From Sinorhizobium garamanticum (lineage in GTDB: Bacteria > Pseudomonadota > Alphaproteobacteria > Rhizobiales > Rhizobiaceae), in the NCBI RefSeq assembly GCF_029892065.1, contig NZ_CP120373.1, positions 806,001 to 870,000 on the forward strand: DNA of 64,000 nt, given 5' to 3'. Position numbers and translations under genes: made by a program. This document shows positions 1-64,000 of this stretch, one piece after another. Below the pieces are notes generated by a model. It saw only the letters and a list, made by a program, of their open reading frames with translations. It made no database searches and was not told where the DNA came from. The stretch's first letter is position 1; every line of letters starts with the position of its first letter.

Positions 1-457
1 TTCGAGCGTTGATGAAAAGCGCTAGGCCACGCCGCTCCGCCATCTCGCGGATCGCCCGGATGCGTGACGCCTGCTTGTCTATTGTGTGGACACCGCCCTT
101 GCCCATCACCTGATCTTCAAGATTGATACCGATCGCCCCGGCATCGATGAGCTGCGCGACGTTCATCGCGCCGCCAGCAGGATCCTCGGAATAGGCACCC
201 TCGAAATCCACCGAGAGCGGAAGATCCGTGGCGCCGGCGATCAGCCGGACGATTTCGAGCAGGAGGGCGAGCGGTATTTTTTCGCCATCGCCAAAACCCT
301 GCGCCGCGGCCACCGACCAGCTTCCGGTGGCAAGCGCCTTTGCGCCAGCCTCGGCCACGCAGCGGGCGCTGCCGGCATCCCAGATATTGTACAGAACGAT
401 CGGGTTGCCCTTGCGATGCAAGGCCCCAAAGGCAAGCGCCTTTTCCTGCTGATTCAT
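1..457 (-). CDS. Isocitrate lyase/PEP mutase family protein, partial (3' end outside window)
   Basis: The first 152 residues of a minus-strand gene that runs off the left edge. The N-terminus (MNQQEKALAFGALHRKGNP, then a stretch reading VLYNIWDAGSAR) and the later SVDFEGAY and GAIGINLEDQ motifs are typical of the phosphoenolpyruvate mutase/isocitrate lyase superfamily, which makes or breaks C-C or C-P bonds next to a carboxylate using Mg2+. The substrate cannot be read from this part. Its ATG overlaps the TGA of the upstream ada gene as ATGA, so the two are probably translationally coupled. Family assignment is firm; exact function is unknown. Confidence 0.8.
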   Translation of the reverse strand, partial: MNQQEKALAFGALHRKGNPIVLYNIWDAGSARCVAEAGAKALATGSWSVAAAQGFGDGEKIPLALLLEIVRLIAGATDLPLSVDFEGAYSEDPAGGAMNVAQLIDAGAIGINLEDQVMGKGGVHTIDKQASRIRAIREMAERRGLALFINAR

Positions 458-1533
458 CGAACATCCTCCGCAAACAATCCAACGGGTTTCATCTTCCCCT
501 CGTGCCGTAGCAGCCACTGCTTTCGCCAAAGGCCACCGCCATAGCCGGTCAGCGATCCGTCCGAGCCGATGCAACGGTGACAAGGAATGACGATTGCGAT
601 GCGATTGGCGCCATTTGCCTTGGCGACGGCACGCACCGCCTGCAGCGTAGCAACCTCCCGCGCGATATCACTGTAAGACCGCGTCTCGCCTACCGGTATT
701 TTTAAAAGCTTCGCCCACACCTCCCGCTCGAAGGCGCTGCCGTCCAGCGCCATGGGCGTCCGGAATTCGCTCAACTCGCCGGAAAAATAGGCTTTCAATT
801 CCGCCTCGATCTGGTCGATCGGTGGCGCCCTGCCCGGCGCCACTGCGGATCGCGTCTTGCGTTTCAGGCTTTCCATTTCTGTCGGCAGGGCCTTGCGGTC
901 GTGGAATTCGAGCAGATGAAGATGCGTCTTGTCAGCGACCGCCACCATCGGCCCGAGCGGTGTTTCGATCGTATCGGCAAAGAGCAACTGGCGGCCCTGC
1001 GACATGGCAGGCGCCTCCCCGATCAGCTTCGCGAAGGCGGCGCGAAATCCGCTTGGCGAATCATAACCGGCATCGATCTGCGCTTCGATGACGCTGGCGC
1101 CAGCCGACAGCTGACGAGCTGCCTCGCCCATCCGCCGCTGACGCGCGAGGTCGAGAAATGTGACGCCAAACGCCCGCTTGAAGGCGCGACGCACCGTCGA
1201 CGGATCGAACCCGCGCCGGACAATGTCGTCCTCGGTCCAGCGACGATCCGGGGCGCGGTCAAGCAGCTTCAGAAGGTCGTTGACCAGCGGTTCCTTGCCG
1301 GAAGGCTGGTCCAGCGGGCGGCAACGCTCGCAAGGCCGGAAGCCGGAGTTGATACAGGCGGCAATGCTGTCGAAAAACAGCGTATTCTCCCGCTTTGGTT
1401 TGCGGGCAGGGCAGGAGAGCCGGCAGAATACGCCGGTGCTCTTGACGCAGACGAAGGCCTGGCCTTCGTAATCGACACTTCGGGCAAGAAGCGCGTCATA
1501 GAGGATGTCGTCGTTCGGCAAATCGAAAAGCAT
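454..1533 (-). CDS. ada: Ada: methylphosphotriester/O6-methylguanine-DNA methyltransferase and transcriptional activator
   Basis: A 359-residue protein with the three Ada modules in order. The N-terminal zinc module carries Cys37, Cys41, Cys68 and Cys71 (CRLSC and CERC), which repair methylphosphotriesters. An AraC-type helix-turn-helix lies at about residues 84-180. The C-terminal O6-alkylguanine methyltransferase has the acceptor Cys318 in IPCHRC; the usual next residue is Val, here Cys. By family, self-methylation turns the protein into an activator of the adaptive response to alkylation. It lies 66 bp downstream of a DMT permease gene and overlaps the following PEP-mutase-like gene by 4 bp (ATGA). 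Length is normal for Ada. Confidence 0.92.
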   Translation of the reverse strand: MLFDLPNDDILYDALLARSVDYEGQAFVCVKSTGVFCRLSCPARKPKRENTLFFDSIAACINSGFRPCERCRPLDQPSGKEPLVNDLLKLLDRAPDRRWTEDDIVRRGFDPSTVRRAFKRAFGVTFLDLARQRRMGEAARQLSAGASVIEAQIDAGYDSPSGFRAAFAKLIGEAPAMSQGRQLLFADTIETPLGPMVAVADKTHLHLLEFHDRKALPTEMESLKRKTRSAVAPGRAPPIDQIEAELKAYFSGELSEFRTPMALDGSAFEREVWAKLLKIPVGETRSYSDIAREVATLQAVRAVAKANGANRIAIVIPCHRCIGSDGSLTGYGGGLWRKQWLLRHEGKMKPVGLFAEDVR

Positions 1534-1599
1534 GCCGCAGTTGTAACATCCGACGGACGACTCGTCCGCCGAAATTCGGGCGTCTATTTTCGGGAGCCT

Positions 1600-2514
1600 T
1601 TAGAGAATGATGAGCATCACGACTCCGAGCACGATCAGCAGGCAGCCGAGCAATTCGAGGCGGTTGATCCACTCGCGAAAGACGAAGAAGGACGAGGCGA
1701 AGGTGAAAAGCATCTCGACCTGCGCCACGACCTTGACGATCGCGGCCTGCTGCAAAGTCATCGCCATGAACCAGCCGAAGGATGCGGAAGCGCCGACGAA
1801 GCCGACGACGAAGGCCGGTCGCCAGGCGGCGCCGATCCGTTGCAGTTCCTCCGGCTCGCGGACCACGATCCAGGCAAGCATCACGACGGTTTGAAGCAGG
1901 ATGACGAAGCCGAGCGTGAAACTCGCCTGCATCATGTAATCCGGCGCCGGCAGGCTGGGCGCCAGCGCCAGCGAGGCGGAGCGATAGGAAACCGCCGACA
2001 GGCCGAAGAACGTGCCGGACATAAGGCCTATCGCGGCGGTGCGGCTGAAAACCGAGGTTACCAGGGATCGCGGGCTGAGCGTGGTGCGGGCAACGGAGAT
2101 AAGCATGACGCCGACCACCGAAATGGCGATCGCCACCAGCGTGCCCTGGCTCGCCTTCTCGCCCAGGAAGATCAGGCCGAAGAGAGCTGCCTGCGCCGGT
2201 TCGGTGCGAGAATAGGCCGTGCCGACGGCGAAGTTTCGGAAGGAGAAGAGATGGACGAGCAGGAAGGTCGCGGCGATCTGCGCCAGTCCGCCGATAACCG
2301 CCCAGAGAAAAAAGGTGGCGTTCGGGACCGGCAGCGGATGCCCGGCGCCACGCCAAAGAACCACGAGGTAGAAGAGCGCGAAAGGCAGGCCGAAGCCGAA
2401 GCGCACGAAGGTCGCGCCGGTGGTGCCCATGACACCCTTCAGGTGCTTCTGCATGGCGGAGCGGACATTCTGAAGGAAGGCCGCGGCAACGGTGATGAGA
2501 ACCCAGGTTTCCAT
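1600..2514 (-). CDS. DMT (EamA) family permease
   Basis: A 304-residue, very hydrophobic protein with about ten predicted membrane segments and two internally related halves, as in EamA/DMT-superfamily metabolite exporters. It begins METWVLITVAAAFLQNVRSAMQKHLKG, with the first membrane helix at the start, and ends in a hydrophobic helix (LGVVMLIIL). It sits in the inner membrane. The substrate cannot be predicted. It is 66 bp upstream of ada on the same strand and may be co-transcribed, but no functional link to alkylation repair is evident from sequence. It is divergent from the HAD nucleotidase gene. Confidence 0.85.
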   Translation of the reverse strand: METWVLITVAAAFLQNVRSAMQKHLKGVMGTTGATFVRFGFGLPFALFYLVVLWRGAGHPLPVPNATFFLWAVIGGLAQIAATFLLVHLFSFRNFAVGTAYSRTEPAQAALFGLIFLGEKASQGTLVAIAISVVGVMLISVARTTLSPRSLVTSVFSRTAAIGLMSGTFFGLSAVSYRSASLALAPSLPAPDYMMQASFTLGFVILLQTVVMLAWIVVREPEELQRIGAAWRPAFVVGFVGASASFGWFMAMTLQQAAIVKVVAQVEMLFTFASSFFVFREWINRLELLGCLLIVLGVVMLIIL

Positions 2515-2618
2515 TTTCGCGAGCTAGCACGCGCGTGACGGACAATCCATTGGTGCGCGCGGCGCGAGATGAAATAAATCCGTTTTCCTTCGTAAGCCTG
2601 CCATGTCATAACCCGGCC

Positions 2619-3332
2619 ATGAAAAAGCTCGATCGCCTTCCGACCCATGCCGAATTCGCCCATGTCACAGACTGGGTCTTCGATCTCGACAACACGCTCT
2701 ATCCGCACCACGTCAATCTGTTCGCGCAGATCGACCGCAACATGACGGCCTATGTCGCCGAACTCCTGTCGCTCGAGCCGGCAGAAGCGAAAAAGCTGCA
2801 GAAGGAATATTACCGCGACCACGGCACGACGCTGCAGGGGCTGATGATCCACCATGGCGTCGATCCGAACGACTTCCTGCAGCGGGCGCACGCGATCGAC
2901 TACAGCGTGGTTCCGGCCGACCCCGCGCTTGGCGAGGCGATCAAGGCGCTGCCGGGCCGCAAATTCATCTTCACCAATGGCAGCGTCCACCATGCTGAGA
3001 TGACGGCGCGCGCACTCGGCATTCTCGACCACTTCGACGACATCTTCGACATTGTCGCTGCCAATTTCGTCCCGAAGCCGGCCGGCGACACCTATGACAA
3101 GTTCATGAGCCTTCACCGCGTCGACACCCGCAACGCGGTCATGTTCGAGGACTTGCCGCGCAACCTCCTGGTCCCGAAGGCGCTCGGCATGAAGACCGTG
3201 CTGCTCGTGCCGCACAACCTCGAATACGAATTCGCCGAAGCCTGGGAGACGTCGAGCGACGCGGACGAGCAGATCGACTACGTCACCGAGAACCTCACCG
3301 GGTTCCTGCAGCGGATCGTGGCGCAGGCCTGA
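2619..3332 (+). CDS. HAD-family pyrimidine 5'-nucleotidase
   Basis: A 237-residue HAD hydrolase. Motif I is FDLDNTLYP with nucleophile Asp22 and Asp24; motif II is the IFTNGS segment, and the later FEDLPRNL segment supplies the metal-binding acid. The DLDNTLYP signature and lack of a large cap match the bacterial pyrimidine 5'-nucleotidase (SSM1/Phm8-like) group, which dephosphorylates UMP or related nucleotides in the cytoplasm. I chose the ATG at 2619 rather than 2535 because homologues start just before the HAD motif and the 28-residue extension is uncharacteristic. It stands alone between the divergent DMT gene and a repeat-filled gap. Confidence 0.85.
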   Translation: MKKLDRLPTHAEFAHVTDWVFDLDNTLYPHHVNLFAQIDRNMTAYVAELLSLEPAEAKKLQKEYYRDHGTTLQGLMIHHGVDPNDFLQRAHAIDYSVVPADPALGEAIKALPGRKFIFTNGSVHHAEMTARALGILDHFDDIFDIVAANFVPKPAGDTYDKFMSLHRVDTRNAVMFEDLPRNLLVPKALGMKTVLLVPHNLEYEFAEAWETSSDADEQIDYVTENLTGFLQRIVAQA

Positions 3333-3357
3333 CGCACTGAAAATCCGCTTTTCCGCT

Positions 3358-3460
3358 ACTGCATGTTTCCTTAAATCCTAGGATTTAAGGATGAAAACAT
3401 GCAGCAATCAAAGTACTACAGCGTCCTTTGCGCGTCTGATACAACGCGCGGCGCTGCAGA
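3358..3460 (-). repeat. Family A two-hairpin mosaic repeat, copy 1
   Basis: A RIME-like palindromic repeat just after the HAD gene. In minus orientation it has a first arm with CGCG...CGCG pairing, a linker (GACGCTGTAG, then TACTTTGATTGC), and a second hairpin whose arms are GCATGTTT/AAACATGC and CTTAAATCC/GGATTTAAG. The remaining bases to 3540 are the short leader of the EF-hand gene with an AAGGAAG ribosome-binding site at about 3534. Confidence 0.8.
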
Positions 3461-3540
3461 GGCTTAAATTACCAATGTTTAACTGGTGCCGTGCCCGCAC
3501 TTGCCTATCCTTTGTTCAGGATAACTGATCGAAAGGAAGC

Positions 3541-4065
3541 ATGATGCGCAGCAGGACTTTCATTCTCGGCGCCACCGCCCTCGCCGTGGCACTGACCGGT
3601 CTTTCAGCACCTTCATTTGCAGCCAAAAGCAAACCTACGCCCGAACAGCGCGCGGAGCGCATGATCAAGCGCCTCGACACGAGCGGCGATTCCAAGGTCT
3701 CCCTTCAGGAGCTCCAGGCGCGAGTTTCAACCAATTTCAAGAGCTTCGACACCAACGGCAATGGCGAGATCAGCCGCGACGAGATAGAGGCAAAGCGCCA
3801 GGCATTCCGCGAGGCGCGCAAAGCATGGCGCGACGCCCGGGCGAAGACCGGCGCAGAGCGGAACCAGGCGCTCGCCAAGCTCCGCGAAGCTCGCCCTGCT
3901 ATGCTGCCAGGGATGCGGCCGCGTGCCTTCGCGCGCATCGATGCAGACGGCAACGGCGCTCTCAATGCAGCCGAAGTGGCTGCTGCCACGGAAAGGATGT
4001 TCAAGCGCCGCGACCGCAATGGCGACGGAATGATCGACGTCGCCGACTTTACCAGGAAGGTCTGA
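3541..4065 (+). CDS. Exported EF-hand calcium-binding protein
   Basis: A 174-residue protein with an N-terminal signal peptide of about 27 residues ending ...APSFAA, so it is likely periplasmic or secreted. Four EF-hand loops are visible: DTSGDSKVSLQE, DTNGNGEISRDE, DADGNGALNAAE and DRNGDGMIDVAD, all with the expected acidic positions. A basic helical stretch rich in Arg, Lys and Ala separates the two pairs. It probably binds Ca2+. No partner is known; similar small exported EF-hand proteins are frequent in rhizobia but mostly uncharacterised. Tandem ATG codons allow a start at 3541 or 3544. It is transcribed alone. Confidence 0.85.
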   Translation: MMRSRTFILGATALAVALTGLSAPSFAAKSKPTPEQRAERMIKRLDTSGDSKVSLQELQARVSTNFKSFDTNGNGEISRDEIEAKRQAFREARKAWRDARAKTGAERNQALAKLREARPAMLPGMRPRAFARIDADGNGALNAAEVAAATERMFKRRDRNGDGMIDVADFTRKV

Positions 4066-4113
4066 TGCGACCCGTCTCGCCCTCTTTGCCATGGAGGAGG
4101 GCGAGACGCCCAA

Positions 4114-4188
4114 AAACGTGCAGCAATTCAAAGTGCTAGAGCATCTTATCCGCTTTCAGCGTTTCCACTTGAAAGCGGGATGCTCTAG
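4114..4188. repeat. Family A repeat, variant second hairpin (copy 2)
   Basis: The element begins with GTGCAG then TTCAAAGTGCTAGAG and forms a hairpin with arms CTAGAGCATC/GATGCTCTAG and CCGCTTTCA/TTGAAAGCGG. The stem differs from other family A copies but pairs equally well. Its last CTAG supplies the TAG stop codon (4185-4187, minus strand) of the LOG-family gene. Confidence 0.75.
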
Positions 4189-5084
4189 CGCCGGCCCGAC
4201 GCCATCGGTATCGACCGCGGATCGATGGTTTCGTAGAACCGGGCGATGATCTCCCAGGCCTCTTCCGCGGTCTCGACGAAATGCACGAGATCGACGTCGT
4301 TCGGCGCGATCGTGCCGAATTCGGCCAATGCCTCGAAGTTGATGATGGTGCGCCAGAACTTTTCGCCGAAGAGGATGAGCGGCACCAGGGCCAGACGGCC
4401 CGTCTGCATCAGCGTTAGCGTTTCGAACAATTCGTCGAGCGTGCCGAAGCCGCCCGGAAACACCGTGACCGCCTTGGCGCGCAGCAGGAAGTGCATCTTG
4501 CGAATGGCGAAATAGTGGAAATTGAACGATAGCTCCGGCGTCACGAAGCGGTTCGGCGCCTGCTCGTGCGGCAGCACGATGTTGAGCCCGATCGAAGGCG
4601 CGCCGGCATCCGCCGCGCCGCGGTTTCCCGCCTCCATCACCCCCGGGCCGCCGCCGGTGACAATGACATATTCCTTGTGGCCAAGCTTGGCGGACTGCTC
4701 CGAGCAGATCCGCGCGAATTTGCGTGCTTCGTCGTAGTAGATCGATGCCGCTTCGAGGTTCTTGCGCTGCGTATCGTTCTTGGCGGCCCAAGCCTCGCCG
4801 CCCGGCTCGGGGATGCGCGCGCCGCCGAACATCACCACGGTCGAATTGATCCCCCGCTCCTCGAGCATCATCTCCGTCTTCAGGAGCTCGAGTTGCAGGC
4901 GCACCGGCCTCAATTCTTCGCGGCAGAGAAAATCATCGTCGACATAGGCGAGACGATAGGTCGGCGAGGTCGACTGCGGCGTCAGCGGCACGGTCGAGGC
5001 ACGCAGCCTGCTCTGCGAGCTGTCGGCCAGCGGATCCCAGACCCCATCCTTGCGGCGCAGATTGCGCTTCTTCATGCGTGCCAT
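4185..5084 (-). CDS. TIGR00730/LOG-family Rossmann-fold protein (nucleotide phosphoribohydrolase-like)
   Basis: A 299-residue protein of the long TIGR00730 group. Diagnostic motifs are VTGGGPGVMEAGNRGA at about residue 143 and the PGGFGTLDELFE motif at about residue 210, which in LOG enzymes bind nucleotide and catalyse hydrolysis of nucleoside 5'-monophosphates (including cytokinin ribotides) to base and ribose 5-phosphate. It is often mislabelled lysine decarboxylase. The N-terminal 60 residues are a basic extension. It is cytoplasmic and monocistronic, and its stop codon lies inside a repeat. The exact substrate is not predictable. Confidence 0.85.
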   Translation of the reverse strand: MARMKKRNLRRKDGVWDPLADSSQSRLRASTVPLTPQSTSPTYRLAYVDDDFLCREELRPVRLQLELLKTEMMLEERGINSTVVMFGGARIPEPGGEAWAAKNDTQRKNLEAASIYYDEARKFARICSEQSAKLGHKEYVIVTGGGPGVMEAGNRGAADAGAPSIGLNIVLPHEQAPNRFVTPELSFNFHYFAIRKMHFLLRAKAVTVFPGGFGTLDELFETLTLMQTGRLALVPLILFGEKFWRTIINFEALAEFGTIAPNDVDLVHFVETAEEAWEIIARFYETIDPRSIPMASGRR

Positions 5085-5250
5085 ATTTCATCTTCCCGTC
5101 GCGTTTCGAACAGACGGCATCTCGTCCGGACGCGCCTTGTCGTGTTTCCTCGGTCATAGAGGCGTCCCCTACTGCCGGAAACACGGAAGTTTGCCAAGTC
5201 CTGCTGAGAGGTCGAACCAAAAAGCGCTTCAACTTTTCAGATTTATGCCT

Positions 5251-5353
5251 CTACAGCGCGGGGCGTCATCGAGACGCGTGAGGTCGCTGTAGCCTTTGAG
5301 TTGCTGCATAACTTTGTCCTCAAATCGGTTCCGATTTAAGGAATTATGCAGTA
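5251..5353 (+). repeat. Family A repeat, copy 3, in the dapD leader
   Basis: It starts CTACAGCG, has a degenerate first hairpin and then a second hairpin with arms TGCATAA/TTATGCA and AAATCGG/CCGATTT. It ends at GCAGTA, 36 bp before the dapD start, so it is likely in the dapD promoter or leader. The rest of the 305-bp gap between the divergent LOG and dapD genes (5085-5250) shows no feature I can name. Confidence 0.75.
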
Positions 5354-5389
5354 GAGCTTGCACGACAACGCCGAACACAAGGAATTCCG

Positions 5390-6247
5390 ATGACGACCCA
5401 CGATCTTGCCTCTCTGTCGCAGACCATCGAGACCGCCTTCGACGATCGCGAAGCCGTCAACACCGGCACCCGCGGCGCGGTCCGCGAAGCGGTCGAAGCG
5501 GCGCTGAACCTGCTCGACAGCGGCAAGGCCCGCGTCGCCGAACGCGGTGAGGACGGCACCTGGACCGTCAATCAATGGCTGAAGAAGGCCGTTCTTCTGT
5601 CCTTCCGCCTGAACCCGATGGAGCTCGTCAAGGGCGGCCCCGGCGAGTCCGTCTGGTGGGACAAGGTTGCCTCCAAGTTCGACGGCTGGAGCGTTAACGA
5701 ATTCGAAAAGGCCGGCTTCCGCGCTGTCCCGAACTGCGTCGTCCGCCGCTCGGCCTATATTGCGCCGAACGCGATCCTGATGCCGTCCTTCGTCAATCTC
5801 GGCGCCTATGTCGGCGAGGGCACGATGGTCGATACCTGGGCAACCGTCGGTTCCTGCGCCCAGATCGGCAAGAACGTGCACCTTTCCGGTGGCGTCGGTA
5901 TCGGCGGCGTGCTGGAGCCGATGCAGGCGGGACCGACGATCATCGAGGACAATTGCTTCATCGGCGCCCGCTCGGAGGTCGTCGAAGGCTGCATCGTGCG
6001 CGAAGGCTCGGTTCTCGGCATGGGCGTCTTCATCGGCAAGTCGACCAAGATCGTCGATCGCGCGACAGGCGAAGTGACGTACGGCGAAGTGCCGCCCTAT
6101 TCCGTCGTCGTGGCAGGCTCGATGCCGTCCGCCTCGACCATGGCAAACGGCCAGCCGGCGCCGAACCTCTATTGCGCGGTTATCGTCAAGCGTGTCGACG
6201 AGAAGACGCGCGCCAAGACCGGCATCAACGAACTGCTCAGAGACTGA
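5390..6247 (+). CDS. dapD: DapD: tetrahydrodipicolinate N-succinyltransferase
   Basis: A 285-residue enzyme of the succinylase branch of lysine and meso-diaminopimelate synthesis. It transfers succinyl from succinyl-CoA to tetrahydrodipicolinate in the cytoplasm. The N-terminal helical domain is followed by the left-handed beta-helix made of hexapeptide repeats (about residues 115-230), with the family segment [19 protein letters not shown] and the later [14 protein letters not shown]. Length is as usual. AAGGAA precedes the ATG by about 7 bp. DapE, two steps later in the same pathway, is encoded at 17.3 kb in this window, not adjacent. Confidence 0.96.
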
Positions 6248-6251
6248 TGCG

Positions 6252-6635
6252 ATGGCGCAGGAGGGGCGGCAGCCGAGCATGACCTGGCTGTTCTTCAGCC
6301 CCTCTGGCCGCATTGGCCGCCTGCCCTTCTTCCTTTCCTGGCTTTTCTGGTTCCTCGTCGGCTGCGTCTTCCTCATGCAGATGCTGAAGAACGAAAACGA
6401 GGACACCGCATTGGCGCTCTGGACACTGGCGCTCGTCGTCTCCGGCGTCCTTTCGACCGTTTCCATCGCCATGCTGGCAATCAAGCGCCTGCATGACATC
6501 GGCTATCCAGGCCCGCTGGCGCTCTGTCTTTTCATTCCGGTGCTGAGCCCGATCGTTTTCATCGCGCTCTGTCTGTGGCCGGGCACGAAGGGCGAGAACG
6601 AGTTCGGCGGCCCCGACAGCGGCCCTGGTCGATAA
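6252..6635 (+). CDS. DUF805 family inner-membrane protein
   Basis: A 127-residue membrane protein with the DUF805 signature: WLFFSPSGRIGRLPFF at the start, three to four hydrophobic segments, the KRLHDIGYPG motif between membrane segments, and a polar tail LWPGTKGENEFGGPD. Function is unknown for the family. The start at 6252 is 4 bp after the dapD stop, suggesting co-transcription; an alternative ATG at 6279, preceded by a GAGGGG stretch, would begin directly with MTWLFFSP. Confidence 0.8.
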   Translation: MAQEGRQPSMTWLFFSPSGRIGRLPFFLSWLFWFLVGCVFLMQMLKNENEDTALALWTLALVVSGVLSTVSIAMLAIKRLHDIGYPGPLALCLFIPVLSPIVFIALCLWPGTKGENEFGGPDSGPGR

Positions 6636-6787
6636 AGATTCCGCCTGTACATTAGCGTTCCCGCCGCGTATGTAGCGCGCCATGAACAGGCCCGCGACGT
6701 GTTGGCCGCGGCAATCGACGCCTGATGACGACCTGATCCAAGTCCGCTCGTCCGTCGGCGTGAAGACCGATATCCGAAAGACAAGAT

Positions 6788-8668
6788 ATGACTGAGTTCC
6801 AAGGGATCGCGCCCCCGATCGCCGAGGCGTTGGCAAGACGCGGTTACAACGAGCTGACGCCGGTGCAGAAGGCGATGCTCGATCCGGCGCTCGATGGCGC
6901 CGACGCGCTGGTTTCCGCCCAGACCGGGTCCGGCAAGACAGTGGCCTTCGGCCTGGCGCTTGCGCCGACGCTGCTGGGCGGCACAGAACGTTTCGGCGCG
7001 GCCGGCGCACCGCTCGCGCTTGTCATTGCTCCGACGCGTGAACTCGCGCTGCAGGTCAAGCGCGAACTCGAATGGCTTTACGAGGTGGCGGGCGCCACCA
7101 TCACCTCCTGCGTCGGCGGCATGGATATGCGCACCGAACGGCGCGCGCTCGAACGCGGTGCCCATATCGTCGTCGGTACGCCGGGACGTCTCTGCGACCA
7201 CATCCGTCGGCATTCGCTCGACATATCGGCACTCCGCGCCGTCGTACTGGACGAGGCGGACGAGATGCTGGACCTTGGCTTTCGCGAGGATCTGGAGTTC
7301 ATCCTCGAAGCGGCGCCCGCCGACCGGCGCACGCTGATGTTCTCGGCGACCGTGCCGCGCTCGATCGCAACGCTTGCGAAGAATTACCAGCGGGATGCCA
7401 TACGCATCAGCACCGCATCCGAACAGAAGCAGCACGGCGATATCGAGTATCGATCGCTCGTTGTCACGCCGAGCGACCGCGAGAACGCAATCATCAACGT
7501 GCTTCGCTACTACGAGGCGCGAAACGCGATCGTCTTCTGCTCCACCCGTGCGGCGGTCAATCACCTGACGGCTCGCTTCAACAATCGCGGCTTCTCGGTT
7601 GTGGCGCTATCCGGCGAACTCAGCCAGAACGAACGCACCCACGCGCTGCAGGCGATGCGCGACGGCCGCGCCCGCGTCTGCATCGCGACGGACGTTGCAG
7701 CACGGGGCATCGACCTGCCCGGACTGGAACTCGTGATCCACGCCGATCTGCCGACCAACCCCGACACCTTGCTGCATCGAAGCGGACGCACGGGGCGTGC
7801 GGGCCAGAAGGGCGTCAGCGCGCTGATCGTCCCCGTCAATGCGCGCCGCAAGGCCGAAAGGCTTTTGGAAAATGCGCGCATCACCGCGACCTGGGCGAAA
7901 CCGCCGTCAGCGGACGAGGTTACGAGCCGCGACGACGAGCGCATCGTCGCCGATCCGGCATTCGATGAGCCGCTGCGCGAGGACGAGCAGGCGATCGTGC
8001 GGGCTCTGATCGATCACCACGGCGCAGAGAAGCTGGCAGCGGCCTTCGTGCGGCAATTCCGCTCCGGTCGCTCCGCCCCGGAAGACCTCGCCGATGTCTC
8101 GTTCGCCGACGACCGCAAGAAGGGTCGGCGCGATACTGCCGCCATGCCGCGCGACGATTTTGACGCACCGCGCGCCGACTTCACCGACGGCAGCTGGTTT
8201 TCGCTCTCCGTCGGCCGCAAGCAGAATGCGGAGCCGCGCTGGCTGATCCCGATGCTGTGCCGCCACGGCAAGCTTTCCAAGCGCGATATCGGCGCGATCC
8301 GGATGCAGCCGGAGGAGACCTATGTCGAACTGACGGCCGAAGGCGCCGAACGCTTCCTCTCGGCAATCGGTCCAAACCGGACGCTCGAAAAGGGCATTCG
8401 CGTCAAGGCGCTCGCGGGTACCCCGGATCTCTCCCAGCCGCGACAGGAGAAACCCGCCTTCGCGAAGAAGCAGACGCCCGACGCAGCACGCGAGGATTTC
8501 AAACCGAAGCGCAAGTTCGAAAAGAAGCCGGCCTTCGCCGAGGGTGCACGTCCAGAGAAGGGGAACGACAAACCCCGGAGCAAGAAGGGCAAGCCAGGAG
8601 CCCAAAAGGACGCTGGCGGCTTTAAGCCCAAAACGAAACGCGCCAACGCCAAGAACAAGCAATACTAA
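6788..8668 (+). CDS. DEAD-box ATP-dependent RNA helicase
   Basis: A 626-residue DEAD-box helicase. Q motif region at about residue 27, Walker A AQTGSGKT (44-51), PTRELA, TPGRL, DEAD (about 154) followed by EMLDLGF, SAT, and in the second domain HRSGRTGRAG. After the core there is a region resembling the DbpA/CsdA RNA-binding fold, with a segment (WLIPMLCRHGKLSKRDIGAI) typical of that domain, then a Lys/Arg-rich low-complexity tail. It probably unwinds structured RNA in ribosome assembly or cold adaptation. The 152-bp upstream gap has no obvious repeat and could be a regulated leader. I would not assign deaD or dbpA without a tree. Confidence 0.9.
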   Translation: MTEFQGIAPPIAEALARRGYNELTPVQKAMLDPALDGADALVSAQTGSGKTVAFGLALAPTLLGGTERFGAAGAPLALVIAPTRELALQVKRELEWLYEVAGATITSCVGGMDMRTERRALERGAHIVVGTPGRLCDHIRRHSLDISALRAVVLDEADEMLDLGFREDLEFILEAAPADRRTLMFSATVPRSIATLAKNYQRDAIRISTASEQKQHGDIEYRSLVVTPSDRENAIINVLRYYEARNAIVFCSTRAAVNHLTARFNNRGFSVVALSGELSQNERTHALQAMRDGRARVCIATDVAARGIDLPGLELVIHADLPTNPDTLLHRSGRTGRAGQKGVSALIVPVNARRKAERLLENARITATWAKPPSADEVTSRDDERIVADPAFDEPLREDEQAIVRALIDHHGAEKLAAAFVRQFRSGRSAPEDLADVSFADDRKKGRRDTAAMPRDDFDAPRADFTDGSWFSLSVGRKQNAEPRWLIPMLCRHGKLSKRDIGAIRMQPEETYVELTAEGAERFLSAIGPNRTLEKGIRVKALAGTPDLSQPRQEKPAFAKKQTPDAAREDFKPKRKFEKKPAFAEGARPEKGNDKPRSKKGKPGAQKDAGGFKPKTKRANAKNKQY

Positions 8669-8774
8669 TCACGATGATTTTGGGTCGAATCGACCCAAAA
8701 TCGTAAACGCGATCGATTCTAATAAATTGAGATGCGGGATGCGGACGGAAAACCGTTCACTCATCCCGCTCTAC
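8668..8774 (+). repeat. Family B two-hairpin mosaic repeat, copy 1
   Basis: Hairpin 1 pairs CGATGATTTTGGGTCG with CGACCCAAAATCG. The linker reads TTCTAATAAATTGAGAT. Hairpin 2 pairs GCGGGATG with CATCCCGC and contains an inner ACGG-AAAA-CCGT hairpin. It ends GCTCTAC. It begins at the last base of the helicase stop codon and may also act as a transcript 3' end. Confidence 0.85.
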
Positions 8775-9085
8775 TGATGCCTTCGTTGATGCGCTCGCGT
8801 TCTTGCCTGCCGTCGCCTTCGGCGGAAGCGCGTCCGGCTCGCCCGGACGCCTTCGAGTGACACGACCGGGCACCTCCCCGCAGTGCGAAAGGCCTTTCCT
8901 TTTATTCGAGCATCATTCGATGAATACCAGCACTGCGTGTACCTGAGCGATATTTTTCTCCAAAAGCGGTATATCACGGCGCTGACATCCTTTTTGCGGA
9001 TCGTTCCTGCACGTTTCCTCCTCGAAAAGCGCCACGATTGCGCTATTCTGCGCGAAACAGTCGCATAGCCGCAAAGGAGCAGACC
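8775..9085. other. Intergenic region before the peroxiredoxin gene
   Basis: About 310 bp without a convincing gene. It is more AT-rich than its surroundings towards 8890-9000 and presumably holds the peroxiredoxin promoter. A short plus-strand reading frame (8883-9068) has no ribosome-binding site or recognisable similarity. An AAGGAG site at 9073-9078 serves the peroxiredoxin start. Confidence 0.5.
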
Positions 9086-9745
9086 ATGGGCCTCCGTATC
9101 AACCAAACCGCCCCAGACTTCACCGCCGAAACCACGCAAGGCACGATCAATTTCCATGAATGGATCGGCGACGGCTGGGCCGTTCTCTTCTCCCATCCGA
9201 AGAATTTCACACCCGTGTGCACCACCGAACTTGGCGCCATGGCCGGGATCGAGAATGAATTCCGCAAGCGCGGCGTCAAGATCATCGGCATCTCGGTCGA
9301 TCCGGTCGAAAGCCACAGCAAGTGGAAGAACGACATCAAGGTCGCAACCGGTTTCGACGTCGAATATCCGCTGATCGGCGACAAGGACCTCAAGGTGGCC
9401 AAGCTCTACGACATGTTGCCGGCCGACGCCGGTGATACGGCGGAGGGCCGCACGCCGGCCGACAACGCCACCGTGCGCTCGGTCTACGTCATTGGTCCGG
9501 ACAAGAAGATCAAACTGATCCTCACCTACCCGATGACGACCGGCCGCAATTTCGACGAGATCCTGCGTGCGATCGATTCGATCCAACTGACCGCCAAGCA
9601 CCAGGTCGCGACACCCGCGAACTGGCAGCAGGGCGAGGACGTCATCATCACCGCTGCCGTATCCAACGAGGATGCGATCCAGCGCTTCGGTTCCTTCGAA
9701 ACGGTCCTGCCCTATCTCCGGAAGACGAAGCAGCCGACGGCGTAA
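9086..9745 (+). CDS. 1-Cys (Prx6-type) peroxiredoxin
   Basis: A 219-residue thiol peroxidase that reduces hydrogen and organic peroxides. The peroxidatic Cys45 lies in NFTPVCTTELG, the hallmark of the Prx6/AhpC-TSA 1-Cys group, and the C-terminal domain (Prx C-term, about residues 160-200) is present. No second resolving Cys is seen. I chose the ATG at 9086, which follows AAGGAG by 7 bp, over an upstream start at 9038. It is a single-gene unit closed by a strong terminator. An oxidative-stress regulator site was not identified. Confidence 0.92.
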   Translation: MGLRINQTAPDFTAETTQGTINFHEWIGDGWAVLFSHPKNFTPVCTTELGAMAGIENEFRKRGVKIIGISVDPVESHSKWKNDIKVATGFDVEYPLIGDKDLKVAKLYDMLPADAGDTAEGRTPADNATVRSVYVIGPDKKIKLILTYPMTTGRNFDEILRAIDSIQLTAKHQVATPANWQQGEDVIITAAVSNEDAIQRFGSFETVLPYLRKTKQPTA

Positions 9746-9776
9746 CACCTGCAACTCGCAGCGGCGTTGAACAAGT

Positions 9777-9824
9777 GACCCATGAAGCGTTCACCTGGCG
9801 CTTCATGGGTCGCCGGCTTTTGTT
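9777..9824 (+). terminator. Intrinsic terminator of the peroxiredoxin gene
   Basis: A perfect 13-bp stem (GACCCATGAAGCG with CGCTTCATGGGTC) with a 9-nt loop, followed by GCCGGCTTTTGTT. It lies between the convergent peroxiredoxin and SMR genes and can fold on both strands. Confidence 0.85.
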
Positions 9825-9838
9825 GAAGACGGCCGGGC

Positions 9839-10156
9839 TCAAGCCTCCAGAAACCGCAGCCCTGCCACAGCGACGATGATCATGGCGATGCAGACGAGGC
9901 GAAGCGAGGACACCGGATCGCCGAAAAGAACGATGCCGAGCACGGTGATGCCCACCGACCCGATGCCGGTCCAGGCAGCATAGGCGGTGCCGGCGGGCAG
10001 CTCCCGCATTGCGATCGTCAAAAGATAGACGCTGGCGAGTGCCGCGACCACACCGATGATACTTGGAACAAGCCGCGTCCAGCCCTCGGCATATTTGAGG
10101 GCAAGCCCCATGGCGATTTCGACGGCGCTCGCTGCCAGCAAAGTGATCCATGCCAT
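9839..10156 (-). CDS. SMR-family multidrug/quaternary ammonium efflux protein
   Basis: A 105-residue protein with four membrane helices. The essential acidic residue is in the first helix (AASAVEIAMGLALKYAEG, Glu13), and GTAYAAWTGIGSVG is the family helix-3 signature. It forms a dimeric proton-coupled exporter in the inner membrane, of the EmrE/SugE (Gdx) type; the sequence resembles the guanidinium-exporter side (Gdx) but this needs a tree. I chose the start MAWITLL; an ATG 12 bp upstream (10168) is also possible. It is divergent from a HxlR regulator gene, which probably controls it. Confidence 0.88.
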   Translation of the reverse strand: MAWITLLAASAVEIAMGLALKYAEGWTRLVPSIIGVVAALASVYLLTIAMRELPAGTAYAAWTGIGSVGITVLGIVLFGDPVSSLRLVCIAMIIVAVAGLRFLEA

Positions 10157-10246
10157 TGGCATCTCCATCCAGATTTTTGAACTCTGGATCCAATCTGGTA
10201 GGGTAGGCACCAACGGACAATTACGCACCTTTTGGTAACTATAAAA

Positions 10247-10642
10247 ATGTCTACAGAGTCGGCAAAGAAATCCGCGGATTCGCGCCCGAGCGTCTTCGAC
10301 CCGACATGTTCCTCGCGTCATGCACTGGAGCTTGTCGCCAGCAAATGGGCGATGCTGATCATCTCCGCCCTCGATGAGGGGCCCATGCGCAACGCCGCGC
10401 TGATCCGCAAGCTCGGCGACGTATCGCAGAAGATGCTGACACAGACGCTCAAAGAACTGGAGCGCAACGGACTGGTGATCCGCGACGACAAGCAGACCGT
10501 GCCGCCGCATGTCGAATATCGCCTGAGCGCGGTCGGGCGGTCGCTGAGCGAGACGCTCGTGATTCTCGACCACTGGGCCGAAACCCATTTCGGCGAACTC
10601 GATGCGGCGCGCGAGCGTTACGACGCGGAGCACGGCGGCTGA
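10247..10642 (+). CDS. HxlR-family transcriptional regulator
   Basis: A 131-residue winged-helix regulator. CSSRHALELVASKWAM marks the HxlR start, with a Cys at residue 21 in the position often used for redox or electrophile sensing; LTQTLKELERNGLVIR is the recognition helix and wing region. It is divergent from the SMR efflux gene with 90 bp between the two starts, so it is probably the local repressor or activator. I chose the ATG at 10247; an upstream TTG at 10232 is possible. No clear ribosome-binding site is present. Confidence 0.88.
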   Translation: MSTESAKKSADSRPSVFDPTCSSRHALELVASKWAMLIISALDEGPMRNAALIRKLGDVSQKMLTQTLKELERNGLVIRDDKQTVPPHVEYRLSAVGRSLSETLVILDHWAETHFGELDAARERYDAEHGG

Positions 10643-10674
10643 ACCACGCGGACCAGTTCAGCGCCCCCTGCCGA

Positions 10675-11586
10675 TCAATCTCCGTCCATCTGCGACTGCG
10701 AAACCACTTTCACCGCCCAGTCAGCGAAAACCCGCAGCCGGCTGCTCAGGTGCCGGTTGGGCGGATAGACGAGATAGATCGGCATCGGCTCGATCTGCCA
10801 ATCATTGAGCACCGGCCTCATCGCGCCGGTCCGCAAATCGTCTCGCACCATGAAGCGTGGCGCCTGGATGACCCCGAGCCCGGCCCGCGCGGCGGCAAGA
10901 TAGGTCGTCGCTTCGTTTGCTGCCACAGCGTAGCGGCCTTTGACCTCGATCTCCTCGCTTCCACGCTTGAAATAGAACGGCATCGGTTGTCCGGTCTGCG
11001 GCCGGAAATAGCCGACGACATAGCAATTCCTCTCGAGGTCGGCGGGATGCTGCGGCATCGAGTGGCGCTCGAGATAGGCCGGCGACGCGCAGGCGATGAA
11101 GCTCATCTCCGTGATGCGCCGGGCAATCAGCGACTGATCGGTCAGCGTGCCCCCGCGGATCGCGCAATCGACGTTTTCGGCGACATAGTCGATTGTCCGG
11201 TCCGAAACGCCGAGATCGATCTGGATGTCGGGATATTTCTTGTGGAACTCGGGCAGCGCGGGAATGATGATGAGATTGGCGATCGCACTCGCCATTTCGA
11301 CCCGCAGCCGCCCCTTCGGCAGGCTCTGCGCGCTCGACAGGCTGCCATCCAGTTCGTCGAGATCGGAAACGAGCCGTGCGGCACGCTCGTAATAGAGTGC
11401 GCCGTCTGGCGTCACCAGGACTCGCCGCGTCGTGCGATTGAGCAATTTGGTACTCAGGTGCGCCTCCAACCCCTGGATAAGGTTGGTCACCGTTGCTTTC
11501 GGCATGTTGAGCGATGCGGATGCCCGGGTGAAATTGCCGGTCTCCACAACACGAAGAAAGGCGCGCATGGCCGTGAGCTGGTCCAT
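10675..11586 (-). CDS. LysR-family transcriptional regulator
   Basis: A 303-residue LysR regulator. The N-terminal helix-turn-helix ([23 protein letters not shown]) is followed by a substrate-binding domain (about residues 90-295). I chose the ATG at 11586 because the 24 upstream residues are not LysR-like. The gene is divergent from the hydrolase-like/RND efflux operon across a 120-bp region containing two inverted repeats, so it is likely the operon's regulator. The inducer is unknown. Confidence 0.9.
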
Positions 11587-11602
11587 TTTCAATACCGGAT
11601 TG

Positions 11603-11675
11603 TTCGAAATGTCGAATAGTGTAATCAGATCCCGCCGACTATTCCAGACGAAAGACAATGTTATGCTGCAAACAT
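11603..11675. promoter_or_regulatory. Candidate LysR operators between the regulator and the efflux operon
   Basis: Two inverted repeats lie in the divergent promoter region: TTCGA-AATG-TCGAA at 11603-11616, and ATGTT-N8-AACAT at 11658-11675. LysR proteins usually bind one strong dyad near the middle of such a region and a weaker one near the target promoter, which fits this arrangement. This is inferred from sequence only. Confidence 0.45.
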
Positions 11676-11706
11676 CGCGGGCTGTCCCTCATCTAGGGAT
11701 TGCCCT

Positions 11707-12552
11707 ATGGCTGAGACAAGAGAGATGAACGCGCATTTTACCGAAGAGACGATGCAGACGGCCCACGGGGCGTGCCGCGCGCGCGTCTACCGCGGCGCGT
11801 CGTTGCTCGTTCCGCCTCCGGTCGTGCTTCATTTTCACGGCGGTTCTTTCGTCGGGGAATCGGTCGCGGCCGGCGAGAAAGTTGCGAGCGCGCTTGCGGC
11901 CGCTGGGGCCGTGGTCATTTCGCCGGAATACCCTTCGGCATGCCTCAGCCCGTTTCCGGCGGCGCTTGAGGCGTCATACGCCATGCTGTCGTCGATGCGC
12001 AGCCGCTGTCCGCAGTTCGCGCACAAGAAGTCCATGCTGTTCGTTGCCGGCGAGGAAGCGGGCGGGAACCTCGCAGCCGGCCTCGCGCTGATGGCGCGCG
12101 ACCAGTTCCTCCCGGATCTCAAAGGGCAGATCCTGCTGTCGCCTTTGCTCGATCCCTGCATGGCGACCGCATCGTTCCGGAAGTACTGCCCGCAGACTTC
12201 GGTGGAGTCGATCGCCGACGGCTGGCAACGCTACCTCGGCGAACGGAGCGGACTGACCCATCCCTACGCGGCGCCCGGCCATTGTACGCGACTGGGCGGG
12301 CTCGTTCCCGCCCTCGTTATCACTAGCGAGCAATGTCCGATGCGCGACGAAACCGAGGCCTATGCAGAGCGGCTTCGCAAGGCCGGCGTCCCGGTAAAAA
12401 TGCACGTGCTGCCGGGGGGCGCCGCCTGGCTACCTGCCAACACCTCGTGGCAGGAAAACTGGCCCGCGCAGGAACAGACCATTTCCGGCATTTTCTCCCG
12501 CTTCTTCCAGGAAGCGGGGGCGAAGCCAAAATCGCAGATGAAAACGAACTAG
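11707..12552 (+). CDS. HSL-family alpha/beta-hydrolase homologue lacking the catalytic triad
   Basis: A 281-residue protein that aligns along its length with hormone-sensitive-lipase-type esterases. The oxyanion motif HFHGGSF is kept, but the nucleophile elbow reads AGEEAGGN where GDSAGGN is expected (Ser to Glu), the acid segment reads SEQCPMRDE where AEFDPLRDE is usual (Asp to Cys), and the His segment reads LPGGAAW where PGxxHGF is usual (His to Ala). The frame is intact with no frameshift. It is the first gene of an operon, 28 bp before the RND adaptor gene, so it may have a binding or regulatory role in efflux. An AGGGA site precedes the chosen ATG; a start at 11725 is possible. Confidence 0.82.
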   Translation: MAETREMNAHFTEETMQTAHGACRARVYRGASLLVPPPVVLHFHGGSFVGESVAAGEKVASALAAAGAVVISPEYPSACLSPFPAALEASYAMLSSMRSRCPQFAHKKSMLFVAGEEAGGNLAAGLALMARDQFLPDLKGQILLSPLLDPCMATASFRKYCPQTSVESIADGWQRYLGERSGLTHPYAAPGHCTRLGGLVPALVITSEQCPMRDETEAYAERLRKAGVPVKMHVLPGGAAWLPANTSWQENWPAQEQTISGIFSRFFQEAGAKPKSQMKTN

Positions 12553-12580
12553 GCCGGCTCCCAACCGGCAAGGAGAAAAT

Positions 12581-13783
12581 ATGACATCGACCGTTACCCG
12601 CCGGGTCCTTTGGGGCGCCGGCCTGAGTATCTTATTGTCCATTGCCGGCGGAACCGCTGTTTTCCTCGGCGTGCCCTATCGGTTCACGGCTGATGCCGCG
12701 ACCGACGCGGCCGCGCCGCCGCCCGCCGTCCCTGTTTCCGTTGCGAAGGCTGAATCGCGCCGGATCACGACCTGGGAGAACTTCTCCGGACGTCTCGAAG
12801 CGATCGAGCGCGTCGAGGTGCGTCCCCGTGTCGGCGGCGCCATTCTCCAAGCGCATTTCCGCGAAGGCGCGCTGGTGGAGAAGGGTGACCTCCTTGTCAC
12901 CATCGATCCCGAACCCTATGCCGCTGCCGTCGATCGCGCAGAGGCGCAGGTTACGGCGGCCGAAGCGCGCGTCGCGCTGGCGAAAACCGAGCTCGAACGG
13001 GGCCGCAAGCTGGTCACCACCAGCGCGATCCCGCAAAGCGGAGTCGATCAGCGCCTGAGCGTCTACGACGAAGCGCAGGCGAACGTCCGCTCCGCGAAGG
13101 CGGCGCTGCGTTCGGCCCGACTGGACCTTCAATATACCGAGGTCCGTGCGCCGATCTCGGGGCGTGTCGGCAGGCTCGAGGTGACGGCCGGCAACCTGGT
13201 GGCTGCCGGCTCCGCCTCGCCAGTCCTGACGACGCTCGTCTCGATCGATCCGATCTATGCGAGTTTCAACGTCAATGAGGAGGTGGTCGCCGCGGCTTTG
13301 GCGAAGCTTTCCGCCTCCGCCGGCAGCAACGCAATCGAGCGCATTCCCGTCGAGATCGGCACCGCCGCCGACGCGGGCACGCCGATCACCGGACATATCC
13401 AGCTCATCAACAACGAGGTCGACGCCACGACCGGCACGATCCGCGTACGGGCGGCGCTCAACAACGCCGACGGCCGGCTGATCCCCGGTCAGTTCGTCCG
13501 TATCCGCATCGGCGATCCGGCTCCGACCGAGAAGCTTGTAATCAGCGATCGCGCGATCGGCTCGGACCAGGACAAGAAATTCGTGCTGGTCGTCGGCGCC
13601 GATAACAAGGTCGAGTACCGCCAGGTGACTCTCGGACCGACTGCCGATGGCCTGCGGATCGTTGACGCCGGGCTGAAGCCGGGCGAGAGCATCGTCGTCA
13701 ACGGGCTGCAGCGCGTCCGGCCCGGCGTCCTCGTTGCTCCGCAGCCGGCCGAAGAGGCCACCGCCTCGATCGCCAAGCGATAG
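12581..13783 (+). CDS. RND efflux periplasmic adaptor (membrane fusion protein)
   Basis: A 400-residue AcrA/MexA-type adaptor. An N-terminal signal anchor (about residues 10-30) is followed by a Pro/Ala-rich linker, the lipoyl/barrel-sandwich halves (VRPRVGGAI and YTEVRAPISGRVGR), a coiled-coil hairpin (about residues 100-165) and the beta-barrel with IPGQFVRIRIG. There is no lipobox Cys, so it is likely anchored by the N-terminal helix. It bridges the RND pump of the next gene to an outer-membrane channel; no TolC-type gene lies beside it, so a remote channel is presumably used. Confidence 0.93.
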   Translation: MTSTVTRRVLWGAGLSILLSIAGGTAVFLGVPYRFTADAATDAAAPPPAVPVSVAKAESRRITTWENFSGRLEAIERVEVRPRVGGAILQAHFREGALVEKGDLLVTIDPEPYAAAVDRAEAQVTAAEARVALAKTELERGRKLVTTSAIPQSGVDQRLSVYDEAQANVRSAKAALRSARLDLQYTEVRAPISGRVGRLEVTAGNLVAAGSASPVLTTLVSIDPIYASFNVNEEVVAAALAKLSASAGSNAIERIPVEIGTAADAGTPITGHIQLINNEVDATTGTIRVRAALNNADGRLIPGQFVRIRIGDPAPTEKLVISDRAIGSDQDKKFVLVVGADNKVEYRQVTLGPTADGLRIVDAGLKPGESIVVNGLQRVRPGVLVAPQPAEEATASIAKR

Positions 13784-13913
13784 TCGAACGCGCCGCCTCG
13801 CCTTCCTTGAGGGGACCCGTGGCGGCGCCGACCGAACACCTAAGCATGCTTCCACGCTCGCCGCGAACATCCTCGCCGCGGATGCCTGACTTTTTGTCCC
13901 AAGGGGGATCGTT

Positions 13914-16900
13914 ATGAATTTCTCTCGCTTTTTTGTCGACCGCCCGGTCTTTGCGGGCGTTCTTTCAGTATTCATATTCGTCGCGGGCCTGATCGGCATG
14001 ACCGGTCTGCCGATCTCCGAATATCCGGAAGTCGTGCCGCCGCAGATCGTCGTGCGCGCCCAGTACCCCGGCGCCAACCCGTCGGTGATCGCCGAGACTG
14101 TTGCGACCCCGCTTGAAGAACAGATCAACGGCGTCGAAGGCATGCTCTACATGCAGAGCCAGGCGACCGCCGACGGCCTGATGACGCTGACCGTCACCTT
14201 CGAACTCGGGACCGATCCGGACCAGGCCCAGCAGCTCGTGCAGAACCGCGTCTCGCAGGCAGAACCCCGCTTGCCGGAAGAGGTGCGACGTCTCGGCGTC
14301 ACGACGGTCAAGAGCTCGCCCGATCTTACGCTCGTCGTGCATTTGATTTCGCCGAACGGCCAATATGACATCAATTATCTGCGCAACTACGGCGTCTTGA
14401 ACGTCAAAGACCGGCTAGCGCGCGTCGACGGCGTCGGCCAGGTGCAGATCTTCGGCGGCGGCGACTATTCGATGCGTGTCTGGATCGACCCTGAAAAGGC
14501 TGCCGAGCGCGGGCTTGCGGCAAGCGACATCGCCAATGCCATTCGCGGACAAAACGTCCAGGCTGCCGCCGGCGTCATCGGCGCATCGCCCTCAGTGGCG
14601 GGGCTCGACCTGCAACTCTCTGTCAATGCCCAAGGCCGGTTGAGGACACCCGAAGATTTTGCCGACATCGTCGTCAAATCGGGGACCGACGGCGAGATCA
14701 CGCGCCTTGGCGACGTCGCGCGCGTCGAAATGGGAGCGGCGGACTACTCGCTGCGCTCGCTCCTCGACAACAAGGCAGCCGTCGGCATGGGCGTCTTCCA
14801 GGCACCCGGCTCCAACGCCATTGAGATTTCCGAGAACGTACACAAGGCCATGGCCGAGCTGAAGCAGACCATGCCGGAGGGCGTCGATTACGAGATCGTC
14901 TACGACACGACGCAGTTCGTCAGAGCCTCGATCGAGTCGGTCGTTCATACGCTGCTCGAGGCGATCGCGCTGGTGGTGCTCGTCGTCATCGTCTTCCTGC
15001 AGACCTGGCGCGCCTCGATCATCCCGCTCGTCGCCGTGCCCGTCTCGATCGTCGGCACGTTCGCGGTGATGTATGTCTTCGGCTTCTCGATCAATGCGCT
15101 CAGCCTCTTCGGCCTCGTGCTGGCGATCGGCATCGTCGTCGACGACGCCATCGTCGTCGTCGAGAACGTCGAGCGCAACATCGCGCAGGGTCTCTCGCCC
15201 GTGCAGGCGACCTATCGCGCCATGTCGGAAGTTTCCGGCCCGATCATCGCGATCGCGCTGGTGCTGGTCGCGGTCTTCGTGCCGCTCGCCTTCATCACCG
15301 GCCTCACCGGTCAGTTCTACCGCCAGTTCGCTCTGACGATTGCGATCTCGACGGTGATCTCAGCCATAAACTCGCTGACGCTGTCGCCGGCGCTGGCCGC
15401 GCTTCTTCTCAAGGATCACCACGCGCCGAAGGATTTATTGACGCGCGTGATGGACAAGCTCTTTGGCTGGTTCTTCCGCGGCTTCAACCGCTTCTTCGGA
15501 AAAAGCTCGGAAGCCTACGGCCGGAGCGTCGGCGGCATCCTGTCGCGCAAGTCGCTGGTCATGGGCGTCTACGTCGTCCTGCTGGGTGTCACCTTCGTCC
15601 TGTTTCGTGCCGTCCCCGGCGGCTTCGTGCCGGCCCAGGACAAGCAATACCTGATCGGCTTTGCGCAATTGCCGGACGCGGCGACGCTCGACCGCTCGGA
15701 AGACGTCATCCGGCGCATGAGCGAGATCGCGCTCAAGCATCCGGGCGTCGAACATGCCATCGCCTTCCCGGGCCTGTCGATCAACGGCTTCACCAACTCA
15801 TCGAACTCCGGCATCGTCTTCGTGTCGCTGAAGCCGTTCGAGGAGCGCACGACGCCGGAACTCTCCGGCGGGGCGATCGCCATGCAACTGAACCAGGAGT
15901 TCGGCGCGATCCAGGACGCGTTCATCGCCATGTTCCCGCCGCCGCCTGTTCAGGGCCTCGGTACGACCGGCGGCTTCAAGCTGCAGATCGAAGATCGGAA
16001 CGGGCTTGGCTACCGGACACTCGACGATGCGGCCAAGGCATTCCTCGCGAAAGCGATGGCAACACCGGAACTCGCGGGGCTCTATTCGAGCTTTCAGATC
16101 AATGTGCCGCAGCTTTATGCCGACCTCGACCGCGTCAAGGCGCGCCAGCTCGGCGTGGCGGTGACCGACGTGTTCGAAACGCTGCAGATCTATCTGGGCT
16201 CGCTCTATGTCAACGACTTCAACGCCTTCGGCCGAACCTACAGCGTGCGCGTACAGGCCGATGCGAGCTACCGCAGCCATGCCGACGACATTGGCCGGCT
16301 GAAGGTCCGCTCGCAGTCGGGCGAAATGATTCCGCTTTCGGCGCTATTGAAGGTCGATCAGACCGTCGGCGCGGAGCGGGCGATCCGGTACAACGGCTTC
16401 CTGTCCGCCGATATCAATGGCGGTCCGGCACCGGGTTATTCGTCCGGCCAGGCGCAGGCCGCGATCGAAAAGATCGCCGCCGAGACGCTGCCGCCCGGCA
16501 TCGGCTTCGAGTGGACGGACCTGACCTATCAGCAGATCCTCGCCGGCAACTCGGGCATCCTGGTCTTCCCGTTGGCGCTGCTGCTGGTCTATCTCGTGTT
16601 GGCAGCCCAGTATGAAAGCCTGCTGCTGCCGATCGCGATCGTCCTCATCGTGCCGATGGGCCTCATGGCCGCGCTCACGGGCGTCTGGCTGACCGGCGGG
16701 GACAACAACGTCTTCACCCAGATTGGCCTGATCGTGCTCGTCGGCCTGTCCGCCAAGAACGCGATCCTGATCGTCGAGTTCGCCCGCGAGCTCGAACTTT
16801 CCGGCAGCAGTCCGGTCGCTGCCGCGATCGAGGCGAGCCGGCTGCGTCTGAGGCCGATCCTGATGACCTCGATGGCCTTCATCATGGGTGTCGTGCCGCT

Positions 16901-17099
16901 TGTGACCTCCACCGGTGCCGGTGCGGAAATGCGCTCGGCCATGGGTGTGGCGGTGTTTGCCGGCATGATCGGCGTCACCGCCTTCGGCATCTTCATGACG
17001 CCGGTGTTCTACGTGCTGATCCGCAAGCTCGCCGGCGAGCGGCCGCTGAAGCACGCCGGAGCGCACATCGAAGCGCCTCACCTCGCCCCCGGCGAGTGA
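13914..17099 (+). CDS. RND (HAE1) multidrug efflux pump
   Basis: A 1061-residue inner-membrane proton antiporter of the AcrB/MexB family. It starts NFSRFFVDRPVFAGVLSVF, has twelve membrane segments in two halves, large periplasmic loops, and the proton-relay pair of Asp residues in GIVVDDAIVVVENVER on helix 4 with a matching Lys on helix 10 (GLSAKNAILIVEFA). Length is typical. It is separated by 130 bp from the adaptor gene and ends in a strong terminator, so the operon is hydrolase-like protein, adaptor, pump. Substrates cannot be deduced; drugs or plant phenolics are plausible in a rhizobium. Confidence 0.95.
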   Translation: MNFSRFFVDRPVFAGVLSVFIFVAGLIGMTGLPISEYPEVVPPQIVVRAQYPGANPSVIAETVATPLEEQINGVEGMLYMQSQATADGLMTLTVTFELGTDPDQAQQLVQNRVSQAEPRLPEEVRRLGVTTVKSSPDLTLVVHLISPNGQYDINYLRNYGVLNVKDRLARVDGVGQVQIFGGGDYSMRVWIDPEKAAERGLAASDIANAIRGQNVQAAAGVIGASPSVAGLDLQLSVNAQGRLRTPEDFADIVVKSGTDGEITRLGDVARVEMGAADYSLRSLLDNKAAVGMGVFQAPGSNAIEISENVHKAMAELKQTMPEGVDYEIVYDTTQFVRASIESVVHTLLEAIALVVLVVIVFLQTWRASIIPLVAVPVSIVGTFAVMYVFGFSINALSLFGLVLAIGIVVDDAIVVVENVERNIAQGLSPVQATYRAMSEVSGPIIAIALVLVAVFVPLAFITGLTGQFYRQFALTIAISTVISAINSLTLSPALAALLLKDHHAPKDLLTRVMDKLFGWFFRGFNRFFGKSSEAYGRSVGGILSRKSLVMGVYVVLLGVTFVLFRAVPGGFVPAQDKQYLIGFAQLPDAATLDRSEDVIRRMSEIALKHPGVEHAIAFPGLSINGFTNSSNSGIVFVSLKPFEERTTPELSGGAIAMQLNQEFGAIQDAFIAMFPPPPVQGLGTTGGFKLQIEDRNGLGYRTLDDAAKAFLAKAMATPELAGLYSSFQINVPQLYADLDRVKARQLGVAVTDVFETLQIYLGSLYVNDFNAFGRTYSVRVQADASYRSHADDIGRLKVRSQSGEMIPLSALLKVDQTVGAERAIRYNGFLSADINGGPAPGYSSGQAQAAIEKIAAETLPPGIGFEWTDLTYQQILAGNSGILVFPLALLLVYLVLAAQYESLLLPIAIVLIVPMGLMAALTGVWLTGGDNNVFTQIGLIVLVGLSAKNAILIVEFARELELSGSSPVAAAIEASRLRLRPILMTSMAFIMGVVPLVTSTGAGAEMRSAMGVAVFAGMIGVTAFGIFMTPVFYVLIRKLAGERPLKHAGAHIEAPHLAPGE

Positions 17100-17128
17100 A
17101 CGGGATTCCCCTGCCCGACGGCGCCTCA

Positions 17129-17168
17129 AGCGGGCCGGACGAGAAATCGTCCGGCCCGCTCACGTTTT
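17129..17168 (+). terminator. Intrinsic terminator of the RND operon
   Basis: A perfect 14-bp stem (AGCGGGCCGGACGA with TCGTCCGGCCCGCT) closed by a GAAA tetraloop, followed by CACGTTTT, 30 bp after the pump stop codon. Confidence 0.9.
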
Positions 17169-17285
17169 GGGCCGTAGCGCGGGGCTGTAGCGCCGCCATC
17201 ACGCGTGACAGCCGGCACTCGATCGGATAAACCAGCAACCTCCGACCTCACAGGCCTGCGTGCCCCGCAGATGGCATTCCGATAG

Positions 17286-18479
17286 ATGACGTCCACCGAT
17301 CCGATTACCAATCTTGCCACCCTTATTCGCTGCCCCTCCGTCACCCCCGCCGAAGGCGGCGCGCTTGCCGCTCTCGAAGCGATGCTGAAGCCGCTCGGCT
17401 TCATCGTGGACCGCGTGGTGGCGAAGGACACCGGGACCCCGGACATCGAAAACCTCTACGCGCGCCTTGGAAGCGATGGCCCGCACTTGATGTTCGCCGG
17501 GCATACCGACGTTGTGCCGGTCGGCGACGAAGCCGCCTGGACCCACCCGCCCTTCTCCGCAACGATCGCAGGTGGCGAAATGTATGGCCGCGGCGCCGTC
17601 GACATGAAGGGCGGCATCGCCTGCTTCGTGGCTGCGGTCGCGCGCCACATCGAAAAGCACGGAGCGCCGAAAGGTTCGATCTCGTTTCTGATCACCGGCG
17701 ACGAGGAAGGCCCGGCGATCAACGGTACGGTGAAGCTTCTTCAGTGGGAGGCGGCGAAAGGCGAACGCTGGGATGCCTGCCTCGTCGGCGAGCCTACCAA
17801 TCCCGATACGCTCGGCGACATGATCAAGATCGGCCGGCGCGGCTCGCTCTCCGGCCGGATCACCGTTCACGGCGTCCAGGGACATGCGGCCTATCCGCAT
17901 CTCGCCGACAATCCGGTGCGCGGCATCCTGCAGCTCACCGAGGCGCTGATGGACCCGCCCTTCGATAGCGGCACCGAGAGCTTCCAGCCATCGAACCTCG
18001 AGGTCACGACCATCGATGTCGGCAACCCGGCCGTCAACGTCATTGCGGCGAAGGCGAGCGCCAGCTTCAACATCCGCTTCAACGACAATTGGACCGCCGA
18101 AAGCCTCATGGCGGAGATTGTCGCGCGGCTTGATGGCGCCGCCGCGAGCGACAAGCTCAGGCCCAACCGCGCGCCGGTCCGCTACGACATCGTCTGGAAC
18201 GAGCGTCCGAGCCACGTGTTCCTCACGCGCAACAACGCCCTCATCGATTCGCTTTCCGGCGCGGTGGAGGCTGTCGTCGGACGCCAGCCGAAGCTCTCGA
18301 CCACCGGCGGCACCTCGGATGCGCGCTTCATCAAGGACTATTGCCCCGTCGTCGAATTCGGCCTGGTCGGGCAGACGATGCACATGGTCGACGAGCGCGT
18401 TGCCGTTGCCGATCTCGAAACCTTGACCGGGATCTACGAGACCTTCATAGCCCGCTGGTTCGGTCATGCCGCTGCTTGA
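17286..18479 (+). CDS. dapE: DapE: succinyl-diaminopimelate desuccinylase
   Basis: A 397-residue M20 metallopeptidase that hydrolyses N-succinyl-L,L-diaminopimelate to L,L-diaminopimelate in lysine and peptidoglycan synthesis. Metal and catalytic residues are visible: His73 and Asp75 in FAGHTDVVP, Asp106 in [10 protein letters not shown], the ITGDEEGPA glutamates, and the C-terminal His in GQTMHMVDE. The dimerisation domain (about residues 185-300) is complete. Its 3' end overlaps the next gene by 14 bp, indicating co-transcription and coupled translation. Confidence 0.95.
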
Positions 18480-19062
18480 GGAGGTCCTCACCTACGTCAA
18501 GGGACTGTGGTTGCTCATCCAGGGCAACCGCGAGGGCTTTCGCTGGCTGGACATCAGCGAAAGCGGCCTGTGGCGCTCGTTCGCGGCAATACTCTGGTCT
18601 CTGCCGGCGATCGCCGTGACCTGGGCATCCTGGCGGCTCTACTACCTTGCGGCCATGCCGGCCGGCACGACAATCGGCTTCGGCTTCATCGTGAAGCTGC
18701 TTGTCGTCGATCTCGCCAGCTGGCTGCTGCCGATCATCCTGATCGTCATCCTGTCCCGGCCGCTGGGTTTTGCGATTTTTGTGGTGCCGGTGATCGTTAC
18801 CACCAATTGGCTCTCGGTGCCGCTTTCCTACGCCATGGCGCTGCCTGCCGCGATCCGTCTGCTGATCCCGGGCAGTCAGGGGCTGACCAGCCTGATCTGG
18901 CTCCTGCTGCTGGTCGTCAGCGTCGGCTTGCTCTTCCGGCTTCTGCGCACCGTCACCGGCAACCAGACCTTGCTGGCGGCCGCGCTGACGACACTCTTCC
19001 TGCTGCCGTCGATGATGATCGGCGAGTTACTGCAGCGCTTCTTTGGTCTTGTTCCAAGTTAG
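18466..19062 (+). CDS. Hypothetical multi-pass membrane protein, overlaps dapE
   Basis: A 198-residue protein with four to five hydrophobic segments (around residues 35-60, 68-100, 100-125, 140-160 and 165-185). The first 35 residues are amphipathic and polar ([20 protein letters not shown]). I do not recognise a characterised family; similar genes follow dapE in other rhizobia as far as I recall. The ATG lies within dapE (14-bp overlap in another frame). Its TAG stop (19060-19062) shares two bases with the left end of a 274-bp repeat, so the element directly abuts the gene end. Confidence 0.75.
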
Positions 19063-19334
19063 AGCCCTTCAGGGTTAAATGGAAACAGTTCTGTTGGCTC
19101 AAACGGAGTCGGATGGTCGACCGGCCGGCGCGCGGCGTAGCCAAAGCATACGGCCAAGCCGGCCGGTCGATCAGGCGGCCCGTTTCAGCCAACCCGGAGG
19201 GCCGGGCATCTTTCCGCCAGGCTCAGAGGCAATCGGCTCGGACGTACATCCGGGTACGCCCCTTCACCGATCGCCTCTGCCCTGACGAAAACCTGCTCCG
19301 GCAGAACTGCTTCCATTTAACCCTGAAGGGCTCT
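19061..19334 (+). repeat. 274-bp element with 33-bp terminal inverted repeats, copy E1
   Basis: The left end (19061-19093) starts AGAGCCCTTCAGGG and the right end (19302-19334) is its inverted copy with one mismatch. Inside are nested palindromes: TTGGCT/AGCCAA, a 12-bp TCGACCGGCCGG/CCGGCCGGTCGA pair, and CAGAGGC/GCCTCTG around a third loop. A second copy (E2) of identical length lies at 34189-34462 in opposite orientation with about eight base differences by eye. No transposase and no target duplication longer than two bases are visible. It looks like a non-autonomous MITE-like or large RIME-like element. Confidence 0.88.
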
Positions 19335-19372
19335 GGGAAAAAGCGAGTCCTGCAGGCCGCGCCTCGCGCAAC

Positions 19373-20116
19373 TCAATAATCGACCTGCATGAAGTAGAGG
19401 CCGTCCGGAGGCGCGACCGGCCCGCAGGCCTTTCGATCGCGCGCTTCGAGCGCCGCCTGCAAATCGTCCGGCGTCCACTTGCCCTCGCCCACCAACTTCA
19501 GCGAGCCGGCGAAGGAGCGAATCTGGTTGTGCAGAAAGCTCTGGGCCGTCGCGCGGATCTCTATGAGATCCCCGGCTCGCGTCACGTCTAGCCGATCAAG
19601 CGTGCGCAGCGGGCTTGTCGCCTGGCAATGGGCCGAGCGGAACGTCGTGAAGTCGTGGTGGCCGACCAGCCGTTGTGCGGCCACATGCATGGCCTCATGG
19701 TCGAGCGTCTTCGGCACCCACCAGGCACGCCTTGCTTCGAGCGCCAGCGGCGAGCGGCGGGAGATGATGCGATAGAGATAGTGGCGGCGAACCGCGGAGA
19801 AACGCGCGTCAAAACCCGGCGGCGCCTCAGCTGCGTCGAGAATCGAGACACGTTCGCCGGCAAGCGCCAGGTGGGCATTGAGCGCATTGCGCAACGTGTG
19901 CGTCTTCCATTCGCGCGTGAGATCCGCATGCGCGACCTGGCCCATGGCGTGGACGCCGGAATCGGTGCGTCCCGCCCCGCGGACGGACACCGTCTCTCCG
20001 GTCAGCGACAAGATCGCCTTCTCGATCGCGCCCTGGACGGACGGACCGTTTTCCTGTCGCTGCCAGCCGACATAGTCTGAGCCGTCGTATTCGACGGTGA
20101 GGCGATAACGCGGCAT
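19373..20116 (-). CDS. truA: TruA: tRNA pseudouridine(38-40) synthase
   Basis: A 247-residue pseudouridine synthase modifying positions 38-40 of the tRNA anticodon arm. The catalytic Asp lies in [12 protein letters not shown] at about residue 52, and [19 protein letters not shown] is the family N-terminus; FLHNQIRS is the conserved C-terminal motif. Its start overlaps the fmt stop by one base (TGATG), so translation is coupled to fmt. It is convergent with the dapE unit across the E1 repeat. Confidence 0.96.
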
Positions 20117-21051
20117 CAGGCGATCCTCGTGCCGCGGGCGACGGGCGTTCCGCGCAGGAACTCGGCGACAGCGAGCGGCTTGCCGCCGGCCTTCTGCAGT
20201 CGGGTCGGCCGCACCGCACCCTCGCCGCAGGCAATGGTCAACGCCTCGTCCAGAATGGTGCCGGCTTCGCCAGCCCCGGCGGCTTTCTCGGAATTCAGCA
20301 CCTTTATCCGTTCCGGCTTTCCGGCGATCGCCAGTTCGAACCAGGCTCCGGGAAAAGGCGAAAGACCGCGAATGTGATTGTGAACCTCGCCCGCCGGCTT
20401 GGTGAAATCGATCCGGGTTTCCGCCTTGCTGATCTTGGCAGCATAGACCGCGCCCTCTTCCGGCTGAGGCGTCAGCGGCAGGTCGCCCGCTTCGAGCTTC
20501 GCCATCGCCTCTTTCATCAAAGCCGCTCCGACCTGCATCAGCTTGTCGTGCAGCTCGCCAGCCGTCATCGTTTCGCCGATCGCAACGGCCTTGGTGAGCG
20601 CGACCGGGCCGGTGTCGAGCCCCTTGTCCATCTTCATCACCATCATGCCGGTCTCGCGGTCGCCGGCCATGATCGCGCGCTGGATGGGCGCCGCCCCCCG
20701 CCAGCGCGGCAGGAGCGACGCGTGTCCGTTGTAGCAGCCATGCCTTGTCCCCTGGAGAATCTCCTCGGGCAGGAGCAGGCCGTAGGCGACGACGACGGCG
20801 ACGTCGGCATTGAACTTGGCGAAGGTCTCGCGATCGCCGGCGTCCTTGAAGTTCGGCGGGGTCAGGACGGGGATGCCGAGAAGCTCGGCCGCCTGGTGGA
20901 CCGGCGACTTCTGCAGGTCGAGACCGCGCCGCCCGCCAGGACGCGGCGGCTGCGTGTAAACAGCGACGATCTCATGGCCTGCCTCGGCGAGGGCGACCAG
21001 CGTCGGCACCGAGAATTCCGGCGTTCCCATGAAAATGATGCGAAGCGGCAA
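20116..21051 (-). CDS. fmt: Fmt: methionyl-tRNA formyltransferase
   Basis: A 311-residue enzyme that formylates initiator Met-tRNA using 10-formyltetrahydrofolate. It begins [16 protein letters not shown]; the catalytic segment [20 protein letters not shown] with Asn, His and the later Asp is present, as is the C-terminal OB domain (about residues 210-305). It acts opposite to Def, encoded 290 bp upstream on the same strand; the gap between them is filled with two repeats, so whether def and fmt share a transcript is uncertain. Confidence 0.96.
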
Positions 21052-21118
21052 GGCGGCAAACTCCGTCTCTTGAAATCAGGCTGCGCCCCGGGATTTCCCG
21101 CACCGACGCGGCGCTCTG

Positions 21119-21230
21119 GATCACGATGATGTCGGTCGAACGGCCCAAATCACAAACGTGATCGATTCTAAATAGGTTGAGACGCGGGATGCGGGCGGAA
21201 AACCGCACACACTTTCCTCATCCCGCTCTA
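21119..21230 (+). repeat. Family B repeat, copy 2
   Basis: It begins GGATCACGATGAT and has a weaker first hairpin (GGTCG/CGGCC type), the linker ATTCTAAATAGGTTGAGA, and hairpin 2 with GCGGGATG/CATCCCGC arms and an inner GCGG-AAAA-CCGC hairpin. It is fused directly to a family A copy through the shared CTCTACAGCG. Confidence 0.82.
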
Positions 21231-21331
21231 CAGCGCCGCGCGTCTGTCAGACGCGCAAGGGACGCTGCAGCGCTTTGAATTGCTGCATGTTTTTATCCTT
21301 AAATCGGCCAGGATCTAAGGAAACATGCAGT
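21228..21331 (+). repeat. Family A repeat, copy 4
   Basis: Hairpin 1 has arms CTACAGCG and GCTGCAG with an inner GCGTCT/AGACGC stem. Hairpin 2 has arms GCATGTTT/AAACATGC and CCTTAAATC with GATCTAAGG. It ends 5 bp before the def stop codon. Confidence 0.82.
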
Positions 21332-21336
21332 GGATG

Positions 21337-21861
21337 TCAGATCGCCTTGGCGCCGCGGGTCTTGGCCGCCTTGGTGAACTTGCGGATCACCATGTCCCGC
21401 TTGAGCTTGGAGATATGGTCGATGAACAGAACGCCGTTCAGATGATCGATCTCGTGCTGCAGGCAGGTGGCAAGCAGGCCGTCCGCCTCGAGCGTCTGCT
21501 CCTTGCCGTGGCGGTCGACATATTCGACGGTGACGGCCGCTGGGCGCTCGACTTCGGCGTAGTAGTCCGGGATCGACAGGCAGCCTTCCTCGTAGACCGA
21601 GCGCTCATCGGAGGATCTGACGATTTTCGGGTTGATGAAGACGAGCGGCGTCTTCTCGTCGCCTTCCTTCGATACGTCGAGCACCAGCAGGCGCTTCGGT
21701 ACGCCGATCTGTATTGCTGCAAGGCCAATGCCCGGCGCGTCGTACATGGTTTCCAACATGTCGTCGGCGAGGCGGCGGATGTCGTCGTCAACGGTATCCA
21801 CCGGTTTGGACACCTGGCGCAGAACCGGATCGGGAAGGATGATTAGTGGCTTGATCGTCAT
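21337..21861 (-). CDS. def: Def: peptide deformylase
   Basis: A 174-residue metalloenzyme that removes the N-formyl group from nascent proteins. All three motifs are present: GIGLAAIQ (about 44-51), EGCLS with metal ligand Cys94, and HEIDH with His136, catalytic Glu137 and His140. I chose the ATG at 21861 giving [12 protein letters not shown], the usual family start, over a 14-residue extension. It is divergent from rmuC. Confidence 0.96.
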
Positions 21862-22010
21862 GCTGATCCCATAGCCGATCTTTCCGCTTGCGCGCAAGAA
21901 CATTGCCTCTCGTCAAGACCGCACACGCGGTACTTGCGGCTTGCCAAGCCGCCATATGTTTGTTCTTGTTTTGATCTGGTCTTCGGGCGCGAATCTGTTA
22001 GGCTGCCGCC

Positions 22011-23204
22011 ATGGAGCCCATCGACTTTTCCTTCGACCAGCCCTTGTTGCAGCTCGGCGCCCTGCCCGTCACGGCCGGTCATCTCGCCACGGCTGCCGCG
22101 CTTCTCATGACGCTTGCGTGCCTGATGTTCGCGCGCCGGGCGAGCTCTGCCCGCATCGGAGAGCGAGACGAGCAGATGGCGACGCTTCTTGCCGCGCAGA
22201 CGGAATTGCAGGGCCGCATCGCCGCGATGACGGATGTTTTCGGCACCCGCCAGGCGGAACTCAACCAGTCCATCAGCCAGCGCATCGACGGAATGACGCA
22301 CCGGATCGGCGCCTCGATCAGCGAGCAGACGAAAGCGACCCATGAGAACCTTCGGCGCCTGCAGGAACGGCTTGCCGTGATCGACAACGCCCAGAACAAC
22401 ATTCAATCGCTGGCCAAGGACATGGCCGGGCTGCAGAACATTCTGGCAAACAAGCAGACGCGCGGGGCCTTCGGCCAGTCGCGCATGGAAGCGATCGTTG
22501 CCGACGGGTTGCCGATGGGCGCTTTCGCCTTCCAGGCAACACTTTCGAACGGCGCCCGTCCGGATTGCACGATCCGCATGCCGAACGGCCAGCCGCCGCT
22601 TGTCATCGACGCGAAGTTTCCGCTCGAAGGATGGAACGCAATGCGCGACGCGGCGACGGCCGAGCGGCGGCAGCAGGCGGCGCAGGCCTTCCGCCGCGAC
22701 ATGGAAGTGCATATCCGCGATATCGCCAGCAAGTATCTCTTGCCGGGAGAAACGCAGGAGACGGCCTTCCTCTTTGTTCCTTCCGAGTCGATCTTCGCCG
22801 AGATCCACGAACACTTCGAGGCGATCGTGCAGAAGGCGCATCGCCAGCGCATCGTCATCGTCTCGCCGTCACTGCTGCTTTTGTCGATCCAGGTGATCCA
22901 GGCGATCCTGAAGGATGCCCGCATGCGCGAGCAGGCGCACCTGATCCAGGGCGAAGTCGCGCGCCTGATGGACGACCTTTCACGGCTCGACGAACGTGTG
23001 CGCAAGCTCCAGGGTCATTTCGCCATGACGCAGAAGGATGTCGAGGACATCCTCATCTCGTCGGACAAGCTTACGAGGCGCGGCGCCAAGATCGAGGCGC
23101 TGGAACTCGCGGCCGAAGCCGTGCCCGGAGACGGCGAGCAAGGCGGACGGCCCCTCGACAACCGGATGGGGCAATTGAAGCTTCGGGTGGTTGACGAGGA
23201 CTGA
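22011..23204 (+). CDS. rmuC: RmuC family DNA recombination protein
   Basis: A 397-residue protein with an N-terminal membrane segment (about residues 22-42), a long coiled coil (about 50-150) and the RmuC nuclease-like core, including VIDAKFPLEGWNAM, KYLLPGETQETAFLFVPSE and the C-terminal coiled region. In E. coli RmuC limits recombination at inverted repeats, by genetic evidence; that is of interest here because the window is rich in inverted repeats, but a link is only speculation. It is followed by rbsK 51 bp downstream. Confidence 0.93.
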   Translation: MEPIDFSFDQPLLQLGALPVTAGHLATAAALLMTLACLMFARRASSARIGERDEQMATLLAAQTELQGRIAAMTDVFGTRQAELNQSISQRIDGMTHRIGASISEQTKATHENLRRLQERLAVIDNAQNNIQSLAKDMAGLQNILANKQTRGAFGQSRMEAIVADGLPMGAFAFQATLSNGARPDCTIRMPNGQPPLVIDAKFPLEGWNAMRDAATAERRQQAAQAFRRDMEVHIRDIASKYLLPGETQETAFLFVPSESIFAEIHEHFEAIVQKAHRQRIVIVSPSLLLLSIQVIQAILKDARMREQAHLIQGEVARLMDDLSRLDERVRKLQGHFAMTQKDVEDILISSDKLTRRGAKIEALELAAEAVPGDGEQGGRPLDNRMGQLKLRVVDED

Positions 23205-23255
23205 CGCGGTCGGGCACTCTTCGCGAAAGTCAATAATCCGACGGGGCATCTCCAC

Positions 23256-24155
23256 ATGATCACTGTCCTTGGGTCCATCAACATGGACCTAATCGCCACG
23301 ACCGCGCGCCTGCCGAAGCCTGGCGAAACCGTTGCCGGGACCGGCTTTTCCACCGCCGCCGGCGGCAAGGGTGCAAACCAGGCGCTGGCCGCCCGCCGCG
23401 CCGGTGCGTCGGTGCGCATGGCCGGCGCGGTCGGCTGGGACAGCTTCGCCGAAGGCGCGCTGGCGCTGTTGAAAGCGGCCGGCGCCGACCTTAGCCTCAT
23501 CAAGACCGTCGATTCCCCCACCGGCACGGCGCATATCATCGTCGGCGGCGATGGCGAAAACGTCATCGTGGTCGTCGCCAGCGCCAACGCGACCATGAGC
23601 GAAAGCGACGCAACGGCGGCGCTCGATCAGATGTCGCCCGGCGATACGCTGATGCTACAGCTCGAAATTCCCGCCGCTTCGGTCGAGAAGGCGCTTGTGG
23701 AAGCCAAACGCCGCGGTATCCGCTCGATCATCAACATCGCCCCGCTGACGCCCGAAGCCGCCCGTCTCGGCCGGATGGCCGATATCGTGATTGCCAACGA
23801 AACCGAATTCGAACTCTTGGCCGGCAAGAGCGGCATCGACGGCGCCGAGCGCGAGGCGGCGATGAAGCGGCTCCACGACGAGACCGGCCGGACCGTGATC
23901 GTCACGCTTGGCGCCGACGGCGTGATCGCCATTCACGACGGTGCCGTTCATCGCGCCAAGGGCCTGACCATCGAACCCGTCGACACGGTCGGCGCCGGCG
24001 ACACTTTCTGCGGCTATCTGGCCGCGGGCCTCGACGCTGGCCTCCCCTTCCCCGATGCGCTGCGGCAAGCGGCGGTCGCCGGATCGCTTGCATGCCTCAA
24101 GCCCGGTGCCCAACCGGCAATACCGCTGGCATCCGAGGTCGCGGCCCGTCTGTGA
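23256..24155 (+). CDS. rbsK: RbsK: ribokinase
   Basis: A 299-residue PfkB-family sugar kinase that phosphorylates ribose to ribose 5-phosphate with ATP. It starts ITVLGSINMDLI with the substrate-binding Asp; the GGKGANQALAARRAG signature is at about residue 39, and the DTVGAGDTFCGYLAAGL anion-hole and catalytic Asp motif is at about residue 245. It follows rmuC by 51 bp, but no ribose transporter genes are adjacent. A nucleoside hydrolase encoded at 27.2 kb could supply ribose. Confidence 0.93.
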   Translation: MITVLGSINMDLIATTARLPKPGETVAGTGFSTAAGGKGANQALAARRAGASVRMAGAVGWDSFAEGALALLKAAGADLSLIKTVDSPTGTAHIIVGGDGENVIVVVASANATMSESDATAALDQMSPGDTLMLQLEIPAASVEKALVEAKRRGIRSIINIAPLTPEAARLGRMADIVIANETEFELLAGKSGIDGAEREAAMKRLHDETGRTVIVTLGADGVIAIHDGAVHRAKGLTIEPVDTVGAGDTFCGYLAAGLDAGLPFPDALRQAAVAGSLACLKPGAQPAIPLASEVAARL

Positions 24156-24330
24156 GACAACGCCTCCTTTCGCCTCCCATTTGCGCCCGCTTCGCAAACC
24201 CGACAGTTTACGTCGCGCCGATTAAACTCGGCGGGCAAAACTTGCGTGCCGCGACTATGATTTAGCCTCGGCGTTGGCTGGATCTTAAGATTTGATCCTC
24301 TATTCAGACGCATGAGAAGGTCGACCGCAC

Positions 24331-24434
24331 CTACAGCGCCACGAGTCTAATCAGACGCGCAAAGGACGCTTTAGCACTTTGAAGTGCTGCATGTTTTATC
24401 CTTAAATCGGGTACGATTTAAGGAAACATGCAGT
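24331..24434 (+). repeat. Family A repeat, copy 5
   Basis: It starts CTACAGCG and ends GCAGT. Hairpin 1 has GAGTCT/AGAC pairing; hairpin 2 pairs GCATGTTT with AAACATGC and CCTTAAATCG with CGATTTAAGG perfectly. It lies in the 405-bp gap before the chemoreceptor gene. The flanks 24156-24330 and 24435-24560 show no other feature apart from a TGAGGA ribosome-binding site at 24551-24556. Confidence 0.85.
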
Positions 24435-24560
24435 AAGGTTTGGCTGCCTCCTTCGTGCCGGTTGGCATCTGGCGCTCCATGACGGAGTTTCACCCCACAA
24501 TTCGGAATGCGTCACGCCGTGGGCGGCAAACCCGCGGACCTCTCAGTATGTGAGGATTTC

Positions 24561-26951
24561 ATGTTCAAGTTCCAAGCCAAATCACTGGCGACCAAACTGA
24601 TCGCTGTGACAGGCGGTACGATCGCACTCGTGCTGCTCGCCTCGAATTTCGTTCTCATCTCCCAGACACAGGATCGCGTCGAGACGCTGGTCTTCGATGG
24701 AGCTCAGGCCGAAGCACGAGCCATCGCCTCCGACATTGCGGGAAGCGTCGGCGAACTCGCCGCCGCCGCGCGCACCATGTCGGGAGTGCTTGGCCGCGGT
24801 CACGCCGGAAAATCGACCGATCGCGTCGGCGCGATCAACCTCCTCAAGGCCAATCTCGAGCAGCACAGCTTTGCGTTCGGCAGTTGGTTCGCGGAAGAGC
24901 CGAAGGCATATGATGGGCGCCAGGAAGACGTGGTCAACAACAAGGAACTTGGCGGCAACGAGGAAGGCGTCTTCACGCCCTATTGGTCGAAGGACCGCAA
25001 CGGCGAAGCGCAGTTCTCGACCTTCAAGGCGGACTATGCCGCCGAGTGGTACAGCCTGGCTGCCAAGAGCGGCAAGGGTGCAATCACCCAGCCCTACCTC
25101 GCCGAAGGGACCGACGTCCCCACCACGATGAGCTCGATCGCCTATCCGGTGATGTCCGACGGCAAGCTGATCGGCGTCTCCGGCGTCGACATTTCGCTCG
25201 CCTCGCTCGCCGATGACCTCGCAAAGCTCAAGCCTTTCGGCACGGGCCGGGTCTACCTTCTGTCACAGAGCGGCAAATGGCTCGTGTCGCCGATCCCCGA
25301 TCTGTTGACGAAAGACTATGACGGCGAAGGCGCCGATATCGTCAAGGACGCCCTGTCGTCGGCGACGTCCGGCATGATCAAGAACCTCACTTATGACGGA
25401 AACGAGCCCTTCGATCGCGTCGTCTATCCCTTCAAGCTGCCCAACGTGAATGCCAACTGGGTCGTGCTCGTCGATGTGCCGCACACGGCAATCAACGCGC
25501 CGGTCCGCGATCAGACCTATATGATGATCCTCGGCGGTCTTGTCGTCCTCGGCGCCGTGCTCGCCGGCCTCTATTTCGCAGTTCGCGGCTTCGTGCAGAA
25601 ACCGCTGGCAGGCCTTGTCAGCGACGTTCAGACGCTCAGCAACGGCGACTATACCCGGCCGATCGCCGGCCAGGATCGCTCGGACGAAACCGGTTCCGTT
25701 GCCAAGGCGCTGGAAGGCTTCCGCCATCAGCTCGCTGACACCAAGCGCCTCGAAGGAGAAGCCCGCCACCAGCGCGAGCAGGCGGAATTGCAACGCAGCC
25801 GCTCGGAAACCGAGCGCGCCGAGAGCGGTGCCCTGCAGCGCGATATCGTCGCCCGCCTCGGCAACGGCCTGTCGCATCTTGCATCCGGCGACCTCGCCTT
25901 CCGCATCACCGACGAATTCCCTGGTGAATACGCGCAGCTGAAGCGTGACTTCAACGCGACCATGGAGAGCCTCGAGGAGACCATCCGGACCGTCAATCAC
26001 TCGGTCGTCAACATCGGCAGCGGTACCTCCGAGATCAGCAATGCCGCCAACGACCTGTCGCACCGGACGGAACAGCAGGCCGCGAGCCTCGAAGAAACCG
26101 CAGCCGCCCTCGACCAGCTCACCTCCCAGGTGAACGCCAGCGCCGAGAACGCCAAGGTCGCGGCAAAATCGGTCGAGGTGGCTAGCAGCGACGCCGGGCG
26201 GTCCGGCGAGGTCGTGCAGAAGGCAATCGCGGCCATGCGGGGTATCGAGCAATCCTCCCACGAAGTCAGCCGGATCATCGGCGTTATCGATGAGATCGCC
26301 TTCCAGACGAACCTGCTGGCGCTTAACGCAGGCGTCGAGGCTGCGCGCGCCGGTGACGCCGGCAAGGGTTTCGCGGTCGTCGCCCAGGAGGTCCGCGAGC
26401 TTGCACAGCGCTCGGCAAACGCTGCGAAGGAGATCAAGACGCTGATCAACACCTCCGCAGGCCAGGTCCGCGAGGGCGTAGACCTTGTTGGCAAGGCGGG
26501 CAGCGCGCTCGAGAAGATCGCCGAGCAGGTGGTGCAGATCAACAGCCTGATCCGCCAGATCTCAAGTTCCGCCTCGGAACAGGCGGTCGGCCTGAAGGAG
26601 ATCAATTCCGCCGTCAACCAGATGGATCAGGTGACCCAGCAGAACGCGGCGATGGTCGAAGAAACGACGGCCGCCAGCATGGCGCTGAACGACGAAGCCG
26701 GCGCATTGAGCGCGCTGGTCTCCCGGTTCCGTGTCGCTCAGCAGGCGCCGGCGCAATCCTCGTCCGAGATGTTGCGCGGTGCAGCCGAGCGGATGCGCGC
26801 GGCGGAACGTCCCGCCTCTCCTCCGCCTGCCGCTAAAGACAGCCGGACCGCCACGGCACGCACCGGCAGCTATTCGACATCGACGCAGCGCGTCCTTGCC
26901 CAGACATCCGGTGCCAACGCGCTCGCCCACGACAATTGGGAAGAGTTCTGA
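24561..26951 (+). CDS. mcpX: Methyl-accepting chemotaxis protein with dCACHE sensor (McpX-like)
   Basis: A 796-residue chemoreceptor. A first membrane helix at about residues 12-32 is followed by a large periplasmic double-CACHE sensor (about 35-310), a second helix (about 318-340), HAMP domains, and a long signalling hairpin with the conserved tip EIAFQTNLLALNAGVEAARAG at about residue 577. The C-terminus is NWEEF, a CheR/CheB-tethering pentapeptide. Domain type and position beside rbsK match S. meliloti McpX (from memory), a sensor of quaternary ammonium compounds such as betaines; the ligand here is inferred. The ATG at 24561 follows TGAGGA; an upstream start at 24507 is less likely. Confidence 0.82.
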   Translation: MFKFQAKSLATKLIAVTGGTIALVLLASNFVLISQTQDRVETLVFDGAQAEARAIASDIAGSVGELAAAARTMSGVLGRGHAGKSTDRVGAINLLKANLEQHSFAFGSWFAEEPKAYDGRQEDVVNNKELGGNEEGVFTPYWSKDRNGEAQFSTFKADYAAEWYSLAAKSGKGAITQPYLAEGTDVPTTMSSIAYPVMSDGKLIGVSGVDISLASLADDLAKLKPFGTGRVYLLSQSGKWLVSPIPDLLTKDYDGEGADIVKDALSSATSGMIKNLTYDGNEPFDRVVYPFKLPNVNANWVVLVDVPHTAINAPVRDQTYMMILGGLVVLGAVLAGLYFAVRGFVQKPLAGLVSDVQTLSNGDYTRPIAGQDRSDETGSVAKALEGFRHQLADTKRLEGEARHQREQAELQRSRSETERAESGALQRDIVARLGNGLSHLASGDLAFRITDEFPGEYAQLKRDFNATMESLEETIRTVNHSVVNIGSGTSEISNAANDLSHRTEQQAASLEETAAALDQLTSQVNASAENAKVAAKSVEVASSDAGRSGEVVQKAIAAMRGIEQSSHEVSRIIGVIDEIAFQTNLLALNAGVEAARAGDAGKGFAVVAQEVRELAQRSANAAKEIKTLINTSAGQVREGVDLVGKAGSALEKIAEQVVQINSLIRQISSSASEQAVGLKEINSAVNQMDQVTQQNAAMVEETTAASMALNDEAGALSALVSRFRVAQQAPAQSSSEMLRGAAERMRAAERPASPPPAAKDSRTATARTGSYSTSTQRVLAQTSGANALAHDNWEEF

Positions 26952-26973
26952 GCCCACGATGGAAATGGACAAC

Positions 26974-27004
26974 AAGACGGCGCCCGAGAGGCGCCGTCTT
27001 CGTA
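26974..27004 (+). terminator. Hairpin terminator after the chemoreceptor gene
   Basis: A perfect 11-bp stem (AAGACGGCGCC with GGCGCCGTCTT) and 5-nt CGAGA loop, 22 bp after the stop codon. The following tract is only weakly T-rich, so it may act as an RNA 3'-end stabiliser as well. Confidence 0.75.
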
Positions 27005-27036
27005 TGAAGTAACGGGTTACCCGCGGAGGGGGCCGA

Positions 27037-27142
27037 TAGATCATTTCCTTGTTTCATTGAAACCGTGAAATGATCTAACCCTTTGAGATGACGCAATTCC
27101 GGACGGAAAAACCGTTACACACTGTTCCTGGAATTGCTCTAA
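27037..27142 (+). repeat. Family B repeat, divergent subfamily (copy 6)
   Basis: It has the same layout as family B but different stem sequences. Hairpin 1 pairs GATCATTTC (27039-27047) with GAAATGATC (27067-27075). The linker is CTAACCCTTTGAGAT. Hairpin 2 pairs GCAATTCC (27093-27100) with GGAATTGC (27130-27137) and keeps an inner ACGG/CCGT hairpin. It ends GCTCTAAC. Confidence 0.78.
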
Positions 27143-27149
27143 CGGGAGG

Positions 27150-28094
27150 TCAGATACGCGCCAGGCGCTCCGTCAGGAGATCAAAAAAGCCCTCGTCGTC
27201 GATGTGGCGCATCACCTTGGCATTGTGCTCGCGGCCGGTGACCTGCCACCAGTCGACGACGGTCATGCCGGCCGTCAGGGCGGACGTCGTCTCGATCTCG
27301 ACGTTGCAGTCGCGCCCGGTGAACAGTTCCGGGCGCAGCAGGTAGGCGATCACCGTCGGGTCATGCAGCGGCCCGCCGTCTGTGCCATATTTTTCGATGT
27401 CGAAGCGCTCGAAGAACTCCAGCATTTCGGCCATCGCGATCGCCGCGGGACTGCCGATCGCGCGAATCTTCTGGACGCGGGCCTTGTGGGTCAGGACGCG
27501 ATGCGTGACGTCGAGCGGCATCATCACGATCGGGATGCCGGAGCGGAAAACGATTTCGGCGGCTTCCGGATCGACGTAAATATTGAATTCCGCCGCCGGC
27601 GTGATGTTGCCGCCCTCGAAAAACCCGCCGCCCATCATCACCAACTCGCGCACCCGCGGTGCGATCTCCGGCGCCTTCGTCAGGGCAAGCGCGATGTTGG
27701 TCAAGGGGCCGAGAGTGCAGAGCGTGACCGTGCCCGCGTCCTCGGCGAGGAGCGTCTCGATGATGAAATCGACGGCGGCCTGTTCCTGCAGCGGCATCGT
27801 CGGCTCCGCCAGCACCGGCCCGTCGAGCCCCGTCTTGCCATGGACATGCTCCGCCGTGACCAGCGGGCGCGCGACCGGCCGCTCCGCCCCCGCGAAGACC
27901 TTCACATCCGTTCTGTTGCAAAGCTCGCAAATGATGCGTGCGTTGCGGGCTGTCAGCGAAAGCGGAACGTTACCGGCGACAGTGGTGATGCCAAGGAGGT
28001 CGATCTCCTCCGGACTACCGAAGGCGAGCATGATGGCGGCTGCGTCGTCCTGCCCAGGATCGGTGTCGATGATAATCTTTCTCGCGTTTGACAC
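27150..28094 (-). CDS. Inosine-uridine-type nucleoside hydrolase
   Basis: A 314-residue nucleoside hydrolase that splits ribonucleosides to base and ribose. The calcium-binding Asp cluster is in IIIDTDPGQDDAAA (Asp10, Asp12, Asp16, Asp17), with TVAGNV and the C-terminal GPLHDPTVIAYL Asp. I chose a GTG start at 28094 because AGGAGG lies nine bases upstream; this shortens the reading by 20 residues. It is a lone minus-strand gene. Ribose released could feed RbsK encoded 3 kb away. Specificity (pyrimidine or broad) cannot be told from sequence. Confidence 0.9.
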   Translation of the reverse strand: MSNARKIIIDTDPGQDDAAAIMLAFGSPEEIDLLGITTVAGNVPLSLTARNARIICELCNRTDVKVFAGAERPVARPLVTAEHVHGKTGLDGPVLAEPTMPLQEQAAVDFIIETLLAEDAGTVTLCTLGPLTNIALALTKAPEIAPRVRELVMMGGGFFEGGNITPAAEFNIYVDPEAAEIVFRSGIPIVMMPLDVTHRVLTHKARVQKIRAIGSPAAIAMAEMLEFFERFDIEKYGTDGGPLHDPTVIAYLLRPELFTGRDCNVEIETTSALTAGMTVVDWWQVTGREHNAKVMRHIDDEGFFDLLTERLARI

Positions 28095-28156
28095 TTTCTC
28101 GATCCTCCTGGGCCACGATGATAGCTGATCTCTTTGATCCGAGAACATGGCCAATT

Positions 28157-28219
28157 CTCTAAGATATCGAAGTAGGATTCAGACGGAAACCGCTTGGCAC
28201 TTCCTCTTCCCGCTCTGAT
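28157..28219 (+). repeat. Family B fragment (right half), copy 4
   Basis: Only the second hairpin region is left: ATTCAGACGGAAACCGC with CTCTTCCCGCTCTG. It lies in the 263-bp gap between the nucleoside hydrolase and hsp20 genes, which are divergent. The rest of that gap is the hsp20 leader. Confidence 0.55.
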
Positions 28220-28314
28220 CTGGCGCAGCGAACTATGATTTGCGTGCGCAGCCGAGGCAAGCGGCTTGCACTCGTTGCTCACAGCTACCATATTGCGGCG
28301 TGGATGCTGCTTGG

Positions 28315-28354
28315 CAGGTCCGCAAAGATGGTCGCTTGAGCTGCAAGGACTTGG
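28315..28354 (+). promoter_or_regulatory. Candidate start-site hairpin (RNA thermometer-like) before hsp20
   Basis: CAGGTCC (28315-28321) can pair with GGACTTG (28347-28353), and GCA (28322-28324) with TGC (28342-28344), leaving an AA bulge (28345-28346). The AAGGA ribosome-binding site at 28345-28349 is thus partly inside an imperfect stem with one G-U pair. Rhizobial small heat-shock genes are known to use ROSE thermometers built on the same principle. This is a hand fold, not a computed one. Confidence 0.45.
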
Positions 28355-28357
28355 GAA

Positions 28358-28789
28358 ATGAGCAGGATCACGCCCTTTACCAGCCCGCTACTGCTGGGCT
28401 TTGACACGATGGAAAAGACCCTTGAGCGCATCGCCAAGGGCAATGACGGATATCCACCCTATAATATCGAGCGCATTCGCGGCGACGCATCTTCGGATGC
28501 GCCGGAACGGCTGCGGATCACGCTCGCCGTCGCCGGCTTCTCCGAGGAGGACCTGGACGTCACGACGGAAGAAAACCAGCTGGTCATTCGCGGCCGCCAG
28601 GTCGATACGGGCGAGCGGGATTACCTGCACCGCGGCATTGCCGCCCGGCAGTTCCAGCGCACCTTTGTTCTCGCAGACGGCATGAAGGTCCTCGGGGCCG
28701 AGTTGCGCAACGGTCTTCTCTCAGTCGACCTCGTGCGGCCCGAACCGGTCCGTATGGTAAAGAAAATTAACATTTCCGTCCCAGAGTAG
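28358..28789 (+). CDS. Hsp20/IbpA-family small heat-shock protein
   Basis: A 143-residue alpha-crystallin-domain chaperone that holds unfolded proteins during heat stress in the cytoplasm. The N-terminal segment MSRITPFTSPLLLGFDTME and NGYPPYNIERI-like NDGYPPYNIERI are typical of rhizobial class A HspA/IbpA proteins; the crystallin fold runs from about residue 35 to 135 with the LRNGLLSVDLVRPEP strand, and a short tail follows. A DUF1150 gene follows 47 bp later, a pairing common in Rhizobiales. Heat control through the leader hairpin is likely. Confidence 0.93.
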   Translation: MSRITPFTSPLLLGFDTMEKTLERIAKGNDGYPPYNIERIRGDASSDAPERLRITLAVAGFSEEDLDVTTEENQLVIRGRQVDTGERDYLHRGIAARQFQRTFVLADGMKVLGAELRNGLLSVDLVRPEPVRMVKKINISVPE

Positions 28790-28836
28790 GATAACCGGCG
28801 GGATTCTCCCCTGTCCGGCGACCACGGAGTGTCACC

Positions 28837-29094
28837 ATGGGACTGAAAGCCATCAACACATCGCTGTCGAAGAACGACCTTGCGCATCTCGGCGAGGGCG
28901 AAGTCGGCTATATCCGCAAGATGCGTTCGGAGGAGGTCTCCCGCTGTTTCCCGGAAGCTCCCGAGATGGGACCCGGAATCGACCTGTGGGCCCTGTTCGG
29001 CGCCGACGGCACACCGATCCTTTTGACCGACAATCGGTCCAGCACCTTCTTCAAGGCAGCCGAGGACGATCTTCGTACCGTCAGCCTGCATTGA
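28837..29094 (+). CDS. DUF1150 family protein, hsp20 partner gene
   Basis: An 85-residue protein matching DUF1150: LSKNDLAHLGEGEVGYIRKM and DLWALFGADGTPILLTDNR are the family's conserved blocks. No signal peptide or membrane segment. Function is unknown; its constant position after small heat-shock genes in rhizobia suggests a stress-related role in the same operon. It starts 47 bp after hsp20 with a GGAG-like site. Confidence 0.85.
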   Translation: MGLKAINTSLSKNDLAHLGEGEVGYIRKMRSEEVSRCFPEAPEMGPGIDLWALFGADGTPILLTDNRSSTFFKAAEDDLRTVSLH

Positions 29095-29164
29095 GCGGCT
29101 GGCGAATATTCTCTTTGTCCAGGCCTACGAGCGCTATCATCGACGCGGCGTGAGTCGCCCTTAT

Positions 29165-29310
29165 CCGGCCTGCCGGCCACCTTCTCCCCGCCAGCGGGGA
29201 GAAGGTGACTCGCGGAGCCGCCTCAGCCCCCTCCCGGCGAGCGGGAGTGGGCCACTGCATGTTCCTTAAGTCGTAGCCGGACGTGCAAAGAACGCTGTAG
29301 CGTGAAGGAC
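29165..29310. repeat. Intergenic hairpin cluster with degenerate family A remnant
   Basis: A perfect 13-bp stem, CACCTTCTCCCCG (29178-29190) with CGGGGAGAAGGTG (29195-29207), is followed by a second GC-rich palindrome (CTCCCGGCGAGCGGGAG) and then a decayed family A copy (GCATGTTCCTTAAGTCG ... GAACGCTGTAG). It separates the convergent DUF1150 and trmB genes and may end transcription in both directions. The CCTTCTCCCCG palindrome type is, as I recall, widespread in rhizobial intergenic DNA. Confidence 0.65.
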
Positions 29311-29324
29311 AAAATCCAAGGGTC

Positions 29325-30026
29325 CTAAACGCGCCGGAAGGTGAGATAGGCGGAGCTCCGCCCTTCCCGGCGCGCCTTGGCCTCGTAGCGCGTGCTCGGC
29401 CAACCCGTGAAAGGCGTAAGCCAGTCGGCTGATTTTTCCGCCGTCCACTCGAAGGCCGCGTGATCGCGGCAGTGAAGCAGCGTCCAATTGACATAGGTGT
29501 CGATGTCCGAGGCGAAGCAGAAGAGGCCGCCGGGCTTCAGGATGCGCGCAAACCGATCCAGGTTGACCTTGGAAACGAAGCGCCGCTTCCAGTGCTTCCG
29601 CTTCGGCCAGGGATCGGGATAGAGCAGGTCGATCTGGTCGACGGAAGCCTCCGGCAGCCAGTCCAGCACCTGCGTCGCGTCGTCGTCATAGAGCCGGATA
29701 TTGGCGATCTCTCGCGCCTCGATCTGTCCGAGCAACTTCGCCATCGAGTTGACGAAGGGCTCGACGCCGATGAAGCCGGTTGCGGGATCCTCCGCGGCGC
29801 GGTGAACGAGATGCTCCCCGCCACCAAACCCGATTTCCAGGCGAATGCGCTTCACCGGCTGCGGGAAGAGCGTCGTCAGGTCAGCTGGCGCCGGCTCAGC
29901 GAGATCGAGCCGGAGCGCGGGCAGCAGATGCGCAAGATGGCCAGCCTGGCGCTCGCGCAAGGGCTTGCCCTTGCGGCGGCCAAAGAAGGCCTCCGTGGCT
30001 CTGGCGCGGCGCGGTTCGGTCATCAC
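29325..30026 (-). CDS. trmB: TrmB: tRNA (guanine-N7-)-methyltransferase
   Basis: A 233-residue class I methyltransferase that makes m7G46 in tRNA. The SAM-binding motif [10 protein letters not shown] is at about residue 69 and the signature [18 protein letters not shown] at about residue 136. The N-terminus is rich in Arg, as usual. It is the last gene of the long minus-strand cluster, 250 bp after metK, with a family A repeat in between. Confidence 0.95.
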
Positions 30027-30152
30027 GATCTTCCTTCAAACAGCAAAGCGGACACTCCACCGGGAGCATCCGCTCTTGATCCCGCAATGTGGTGCGCCTG
30101 AATAGCAGCGCACCGGACCATTGCAATATTTTTCAACGCCCGTGGCTTCGCT

Positions 30153-30254
30153 ACTGCATGGTTCCGTAAATCCTAGCCGATTTAAGGATAAAACATGCAG
30201 CAACTCAAAGTGCTACAGCGTCCTTTGCGTGTCTGAAAAGACGCGAGGCGCTGT
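30153..30254 (-). repeat. Family A repeat, copy 6, between metK and trmB
   Basis: Inverted orientation. Hairpin 2 pairs AAATC with GATTT and GCATG with CATGC; hairpin 1 (GCGTGTCT with AGACGCG) is imperfect. The remaining part of the 249-bp gap shows nothing else. Confidence 0.8.
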
Positions 30255-30275
30255 GGAAGCAAGTCAACAGCAGCG

Positions 30276-31559
30276 TCAGGCAGCGCGGCCGGATGCTCTC
30301 GGTTCGGAGTAGGCAGCCGCGTCAAGCTCGATCGCTTCCTTCAGCGGCTTGACGAGATCGAGCTTCTCCCAGGAGAATGAACCATCGCGGCCGGCCTTGC
30401 GGCCGAAATGGCCGTAAGCGGCGGTCTTGGCATAGATCGGCTTGTTGAGGTCGAGGTGGCGACGGATGCCCGACGGCGAGAGATCCATCGTCTTGCGGAT
30501 GGCATTTTCGACTTGGTCTTCCGTGACCTTGCCGGTGCCGTGCAGATCCACATAGATCGACAGCGGCTGGGCAACGCCGATCGCATAGGAAAGCTGGATC
30601 GTGCAGCGGTCGGAAAGGCCGGCGGCGACGACATTCTTCGCCAGATAGCGCGCGGCGTAAGCCGCCGAGCGGTCGACCTTGGTCGTGTCTTTGCCCGAGA
30701 ATGCGCCGCCGCCATGCGGGGCTGCGCCACCATAGGTGTCGACGATGATTTTGCGACCGGTCAAGCCGGCGTCGCCGTCGGGTCCGCCGATGACGAACTT
30801 GCCGGTCGGGTTGATGTACCAGGAGCAATCGTCGGAGATCTTCAGATCGGCGAGTGCTTCGCGGATATAGGGTTCGACGACGGAGCGGACCTTGGCGGAG
30901 TCCCAGCTCTCATCGAGATGCTGCGTCGAAAGCACGATCGAGGTGACTTCGGCCGGCTTGCCATCGACATAGCGCACGGTCACCTGGCTCTTGGCGTCAG
31001 GTCCGAGCTTGGCAACTTCGCCTTCGCCCTTCTTGCGGGCGGCCGCAAGCGTCTGCAGGATACGGTGCGAGTAGTAAAGCGGCGCCGGCATCAATTCGGC
31101 CGTCTCGCGGCAGGCATAGCCGAACATGATGCCCTGGTCGCCGGCACCTTCCTCGCCCTGCTTGTCGGAAGCGTTGTCGACGCCTTGCGCGATGTGAGCC
31201 GACTGGAAGTGCAAGAGCACGTCGATCTTCGCCGTCTTCCAGTGGAAACCGTCCTGCTCATAGCCGATGTCGCGGATCGCCTTGCGGGCGGCGGACTTGA
31301 ACTTCGACGGATTGATGACTTCGTTGCCGTTCTTGTCCTTCTTCAGGAGGCTCGGAGGCAGGCGGACTTCGCCGGCGATCACGACGCGGTTCGTCGTTGC
31401 CAGTGTCTCACAGGCAATGCGCACACCCCAGGGATCAACGCCCGTCTTCGCCGCTTCGCGGTAGACCAGATCGACGATCTCGTCGGAAATACGGTCACAC
31501 ACTTTGTCCGGATGACCTTCGGCTACGGATTCACTCGTGAACAGGTAGTTTGCGCGCAT
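30276..31559 (-). CDS. metK: MetK: S-adenosylmethionine synthetase
   Basis: A 427-residue enzyme forming SAM from methionine and ATP. It begins [20 protein letters not shown] with the ATP-binding His; [31 protein letters not shown] and the C-terminal block [13 protein letters not shown] are present. It is slightly longer than the E. coli enzyme through alphaproteobacterial inserts. SAM made here is the methyl donor for TrmB and other methyltransferases encoded in the window. A strong palindrome lies 74 bp before the start (see 31633) and a separate promoter is likely. Confidence 0.96.
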
Positions 31560-31632
31560 GCGGGAAGTCCCCTCAATGAAAGAAGCGGTGCGAACGTGTT
31601 AGTGGTTTTGCCGTCGAAAAACAAGCGAACAA

Positions 31633-31656
31633 CGACATAAATATATCTTTATATCG
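31633..31656 (-). promoter_or_regulatory. 24-bp palindromic operator candidate before metK
   Basis: The half-sites CGATATAAA and TTTATGTCG are inverted copies with one mismatch around a GATATA centre. It lies 74-97 bp upstream of the metK start. It is AT-rich in GC-rich surroundings and resembles, from memory, the operators of SahR, the ArsR-type S-adenosylhomocysteine-responsive regulator of methionine-cycle genes in Proteobacteria. The regulator assignment is inference. Confidence 0.6.
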
Positions 31657-31679
31657 ATATTGCCACCTGAACGGTCCAC

Positions 31680-31754
31680 CTGCACGTTTCCTTAAATCGT
31701 ACGCGATTTGAGAGTGCGGCAGCGTCCTTTGCGTGTCCGATAAAGTGGAGCGGC
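31680..31754 (-). repeat. Degenerate family A repeat, copy 7
   Basis: It keeps GCACGTTTCCTTAAATCG...CGATTTGAG and GCAGCGTCCTTTGCGTG, but the arms are shortened. It lies between the phrR terminator and the metK promoter. Confidence 0.65.
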
Positions 31755-31770
31755 TGAAGGGAAAGCGCGC

Positions 31771-31802
31771 AAAAAAAGCGGCACTCGGGCCGCTTTGTTT
31801 TT
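31771..31802 (-). terminator. Intrinsic terminator after phrR
   Basis: An 8-bp stem AAAGCGGC/GCCGCTTT with a 6-nt loop, followed on the minus strand by a run of T residues. It separates phrR from metK, so metK probably has its own promoter. The opposite strand also has a T-rich tail. Confidence 0.88.
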
Positions 31803-31823
31803 GTGGTCAGTGAACTACCCCGA

Positions 31824-32243
31824 TTATTCGGCTTCAGCCTCGGCGGCCAATGCCTTTACCAGATCCACCAGCTTCCGGCGCACCTTAGGGTCGGAAATCT
31901 TGACGAAGGCGCGGTTGAGCTGAAGTCCTTCGGAGGACGACAGGAAATCAACCACGTAGTTGGAACTTGAGGTCTCAGCCATGCCGGATACGCCGCCGGC
32001 GCCTTCCCCAGGAGCATCCTCGAAGAAGAACGATACCGGGACGTTGAGAATTGAAGAAATGTTCTGCAACCGGCTCGCGCCGACGCGGTTCGTTCCCTTC
32101 TCGTATTTCTGGATCTGCTGGAAGGTGATCCCCAGGGCTTCGCCGAGCTTTTCCTGGCTCATGCCGAGCATCGTCCGGCGGAGGCGAATCCTGCTCCCGA
32201 CATGGATGTCGATCGGGTTCGGCTTCTTCTTGTTTTCAATCAT
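31824..32243 (-). CDS. phrR: PhrR/PraR-type XRE family regulator
   Basis: A 139-residue DNA-binding protein. The Cro/CI helix-turn-helix (about residues 13-68) includes GSRIRLRRTMLGMSQEKLGEA and ITFQQIQKYEKGTNR; the C-terminal part ends in acidic residues. In S. medicae WSM419 the acid-induced regulator gene phrR lies beside actA (lnt), and the orthologue PraR controls adhesion and quorum-sensing genes in other rhizobia; position and sequence match that gene. I chose the ATG at 32243 because the 41 residues before it are not part of the family. lnt ends 147 bp upstream on the same strand. Confidence 0.87.
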   Translation of the reverse strand: MIENKKKPNPIDIHVGSRIRLRRTMLGMSQEKLGEALGITFQQIQKYEKGTNRVGASRLQNISSILNVPVSFFFEDAPGEGAGGVSGMAETSSSNYVVDFLSSSEGLQLNRAFVKISDPKVRRKLVDLVKALAAEAEAE

Positions 32244-32389
32244 GTCCGCGTTCCTAAACACGCTGTTTCGGGTGCCCGCAACCTGGCATCGCGCAGATCG
32301 CTCCGTCGCAACCTTACCGGCAACCAAGAGCCCCACCCGCGGGTGAAGGTTGAGGGATTCGGCCACTATGCAATTTTAGGGGTTTTAGG

Positions 32390-33985
32390 TCAATTCTTCC
32401 TAATATTGAAACCAACGCGCGAAAATGCTGCAACCAAAAAGAGTATTCCGGCTGTCAACCAGAAGATTCGACCGCGCGTCGCGGTATTGGTTACGTTAAG
32501 CATTTTTCCCGGCAGAATTGTGTCTGTAACCCCCTTGTAATTGTATCCCAATCCTACCACTAAAACACCACGTGCATCAACAATTGCTGATATACCGTTG
32601 TTGGCTGCCCGGATCATCGGCGTTCCGGTCTCGACTGCGCGCAACTGCGCCTGGTGAAAATGCTGGCGCGGACCGGGAGTGTCGCCGAACCAGGCGTCGT
32701 TCGTGATGTTGAGCAGGAAATCGGCCAAAGGGCCGTTGCCATCGATCTCGTCGGGGAAGATCGCTTCATAGCAGATAAGCGGATAGGCCGTCTTGCCGCC
32801 CGGCAGGGTAAGAAGCGCACGGCTCTGGGCAGGCGAAAAGCCGCCGGGCATCGAGGCCGCGATAGCGCTTAGCCCCCAGGAGGCAAGAACGTCTTCGAAC
32901 GGCAGATATTCGCCGAAGGGGACAAGGTGAACCTTGTCTGCCGCACCGACGATCTGGCCGCGATCGTCGATAACATAGATCGAGTTGTAATAGCGCCGCG
33001 GCAGGCCGGCCCCGGCATCTTCGACGCGCACGGCACCGGCAATGAGGACCTGCCCGTCCTCCAAGACCTCTGCGATGCGGGCCAGCGCGTCCGGGTTGTC
33101 GGTGAGTATGAATGGGATCGACGTTTCCGGCCAAACAATGATGTCCGGACGTTTTCCGCCGTCCATCGCCGGTGCGGTCGTGAGAACGAGATGCTCCTCG
33201 AAGACCGATGAGCGTTCGCGGTCATCGAGCTTTTTCGCCTGGTCGACCACCGGCTGAACCAGGCGCACCGTCAACTCAGGCGCCAGCGGTTGAGGCGCCG
33301 GCTGGGCAAGACGATAGAAGCCGAAAGCCAGATGCGCGGCAAAGAGCGCGACGGCAATTGCGAGGCCCGCACGCGCGCCCTTGCCGGTGGCTATGAGAGC
33401 AGGTGCCGCAAACACGAAGACCGCGAGCATGTTGATCGTTGCAAGGTTCACGACGCTCGCCGACTGCATCATCAGAGGCATCGGCATCAAGGCATAGCCG
33501 ATGGCATTCCAGGGAAAGCCCGTGAACAGAAACCCGCGGAGCCATTCCGCGACGCCGAAGCCGAATGCAAGGGCTGCGATCCTGCCCAGGCCGTCAGACC
33601 AGAGACAACGCGCCAGCGCGACTGCAAGGGCGTAAAAAAGCGCGAGAGCGGCGGGCAGGCCGACGACGGCGAGCGGCAGCGCCCAGGCAAAAAGATCCGC
33701 CTCGATCAGCAAGGCGTTGCCAAGCCACCAGAGGCCGCCAAGGAAGTAGCCGAAGCCGAAGCTCCAGCCGATCGACAAGGCCGGCCAAAGCCTTGCGAGC
33801 CGGCCTTTTTCAGGATCACCCGGCGCGCCATCGATCAGCCAGACGAGGACAGGAAACGAGACGAAAGCGGCCGCGAAGATGCCGAGGGGCGGCTGGGTGA
33901 GAACTGTCAAGAGCCCCGCGAGGAAGGCGATAAATACCCGCGACACCCCGGAGAGGAGCATAATCCTGCCTGCCAGCCTTGCCAT
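32390..33985 (-). CDS. lnt: Lnt (ActA/CutE): apolipoprotein N-acyltransferase
   Basis: A 531-residue inner-membrane enzyme that adds the third acyl chain to lipoproteins. About seven membrane helices fill residues 10-225 and one lies at the C-terminus. The nitrilase-like periplasmic domain has catalytic Glu287 (WPETSIPF), Lys351 (ADKVHLVPFGEYLPF) and Cys405 (YPLICYEAIFPDE). In S. medicae the same gene, actA, is needed for acid and copper tolerance. I chose the ATG at 33985, preceded by GGAGG, over a 58-residue upstream extension that runs through repeat-flanking DNA. LspA, the preceding step in lipoprotein maturation, is encoded at 57.7 kb. Confidence 0.94.
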   Translation of the reverse strand: MARLAGRIMLLSGVSRVFIAFLAGLLTVLTQPPLGIFAAAFVSFPVLVWLIDGAPGDPEKGRLARLWPALSIGWSFGFGYFLGGLWWLGNALLIEADLFAWALPLAVVGLPAALALFYALAVALARCLWSDGLGRIAALAFGFGVAEWLRGFLFTGFPWNAIGYALMPMPLMMQSASVVNLATINMLAVFVFAAPALIATGKGARAGLAIAVALFAAHLAFGFYRLAQPAPQPLAPELTVRLVQPVVDQAKKLDDRERSSVFEEHLVLTTAPAMDGGKRPDIIVWPETSIPFILTDNPDALARIAEVLEDGQVLIAGAVRVEDAGAGLPRRYYNSIYVIDDRGQIVGAADKVHLVPFGEYLPFEDVLASWGLSAIAASMPGGFSPAQSRALLTLPGGKTAYPLICYEAIFPDEIDGNGPLADFLLNITNDAWFGDTPGPRQHFHQAQLRAVETGTPMIRAANNGISAIVDARGVLVVGLGYNYKGVTDTILPGKMLNVTNTATRGRIFWLTAGILFLVAAFSRVGFNIRKN

Positions 33986-34148
33986 ACAGCCTCCAATAGA
34001 CGCGGGATCACCGCTCGACCCCTGCGCAGGAAAAACGACCGAATCATTCCGCGGCAGTGTTCCAAAAAAGCGGCTGCTTGTCCCGATCGCATACGTTGCA
34101 CGCCATGGCATCGCGCAAGGAATCGGAAGAGGTTCTTGGGCTATCCCA

Positions 34149-34186
34149 GATCGTTTCACCGGTTTCGCCGATACGGTGAAACGATC
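34149..34186. repeat. Perfect 13-bp hairpin beside E2
   Basis: GATCGTTTCACCG (34149-34161) pairs with CGGTGAAACGATC (34174-34186). It sits three bases from the end of E2. The first hairpin of the family B variant at 27039 has a similar GATC-TTTC arm. It may be a repeat fragment or a terminator before lnt. Confidence 0.7.
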
Positions 34187-34188
34187 CC

Positions 34189-34462
34189 AGAGCCCTTCAG
34201 GGTTAAATGGAAGCAGTTCTGCCGGAGCAGGTTTTCGTCAGGGCAGAGGCGATTGGCGAAGGGGCGTACCCGGATGTACGTCCGAGCCGATCGCCTCTGC
34301 GCCTGGCGGAAAGATGCCCGGCCCTTCGGGTTGGCTGAAACGGGCCGCCTGATCGACCGGCCGGCTTGGACGTATGCGTTGGCTACGCCGCGCGCCGGCC
34401 GGTCGACCATCCGACTCCGTTTGAGCCAACAGAACTGTTTCCATTTGACCCTGAAGGGCTCT
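34189..34462 (-). repeat. 274-bp element with terminal inverted repeats, copy E2
   Basis: Same length as E1 (19061-19334) and in opposite orientation, with about eight differences by eye. Terminal arms of 33 bp have two mismatches. The internal CAGAGGCGAT/ATCGCCTCTG stem is intact here, while E1 has one mismatch. It fills most of the 513-bp gap between corC and lnt; the rest (33986-34148, 34463-34498) shows only the hairpin at 34149. Confidence 0.88.
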
Positions 34463-34498
34463 CACTGCTTGAAATAGGGAAGGCGGCCGCCGGTACGG

Positions 34499-35647
34499 CT
34501 ATTGTTCGGATGTCGGCGGTGATCCGGCGCCGACCTCGGCGTCGCGACCGGCGGGCGCCTCCCGCTCCGTCTTCAACACGCGGCGACGGGCCAGCGGGCG
34601 CTTGCGCATGATGCGCACCCGTTTGACGCGCCGTGGGTCGGCATCAAGGATCTGAAACTCAAAACCGGGGATGGCCTGGACCACCTCGCCGCGAACCGGA
34701 ATGCGTCCGAGCGAAGCGAAAACCAGCCCGCCGAGCGTGTCGACATCCTCGAGCTGCTCGCGCACGTCGAAATCCGGGCCAATCGCTTCGGCGATCTCCT
34801 CGAGTTCGACACGGGCATCGGCGACGAAGACGTCATCGGAACTGCGCGCGAACATGACCTCTTCATCATCATGCTCGTCCTCGATATCGCCGACGACCAT
34901 CTCGACGATGTCCTCCAGCGACACCAGACCGTCCGTGCCGCCGTATTCATCGATGACGAGGGCCATCTGGATGCGCGCCGCCTGCATCCGCTGCATCAGG
35001 TCCGAGGCCAGCATGGACGGCGGCACGAACAGGAGCTGGCGAACGATGCCGGCCTCTTCCACCGTCTTGCCGAGATCGACGCGCGAAAGGTCGAAACCCG
35101 CCCGTTGCTGGCGCGGCATCTTTTCCACCACGGCCGGGGCCGTGGGCTGTGCCTTGCCGTTGCGGCGCCGGTTGCGCGCCTGCTTGGTGACATAGGCGAG
35201 CAGATCGCGGATATGCACCATGCCGCGTGGGTCATCCAGGCCCTCGTTGTAGACCGGCATGCGCGAGCGTCCCGACTCCTCGAAAATGACCATGAGCTCG
35301 CCGATCGTGATGCTCTGGTCCACGGCCTCGATATCGGCGCGCGGCACCATCACGTCCTCGACGCGAACCTCTCGGAAACGCAGGATGTTGTTGAGCATTG
35401 CCCGCTCTTCGGGCGAGAACGCGGCGTTGCTATCCGCGTCCGTCAGCAGAGCGTCGGCAAGATCTTCGCGCAGGCTCGACGGACTTGCCCCGCGCAAAAG
35501 GCGCGCGGCACGGCTCCAGAAGGAGGTTGTGGATTTGCTGCTCTCCTGTCGGGGAGCGGCGGTACTACTACTGCCCGCCTCGGCCTCTCCGGAAGCTTCC
35601 GCTTCCTCGGCTGCAACGGCAGCCGGCTGTGTGTTGGTGTCGCTCAT
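34499..35647 (-). CDS. CorC/TlyC-type CBS-domain protein (hemolysin family)
   Basis: A 382-residue soluble or peripheral protein. An Ala/Ser/Glu-rich N-terminus (about 1-40) is followed by two CBS domains (about 85-215, starting VRVEDVMVPRADIEAVD and containing DEYGGTDGLVSLEDIVE) and a CorC_HlyC transporter-associated domain (about 235-325). It has no CNNM membrane domain, as in E. coli CorC/YbeX, which is linked to Mg2+ or Co2+ efflux and to ribosome maturation with YbeY. The C-terminus is basic then acidic. It follows ybeY by 12 bp, so the two are co-transcribed. Confidence 0.92.
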   Translation of the reverse strand: MSDTNTQPAAVAAEEAEASGEAEAGSSSTAAPRQESSKSTTSFWSRAARLLRGASPSSLREDLADALLTDADSNAAFSPEERAMLNNILRFREVRVEDVMVPRADIEAVDQSITIGELMVIFEESGRSRMPVYNEGLDDPRGMVHIRDLLAYVTKQARNRRRNGKAQPTAPAVVEKMPRQQRAGFDLSRVDLGKTVEEAGIVRQLLFVPPSMLASDLMQRMQAARIQMALVIDEYGGTDGLVSLEDIVEMVVGDIEDEHDDEEVMFARSSDDVFVADARVELEEIAEAIGPDFDVREQLEDVDTLGGLVFASLGRIPVRGEVVQAIPGFEFQILDADPRRVKRVRIMRKRPLARRRVLKTEREAPAGRDAEVGAGSPPTSEQ

Positions 35648-35659
35648 CGTTCCAAACTA

Positions 35660-36166
35660 TCAATCCGGGGATCGGTCCCCGTATGGATCAGATAGGCCAA
35701 GACGCGCCAAAATGCGAGTCTCAAGGCCTTCCATTCTTTCCGCCTCGTCGTCTTCCAGATGATCATACCCGAAAAGATGGAGGAATCCATGTACGAGAAG
35801 ATGCGTCAGGTGCGCGTCAAACGGCTTTTCCATCTCGGTCGCCTCGCGCTTCAGCGTTTCATAGGCAACGACGATATCGCCGAGCATCGGTCCCGGCATC
35901 TTGCCGGGGGTCACGGGAAAGGCGGGGAAAGACAGCACATTGGTCGGCTTGTCCTGGCTTCGCCATTCCGCGTTGATCGCTCGCATCGAAGCATCATCAG
36001 TGAAGACCAGAGAAACTTCCGGCGCCTCCGGCGGAAAAGGCTGTTTTTCCTCGCGCGCGAGGAAGTCGGCCGTCGCCTCGAGAATACGCGCCGAGAAGGA
36101 TTGCAGCTCATCTTCCGATGGCCAATCGCCCTCTTCGACGCTGATCTGAATGTCCAAAGCCGTCAT
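35660..36166 (-). CDS. ybeY: YbeY: endoribonuclease for rRNA maturation
   Basis: A 168-residue single-strand endoribonuclease needed for 16S rRNA 3'-end processing. The zinc motif with three His residues is visible in HLLVHGFLHLFGYDH at about residue 122, followed by the acidic helix EDDEAERME. In S. meliloti the orthologue (SMc01113) is important for symbiosis and affects small-RNA control like Hfq. It lies between phoH and corC in the order conserved across bacteria. Repeats of families B and C separate it from phoH. Confidence 0.95.
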   Translation of the reverse strand: MTALDIQISVEEGDWPSEDELQSFSARILEATADFLAREEKQPFPPEAPEVSLVFTDDASMRAINAEWRSQDKPTNVLSFPAFPVTPGKMPGPMLGDIVVAYETLKREATEMEKPFDAHLTHLLVHGFLHLFGYDHLEDDEAERMEGLETRILARLGLSDPYGDRSPD

Positions 36167-36187
36167 GGTCGCAACGAAACGCCGTTA

Positions 36188-36302
36188 GATCACGATGATT
36201 TTGGGTCGATTCGACCGAAAATCATAAACCTGATCGATTCCAACAAAATAGAGCGGGACGCGGGCGGAAAACCGCATACGCTTTTCCTCCTCCCGCTCTA
36301 AA
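36188..36302 (+). repeat. Family B repeat, copy 3
   Basis: Hairpin 1 pairs TTTTGGGTCG-type arms with CGACCGAAAAT; the linker reads GATCGATTCCAACAAAATAGA. Hairpin 2 pairs GAGCGGGA with TCCCGCTC and holds an inner GCGG-AAAA-CCGC hairpin. It ends GCTCTA and runs straight into a family C palindrome. Confidence 0.82.
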
Positions 36303-36352
36303 GCGTGATCCAAGAAGTGGGAACCGGTTTTCGAACAGATCACGCGATAAAC
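36301..36352. repeat. Family C palindrome between phoH and ybeY
   Basis: AGCGTGATC pairs with GATCACGCG across a 30-nt loop containing AAGTGGGAACCGGTTTTCG. The central AACCGGTT is itself palindromic. Similar blocks are, as I recall, common in rhizobial intergenic DNA. It ends a few bases before the phoH stop codon. Confidence 0.7.
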
Positions 36353-36357
36353 AAGGA

Positions 36358-37413
36358 CTAACGATCGCTCTGCTCGCTCTCGTCGTGAACCGCGGTGTGG
36401 GCTTCATAGGCCCTGACGATCCTCGCCACCATCGGATGACGGACGACATCGACATCCTTGAAGCGGATTACCGAAACGCCTTCCACGCCATTGAGTATCT
36501 GCAGCGCCTCCACGAGGCCCGACTTGACGCCGCGCGGCAGGTCGATCTGGCTGGGGTCGCCGGTGACGATCATCCGGCCGTTTTCGCCGAGGCGGGTCAG
36601 GAACATCTTCATCTGCATCGATGTCGTGTTCTGCGCCTCGTCGAGGATTACGGCGGCATTGGCGAGCGTTCGCCCACGCATGAAAGCGAGCGGCGCGATC
36701 TCGATCACGCCCGCGGTGATCGCCCGCTCGACCTTGTCGCCGGGCATCATGTCGTAGAGCGCGTCGTAGAGCGGCCTCAAGTAGGGGTCGACCTTTTCCT
36801 TCATGTCGCCCGGCAGGAAGCCCAGGCGCTCGCCGGCTTCGACCGCCGGTCTCGAAAGAACGATACGATCGACCGCGCCGCGCTCAAGAAGCTGAGCGGC
36901 ATGAGCAACGGCAAGATAGGTCTTGCCGGTGCCGGCCGGGCCGATGCCGAAGACGAGTTCCGCCCGCTCCATCGCGCGGATATAGGCATCCTGCATGGGC
37001 GTCCGCGCAGCGATGGTCTTCTTGCGCGTCGAAATCTGCGCCATCGTCAACTTGGCTTTGCGCTCCATGGTCGGCAACTGCAACTGGTCGTCAGCAGCGA
37101 CCGCCATACGGATCGCTCCCTCGACATCGGACGTATCGATCGATCCGCCACTCTGCAATCTTCCGTAGAGATAGTCGAGGGCGCGCCGCGCCTGGTTTGT
37201 CGCCACCACGTCGCCCGAGATCGCAACGGAATTTCCGCGCGGCCTCGCATCGATGCGCAGGCGTTCTTCAAGCAACTTCAGATTCTGGTCGAATTGGCCG
37301 AAGAGCTCGCTGGCAAAGCGGTTGTTCTCGAAAGTAAGCACGAAGTGATTGGCGTCTGTCGCAGATGTTTTTGACTGGCGCGATGATGAAGAAATCAATT
37401 CGTGTCCGTTCAA
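36358..37413 (-). CDS. phoH: PhoH-family ATPase (YbeZ)
   Basis: A 351-residue P-loop ATPase. The N-terminal region (about 60-120) resembles a KH-like/PhoH N-domain; Walker A is GPAGTGKTYLAV (about residue 155) and Walker B VILDEAQNTTSMQ (about 258). PhoH/YbeZ associates with YbeY in rRNA processing, and the gene order miaB-phoH-ybeY-corC-lnt is the widespread one. Despite the name there is no evidence here for phosphate control. A family A repeat lies between its start and miaB. Confidence 0.94.
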   Translation of the reverse strand: MNGHELISSSSRQSKTSATDANHFVLTFENNRFASELFGQFDQNLKLLEERLRIDARPRGNSVAISGDVVATNQARRALDYLYGRLQSGGSIDTSDVEGAIRMAVAADDQLQLPTMERKAKLTMAQISTRKKTIAARTPMQDAYIRAMERAELVFGIGPAGTGKTYLAVAHAAQLLERGAVDRIVLSRPAVEAGERLGFLPGDMKEKVDPYLRPLYDALYDMMPGDKVERAITAGVIEIAPLAFMRGRTLANAAVILDEAQNTTSMQMKMFLTRLGENGRMIVTGDPSQIDLPRGVKSGLVEALQILNGVEGVSVIRFKDVDVVRHPMVARIVRAYEAHTAVHDESEQSDR

Positions 37414-37437
37414 GCGGTTAGGCTCCTCGCTCTCGCT

Positions 37438-37540
37438 TTACTGCGCCGCGCGTCAGAATTGACACGCAAAAGACGCTGTAACGTCTTACTGCGCATAAGC
37501 CTTTCTGAAAATCGATTCCGATTTTCGGGGCCATGCGCTA
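37438..37540 (+). repeat. Family A repeat, divergent second hairpin (copy 12)
   Basis: Hairpin 1 has CTGCGCCGCGCGTCA-type arms with GACACGC. Hairpin 2 pairs GCGCAT with ATGCGC and GAAAATCG with CGATTTTC. Its last bases, GCGCTA, contain the miaB stop codon (TAG on the minus strand, 37538-37540). Confidence 0.75.
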
Positions 37541-38938
37541 CCCGATCATCTCGGCAAAGAGGCTATTGGAGCCCGCTTTGATGATTCGTACTTTGATAAT
37601 GTCACCGATTTGCGATGCTTTTGCATCAACATTCACCGGCTGCAGCCAAGGTGAACGACCGACGAGCTGGCCGGGCATACGGCCGGGTTTTTCCAGAAGC
37701 AGATCGATCTCGCGCCCAATGCAGGCTTGAGCAAAGTCGCGCTGCTGCTTCATGAGCAAAGTCTGCAATCTTTCCAAACGCTTGGCCTTCACGTCCTCGG
37801 ATACCTGATCCTTGAGTTCGGCCCCCGGCGTGCCGGGACGGGTCGAATACTTGAAGGAAAATGCCTGTGCATAACCCACCGCCTCCACGAGACGCAGGGT
37901 ATCCTCGAAGTCCTCGTCGGTTTCACCCGGGAAGCCTACGATGAAATCGCCGGATAGGGCAAGGTCGGGCTGAGCCGCGCGGATGCGATCTATCAGGGCG
38001 AGATACTCGGCTGCCGTATGACGCCGGTTCATCGCCTTCAGGATGCGGTCGGATCCCGATTGGACCGGCAGATGCAGATAGGGCATCAGCTTCGCCATCG
38101 ACCGATGCGCCTCGATCAGGTTGTCATCCATGTCGCGCGGATGGCTGGTCGTATAACGCAGGCGCGCAAGGCCGTCGATTTCGGCAAGGCGGACGAGAAG
38201 ATTGCCCAATCCCCAGTCGCGGCCGTCCGGGCCGGTGCCATGCCAGGCGTTGACATTCTGCCCGAGCAGGGTGATTTCGCGCACCCCGCCTTCGACCAGC
38301 CTTTCGGCCTCGGCAACGATCTGAGCCACCGGTCGCGACACTTCCGAGCCGCGGGTATAGGGCACAACACAGAAGGTGCAGAACTTGTCGCATCCCTCCT
38401 GCACCGTCAGGAAGGCGGTTACGCCGCGGGCGCGTGTCTTCGCCCTGTCTGGTGCGGGCAAATGCTCAAACTTGTCCTCGATCGCATAGTCGGTCTCGAC
38501 GACGCGCTCGCCGCCCCGCGCTCGCTTCAACGCCTCGGGAAGACGGTGATAGGTCTGCGGGCCGATGACGAGGTCGACCGCCGGCGCGCGGCGAAGGATT
38601 TCGTCGCCTTCAGCCTGCGCGACGCAGCCGGCGACGCCGATGACCATTTCGCGGCCTTCGCGCGCCTTCTCCTTCTTCAGTTCGCGCAGCCGGCCAAGCT
38701 CGGAATAGACCTTTTCCGCCGCCTTCTCGCGGATATGACAGGTGTTGAGCAGGACGAAATCCGCTTCCTCCAGGACGTCGGTCGAAACGTAGCCGTCGCG
38801 CGAAAGCGCATCCGACATGCGGTCGGAATCATAGACGTTCATCTGGCAGCCATAGGTCTTGACGAAGACCTTGCGCGAGGGTGTGTGTTCCTCGCCCGGC
38901 ACCGGCGTTTTCGACAAAAGAGCTGTTTCCTGGGTCAT
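37538..38938 (-). CDS. miaB: MiaB: tRNA-2-methylthio-N6-dimethylallyladenosine synthase
   Basis: A 466-residue radical-SAM methylthiotransferase acting on A37 of tRNAs reading UNN codons. The N-terminal domain has three cluster Cys residues ([23 protein letters not shown]), the radical-SAM triad is in [15 protein letters not shown], and a TRAM domain fills about residues 395-460. It is an [Fe-S] enzyme; an Nfu-type Fe-S carrier is encoded nearby at 41.3 kb. Its stop codon lies in the edge of a repeat. It follows olsA by 55 bp. Confidence 0.96.
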
Positions 38939-38993
38939 GCGCGGTTCTTTAGTGCATGGCGGCCCAAAGTTGAAGCATTTTCGGCGCAGATCG

Positions 38994-39818
38994 CTATCCT
39001 TCGGCCCGCGCCACGGCCCGATCCAACCTCGGCCGCCCTCTCAGGCGGTCCGACAGCATGCTGCGAATGCGCTGCTCGATCGTGCGGCTCACGTCTTTCC
39101 GATTGGCATGGCGGTCATAGTCCACCGCCTCGCCGAAATCGACATCCACGTCCAGCGCGCCTTCCCGCAGCACGCCAAGAAGGTGTGGCAGCAGTCCGGT
39201 GTCGCCGGGCCATGCGGCAATCGGCCTATTGTAGCGCCCCATCGGCATGCCGTGGATTCCGGTGTAGGAGATGGCCAATGGTTGAACATGGACCACCCCG
39301 GTCGGCGAGTGCGGAACCGCAGAAGCGGCAGCACCGAACAGCGAGGTCTTGATGTCAAGCAGCCGGTTGCCGTCCGAGGTCGTCCCTTCCGGGAAGAGCA
39401 CGACGATCTCTCCATCGGCGAGCCTTCGACCGATCTCGTTCACCTGATGGCCAGTCGAGCGCTTCTGGTCGCGCTCGATGAAAACGGAGGCCTGCAGGCG
39501 GGCGAGAAGCCCGAAAACGGGCCAGGTCTTCACCTCGGATTTAGCGACGAAGACGACGTCGGCCACGGAGGACAGGACCAGAATATCCTTCCAGGACACG
39601 TGATTGGCGCTGAGCAGCAACGGACGCCGGCGATCTGGCTCGCCATGAACGCGAACGCGAAGACCGAGCAGCAGGCATGCCACGCGGTGCCAGAAACGTG
39701 GCAGCCACCGTCGGGGCTTCAAATCCAGCCACAGGCAAAAGATCTGCACCGGCATCAGCACCAGCGAGACCAGCACCAGCAGCGCGCCGCACAGGGCAAC
39801 CCGGACCCAATTGATCAT
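38994..39818 (-). CDS. olsA: OlsA: lyso-ornithine lipid acyltransferase (PlsC family)
   Basis: A 274-residue membrane-associated acyltransferase. An N-terminal hydrophobic helix (about 5-30) is followed by the acyltransferase motif NHVSWKD (His and Asp, about residue 73) and [11 protein letters not shown] (about 135). The family makes phosphatidic acid, but the S. meliloti gene at this locus, between miaB and rimI, is olsA, which acylates lyso-ornithine lipid using acyl-ACP; I rely on memory of that synteny. The OlsB step is encoded at 54.3 kb. A second, general plsC should exist elsewhere. Confidence 0.82.
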
Positions 39819-39949
39819 CCGCGAAGGCTTTCCAACCCGCTCAACTTTCCTTCATCGTTCGGCCCCGCGTGCAAGCGCGCCACTTTCGAAACGCGGCCAG
39901 ACGCATCCGAACGGGAGACGCGCAAACACAGACCATGTGGTGAATCGGA

Positions 39950-40447
39950 CTAGCGAAGATCGAGTCGCATGACAAGCGCCGCCGTGCGCGCTCCTGTCGA
40001 GCCCTGGTAGTATGCGCGGCGTTCGCCAACCTTGAGGAAGCCGAGCTTCTGATAGAGACCGAGCGCGGCCTGGTTCGTTTCATCGACTTCGAGGAAAAGC
40101 GCCTCGGAACCTTTGACGAATGCCTCACGCATGGCCGCCTGCATCAGGCGCCAACCGAGGCCGGACCGGGCGAAACGCGGATCGACGCCGATCGTCAGGA
40201 TTTCGGCCTCTCCGGCCACGGCGCGCGAGAGCACAAAACCGCCAAATGCAGGCCGAAAGGCACCGTTCGTCTGGCGCGCCACAAAACCGAAGACGGTATC
40301 CTGCGACAGCAATGCGTGAATTTCACCGTCGCTCCAAGGAGAAGCGAAGCGTTGGCGATGCAGCGCCGCGGCGGCAACGAGGTCGCCCTCCTCGAGCGGG
40401 AAGATATCGAACTCCGTCCGACGGGTGAAATAATCGGTCAAACTCAT
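39950..40447 (-). CDS. rimI: RimI: ribosomal protein alanine N-acetyltransferase
   Basis: A 165-residue GNAT acetyltransferase. The acetyl-CoA loop is in IGVDPRFARSGLGWRLMQ (about residue 85), and the end EVDETNQAALGLYQKLGF is characteristic of RimI, which acetylates the N-terminus of ribosomal protein S18. It starts 6 bp after tsaB, a pairing that is very common, so they are co-transcribed. A 131-bp gap to olsA shows no feature. Confidence 0.93.
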   Translation of the reverse strand: MSLTDYFTRRTEFDIFPLEEGDLVAAAALHRQRFASPWSDGEIHALLSQDTVFGFVARQTNGAFRPAFGGFVLSRAVAGEAEILTIGVDPRFARSGLGWRLMQAAMREAFVKGSEALFLEVDETNQAALGLYQKLGFLKVGERRAYYQGSTGARTAALVMRLDLR

Positions 40448-40453
40448 CGCGGT

Positions 40454-41113
40454 CTAGGCTCGGGTTACGGCAAAGCCTGCCTGAGGCTTCGCATCCGGTC
40501 CACGCAAGTATAGCGGTTTCGGCTTGGCTGAGGCTGGATCGGCGCCGGCACCCAACCGGCCAACGACAGCAATGTCGATGTTGTCCGGCATTCCACCCGC
40601 CTGCAAATGGCCGACGAGGGAAGCGCCGGAGCCGCAAACCGTGCCTTTGAACCCGGAAAACCGCTCGCGCGCCTCTGTCACCGGCAGAACCTCGGGCTCG
40701 CCCCTTGCCCCACCGGAGGCGTCGAAAAGCTGGGTATAGACTTCGTCCCGCTTCGCGTCGATGACGACGAGAACCGGCTGGCCGGGTGTCGCCAGCCTGG
40801 CACCTTCGGCGGCGACCTCAAGCGTGGTGATCCCGACGGCCGGCTTGCAGAGGGCAAGCGCGAGGCCACGTGCGGCCGCAACCCCGACACGAATGCCGGT
40901 AAAGGATCCGGGGCCGACTGTGACTGCGATACGGTCGATGTCTGCAAGTTGCCTGTCGGCGGCGAGCAGCGCCTCGTCGACGAACTCCATCAGACGCTCG
41001 GCGTGGCCGCGTCCAATGTTCGCACCCGCGCGGGCCAGAAGCTCGGCGGAGGCGCTGTCATAAACCGCAGCGGAGCAACCGCTCCCCGATGTATCGATGG
41101 CAAGCACTAACAT
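40454..41113 (-). CDS. tsaB: TsaB: tRNA threonylcarbamoyladenosine biosynthesis protein
   Basis: A 219-residue protein of the ASKHA fold (YeaZ). It begins MLVLAIDTSGSGCSAAVYD and carries the TVGPGSFTGIRVGVAAARGLAL motif at about residue 67. TsaB is the non-catalytic platform of the TsaBDE complex that makes t6A37 in tRNA. It is the first gene of the long minus-strand cluster; a family A repeat lies in front of it, so its promoter is probably within 41114-41170. Confidence 0.94.
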   Translation of the reverse strand: MLVLAIDTSGSGCSAAVYDSASAELLARAGANIGRGHAERLMEFVDEALLAADRQLADIDRIAVTVGPGSFTGIRVGVAAARGLALALCKPAVGITTLEVAAEGARLATPGQPVLVVIDAKRDEVYTQLFDASGGARGEPEVLPVTEARERFSGFKGTVCGSGASLVGHLQAGGMPDNIDIAVVGRLGAGADPASAKPKPLYLRGPDAKPQAGFAVTRA

Positions 41114-41169
41114 ATCAGCCGCAATGGCCTCCCTCCATTGCTTCGCGCGCAGATCCGGCGCGAAGTGCT

Positions 41170-41275
41170 CTACAGCGCCGCGCGCCTTATCAGACGCGCA
41201 AAGGGACGCTGTAGCACTTTGAAGTGCTGCATGTTTTTATTCTTAAATCGGCTAGGATTTAAGGGAACATGCAGT
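41170..41275 (+). repeat. Family A repeat, copy 8
   Basis: It starts CTACAGCGCCGCGCG and ends GCAGT. Hairpin 1 has GCGC/GCGC and CTACAGCG/CGCTGTAG arms; hairpin 2 pairs GCATGTTT with the slightly altered GAACATGC and AAATC with GATTT. It lies between the end of nfuA and the start of tsaB, which are on the same strand. Confidence 0.82.
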
Positions 41276-41285
41276 GGCGCCCGGA

Positions 41286-41852
41286 TCAGACGGATTCGAC
41301 TGCTTCGACTTCTGGAACGAAGTGGCGCAGCAGGTTCTGGACTCCGTGCCTCAACGTCGCAGTCGAGGATGGGCAGCCGGAGCATGCGCCCTTCATGTTC
41401 AGGAACACGGTGCCATCCTTGAAGCCGCGGAAGGTGATGTCGCCACCGTCCTGGGCAACGGCCGGACGAACGCGGGTTTCAAGCAATTCCTTGATTGTGG
41501 CAACGATGGCTTCGTCGCCCTCGTCGAAGAACTCACCTTCCTGGTCCGCCTCCTCGGCGCGCCCGGCACCCGACATGACCGGCTGGCCGGACATGAAATG
41601 TTCCATGATCGAGCCAAGGATGGCGGGCTTCAGGTGCTGCCACTCCTGCGCTTCCTTGCTGACCGTGATGAAGTCGTAACCGAAATAGACGCCGGTGACG
41701 CCCGGGATCGAGAAGAGCCGCGCCGCCAAAGGCGATTCTGCACGGGCCTCTTCTTCGCTCCGGAATTCGGCCGTACCGTTCTCCATCACCACCTTGCCCG
41801 GCAGGAACTTGAGCGTGGCCGGATTTGGCGTGGCTTCCGTCTGGATGAACAT
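41286..41852 (-). CDS. NfuA-type Fe-S cluster carrier protein
   Basis: A 188-residue protein with an Nfu N-terminal domain (about 1-88, starting MFIQTEATPNPATLKFLPG) and a C-terminal NifU-like domain (about 110-185) containing the cluster-binding CSGCPSS motif. It delivers [4Fe-4S] clusters to client enzymes and is not a nitrogenase-specific NifU. It is the last gene of the mutS-side minus-strand group and follows the universal stress gene. Confidence 0.92.
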   Translation of the reverse strand: MFIQTEATPNPATLKFLPGKVVMENGTAEFRSEEEARAESPLAARLFSIPGVTGVYFGYDFITVSKEAQEWQHLKPAILGSIMEHFMSGQPVMSGAGRAEEADQEGEFFDEGDEAIVATIKELLETRVRPAVAQDGGDITFRGFKDGTVFLNMKGACSGCPSSTATLRHGVQNLLRHFVPEVEAVESV

Positions 41853-42042
41853 CTTTCTCTCCGTTTCGCCGGAAGCTTCCCGACCGGCTCTTTAGAATTG
41901 TTCAAAAATATAGGTGTTTCGCCCCGCCCTCGCAAGGGCGCATCCCGTCGCACGTGAACCGCTGTGATCGGGACGGGGGAGCGTGCGGAAGACCGCCTCT
42001 TCCCGACTTGGAAACGGCGCGATGCCGCACGGAAATAGGGCT

Positions 42043-42534
42043 CTAGCTCAGCGCGTCTATTTCCTCGTCAGTCAGCATATCGGGAATGACGGTCACGGGA
42101 ATCGGAAAGGCCGCGGCCTTTCCGGCGATGGACGACACCAGCGGCCCCGGCCCTTCCTTCGCCGATCCCGCTGCGAGCACCAGAATGGCGATGTCGCGGT
42201 CGTCCTCGATGACGGCGTGGATCTGCTCCGTGGCGATCCCTTCGCGAATGACGATTTCCGGTTCGATGCCGATGCTTTCGCGCACCGTCTGAGCCACCTT
42301 TGCCAGCGTCGCCTCGGCCTCTTCACGCGCTTCCGCCCGCATGATCTCCTCGACCCCCAGCCACTGCTGGAAGTCGCCATCGGCGATCACGTAGAGCAGC
42401 ACCAGGCCGCCGTTGGAGTTCTTCGCGCGCATGCCGGCATAGTGCACGGCGCGGCCGCATTCGGGCGTATCGTCGATCACCGCCATGAACTTGCGGCGAT
42501 GACCTTCCAGTCGTGAGAGTCGGGTGGAAACCAT
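42043..42534 (-). CDS. Universal stress protein family
   Basis: A 163-residue UspA-fold protein. KFMAVIDDTPECGRAVHYAG gives the first strand and Asp; the ATP-binding GxxG-type loop appears as LAAGSAKEGPGPLVSSIAGKA with the ending PIPVTVIPD. It is cytoplasmic and probably nucleotide binding. It lies 52 bp after trpS. The specific stress role is unknown. The 190-bp gap towards nfuA (41853-42042) contains at best a faint family B remnant. Confidence 0.9.
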   Translation of the reverse strand: MVSTRLSRLEGHRRKFMAVIDDTPECGRAVHYAGMRAKNSNGGLVLLYVIADGDFQQWLGVEEIMRAEAREEAEATLAKVAQTVRESIGIEPEIVIREGIATEQIHAVIEDDRDIAILVLAAGSAKEGPGPLVSSIAGKAAAFPIPVTVIPDMLTDEEIDALS

Positions 42535-42586
42535 GCGGCGAACATTACATTGCCGTTCGCCGCCCGCAAGGTCTCATTTTTGCGCG

Positions 42587-43651
42587 CTACTGCAAAAACC
42601 CGATGATTTCGCGAACCTCGCGCATTGTCTTTTCGGCGCGCGCGCGCGCCCGCTCGCCGCCACGCCTCAGGATTGTGTCGATGTGCGCGGTATCATCCAT
42701 CAGGCGGCGCATCTCACCGGTGATCGGCGACAGCACGTTGACGGCGAGATCGACCAGAGCCGGCTTGAAGATCGAGAACTGCTGGCCCCCGAACTCGGCG
42801 AGAACCTCATCCTTCGTCTTGTCGGAAAGCGCCGCATAGATGCCGACGAGGTTTTCCGCCTCCGGCCGGCCGGCGAGGCCGTCTACTTCGCTCGGAAGCG
42901 CGTCGGGGTCGGTCTTGGCCTTGCGGATCTTCTTCGAGATCGTCTCGGCATCATCCATCAGATTGATGCGTGACAGATCGGAAGGATCGGACTTCGACAT
43001 CTTCTTCGTGCCGTCACGCAGAGACATGACGCGCGGCGCCGGCCCACCGATCAAGGGCTCGACGGGCGGGAAATAGGCATGGATCGGCTCTTCACCGACG
43101 ACGATATCGACGCCGTAACCGCGCGCCCGGATATGCTCCATGAAGTCGATGTTGAACTTCTGGGCAATGTCGCGCGTCAGCTCCAGGTGCTGCTTCTGGT
43201 CGTCGCCGACCGGAACATGCGTGGCACGGTACACGAGGATGTCGGCTGCCATCAGGCTTGGATAGGCGAGCAGGCCGAGCGAGGCGTTTTCGCGATCCTT
43301 GCCGGCCTTGTCCTTGAACTGGGTCATCCGGTTCATCCAGCCGATGCGGGCGACACAGTTGAAGATCCAGGCAAGCTCGGCGTGCTGCGGCACCGCCGAC
43401 TGGTTGAAGACGATATGCTTTTCCTGATCGATGCCGGAGGCGATGAAGGCGGCCGCTATCGAGCGGATCTGGCCCGGCAGATCCTCGTGCACGAGCTGCG
43501 CGGTGAGCGAGTGCAGGTCGACGACGCAATAGATGCAGTCGTTGTTTTCCTGCAGTGCAACGAACTTGCGGATCGCGCCGAGATAATTGCCGAGATGCAG
43601 GTTGCCGGTCGGTTGTACGCCGGAAAATACGAGCGGCTTGAATTCGTTCAT
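42587..43651 (-). CDS. trpS: TrpS: tryptophanyl-tRNA synthetase
   Basis: A 354-residue class I aminoacyl-tRNA synthetase. The HIGH-type motif is [11 protein letters not shown] (about residue 15) and the KMSKS motif is intact ([14 protein letters not shown], about residue 220). Length and overall sequence are those of bacterial TrpRS. It lies between the VOC gene (104 bp upstream) and usp. Confidence 0.96.
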
Positions 43652-43755
43652 GTCGTCCTCAATCGGGCTTGTGGAGGGCCCGTCTCCAGTTGATATCCGC
43701 CGCGCTTATGCACGGCAGGCAAAGTGCAATCAAGGGGGTGCGGGCGTGTGACGGA

Positions 43756-44148
43756 TCACGACGCCGGTTGCAACAGATCCCAAAGGTTGCCGAACGGGTC
43801 GGCAAACACCGCGACCGAACCGTAGGCCTCGTGGCGGGGCGCCTCGCGGAATTCGACGCCGGCCGCCAGCATCGCAGCGTGATCACGGGCAAAATTGTCG
43901 GTGAACAGGAAGAAGCCGACTCGGCCGCCGGTCTGGTTACCGATCGCGGCCCGCTGCCGTTCGTCCGCCGCCCTGGCGAGAAGCAAGGCCGTCTCCGCGG
44001 CACCTTTCGGCCGAACGAGCACCCAGCGCTTGCCGCTGCCGAGGTCCGTGTCCTCGATCAGGTCGAACCCGAGCTTGCCGCAATAGAAGGCGATGCCGTC
44101 GTCGTAATCCGGCACGACGATGGCGACGCGGGCGATCGTCTGCTTCAT
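43756..44148 (-). CDS. VOC (glyoxalase/bleomycin-resistance) superfamily protein
   Basis: A 130-residue protein of the vicinal-oxygen-chelate fold. It begins [28 protein letters not shown] and ends SVAVFADPFGNLWDLLQ, the usual paired beta-alpha-beta units. Metal ligands and activity cannot be assigned with certainty; the ending resembles lactoylglutathione-lyase-like proteins. Its ATG overlaps the murJ TGA (ATGA), indicating translational coupling. Confidence 0.87.
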   Translation of the reverse strand: MKQTIARVAIVVPDYDDGIAFYCGKLGFDLIEDTDLGSGKRWVLVRPKGAAETALLLARAADERQRAAIGNQTGGRVGFFLFTDNFARDHAAMLAAGVEFREAPRHEAYGSVAVFADPFGNLWDLLQPAS

Positions 44149-45755
44149 GGCGCATCGGGCTCCTGGCTCGCCGCAGCTTCGACCGGACCGCTGGCGCCCC
44201 TGCGCCGCAGATTGCGGCGGATCATGCCGAGGCTTGCGCCGCCAAGCCCGAAGGCGAAGGCGAAATAGATCACCATCGCCGCCGCCACCAGGCCGCAGAG
44301 GGTTAAAGCCCGCGTCAAAAGCGGGGCAGCGGACGAAAGCGGGAACGCCAGCCACTGGACCGCAAAATGCAGCGCAACCGCCATGATCGCCGCGGCGATC
44401 ACCAGGCGCGGAATCCGGGTCAACAGTGGGATGTCGCGTCCCCAATGGCCACGCCAGACGAGGGTTGCGAATAACAGCACGGCATTCACCCAGCCGGCGA
44501 CGATCTCCGCTATTGCGATGCCGCTCGCGGCGAGCGTCGGAAACAGCGTCAAGGCCAGCGACACGTTCACTGCCACGGAAATTGCGGCGAAGATCATCGG
44601 CGTGCGGGTGTCCTCGCGTGCGAAGAAACCCGGAATGAAGGCCTTGATCAGCACGAAGGCCGGCAGGCCAAGGCCGTAGATCGCCAGGATATGGCCGACC
44701 ACGACGGTCGATTCGGGCAGGAACTTGCCGCGCTCGAAGAGCAGCCGGACGATCGGTTCCGACATGACGAGCAGTGCGGCGGCGGCCGGCAGCGTCAGGA
44801 ACAGCGTAAATTCGACGGAGCGGTTCTGCAGGTTCGACGCTTCGTTGATATTGCCGGCGCGAAGCGCCCGCGCAAGCTCCGGCAGCAGCACGGTCGCGAC
44901 CGCGATGCCAACCACGCCGAGCGGGAGCTGGTAGATGCGGTCGGCATAGACGAGCGACGACACGGCCCCCGCCTTAGCGGAGGCGATATTGGTGTTGATC
45001 AGAAGGTTGATCTGGGTGATGCCGCCGGTGATCGCCGCCGGCAGCGCCAACACGAGAAGCCGTCTGACATTCGCCGTCAGCCGCGGCCGGCGAAGCCCGA
45101 TCCGGATCCCGGCGTTGCGCACGGCGAACCAGACGATCGCGAGCTGCACCAGCCCTGCAGCCAGGACGCCCCAGGAAAGGCCATAGCCGACCGCAACCGC
45201 GTCGTGGCCACTATGCCAGGCATAGGCAAGAACGCCGATCAGGATGACGTTCAGAAACACCGGCGCGATCGCCGCCGCGAAGTAGCGGTGCAGCGAATTC
45301 AGCATGCCCGCCATCATCGCCGCCAGCGACATGCAGGCGAGATAGGGGAACATGATCGTCGCGAAGGATACGGTGCTTGCGAATTTCGGCGGATCGCCGG
45401 CAAAGCCCGGGGCTATCAACTCCCGGACGATGAACGGCATCGCCAGCTCCATGGCGATCGTCAGAAACAGGAGAACGGTGAAGAGCACACCGAAAACCTC
45501 TTCTGAAAAGCGACGCGCGCCATCCATGCCGCGTGCTTCGATCTCCTTGGCGAAAAGCGGCACGAAGGCGGAGTTGAAGGCGCCTTCGGCAAAAAGCCGG
45601 CGGAAGGTGTTGGGCAGCCGGAAGGCGGTGTTGAAGGCGTCGGCAACCGGTCCGGTGCCGAGCGCCGCCGCCATGAAGGTTTCGCGGACGAAGCCGAAGA
45701 TGCGGCTTCCAAGCGTCGCACCGCCGACGGTTGCAAATTTCTTGACGAGGCTCAT
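44145..45755 (-). CDS. murJ: MurJ (MviN): lipid II flippase
   Basis: A 536-residue polytopic membrane protein with about 14 helices that moves lipid II across the inner membrane for peptidoglycan synthesis. It begins [25 protein letters not shown], a MurJ hallmark, followed by [22 protein letters not shown]. Its start overlaps the glnD stop (ATGA) and its stop overlaps the VOC gene start, so glnD, murJ and the VOC gene are coupled. The Arg/Ala-rich C-terminal tail is not conserved. Confidence 0.96.
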
Positions 45756-48601
45756 GTTTCGGCTTTTGTCGCTTTGGAACCATGTGATGCGCGCGGCGCA
45801 TGCGCCGGTGCGATGATACCCGAGGGCATGCGGTCGCGAGCCTCGTCCACTTCGTCGGCCAACACCGCCTTGAGGCGCGCCGCGATGTTCGTCTGCCGGT
45901 TCTCGCTGGTGATCTTCGAGCCGACCAGATCGGTGACATAGAAAGTATCGATGACCTTCTCGCCGAAGGTGGTGATATGGGCCGAGGCGATGTCGAGCGA
46001 GAGGTCGGAAAGCACTGCCGTCACCTCGGAAAGGAGACCGGGCCGGTCGAGGCCCTCGACCTCGATAACGGTGAACTTGTTCGACAGCGTGTTGCTGATC
46101 GTCACTTCCGGCGTGACCGTGAAGGCCTTGCTGCGCTTCTTCACGCGCGTGCGGCTGGCGATCACTTCGGGCAGGCGCTTGCGGCCGGAAAGCACATCCT
46201 CGATCAGCTTGCCGATGCTCGCCGCCCGGCGCATCTCGTCCTCGTCGACCGGAAATTCCCGGTTGACCAGAATCGTGTCCAGCGCCCGCCCATCGGACGT
46301 CGTAAAGATCTGTGCGTCGACGATGTTGGCACCCGCCGCGGCGCAGGCTCCTGCAATCACCGTCAGCAGGCGCGGATGGTCCGGGGAAAGCACGGTGATT
46401 TCGGTGATGGCGTGGAACTGGTGCGTGCGCACCATGGTCGCAAGTGTCTTGCCGGCCCGGTCCGCCTCGCGAATGAACTCCGCGTGCCGGACCTGATCCT
46501 CGAGCGCCACCGAAAGAAGATAGGGCTGATAATGTAGCCGCACATAGGCCTCGCGGTCCGCCTCGGACCAATCGGTCAGCGCCTCCTCCAGCATGCGGGC
46601 CGCATGTTTTGCCCGTTCCTTCCGCGACAATTCCGAGAAGCCGCCGGAGAGCAGAAGCTCGGTCTCGTAGTAGAGCGTGCGCAGCAATTGCCCCTTCCAG
46701 CCGTTCCACACGCCCGGCCCCACCGCCCGGATATCGCAGACCGTCATGATGAGCAGCATTTTCAGGCGATCGAGCGACTGCACGCGCTCGGCGAAATCGA
46801 CGATGGTCTTGCGATCGTTGAGGTCGCGCGTCTGGGCCACCATCGACATGGTGAGATGCTCCTCGACCAGCCAGACCACGGTTTCGGTCTGCTTTGGAGA
46901 AAGCCCCAAACGCGGGCAGAGCTTGCGGGCCACCTTGGCGCCGGCGACCGAGTGGTCCTCCGGTCGGCCCTTGGCAATGTCGTGCAGCAGCACGGCGACA
47001 TAGAGTGCCTCGCGGTCCTCGATGCCCGGCATCAGCGTCGCCGAAAGCGGATGCGCCTCCTCCTCGATGCCGCGCTCGACCCGCGAGAGAATATCGACCG
47101 TGCGCAGCAGATGCTCATCCACCGTATAGTGATGATACATGTTGAACTGCATCATCGACACGATCTTGCCGAAATCCGGGATGAAGCGGCCGAGGACGCC
47201 GGACTCGTTCATGCGCCTCAGGATCAGCTCCGGATTGCGCCTCGACGTCAGGATCGAGAGGAACAGCCTGTTGGCTTCCTCATCTTCGCGCAGTTGCGGC
47301 GTGATCAGGCTCAGCGAGCGGGTTACCTGCTTCAGCGCGGCCGGATGGAACTCCAGGCCGTTTATGTCGGCGACGTGGAAGAGCCGCAGAAGGTTTACCG
47401 GATCGCGCTTGAAGACATCGGGGCTCGACAGCGTGATGCGCCCGCCATCATCGACGAAGTCGAGCGTACCGGCGATCTTGCGGGTGCGGTGTTTGAAACG
47501 ACTGATCACCCCGGAAATCCCCGGTGCATCCTTTGCCTGCTGGTCCTCGAGCGCGGCGCAAAAGATGCGCGTCAGATCACCCACGTCCTTGGCGACGAGG
47601 AAATAGTGCTTCATGAAGCGCTCGACAGCCGAAAGGCCGGGGTGATCGTGGTAGCCAAGCGCCTCGGCGATCTCGCGCTGTATGTCGAAGGAGAGTCGCT
47701 CTTCCGCCTTGCCCGTCAGGAAATGCATGTGGCAGCGCACCGCCCAGAGGAAATCCTCCGATTTCTGGAAAAGCTTGTATTCCTGTCGCGACAGGACGCC
47801 GAGCTTGACGAGATCGGCCGAGTCCTTGACCCGGTAGAAATACTTGGCGATCCAGAACAGCGTGTGCAGGTCGCGAAGCCCGCCCTTACCCTCCTTGATG
47901 TTCGGCTCGACGAGATAGCGGGTATCGCCCGCCTTGCGATGGCGCTGGTCGCGCTCGGCAAGCTTGGCGGCAATGAAATCGGGACCGGTGTTGCGGATGA
48001 TCTCGCGGTCGAAGCGCGTTTCGAGTTCGCTCGCCAGTGCCTCGGAACCGCAGATGTAGCGGCATTCAAGGATCGCCGTGCGAATTGTCATGTCGGCGCG
48101 TGACAGCCGGATGCATTCCTCGATCGTGCGCGTCGCGTGACCGACCTTGAAGCCCAGGTCCCAGAGGATATAGAGCATGAACTCGATCGCCGGCTCCGCC
48201 CAGACCGCTTTCTTTGCCGGCAGCAGGAAGAGAAGGTCGATGTCCGACCCCGGCGCCAAAGTTCCGCGTCCGTAGCCGCCGACGGCCGTCACCGCGATGC
48301 GAGATGCCGGCGGCGCCTTCGCCGCGTCGAAGACCTCGTTCAGCACGAAATCATGCAGCAGGGTGATGAGCTGGTCCTGGAGCCAGGAGATGCGTTCAGC
48401 GCATTTGATCCCGGCGCCGTCGGCTGCAAGCAACTCGCGCGCCTTGGCGCGGCCCGAAAGATTGGCCTGCTTGAATGCGGCAAGCAGGGCCTGACGCATC
48501 GGTTCTCGCTGCTCCGCATGAGCGGAGGCGATGAAGCTGCATTTCGCTCGCAGCGCCGCAACATCGAGAATTTCGGGAAAGGAAGTTTCGTGTCTGGCCA
48601 T
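45752..48601 (-). CDS. glnD: GlnD: bifunctional uridylyltransferase/uridylyl-removing enzyme
   Basis: A 949-residue nitrogen sensor that uridylylates PII proteins (GlnB/GlnK) when glutamine is low and removes UMP when it is high. Domains in order: nucleotidyltransferase with [18 protein letters not shown] (about residue 96), a helical domain, an HD domain with [14 protein letters not shown] (about 530), and two C-terminal ACT domains (about 735-815 and 845-920). I chose the ATG at 48601, which gives the 949-residue length I recall for S. meliloti GlnD, over a 22-residue extension. Repeat copy A9 lies just upstream. Confidence 0.95.
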
Positions 48602-48685
48602 GAAGTGCCGAGGGGCGTCCTGTCCGACTGGTTGAGTAATCCGCTGCATCTGCCAGCGCTCCTGCATGTCGCCGTGGACCGGCCG

Positions 48686-48748
48686 GAAACATGCAGCATT
48701 TCAAAATGCCACGTCCTTTGGGCCTCGAAAGGCGCGCGGCGCTGTATA
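48686..48748 (-). repeat. Family A fragment (copy 9) between mutS and glnD
   Basis: It keeps the AAACATGCAGCATTTCAAA junction and the first hairpin (GCGCCTTTC-type arms with GGCGCGCGGCGCTGTA) but lacks the left arm of hairpin 2. Immediately upstream, CCTGCATG may be what remains of that arm. Confidence 0.65.
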
Positions 48749-48818
48749 GCCTTTCTATTCCTCAAATGACAGGAAAAATAGGCAGCATCATCGCGGTCGA
48801 TTCCGCCCTCGCGGGAGA

Positions 48819-51563
48819 TCAGCGGGCGCCAAGTTGCTTCTTCAGCGAATAGAGGGCGTCGAGGGCGTCGCGCGGCGTCATGTCGTCGGGATTGAGCGCC
48901 TTCAGCGCCTCCTCGACCTTCGACGGCCCGGCCCTCGCCGACTCCTCGCGCCGTATCGCCACCTGGAAAAGCGGCAGGTCGTCGATCAGCTGGCTTGCCG
49001 GGTTTTTGCGGTCGGCGTCCTCGAGCTTGGCAAGCACATCCTTGGCCCGCGCGACGACCGACGCCGGCAGACCGGCAAGTCGAGCCACCTGGATCCCGTA
49101 GGACCGGTCGGCGGCGCCGGGACCGACCTCGTGCAGGAAGATCACGTCACCGTCCCATTCTTTGACCCGCATCGTCGCGTTCGAGAGCCGGCCAAGCTTT
49201 TCGGAGAGCACCGTCAGTTCATGGAAATGGGTGGCGAAGAGCCCGCGGCAACGATTGACCTCGTGCAGGTGCTCGACCGCGGCCCAGGCAATCGACAGGC
49301 CGTCGAAGGTCGCGGTACCGCGGCCGATTTCGTCGAGGATCACCAGCGAGCGGTCCGTCGCCTGGTTGAGGATCGCTGCGGTTTCGACCATCTCGACCAT
49401 GAAGGTCGAGCGGCCGCGGGCGAGATCGTCGGACGCGCCGACGCGGGAAAAAAGCCGGTCGACGATGCCGACATGCGCCGCCGCTGCCGGGACGAACGAC
49501 CCCATCTGTGCCATGATCGCAATCAGCGCATTCTGGCGCAGGAAGGTCGATTTACCGCCCATGTTCGGACCGGTGAGCAACCAGATCGCCCCGCCCTCGT
49601 AACCTTCCGGAGGCGACAGGTCGCAGCCGTTGGCAACGAAGGCGTTGGCCGCCTGGCGCCGGAGCGCCTGCTCGACGACCGGATGACGTCCGCCGTCGAT
49701 CGCGAACATCCGCGAGCGGTCGACCACGGGGCGTGCATAGTTCTGCTCTTCGGCAAGGACAGCGAGGCCGGTCGACACATCGAGCGTTGCGAGCGCCAGC
49801 GCCGCCGCCTTGATCGCCTCGGCATGCCCAACGACCTCGCCCACCATCGCCTCGAACGCTTCGAGTTCGATCGCAAGGGCCCGATCCGCCGCATTGGCGA
49901 TCTTGGTTTCGAGCTCCGCGAGCTCGGTCGTCGTGAACCGCATCGCATTCGCCATGGTCTGGCGGTGAATGAAGCGCGCGCGCCCTGCGTCGGTGTCGGT
50001 CATCGCCCCGGCATTTCCCGCGGTCACCTCGATGAAATAACCCAGCACGTTGTTGTGCTTGATTTTCAGCGATTTGATCCCGGTTTCATCGCAATATTGC
50101 AGTTGCAGGCCCGCAATTACCCGGCGCGACTGATCGCGCAACGCTCGCATCTCATCGAGTTCGCCATGCGCTCCTTCGCGCACGAAGCCGCCGTCGCGCT
50201 TCAAGAGCGGGAGTTCTTCCGCGAGCATCGACTCGAGTCTCGCCAGCAACGCCTCCGGCAATGCCTCGATCGCGGCATGCGCCTCGGTCAGTTCTGTCGA
50301 GAGGTTGCCGCGCGACAACAGCGCCGATATCGTCGCCGCGGCGCGAAGCCCGGCCATTATCGCCCCAAGATCACGCGGGCCGCCACGGCCGAGCGCCAGC
50401 CGCGACAGCGCGCGCGGCATATCGGGCGCGCGCCGCAAGGCGTCGCGCAGATCCGTCGCAAAACGCTGCTGGTCGGCCAGGACCTCGATCGAATCGAGCC
50501 GCATGTTGATCCGGTCGGGATCGGTCAGCGGCGACATCAGCCGCTCCGCGAGAAGCCGCGCGCCGCCGCTCGTTACCGTTCGGTCGAGGGCTCTGAGCAA
50601 CGTTCCCTCGCGCGCGCCGGAAAGCGTCTTGACCAGTTCGAGGTTGGCGCGGGTCGCCGGGTCGATGAAGAGCGTCGAGGCGACGCTTTCCCGCTCCGGA
50701 ATCCCGAGCGCCGGGCGCTCGGCAAGCTGGGTCTTCTCGACATAGGAGATTGCCGCCGAGGCCGCCGCAAGCTCGGCGCGCGAAAAGCTGCCGAAGCCAT
50801 CAAGGGTCTTCACGCCGTAATAGCGGGCAATGCGGCCTTCCGCCGTCGCACTGTCGAATAGCACGGACGGCTGCGGCACCGCGACCCGGCCGAGCACGTC
50901 GAAAACCGGCCGGAGCTCAGGATCGTGAAAGACGGTATCCGGCAGGATCAGTTCACGCGGCTCGATGCGCAATATATCGGCGAGCAAGCGGCCGTCGGCC
51001 GTCTCGGCAAGGCGGAAAATGCCGGTCGATATGTCGATCCAGGCGAGCGCATAGGCCGGTTCCGAGCCGCTGCGGATACGGGCAAGCGCCATCAGATAAT
51101 TGGATTCTGCCGGAGAAAGCAGCTTGTCCTCGGTGATCGTTCCCGGCGTCACCAGCCGGACAACGTCGCGGCGCACGACCGACTTGCTGCCGCGCTTCTT
51201 CGCTTCGGCCGGATCCTCGACCTGCTCGCAGACGGCGACCCGGAAACCGAGGGCTATCAGCTTCTGCAGATAGTCGTCGGCCGCGTGAACCGGCACGCCG
51301 CACATCGGGATCTCCTGGCCCAAGTGCTGGCCGCGCTTCGTCAACGTGATCCCGAGCGCGCGCGAGGCTTCGACCGCATCCTGGAAGAACAGCTCGTAGA
51401 AGTCGCCCATCCGGTAGAACAACAGCGAATCCGGATTGTTCGCCTTGATCTCGATGTACTGCTCCATCATCGGAGTCGCGGTGGAGCGGCTCTCCTCGCT
51501 TGCCAGATCGGACACGGAAAGGACATCGCCCGTGCGGCTCGATGGGTCTGTCACGAAATTCAT
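48819..51563 (-). CDS. mutS: MutS: DNA mismatch recognition protein
   Basis: A 914-residue mismatch-repair ATPase. The mismatch-binding domain has [14 protein letters not shown] (about residue 50, with the Phe-x-Glu wedge region), then connector, lever and clamp domains, and the ATPase with [13 protein letters not shown] (about residue 665), [16 protein letters not shown] and FATHFHELT. It acts with MutL, which is not in this window. It is divergent from tme across 102 bp. Confidence 0.96.
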
Positions 51564-51665
51564 GATTGTTCCAAAAAAAGAGATGTCACACTATCCGCAA
51601 GCATTTATAGACGACAATAACAAAGAGGCTGACCTCGGCGGTCGCCCACAGGAGGTTGAGGAAAC

Positions 51666-53951
51666 ATGCCGGCTACCGACAAGACCGACCGCACGATGAC
51701 AAGCGTCACCGCCCAGGAAGCGCTCGATTTCCACTCACAAGGTCGGCCCGGAAAACTGGAGATCTCCCCGACAAAGTCGATGGCGACCCAGCGCGACTTG
51801 TCGCTCGCCTACTCGCCCGGCGTCGCCGTGCCCGTGAAGGCGATCGCCGAAGACCCGGCAACCGCCTATGACTACACGACGCGCGGCAACATGGTCGCGG
51901 TGATTTCCAACGGCACGGCGATCCTCGGCCTCGGCAATCTCGGTGCGCTTGCCTCGAAGCCGGTCATGGAAGGCAAGTCGGTCCTGTTCAAGCGATTTGC
52001 GGACGTCGATTCGATCGACCTCGAAGTCGATACGGAGAATGTCGACGAATTCGTCAACTGCGTGCGCTTTCTCGGCCCGTCTTTCGGGGGCATCAACCTT
52101 GAGGACATCAGGGCGCCGGACTGTTTCATCATCGAGCAGCGGTTGCGCGAGGTCATGGACATTCCGGTGTTCCATGATGACCAGCATGGCACCGCGATCA
52201 TCGCCGCCGCGGGCCTCATCAATGCGCTGGCGCTGACCGGGCGTGACTTCAAAACGACCAGGCTCGTCTGCAACGGCGCGGGCGCTGCGGCAATCGCCTG
52301 TGTCGAGCTCATCAAGGCGATGGGTTTCAACGGGGAAAACGTCATTCTCTGCGACACCAAGGGCGTGATCTACAAGGGCCGCACCGATGGCATGAACCAG
52401 TGGAAGTCCGCACACGCGGTCGATACCGACCGCCGGACCCTGACCGAGGCACTGGAGGGCGCTGACGTTTTCTTCGGCCTTTCTGCAAAGGGCGCGCTTT
52501 CGACGGAGATGGTGCTTTCCATGGCGCCGAAACCGATCATCTTCGCCATGGCCAATCCGGATCCCGAAATCACGCCGGAGGAAGTCGCCCACATCCGCGA
52601 CGACGCCATCGTCGCGACCGGCCGCTCTGACTACCCGAACCAGGTCAACAACGTTCTCGGCTTCCCCTATATCTTCCGCGGCGCACTCGACGTGCGCGCC
52701 TCGACGATCAACGACGCCATGAAGATCGCCGCGGCAGAGGCCCTTGCGAGCCTTGCAAAGGAAGACGTGCCGGACGACGTTGCCGCCGCCTACCAGGGCA
52801 ACCGGCCGCGCTTCGGGCCACAATACATCATTCCCGTTCCCTTCGATCCGCGCCTCATCTCGGCGATCCCGATTGCCGTCGCGAAAGCGGCCATGGAAAC
52901 AGGCGTCGCGCGCAAGCCGATAACCGATCTTTCCGACTATGCGCAGCAGCTTTCGGCGCGGCGCGACCCGATCGCCTCGACACTGCAGCGCATCTACGAG
53001 CGTGTCCGCCGCCAGCCGAAGCGCATCGTCTTTGCCGAAGGCGAGGAAGTGCAGATGATGCGCTCCGCGATCGCCTATGCCAACCAGGCACTCGGTACGG
53101 CAATCCTGCTTGGGCGCGAGGAGCAGATGCGCGAAACCGCCGAGCGGGAAGGCATCGACCTCAACCGCGCCGGCATCCAAATCGTCAACGCACGCCTCTC
53201 CAAGCGCGTCGGCGCCTATACCGATTTCCTCTACGCCCGGCTGCAGCGCAAGGGTTACCTTTTCCGCGACGTGCAGCGGCTGATCAACAACGACCGCAAC
53301 CACTTCGCCGCCTGCATGGTGGCTCTCGGCGACGCCGACGGCATGGTGACAGGCCTGACGCGCAATTATTCGACGGCGCTCGAAGACGTGCGCCGCTGCA
53401 TCGACGCCAAGCCCGGCCACCGCGTCATCGGCGTATCGATCGCGCTCTGCCGTGGCCGCACGGTGCTCGTCGCCGATACCGCCGTGCACGACATGCCGAC
53501 GGCCGAGGAATTGGCCGACATCGCCGAGGAGGCCGCCGGACTTGCCAAGCGCCTTGGCTACGTGCCGCGCGTCGCGATGCTCGCCTATTCGACCTTTGGC
53601 CACCCCTCGGGCGAACGCTCCGAGAGGGTGCGCGAGGCGGTGAAAATCCTCGACAAGCGCCGCGTCGATTTCGAATACGACGGCGAAATGGCGGCGGACG
53701 TGGCGCTTAATCAGCGCGTGATGGAGCAATATCCGTTCTGCCGACTTTCCGGCACCGCAAACGTGCTGGTCATGCCGGCGTTCCACTCCGCCTCGATCTC
53801 GACCAAGATGCTCCAGGAACTCGGCGGTTCGACCGTCATCGGCCCGCTGCTCGTCGGCCTCGACAAGTCGGTGCAAATCGCATCCATGTCGGCCAAGGAT
53901 TCGGATATCGTCAACATGGCGGCAATCGCCGCCTACAACGCCGGGACCTGA
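51666..53951 (+). CDS. tme: Tme: NADP-type malic enzyme with phosphotransacetylase-like domain
   Basis: A 761-residue two-domain protein. Residues about 1-430 are malic enzyme (LAYSPGVAVPVKAI, FHDDQHGTAI, and the NADP-binding NGAGAAAIACVEL); residues about 440-761 resemble phosphotransacetylase (RIVFAEGEEVQMMRSA, NVLVMPAFHSASI). Rhizobia have two such enzymes; position next to mutS matches S. meliloti tme, the NADP-dependent one, rather than dme needed for N2 fixation. It oxidatively decarboxylates malate to pyruvate. The ATG follows AGGAGG at 12 bp. Confidence 0.93.
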   Translation: MPATDKTDRTMTSVTAQEALDFHSQGRPGKLEISPTKSMATQRDLSLAYSPGVAVPVKAIAEDPATAYDYTTRGNMVAVISNGTAILGLGNLGALASKPVMEGKSVLFKRFADVDSIDLEVDTENVDEFVNCVRFLGPSFGGINLEDIRAPDCFIIEQRLREVMDIPVFHDDQHGTAIIAAAGLINALALTGRDFKTTRLVCNGAGAAAIACVELIKAMGFNGENVILCDTKGVIYKGRTDGMNQWKSAHAVDTDRRTLTEALEGADVFFGLSAKGALSTEMVLSMAPKPIIFAMANPDPEITPEEVAHIRDDAIVATGRSDYPNQVNNVLGFPYIFRGALDVRASTINDAMKIAAAEALASLAKEDVPDDVAAAYQGNRPRFGPQYIIPVPFDPRLISAIPIAVAKAAMETGVARKPITDLSDYAQQLSARRDPIASTLQRIYERVRRQPKRIVFAEGEEVQMMRSAIAYANQALGTAILLGREEQMRETAEREGIDLNRAGIQIVNARLSKRVGAYTDFLYARLQRKGYLFRDVQRLINNDRNHFAACMVALGDADGMVTGLTRNYSTALEDVRRCIDAKPGHRVIGVSIALCRGRTVLVADTAVHDMPTAEELADIAEEAAGLAKRLGYVPRVAMLAYSTFGHPSGERSERVREAVKILDKRRVDFEYDGEMAADVALNQRVMEQYPFCRLSGTANVLVMPAFHSASISTKMLQELGGSTVIGPLLVGLDKSVQIASMSAKDSDIVNMAAIAAYNAGT

Positions 53952-54053
53952 CGAACAAGAAGCGGTGTATCGTTTCGAGACAGGCGCTGCACCGGCAGCA
54001 AACATTGCTTGGCGGAACGTACAGCAACGGAACACATATTCTCAATAAAACAA

Positions 54054-54097
54054 GAGCCCACCTCTCAGGAAAAGGAAGTGGGCTCAATACATTATGG
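54054..54097 (-). terminator. Intrinsic terminator between tme and olsB, oriented to the minus strand
   Basis: An 8-bp stem GAGCCCAC (54054-54061) / GTGGGCTC (54078-54085). On the minus strand the stem is followed by TTGTTTTATT; on the plus strand no T-run follows. It is 210 bp beyond the olsB stop codon. The 345-bp gap 53952-54296 is clearly AT-rich for this genome. Confidence 0.6.
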
Positions 54098-54265
54098 CAG
54101 ATCCATCGCATAGGTCATAAAAATGAGAGGAAATTGATTGCAATATACGCGCCCCCAGACGCATTGCGAATCTTTCCCTTTATTTTTTACATTCCTTCGT
54201 CATGAAATCCAGATCAACCATGGAAATACACTTCGTCCTTTCACCAAGGAAAGTCAAACACATCC

Positions 54266-54280
54266 TTAACAACTGGTTAA
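54266..54280. promoter_or_regulatory. Consensus CtrA-box-like site
   Basis: TTAA-N7-TTAA at exactly the spacing of the CtrA cell-cycle regulator box (TTAA, CAACTGG, TTAA). It lies 17 bp from the olsB stop codon, in the gap between convergent genes. CtrA is present in Sinorhizobium, but chance occurrence of roughly one in ten windows of this size is my rough estimate. Confidence 0.35.
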
Positions 54281-54296
54281 TACTGAAGTCCGCCGC

Positions 54297-55187
54297 TCAG
54301 GATACGGTCGAAGCAAATCGCCCGGCGTCCGCGCCGTAGTAGTTGAGGTAGCGGCCGGAAATATTGCTGATCGGCAGCACGATCAGCACATCGGTCGTGC
54401 GGAAGGCGTGATCGACCACAGCGCCTTCGCCGACCATCGCACCGAGCCGCATGTAGCCTTTGATCAGCGGCGGAAGAGCAGAAAGCGCCTTCTTGGGATT
54501 GATCGCTTCCGAGGGCATCAGGTCCATGGTCCGATGAAGCTCCGGGCGGGCGGAAACCGCCCACTCCCCCTGAGCGAGAACATTGTGGTGCAGGAAGGAG
54601 AGCGCCAATGCATGCTCTTCAGGAACGACGCCCGGGAACGAGCCGCATCCGAACATGGCGTCGACGCCATGCTTCAGCGCGTAGGCCCAATTGCCCTGCC
54701 AGAGCAGTTCGACGGTGCGCTTCGTCCGATATTCCGGCAGCACGCAGGACCGGCCGAGTTCCATGAAGCGCTTGCCCGCATGGCGCTGAAGCAATTCGCC
54801 GATCGCAAACTCGGAAGCCGAGTAGAAGCCGCCGGCCCGCTCCGCATCCTCCTGCCGCAACAGCCGGTATGTGCCGACGATCTGGTCTTCCGTGTCGCCT
54901 TCGATCGATGTGTCGAGGACGAGCAGATGGTCGCAGATCGAATCCCAGCTGTCGACGTCGCGCTTGCGCCGCTCGGCATCGGGCCCTGCCTGCGCCTTCA
55001 TCTCCTCGACGAAGACCTTGTAGCGTACCGCCTGTGCAGCATCGACCTCGGCAGCGGAGCGCGCAAGCCGCGTCTCGAGAGTGCCGATCCGCCCGAGAAC
55101 CTCGGTTGCCGGGGTCGCAATCGTCTTGCGGATGCAAGGCTGTGAAGTGTCAACCACGTTCGCCGAATCCAGAAGTTCGATCGTCAT
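54297..55187 (-). CDS. olsB: OlsB: ornithine-acyl-ACP N-acyltransferase
   Basis: A 296-residue GNAT-fold protein that joins 3-hydroxyacyl from acyl-ACP to ornithine, the first step of ornithine-lipid synthesis; OlsA (38.99 kb) finishes the lipid. Diagnostic segments are QAVRYKVFVEEMKA, DSICDHLLVLD, FMELGRSCVLPEYRTKRTVELLW and AMFGCGSFPG. Length equals the S. meliloti protein as I recall. These lipids replace phospholipids under phosphate limitation in S. meliloti, and a Pho-box-like sequence lies 51 bp upstream. Confidence 0.92.
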   Translation of the reverse strand: MTIELLDSANVVDTSQPCIRKTIATPATEVLGRIGTLETRLARSAAEVDAAQAVRYKVFVEEMKAQAGPDAERRKRDVDSWDSICDHLLVLDTSIEGDTEDQIVGTYRLLRQEDAERAGGFYSASEFAIGELLQRHAGKRFMELGRSCVLPEYRTKRTVELLWQGNWAYALKHGVDAMFGCGSFPGVVPEEHALALSFLHHNVLAQGEWAVSARPELHRTMDLMPSEAINPKKALSALPPLIKGYMRLGAMVGEGAVVDHAFRTTDVLIVLPISNISGRYLNYYGADAGRFASTVS

Positions 55188-55237
55188 CCCGTGTTATCCC
55201 GAATCGCTTGTGCCTGCCGGGCTTAAACCACGTTTCT

Positions 55238-55255
55238 GCAACAAGATAGTGACAC
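55238..55255 (-). promoter_or_regulatory. Pho-box-like site before olsB
   Basis: On the minus strand TGTCA, CTATCT, TGTTG gives two half-sites at the 11-bp period expected of PhoB direct repeats; the second half is one to two bases off consensus. It starts about 51 bp upstream of the olsB ATG. PhoB dependence of ornithine-lipid formation in S. meliloti is established; this particular site is my reading. Confidence 0.55.
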
Positions 55256-55305
55256 GAAGGCGGCTTGCAAGCCCGGCACAACGGGGTTGGCCCGCGCGCC
55301 GGCCC

Positions 55306-55410
55306 CTGCAGCGGAGCACGACTTAATCAGACGCGCAGACGACGCTGTAGCGCTTTGAAGTGCTGCATGTTTTTGTCCTTAGATCGGCAACGATTTAAGG
55401 AAACAAGCAG
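55306..55410 (+). repeat. Family A repeat, copy 10
   Basis: It runs from CCCTGCAGCGG to AACAAGCAG. Hairpin 1 contains AATCAGACGCGC with GACGCTGTAG; hairpin 2 pairs GCATGTTT with an altered AAACAAGC and CCTTAGATCG with CGATTTAAGG. It lies between the olsB promoter and the end of the histidine kinase gene. Confidence 0.78.
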
Positions 55411-55417
55411 CAGCTCT

Positions 55418-57655
55418 TCAGGCTTCGAGAAGGCGTGCAATTTCTGCCGTGAGGCGCCCTGGTTCCGTCGGCTTCGGCAATACCGAGTCCGCTCCGGCTG
55501 CGATCAGGAGTTCGTGCAGGTCTCCACGTGTATCGGACGTCAACACTATAACGGGCAAGCGGCGGCGGTACCCGGCCGTTTCCTGCTCGCGCAGGCGCCT
55601 CAGCATCGTCAGGCCATCGCCGCGCGGCATGTTAAGGTCGGTAAGGATCAGGCGCGGCGTCTGATGTGCAGCTTCGCCGGACCCGTGCAACGCGCGAGCC
55701 AGGCTCGCGAAATCTTCAACGTGGCGAACCAGGTAGCCTGCGCGCCGAAGTATCGTCCGCAGGATGAGCGCATTGACCGGATCGTCCTCGGCAAGGAGAA
55801 TATCGTGATCGCCCTGTTCGCCTGCCTCGCCCGGCGGCAATGCCTCCCGCAGCATCGGCCGGTTGTCGTTGATCGCATCCCGCTTCTCGATGCCCTTCAG
55901 CCGTCCGAGTAGAACCTCCACCAGCGACTTTTCGCGCAAGGGGCGGATAAGCCATGCCTCATAGCCATCGATCTGGTTCACCGGATGAGCGGTGCGCTCC
56001 TCCGGGTTGATAAGGTAGGTCCGGCGCAGCTTGAGGCTGGCGAGTTCCGGTTGCAGTGCAAGGAGACGGCGGAACTCATCCGAATGGCGATGGTCAACGA
56101 TGATGTCAGTCAGCGGCAGGCCGCTTGACAAAACGGCGGCGGCGATGGCTTCGGCGGCGGCAAGTGTCGGCGCGCGATGACACACGCCGCCAAGGGTCGT
56201 AATCGTCGCGGCGAGCGCGTTCAGGACGGGGCCATCAGGAGCCAGCGCCAGCACGTGGGCGCCAGATAGCACGCCATCTCGTGCAGCGGCCGATGGACCA
56301 CCCCCGATCAACGGAAACCGGACTTCGAACCGGCTTCCCCGGCCGGAGGCGCTGGAAGCGGTCAGGCTGCCGCCGAAGGCCTCCATGATCCTGCGTGAAA
56401 TCGCGAGACCCAGGCCGGTTCCCTTGGCGCGCTGACTATCGTCCCCGGCCTGCTCGAATTCCTCGAATACGCGCCCGAGCTCATCGGCCGACATGCCAGG
56501 GCCAGTGTCGTCGATCCGGATTCTGACACCACCATCGGCAATGTCGGCTGCAACAAGGACGCCACCGGCCTCAGTGAATTTCACGGCATTGCCGATCACG
56601 TTGAAGAGCACCTGCCTGAGGCGTGCGGCATCGAACATCATCCCCGGCGGCACGTCGGCTGCAACGGTGGCGGCGATCTCGATGCCTTTCTCGTGGGCGC
56701 GGTGAGCGAGCATCTCCACCACGCTCTCGATGACGAGGCGCAGGTCCTGCTGCGAGGGGCGCAACTGAAACCGCCCGGCCGAAAGCGAGGAAAAGTCGAT
56801 CAGGTCTTCGACCAGTTGAACCAGTGCATGACCGGATTGCTGCATACCGGCGAGGTAGTTTTTCTGCTCCGCCGACAGCGGGGTCTGGCCGAGCAGGTGG
56901 CTCATACCCAGAATACCGGAAAGTGGCGTGCGGACCTCGTGGCTGACAGTGGCAAGAAGGCGCGACTTCGCACGGCTTGCCTCCTCGGCGCGGCGGCGGG
57001 CTTCTTCCCGTTCGCGCGCGGCTCGCGCCTCCTCGGTCACGTCGCGGGCGATGCTGTGACGCATCAGCCTGCCGGTTGCCGGCTCACGGGTGATCACGTC
57101 ATGCCAGTCGTAAAGACGGATTCCCCTCGGCGTTGAGATACGCGCAAGATAATGGTTTGGCTCAGGCTTCGGCTCGAAGCTTAAGCCCATCGCAGCGCAG
57201 GTCAGTCCGCGCACGTCGGCGCGGGCGCAGACCTCGTGAAAAACGGTGTTCGCATAGACGATCTGGCCGTCCATGGTGCGCACGATGGCAAGATCGCCAA
57301 GTCCGTCATGAATTGTTGAAAGCAGCGCCGAGGTTTCAGACCGCTGCCAGTCTTCGTCACAGGCGACCTCACGCAACGCTCCCCCTCGCCCGTCACGCGT
57401 CTCGACGCCCTCGGCGAGAAGCAGGAAGGCCCCGGCAAGGCCGCCGGCAGCGACGATTGCCGAAAACAGGGGAAGGCCGTTCGCCGAGCCCGCCGCAAAA
57501 AGGATCGCCGCAGCGGCGATGCCGGCGACGGCGCAGGCGACGCGCGCCGGCCAATATCCTTTGGCATCGGCCGCCAACGGTGCGGCTCGGCCGGCGCGGG
57601 CTCCCGTGCCGAAACCGGAATCGATCCGCCGCTTAAGTCGTGACGCTTCGCTCAT
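55418..57655 (-). CDS. Hybrid sensor histidine kinase/response regulator
   Basis: A 745-residue inner-membrane signalling protein. Two hydrophobic segments (about 38-90) are followed by a PAS-like domain (about 115-215), a short coiled coil, the HisKA phospho-acceptor (ATVSHEVRTPLSG, His about 244) and HATPase_c (NVIGNAVKFTEAGG, DTGPGMS, GTGLGLAIS; to about 465). A degenerate receiver (about 475-610, lacking the acidic pair) precedes an intact C-terminal receiver with LAEDDPVNALIL, DLNMPRGDG as phospho-acceptor Asp, and PKPTEPG. The signal and output partner are unknown. I chose the ATG at 57655; a TTG 21 bp upstream is possible. Confidence 0.9.
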   Translation of the reverse strand: MSEASRLKRRIDSGFGTGARAGRAAPLAADAKGYWPARVACAVAGIAAAAILFAAGSANGLPLFSAIVAAGGLAGAFLLLAEGVETRDGRGGALREVACDEDWQRSETSALLSTIHDGLGDLAIVRTMDGQIVYANTVFHEVCARADVRGLTCAAMGLSFEPKPEPNHYLARISTPRGIRLYDWHDVITREPATGRLMRHSIARDVTEEARAAREREEARRRAEEASRAKSRLLATVSHEVRTPLSGILGMSHLLGQTPLSAEQKNYLAGMQQSGHALVQLVEDLIDFSSLSAGRFQLRPSQQDLRLVIESVVEMLAHRAHEKGIEIAATVAADVPPGMMFDAARLRQVLFNVIGNAVKFTEAGGVLVAADIADGGVRIRIDDTGPGMSADELGRVFEEFEQAGDDSQRAKGTGLGLAISRRIMEAFGGSLTASSASGRGSRFEVRFPLIGGGPSAAARDGVLSGAHVLALAPDGPVLNALAATITTLGGVCHRAPTLAAAEAIAAAVLSSGLPLTDIIVDHRHSDEFRRLLALQPELASLKLRRTYLINPEERTAHPVNQIDGYEAWLIRPLREKSLVEVLLGRLKGIEKRDAINDNRPMLREALPPGEAGEQGDHDILLAEDDPVNALILRTILRRAGYLVRHVEDFASLARALHGSGEAAHQTPRLILTDLNMPRGDGLTMLRRLREQETAGYRRRLPVIVLTSDTRGDLHELLIAAGADSVLPKPTEPGRLTAEIARLLEA

Positions 57656-57710
57656 GCCATCGAAATAGCATGGCAAGCCTTCCGAATGCCTTCAGCCCGT
57701 TTCTAAAGTT

Positions 57711-58202
57711 TTAGCGATCGTGCCTTTTCGCCAGCATGAGCTCGTCGAGGATGATCGCGCCCGCACCGACCGTGATGAAGCTGTCCGCGAGGTTGAAAAC
57801 CGCAAAGGACCAATTGGCGGTATGGAAGAGGATATAGTCGATGACGTAACCGAAGAGCAGCCGGTCGACGAGGTTGCCCAAGGCGCCGGCGATGATCATC
57901 GCATAGCCGAGGTGAGCGAAGAACCGATCCTTCGGCGTACGGCGCCAAAGCCAGAGCACGAGGGCGACGACGGCCAGACGCATGCCGACGATGAACCAGT
58001 CTTCCATCCCGGAAAGCATGGAGAAGGCCACGCCGTAGTTGTAGGTCCGGTAGAGGGCAAGCATGGGAATGACCGCGACCGCCTGCTGAAAGGGCAGGAA
58101 TGTCTCGACCAGATATTTGATGATCTGGTCGGCAACCAGCGCCAGCAGAATGAAGACCGCAATCGGCAGCGGCCTCGAAAACAGGACCTGCCGCTCACTC
58201 AT
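57711..58202 (-). CDS. lspA: LspA: lipoprotein signal peptidase (signal peptidase II)
   Basis: A 163-residue inner-membrane aspartyl protease with four helices that cuts signal peptides from diacylated prolipoproteins before Lnt acts. Family motifs are [43 protein letters not shown] with one catalytic Asp and [16 protein letters not shown] with the other. Its ATG overlaps the TGA of the upstream methyltransferase gene (ATGA), so expression is coupled. Confidence 0.96.
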
Positions 58203-59059
58203 GCGCCGGCATCCAACGACAACAGGTGGCGACGCGCTTCGAACAGCATGATCCCGGTGGCGATCGCGAGATTGAGCGAGTCCGCCCGGCCCGCCTGCGG
58301 GATGCGGGCGAGCGCGCCGGCTTCGCGGGCAAGCTCTTCGGGAAGGCCCGCCTGTTCGTTGCCCATCAGGAGCACGACAGGCTTCGACTTGTAATCGATG
58401 GTCCGATAGTCGACCGAGCCTGCCAGATGCGTTGCCACGACCCTGACACCGGCCGCCTTTTGCCACTTGACGAACTCTTCGGCGCTCGCGCGCGCGACGG
58501 GCATGGCGAAGACAGAGCCCATCGTCGCCCGCACAGTCTCGAGCGAGAAGGGATCGGTGGTCTCGCCGACGAGGATGATGCCCGAGGCGCCGGCCGCGTC
58601 CGCCGTCCGGATGATCGTGCCGAGATTGCCGGGATCGCGAACGCGGTCGAGCGCCACATAGGTCTCGCCTCCCTCGGGTCGAAGGTCCTTCAGCGCGCGA
58701 TAACGCTGTTCGAAGATACCAACTACCATCTGCGGATTGTCGCGCCGGGTGATCGTCGAAAGCACTTTCTCGCTGACCTCGAGCACCAGGCCGCCCTTGG
58801 CAACGGTCTTGGCCGCCACCTGCTCGACCTGCGGCTTGCCCTTTGCCGCCTTGGCGTAGACGAGGATCTTGATCTTCCAGCCGAGATCGAGCGCATCGAT
58901 CACCAGCTTCAGGCCCTCCGCCATGAAGGAACGCGTCTCGTCGCGATGCTTCTTCTGCGCAAGCGAGCGGATGTCCTTGATGATCGGATTGGTGAGGCTG
59001 GTCACCTCCTTCACGTGACCGACACGCGGTGTGCCGTGATCGCTTCTGTCAGTGTTCAT
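58199..59059 (-). CDS. TrmH/SpoU-family RNA 2'-O-methyltransferase
   Basis: A 286-residue SPOUT enzyme. An L30e-like RNA-binding N-domain (about 15-110, with [15 protein letters not shown]) is followed by the knotted SPOUT domain with [35 protein letters not shown] and the C-terminal [15 protein letters not shown] motif. It methylates 2'-OH of a tRNA or rRNA nucleotide; the target is not predictable (RlmB/TsnR group). It is coupled by 4-bp overlaps with both the upstream methyltransferase gene and lspA. Confidence 0.9.
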
Positions 59060-60198
59060 TTGGGTACCCAGCGGCTGAAGAGGGAAGTGGAAAGCGCCCG
59101 CCCCGGCTCCTTGCCGTCGAGACCGCCCTCGCGGATGATGAGCTCTCCCGACTCGACCCGGCCGCCGCGCCCGCGCATCGTTTCGCGCATGAGCTCGTGA
59201 ATCGAATAGAAGCTCGCGCGGATGGAATAGGCCGTAAGGACAAGCCCGCGCGCGTCAGCCGACAGGATCTCACGGCAGATGTCGAGCATTGCTGCCAGAT
59301 GGTCGAAGAGCTGCCAAACCTCGCCGTTCGGGCCACGGCCGAACTTGGGCGGGTCGGTCAGGATGATGTCATAACGGCTGCCGCGCCGTTCTTCGCGCTG
59401 AATGAACTTCATCGCATCGTCGCAGATCCAACGGATCGGCAGCTTTTCGGCGCGCGTCAGCGTCTGGTTTTCGCGCGCCCAGCCGATCGCCTTTTTGGAC
59501 GCGTCGACATGCGTCACCTCGGCGCCCGCCTTGGCGGCAATCAGCGAGGCGACGCCAGTGTACCCGAAGAGATTGAGAACCTTAAGCGGCCGCCCGGCCG
59601 TCGCCACCTGATCCTTCACCCAGGACCAATGGGCAAGCTGCTCGGGGAAAACGCCGACGTGGCGAAACGAGGTGAAGCGGCCGAGAAAATCGGTATCGAG
59701 AAGCTGCATCGGCCAGGTTTCGCCAAGCACCTCCCGCGGGAAGCGCCAGCGCCCCATCCCGTCTTCGTCGGTATCACCTGTGAAGACCGCATCGGCATTC
59801 TCCCAAACCGAGGGCGGCAGCGCCTTCGGCCAAAGCGCCTGCGCTTCGGGGCGGACGATGCGATAGGGTCCGTATTGTTCGAGCTTCTCGCCGTTGCCGC
59901 TGTCGATCAGATGATAGCCTGCCGTCGCCGCCGTCTCGAGGATGAGCGGCACGGTCTCGGCCGGCTTGTCGCCAGTTCGTTGCCGCACGGGACGCGTTGG
60001 GAGCGCCTCTTGGGCGGATCGCTGCCGCTCGCCCTTCTCCGGCGCGACTTTTGCGGGCGGTCCACCGCTCCTGGCCTTGACCCCAGGCCCCTTCACGGGC
60101 GGGTGCCGTTGCTCGTGGCGACCGCCACGGGCCTCAGCGCCCCGGCCTTTCGCCGCCGTGACCGAGGCGTTCTTCGACCGCCGATCTTTTTCTTTCAC
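59056..60198 (-). CDS. Class I SAM-dependent RNA methyltransferase (RlmI/RlmK-like fold)
   Basis: A 380-residue protein with a basic, low-complexity N-terminal extension (about residues 1-75, rich in Lys, Arg, Gly, Ala and Pro). The catalytic domain has the SAM motif NLFGYTGVASLIAAKAG, followed by VTHVDASKKAIGWARENQ and the ILTDPPKFGRG catalytic motif, as in 23S rRNA methyltransferases of COG1092. The substrate is uncertain. It is the first gene of a minus-strand operon with a TrmH-type gene and lspA. Confidence 0.87.
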   Translation of the reverse strand: MKEKDRRSKNASVTAAKGRGAEARGGRHEQRHPPVKGPGVKARSGGPPAKVAPEKGERQRSAQEALPTRPVRQRTGDKPAETVPLILETAATAGYHLIDSGNGEKLEQYGPYRIVRPEAQALWPKALPPSVWENADAVFTGDTDEDGMGRWRFPREVLGETWPMQLLDTDFLGRFTSFRHVGVFPEQLAHWSWVKDQVATAGRPLKVLNLFGYTGVASLIAAKAGAEVTHVDASKKAIGWARENQTLTRAEKLPIRWICDDAMKFIQREERRGSRYDIILTDPPKFGRGPNGEVWQLFDHLAAMLDICREILSADARGLVLTAYSIRASFYSIHELMRETMRGRGGRVESGELIIREGGLDGKEPGRALSTSLFSRWVPK

Positions 60199-60393
60199 GC
60201 GCTGATCCTTGGACTCAAATCAAACCACTCGGCGTATCCGCTCGTGAGCCGAAGCCGCATCCAGTCGGCCCTTCACACCCTCCGTCGGGCGGGCGATACG
60301 CTTAAACCGTGCAAATAGCACTGCCGATGCTCTTGGCAAAGCCGTTTCCGATTTGCCAAGATCGAAGCCGGGAGCAGAACGGGAGGAACAGGC

Positions 60394-60852
60394 ATGGAGA
60401 TGACCGGCGAAGAACGCATCGCGGCGCGACGCGACGCAGTTTGGCAATACTTGAACGATCCGGAGACCCTGAGGCGATGCATTCCGGGTTGCCAGTCGCT
60501 CGAGATGAAATCGCCGACGGAGCTGACGGCCGTGGTCAAGGTGAAGATCGGACCAGTTTCGGCGACCTTCAACGGCAGTGTCGTCCTTTCCAACCTCAAT
60601 CCGCCTCAGAGCTATACGATATCGGGCGAAGGCAAGGGCGGCATTGCCGGTTTTGCCAAGGGCGGGGCAGACGTCACGATTGTGGAGGAGGGCGATGAAA
60701 CGGTGCTGCGCTATGACGTCAAGGCGGAGGTCGGCGGCAAAATCGCCCAGCTCGGCTCGCGCCTGATCGATTCGACAGCGAAAAAGCTCGCCCAGCAGTT
60801 CTTCGCGGACTTCAACCTGGCGGTCAGCGGAGAGGCTGAAGCGGCGAGCTGA
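60394..60852 (+). CDS. CoxG-like SRPBCC-domain protein
   Basis: A 152-residue START/SRPBCC-fold protein. MTGEERIAARRDAVWQYLNDPETLRRCIPGCQSLE and the later YTISGEGKGGIAGFAKGGA match the CO-dehydrogenase subunit G (CoxG) family. In organisms with carbon monoxide or related molybdenum dehydrogenases it is linked to membrane anchoring, but no cox genes are nearby, so the role here is open. It is a lone plus-strand gene, divergent from the methyltransferase operon. Confidence 0.88.
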   Translation: MEMTGEERIAARRDAVWQYLNDPETLRRCIPGCQSLEMKSPTELTAVVKVKIGPVSATFNGSVVLSNLNPPQSYTISGEGKGGIAGFAKGGADVTIVEEGDETVLRYDVKAEVGGKIAQLGSRLIDSTAKKLAQQFFADFNLAVSGEAEAAS

Positions 60853-60889
60853 GCAGCCCGCCGAGCACACGGTACCAAGACGCGATGGG

Positions 60890-61234
60890 TTAGTTCTGCG
60901 GCGCAGGCAGCGTTGTTTGCGATGCCAGTTTCTCCGCCTGGCTGCGTTGCTTTTCCGCCTCACGATGCCATTTCAATGCCTCGTTGGCTTCGTTGCGGGC
61001 GCGGCGACGATATTTTCCCTGTCTGAGCCAGGTCGCCCCGGCCCCGAGGATCAGCCCTACGATGACGGCGAGAAACAGGAACACGAAAAAGGGGGCCGAG
61101 ACGGAAAGTACGCTGTCGGCCGGGTTGAACGGATTGAAGGCGAAGGTTACCGCCTGACGATTGGCAACGCTTAGTACGATCAGGATGATCCCCAAGGGCA
61201 CCAGTACAACGATATTGATCAGTCTCTTGAGCAT
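60890..61234 (-). CDS. LapA-like (DUF1049) membrane protein
   Basis: A 114-residue protein with two membrane helices (about 5-22 and 45-68) and a basic, coiled C-terminal tail. The segment LSVANRQAVTFAFNPFNP followed by APFFVFLFLAVIVGLILGAGATWL is typical of LapA/DUF1049 (YciS-like) proteins, which in E. coli assist lipopolysaccharide assembly control with LapB. It lies downstream of ihfB with a family A repeat between; the sppA-ihfB-lapA order is common in rhizobia. Confidence 0.85.
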   Translation of the reverse strand: MLKRLINIVVLVPLGIILIVLSVANRQAVTFAFNPFNPADSVLSVSAPFFVFLFLAVIVGLILGAGATWLRQGKYRRRARNEANEALKWHREAEKQRSQAEKLASQTTLPAPQN

Positions 61235-61373
61235 GCATCCGCTCCGGCTGTCGCGTCGGTCCGAAAAAATCGGGACGATTTTCGCAAGGCCCGACGCCCA
61301 GGTTCAAGGGTATGGAGCCTTTCTCGTGCGCCGGAAAGACCGCACCCGCTCCATCGATCCGATTTATCGTGAT

Positions 61374-61480
61374 CTAGAGCGCCGTACGTTCATTTGAACG
61401 CACAAAGGACGCTCTAGCACTTTGATTCTAAAGCATCTTATCCGCTTTCAGTGTTTCCACTTGAAAGCGGGATGCTCTAG
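61374..61480 (+). repeat. Family A repeat, variant stems (copy 11)
   Basis: Hairpin 1 pairs CTAGAGCG with CGCTCTAG and has an inner CGTTC/GAACG stem; hairpin 2 pairs AGCATC with GATGCT and CCGCTTTCA with TTGAAAGCGG. The bases differ from the main type while pairing is kept. The final CTAG contains the ihfB stop codon (61477-61479, minus strand). Confidence 0.8.
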
Positions 61481-61779
61481 TCGTCGTCGTTGCCGTTCAT
61501 ACCGGGATTGAGGCGCTCGCGCAGTTCCTTGCCGGTTTTGAAGAAGGGCACCCATTTCTCCTCGACGAAGACGGAGTCGCCCGTGCGCGGATTGCGACCC
61601 GAGCGCGACGGCCTGTTCTTGACCGAGAAGGCACCGAAGCCGCGCAACTCGACACGGTTTCCCGCCGCCAGTGCATCCGTGATCTCATCAAGAACCGCAT
61701 TGACGATATTTTCGACGTCGCGGTGATAGAGATGCGGATTGCGTGCGGCCACAATCTGCACCAGTTCTGACTTGATCAC
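61477..61779 (-). CDS. ihfB: IhfB: integration host factor beta subunit
   Basis: A 100-residue HU/IHF-family DNA-bending protein. It begins [27 protein letters not shown], typical of the beta subunit, and has the beta-arm with [25 protein letters not shown] including the intercalating Pro. It pairs with IhfA to bend DNA at promoters, including sigma-54 promoters. Its TAG stop lies in the end of a repeat. It follows sppA by 117 bp. Confidence 0.95.
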
Positions 61780-61896
61780 TGTCGCCCCCTTGGTTTTTTG
61801 CTTTTTCTGTCTGTTTCGTGGCTTCGACAGGCGTCACAACGCTCTCACTCCGAGCCAAACGAGCCTCTGGCTCAGGACAACATATGACGCCGTCTG

Positions 61897-62856
61897 CTAT
61901 TGCGCATCAACCTGCCAAACCGAAACAAGACCGTCAAGAAACAACTTCTCGCCACCGATTTTTTCAAGTCCCTTCATTGCCGGAAAAGCGTCATATCCCA
62001 AAGCCTTGATCCACTCGGAGACGACCCCGCCAAGGCCGAAAGGCAATGTTCCGCTCGGCCCGTCCCAATCCACCACCGGAAGGCCCTTCGGGACGTTGCG
62101 GCTGGCGAGGAATGCCCTGATCTCCTCGTCGCCGCCCAGCGTATCGACGAGCCTGTCCTTCAGCGCCTGCCGCCCGGTGAAGATGCGGCCATCGGCAAGG
62201 GCGAGGGCGTTCGGCCGCGGGATCTTGCGCCGTTCGGCCACAACATCGACGAACCAGCCGTAGCTGTCATCGATCATCGCCTGGATCATCGCCCTCGCCT
62301 CCGCGCTCGGTGGATGGAAAGGAGAGGGTTCGGCCTTGAGCGGTCGCGATTTTATCGACTCGAGCGATACGCCGAGTTTGTCCATCAGGTTCTTGACCTG
62401 CGGGTACTGGAAGATCACGCCGATCGAGCCGGTGATGGAGGTTTCTCCGGCGACGATGTGATCCCCGGCAAGCGCGATCATGTAACCGGCCGAGGCGGCT
62501 AGCGTGCGGACGTCCGAAACGACCGGCTTCTTCGCGGCGACCTTGCGGATCGCCTTGTAGATGACCTCACCGCCATAGGTGGTGCCGCCCGGCGACGATA
62601 CCGTCACGATGAGCGCCCTGACTGAATCGTTGTCGGCGATCCGCTCCAGGCGCTCGACCAGCTCCCGGTCGTCCTGGATCAAGCCCGATACGGCCACGCG
62701 CGCAACGTGATGGCGCGCGCGCCCGGCCACCTCGGTCCAGCCCGAGAAGGCATAAAGCACGAGGCCCACGCCCACGAGGATGGCGGCAGCCGCCCAGCGC
62801 CAGAAGCTCAACTTGCGGCGCAGGCTGCGACGATCGGCTATGGCAAGTTCGTCCAT
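61897..62856 (-). CDS. sppA: SppA: signal peptide peptidase (S49 family)
   Basis: A 319-residue inner-membrane serine protease. One N-terminal helix (about 20-38) is followed by the S49 domain with VSSPGGTTYGGEVIYKAI, the nucleophile Ser122 in LAASAGYMIAL and a Lys dyad candidate (Lys169 or Lys174 in KSRPLKAEPSPF). The short single-domain form is usual in alphaproteobacteria. It degrades cleaved signal peptides. I chose the ATG at 62856, preceded by GGAGAG, over a 17-residue upstream extension. It is divergent from lptC. Confidence 0.93.
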   Translation of the reverse strand: MDELAIADRRSLRRKLSFWRWAAAAILVGVGLVLYAFSGWTEVAGRARHHVARVAVSGLIQDDRELVERLERIADNDSVRALIVTVSSPGGTTYGGEVIYKAIRKVAAKKPVVSDVRTLAASAGYMIALAGDHIVAGETSITGSIGVIFQYPQVKNLMDKLGVSLESIKSRPLKAEPSPFHPPSAEARAMIQAMIDDSYGWFVDVVAERRKIPRPNALALADGRIFTGRQALKDRLVDTLGGDEEIRAFLASRNVPKGLPVVDWDGPSGTLPFGLGGVVSEWIKALGYDAFPAMKGLEKIGGEKLFLDGLVSVWQVDAQ

Positions 62857-63115
62857 GGGTCTCTCCGTTTTTCTTGCTCGAGGTTCTGTCAGTTTCCAAC
62901 GGAACATGCTATCTGCGCGGGCCGCGGCAAATTAGATAGCGGCGGTTGACGGCCGTTAAAAGCCGCAACCGTTTTTTTCGCAGCCTTTCAAAGTTTTTGT
63001 CGTTCCATTGTCGGACGACAGGAAAATAACCATATTCGCCGTGACTTACGCCATTGTATGTAAATGCGGATCCTCCGGGGCCGCCGAAGACTCAAGGGAA
63101 CCGACAGGCCTCTCC

Positions 63116-63784
63116 ATGCTGAACGAAGCACGATTCCCCGGAATCTTTGCAGATGCGGGCGCGACTTCTTCCGATGCCTATGCTTCGGCGGCGCGGCATT
63201 CTGCGCGGGTGAGACGCCTCAAGGTCCTCTTGCCGCTCGTCGCCAGCATCATAGCCATGATCTTCGTGGCCGTCTCCTTCGTGCGCGCCTTCCTGCCGGA
63301 AGAGCTGCAACTCGAGACGGCGACGATCGAGAACGGCAAGATCGTCATGCAGAATCCTGCGATCTCCGGTCGCAACAAGCAGGACATCAGCTATTCCATG
63401 AAAGCGCAGCGTGCGCTTCAGGACATCGCCAACCCGGACCTCATCACGCTCGAAACCATTCACGCCGAAATGCCGGTGAACGACACGTTGATCGCCACGG
63501 TGGATGCGGCAAGCGGAATCTATGATCGCGGCGCCAACACGCTCGATATGAACGCGCCGTTCACGATTTCCATGAATAATGGCGTCAACGCCGATTTTCA
63601 GTCGGCCTATCTGGACATCAATGCCGGCGAGATGGAAACGAAGCGCCCGATCGCGATCAGCATGAACGGCGGATCGATCATTGCGCAGACGCTGCGAATG
63701 ACAGATAAGGGACGTATTGTAACATTTGAAGGCATGGTCAAGGTCAATGTCGACCCGAGCACCATCCGCAAGAACGCAAAATAG
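63116..63784 (+). CDS. lptC: LptC: lipopolysaccharide export protein
   Basis: A 222-residue bitopic protein. One membrane helix (about residues 35-58, LKVLLPLVASIIAMIFVAVSF) is followed by a periplasmic beta-jellyroll rich in short strands (LETATIENGKIVMQNP, TLDMNAPFTISMNNG). It links the inner-membrane LptBFG motor to LptA. I chose the ATG at 63116 because the 36 residues upstream are Cys/Gly-rich and not family-like. The next gene, lptA, starts 14 bp after it. The 259-bp gap before it, shared with divergent sppA, shows no identifiable site. Confidence 0.88.
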   Translation: MLNEARFPGIFADAGATSSDAYASAARHSARVRRLKVLLPLVASIIAMIFVAVSFVRAFLPEELQLETATIENGKIVMQNPAISGRNKQDISYSMKAQRALQDIANPDLITLETIHAEMPVNDTLIATVDAASGIYDRGANTLDMNAPFTISMNNGVNADFQSAYLDINAGEMETKRPIAISMNGGSIIAQTLRMTDKGRIVTFEGMVKVNVDPSTIRKNAK

Positions 63785-63798
63785 GACCTGGTGCACCC

Positions 63799-64000
63799 AT
63801 GTCGGTCAAACCTGCCGTGTTTTTTAGAATTTCAGCCAGTCTCGCTGTGGCCGGGCTCGGTGCGTTGATGATTGTCACCAGCGCTTCGGCACAGGCAACC
63901 TCCAGTCGGATGAGGGGCATTCAGCTTTCGAACGACAAGCCGATCCAGATCGAGAGCGACAAGCTCGAGATCAAGGATCCCGAGAGCAAGGCGATCTTCA
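63799..64000 (+). CDS. lptA: LptA/OstA-type lipopolysaccharide transport protein, partial (5' end only)
   Basis: The first 67 residues: a signal peptide (about residues 1-34, ending SASAQA) followed by LSNDKPIQIESDKLEIKDPESKAIF, the start of the OstA-like beta-jellyroll. It is the periplasmic bridge protein that carries lipopolysaccharide from LptC to LptD. It is co-transcribed with lptC. In rhizobia lptB and rpoN usually follow, beyond this window. Confidence 0.88.
   Translation, partial: MSVKPAVFFRISASLAVAGLGALMIVTSASAQATSSRMRGIQLSNDKPIQIESDKLEIKDPESKAIF

Follow-up and report, generated by a model that had tools for sequence, protein, structure and literature searches.

The inverted pair of sequences E1 and E2 in Sinorhizobium garamanticum very probably represents a transposable element (MITE) of the IS630/Tc1-mariner type that is non-autonomous and carries no genes, present here in two copies. 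The window analysed was a stretch of 64,000 nucleotides (NZ_CP120373.1, positions 806,001 to 870,000; contig C1). The status of a non-autonomous mobile element, as proposed in the first-pass annotation, is well supported by the presence of multiple copies, by empty orthologous sites, by exact empty alleles in Rhizobium, and by the IS630-like ends. The element is short (272 bp), carries no transposase gene and is bounded by matched terminal inverted repeats. Its TA target is duplicated, with empty sites both between species and between strains.

The two copies in the window

BLAST comparison of E1 with E2 gave 97.08% identity over 274 bases, corresponding to eight differences, in agreement with the positions, the opposite orientation and the approximate number of differences in the first-pass annotation. 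The inverted arms extended over 282 nt (19057-19338 and 34185-34466; 97% complementary). The length of 274 bp reported there includes one flanking base per side; each copy is 272 bp when counted from GAGC to GCTC. The 33-bp terminal inverted repeats (97% over 33 bases), the nested internal palindromes, which correspond to two hairpins, and the lack of a transposase were likewise confirmed, the open reading frames (ORFs) that cross the element being mechanical. The features are as follows.

19062..19333, + strand: E1, 272 bp; 3' of an uncharacterised 198-codon ORF, and convergent with truA
34190..34461, − strand: E2, 272 bp; between corC and lnt, both genes on the − strand
19060..19061, no strand: left target dinucleotide of E1, TA; relatives read CTAG at the same place
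19334..19335, no strand: right target dinucleotide of E1, now TG
34188..34189, no strand: left target dinucleotide of E2, which today reads CA where relatives show one TA (GATCTAACTC)
34462..34463, no strand: right target dinucleotide of E2, now TC
19061..19093, + strand: left terminal repeat of E1, 33 bases, 97% complementary to the right repeat
19302..19334, − strand: right terminal repeat of E1, partner of the left repeat
19093..19193, no strand: hairpin 1 of E1; self-inverse match of 74%; folds
about 19201..19302 (limits approximate), no strand: hairpin 2 of E1; folds; the corresponding part of another copy gives an inverse match of 73% to E1 145-246
19137..19159, + strand: tip motif GTA(C/G)C..TACG(G/T)CC(A/G)AGC in hairpin 1 of E1 (C1:825137-825159)
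19236..19257, − strand: tip motif in hairpin 2 of E1, on the opposite strand (C1:825236-825257)
34266..34287, + strand: tip motif in E2 (C1:840266-840287)
34364..34386, − strand: second tip motif in E2 (C1:840364-840386)

The TAG stop codon of ORF 18466-19062 is formed by the left target TA of E1 together with the first G of the element.

Other repeats were also observed in the window. A second repeat family, D1, was located at 5268-5351, 21247-21330, 24351-24434, 41191-41274 and 55327-55410 (62-87% identity to the reference). Inverted relatives were seen at about 30152-30254, and a D1-like stretch (GCACTTTGAATTGCTGCATGTC...) was found inside the elements of G011 and G024 (L191, L192), as repeats nested in repeats. 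A 53-base palindrome at 4136-4188 and 61428-61480 (96% identical) starts with CTAGAGC or CTAAAGC and finishes with GCTCTAG; with ends like those of an IS630-type element, it perhaps represents another short TA-inserted family. An intergenic repeat pair, D3/D4 (8668-8774 and 36189-36293; 88% over 59 bases), contains GANTC (methylation-type) sites.

Target site and empty alleles

The target of the element is TA, mostly within (C/T)TA(A/G), and it is duplicated upon insertion. When the copies of the S. garamanticum genome were aligned, the element started at TA|GAGC and finished at GCTC|TA. The end-finding script favoured TA and GAGC with a bonus, and the ends of these copies were also clear in an unanchored alignment. 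TA was present on both flanks of 18 of the 23 near-full copies, and among these 18 the flanks read (C/T)TA..TA(A/G) in 17 and CTA..TAG in seven. As the background, 103 of the 963 TA sites of the window fit (C/T)TA(A/G), as did 29 of the 119 noncoding ones in the 23.5-kb region 13914-37413. The remaining five copies, including E1 (TA/TG) and E2 (CA/TC), lack an intact TA pair, one or both dinucleotides being altered. The duplication has thus decayed in both copies of the window, so that the first-pass annotation, which relied on these two, recorded no clear target duplication; for the family that statement is wrong.

Empty sites were then read at orthologous loci. At the E1 site no element match was found in 29 loci of other genomes of the genus, of which 28 retained both flanks; three further truA-matching genomes stand outside this count. 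Two of these loci (L074, L075) read AAGCTAGCG, where the upstream gene has its stop codon; other loci read GGCTAGCG. At the E2 site no element match was detected in 29 other loci, 28 of which gave some match to both flanks; the intergenic stretch was too divergent to align in about half of these loci, and again three further genomes lie outside the count. The closest relatives read GATCTAACTC here, with one TA. The possibility raised at first pass, that orthologous loci never lack the element, was thus not borne out at either site. At the same stop-codon TA of the E1 site, four loci of other Sinorhizobium species (L076, L077, L079 and L081) carried different palindromes, starting with TAAAGCG or TAGAGCATCC, as if this TA were an insertion hot spot.

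Empty and filled alleles were also compared between strains. For three insertions in Rhizobium plasmids, queries made by joining the two flanks matched some records contiguously and others in two parts split by the element. Six empty alleles were read for these insertions and all ran through a single TA, as in the empty GGGGTTAAGG versus the filled GGGGTTA[element]TAAGG, indicating that insertion duplicates TA. At two of the plasmid sites compared for empty alleles (L414, L415), the element is replaced in some strains by additional sequence of about 480 or 610 bases that contains a VOC-family gene or a hypothetical one.

Copies, placement and candidate enzyme

The S. garamanticum genome (6.83 Mb, three contigs) contained 23 near-full copies in addition to partial ones. 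The search of this genome and the genus suggested at first pass thus revealed a multicopy element, and the alternative that only two copies exist in the genus proved untenable, since 29 of 33 genus genomes, this one included, gave matches. Identity to E1 was 94-100% for 22 near-full copies (E1 counted) and 84% for one; together with the lack of the element at orthologous sites, this agrees with the recent spread that had been suggested. By contig, 22 of the 23 were on C1 and one on C2, with none listed on C3. On C2 we also observed a one-hairpin derivative (near 1855983-1856151; L417) that retains the two terminal repeats and is flanked by TA at either end, indicating that the ends can persist when half of the core is lost. 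At C1:1431718-1434207 (L416), two direct copies (1431718 and 1433932) surround about 1.9 kb and might form a composite unit or one prone to deletion; the ORFs between them resemble those for a ferredoxin and a CarD-type regulator.

Among the 29 matching genus genomes, the best E value was below 1e-20 in 24 of the 33 searched, and the remaining five gave short or weak matches. Matches were obtained in 35 of 247 genomes of the family sample (17 below 1e-20) and in 10 of 297 genomes of the order sample, six of them outside the family. Among the five extra-family matches listed, two had the element layout (L396, L397) and three did not; both ends of L397 were TA-flanked. A pattern scan of named genomes detected at least 120 stretches, and the 80 listed were mostly from Rhizobium, with Ensifer, Agrobacterium, Neorhizobium and others also represented. 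Among plasmids, 202 of 72,556 records matched. Phage origin was rejected, as no element match was found among 50,697 phage records. Identity to the S. garamanticum elements reached 96-97% in G022, where truA was just 82% identical, and was 96-97% in G023, with truA at 84%. Interspecies transfer of the element, or strong constraint on it, would explain this difference; transfer is favoured over constraint because the orthologous sites are empty.

The placement of the copies relative to genes was examined with a gene call based on codon usage and trained on 16 ORFs of the window, in which some neighbouring calls score low. Twelve of the 23 near-full copies lay between convergent genes and 11 between tandem genes, whereas no copy was flanked by divergent genes or located inside a gene; a cruder call, which mis-assigned E1, gave nine convergent, 13 tandem and one unclear, and the codon-usage call was preferred. 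In 10 of the 11 tandem cases, the copy was closer to the 3' end of the upstream gene than to the next start. For eight of the 23, the TAG stop codon of the neighbouring gene consisted of the target TA and the first G of the element, and on the Rhizobium plasmid pPR2 an annotated hydrolase gene terminates inside the element. Insertion into the TA of a stop codon would probably be harmless, as the first base of the element completes TAG, and copies landing in genes or promoters would be lost; the location at gene 3' ends is probably attributable to these two effects.

An IS630-family transposase would recognise the GAGC... ends and move the element in trans. A 25-base end pattern was scanned genus-wide, with up to three mismatches allowed. 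Of its 53 matches in the S. garamanticum genome, 51 fell in element copies or fragments; the other two, both TAGAGCGTTTCCGGGTTTGATTGAA, were the left ends of two IS630-family copies, located at about 329 kb on C3 and about 392 kb on C2. The reversed pattern, used as a control, gave no match across 33 genomes. The transposase of this IS630 family, with two frames joined, contains a DDE_3 domain. No insertion sequence with ends identical to those of the S. garamanticum element was found; within this genome the nearest was three mismatches from the degenerate 25-base pattern, at the left end only. In a separate family sample of 121 genomes, 69 gave an IS630 match. Of 30 loci examined, 17 had a TA-flanked inverted end pair, three of which look spurious, leaving 14 (1.02-1.09 kb). 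The better end of these 14 pairs agreed with element repeats at 13-23 of 25 bases (at least 16 in 11 of the 14), and the highest likeness, 23 of 25, was to the repeats of a Rhizobium element. Random TA sites reached at least 16 in 20 of 3000 draws, part of which were element ends themselves; the IS630 ends were compared with 10 element repeats and the random draws with 13. No end pair was detected in the other 13 of the 30 loci nor in 12 of 16 further IS630 loci, including those of the element-carrying genomes G112, G060 and G024, so that a partner within the same genome was seen for S. garamanticum alone. Since many IS630 loci gave no end pair, the putative enzyme partner is assigned to the IS630 family and not to one insertion sequence.

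IS630 insertion sequences of Rhizobiaceae resemble the element in their TA target, GAGC-type ends and 25-base terminal pattern, but they encode a transposase and measure about 1.02-1.09 kb, the comparison being of end sequences only. A bacterial precedent is RUP of Streptococcus pneumoniae, an IS630-linked MITE of 107 bp, which is described as short and intergenic, with a TA target, IS630-like ends and no coding capacity (PMC2229807). Unlike RUP as described there, the present element is about 272 bp long and contains a pair of internal hairpins with a conserved tip motif, and its terminal repeats differ strongly between host lineages.

Internal structure and alternative readings

The predicted fold of the element is Y-shaped, with the terminal-repeat stem closed by two internal hairpins. 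Folding z-scores of E1 were −13.2 (DNA), −13.0 (RNA, plus strand) and −16.8 (RNA, minus strand), and in each case none of 200 shuffles folded as well. For structural comparison, 110 candidate loci were collected; one was without a match, 17 of the 109 were partial, shortened or badly ended copies, and five more were dropped for orientation (L051, L059, L144, L148, L149), leaving 87. Terminal repeats vary strongly between lineages yet remain self-complementary, with 20-24 of 24 bases pairing in full-length copies of most lineages. With one element for each of 32 genomes, identity averaged 80% for the core and 72% for the terminal repeats, and the repeats were less alike than the core in 365 of 496 genome pairs. 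In the best pairs with the S. garamanticum element, core and repeat identities were 90% and 54% for G042, 85% and 54% for G168, and 66% and 44% for G112; those for G082 were 87% and 25%, its outer end being poorly located by the script. G239 and G157 showed the opposite trend, with the core at 61-63% and the repeats at 85-87%; in several members of the genus the two parts were similarly conserved.

The tip motif was counted in 90 elements (the 87, with L051 and L059 restored and L397 added). TACGNNCRAG was present on both strands in 68, on one strand in 18 and on neither in four; it occurred on both strands in three of 18,000 mononucleotide shuffles, the motif having been picked after the sequences were viewed. 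The longer tip pattern occurred 41 times in the S. garamanticum genome, by coordinates always within element copies. By plain local alignment, hairpins 1 and 2 were not significantly alike (score 11 versus a shuffled maximum of 14); their likeness is significant at the tip motif only, with the same reservation as to how the motif was picked.

It is rather improbable that the element is mainly a structured RNA or a 3'-end regulatory element (a bidirectional terminator or mRNA stabiliser) kept by the host, with ancient or incidental mobility. Such a role would fit the very stable fold of E1, the conservation of the core across lineages and the placement of the copies, which avoid divergent genes and in tandem arrangements lie mostly near the upstream 3' end. 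One strand also folds better than the other (E1, −196 kcal/mol for the minus versus −175 for the plus strand; alignment, −115.9 versus −92.5). The structures predicted for the two strands have 67 pairs in common; at these, however, G-U (59 cells) was barely above A-C (40), and 22 pairs leaned toward G-U versus 15 toward A-C. When short mismatches were filled, the counts became 167 and 62, an excess that came mostly from one pair. Pair changes in the terminal stem were mostly from Watson-Crick to Watson-Crick, orthologous loci lack copies, and Rfam 15, searched at its curated gathering score, gave no match in the whole window. The evidence that the element functions as RNA is equivocal.

We also consider it unlikely that the element belongs to a Rhizobium repeat already described, for instance RIME (Rhizobium-specific intergenic mosaic elements), in which case only the transposon reading would be new. 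RIMEs hold two large palindromes. As described, they are likewise intergenic repeats of rhizobia, and an S. medicae plasmid among the plasmid matches listed carries a near-full copy of the element at 81%. RIMEs are, however, described at the chvI two-component locus, and no element match was found around pckA in 30 loci (best E about 0.1) or in 20 pckA-chvI-chvG stretches of genus genomes, which are not known to include the original RIME strains. When 13 of these 20 regions were searched for inverted repeats, nothing resembling the element was detected. For S. meliloti 1021, 374 annotations of RIMEs and Sm repeats are described, whereas among the 60 plasmid records listed, out of 202, those of S. 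meliloti gave just matches of about 100 bases at 76-78%. Compared by description, the Sinorhizobium RIME, Sm and A/B/C repeats resemble the element in being intergenic, palindromic and multicopy in rhizobia; at the chvI region, the 20 genomes carry no copy of the element. Going by titles and abstracts, no paper was recognised as describing this element. Far less credible is the proposal that E1 and E2 work as a switch inverting the 15-kb truA-lnt segment, or that local gene conversion maintains their likeness. Being long, inverted and 97% identical, the two would in principle be sufficient for homologous recombination, but the order and relative strand of truA and corC were the same in all 31 genomes, S. 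garamanticum included, that carry both on one contig (in two of the 33 the genes are on different contigs). The inversion considered possible in the first-pass annotation found no support, and the switch was rejected on this constancy. Local gene conversion, suggested there as well, is not needed, as eight other copies outscore E2 against E1.

As for the IS630-type MITE itself, its double-hairpin interior is probably under selection of its own, because it is kept across lineages with strongly different terminal repeats. As a guess, it may perhaps be a DNA structure that binds protein, or resemble a terminator acting in both directions. More tentatively, though this is doubtful, the core may represent a selected module in its own right, which during the history of Hyphomicrobiales has repeatedly swapped its terminal repeats, and presumably transposase partners, recruiting whichever IS630 transposase is around; a host or transposase protein would then bind at the tip motif, which is present once per strand.

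These findings turn an unexplained inverted pair into a defined family of mobile elements with known ends, target and hosts and a likely enzyme class, and the clean empty alleles can be used for dating insertions in rhizobia. If the interior is indeed selected and the ends are exchanged, gene-less elements would be able to carry a functional structure between transposase families, and this combination would be a reason for their success.
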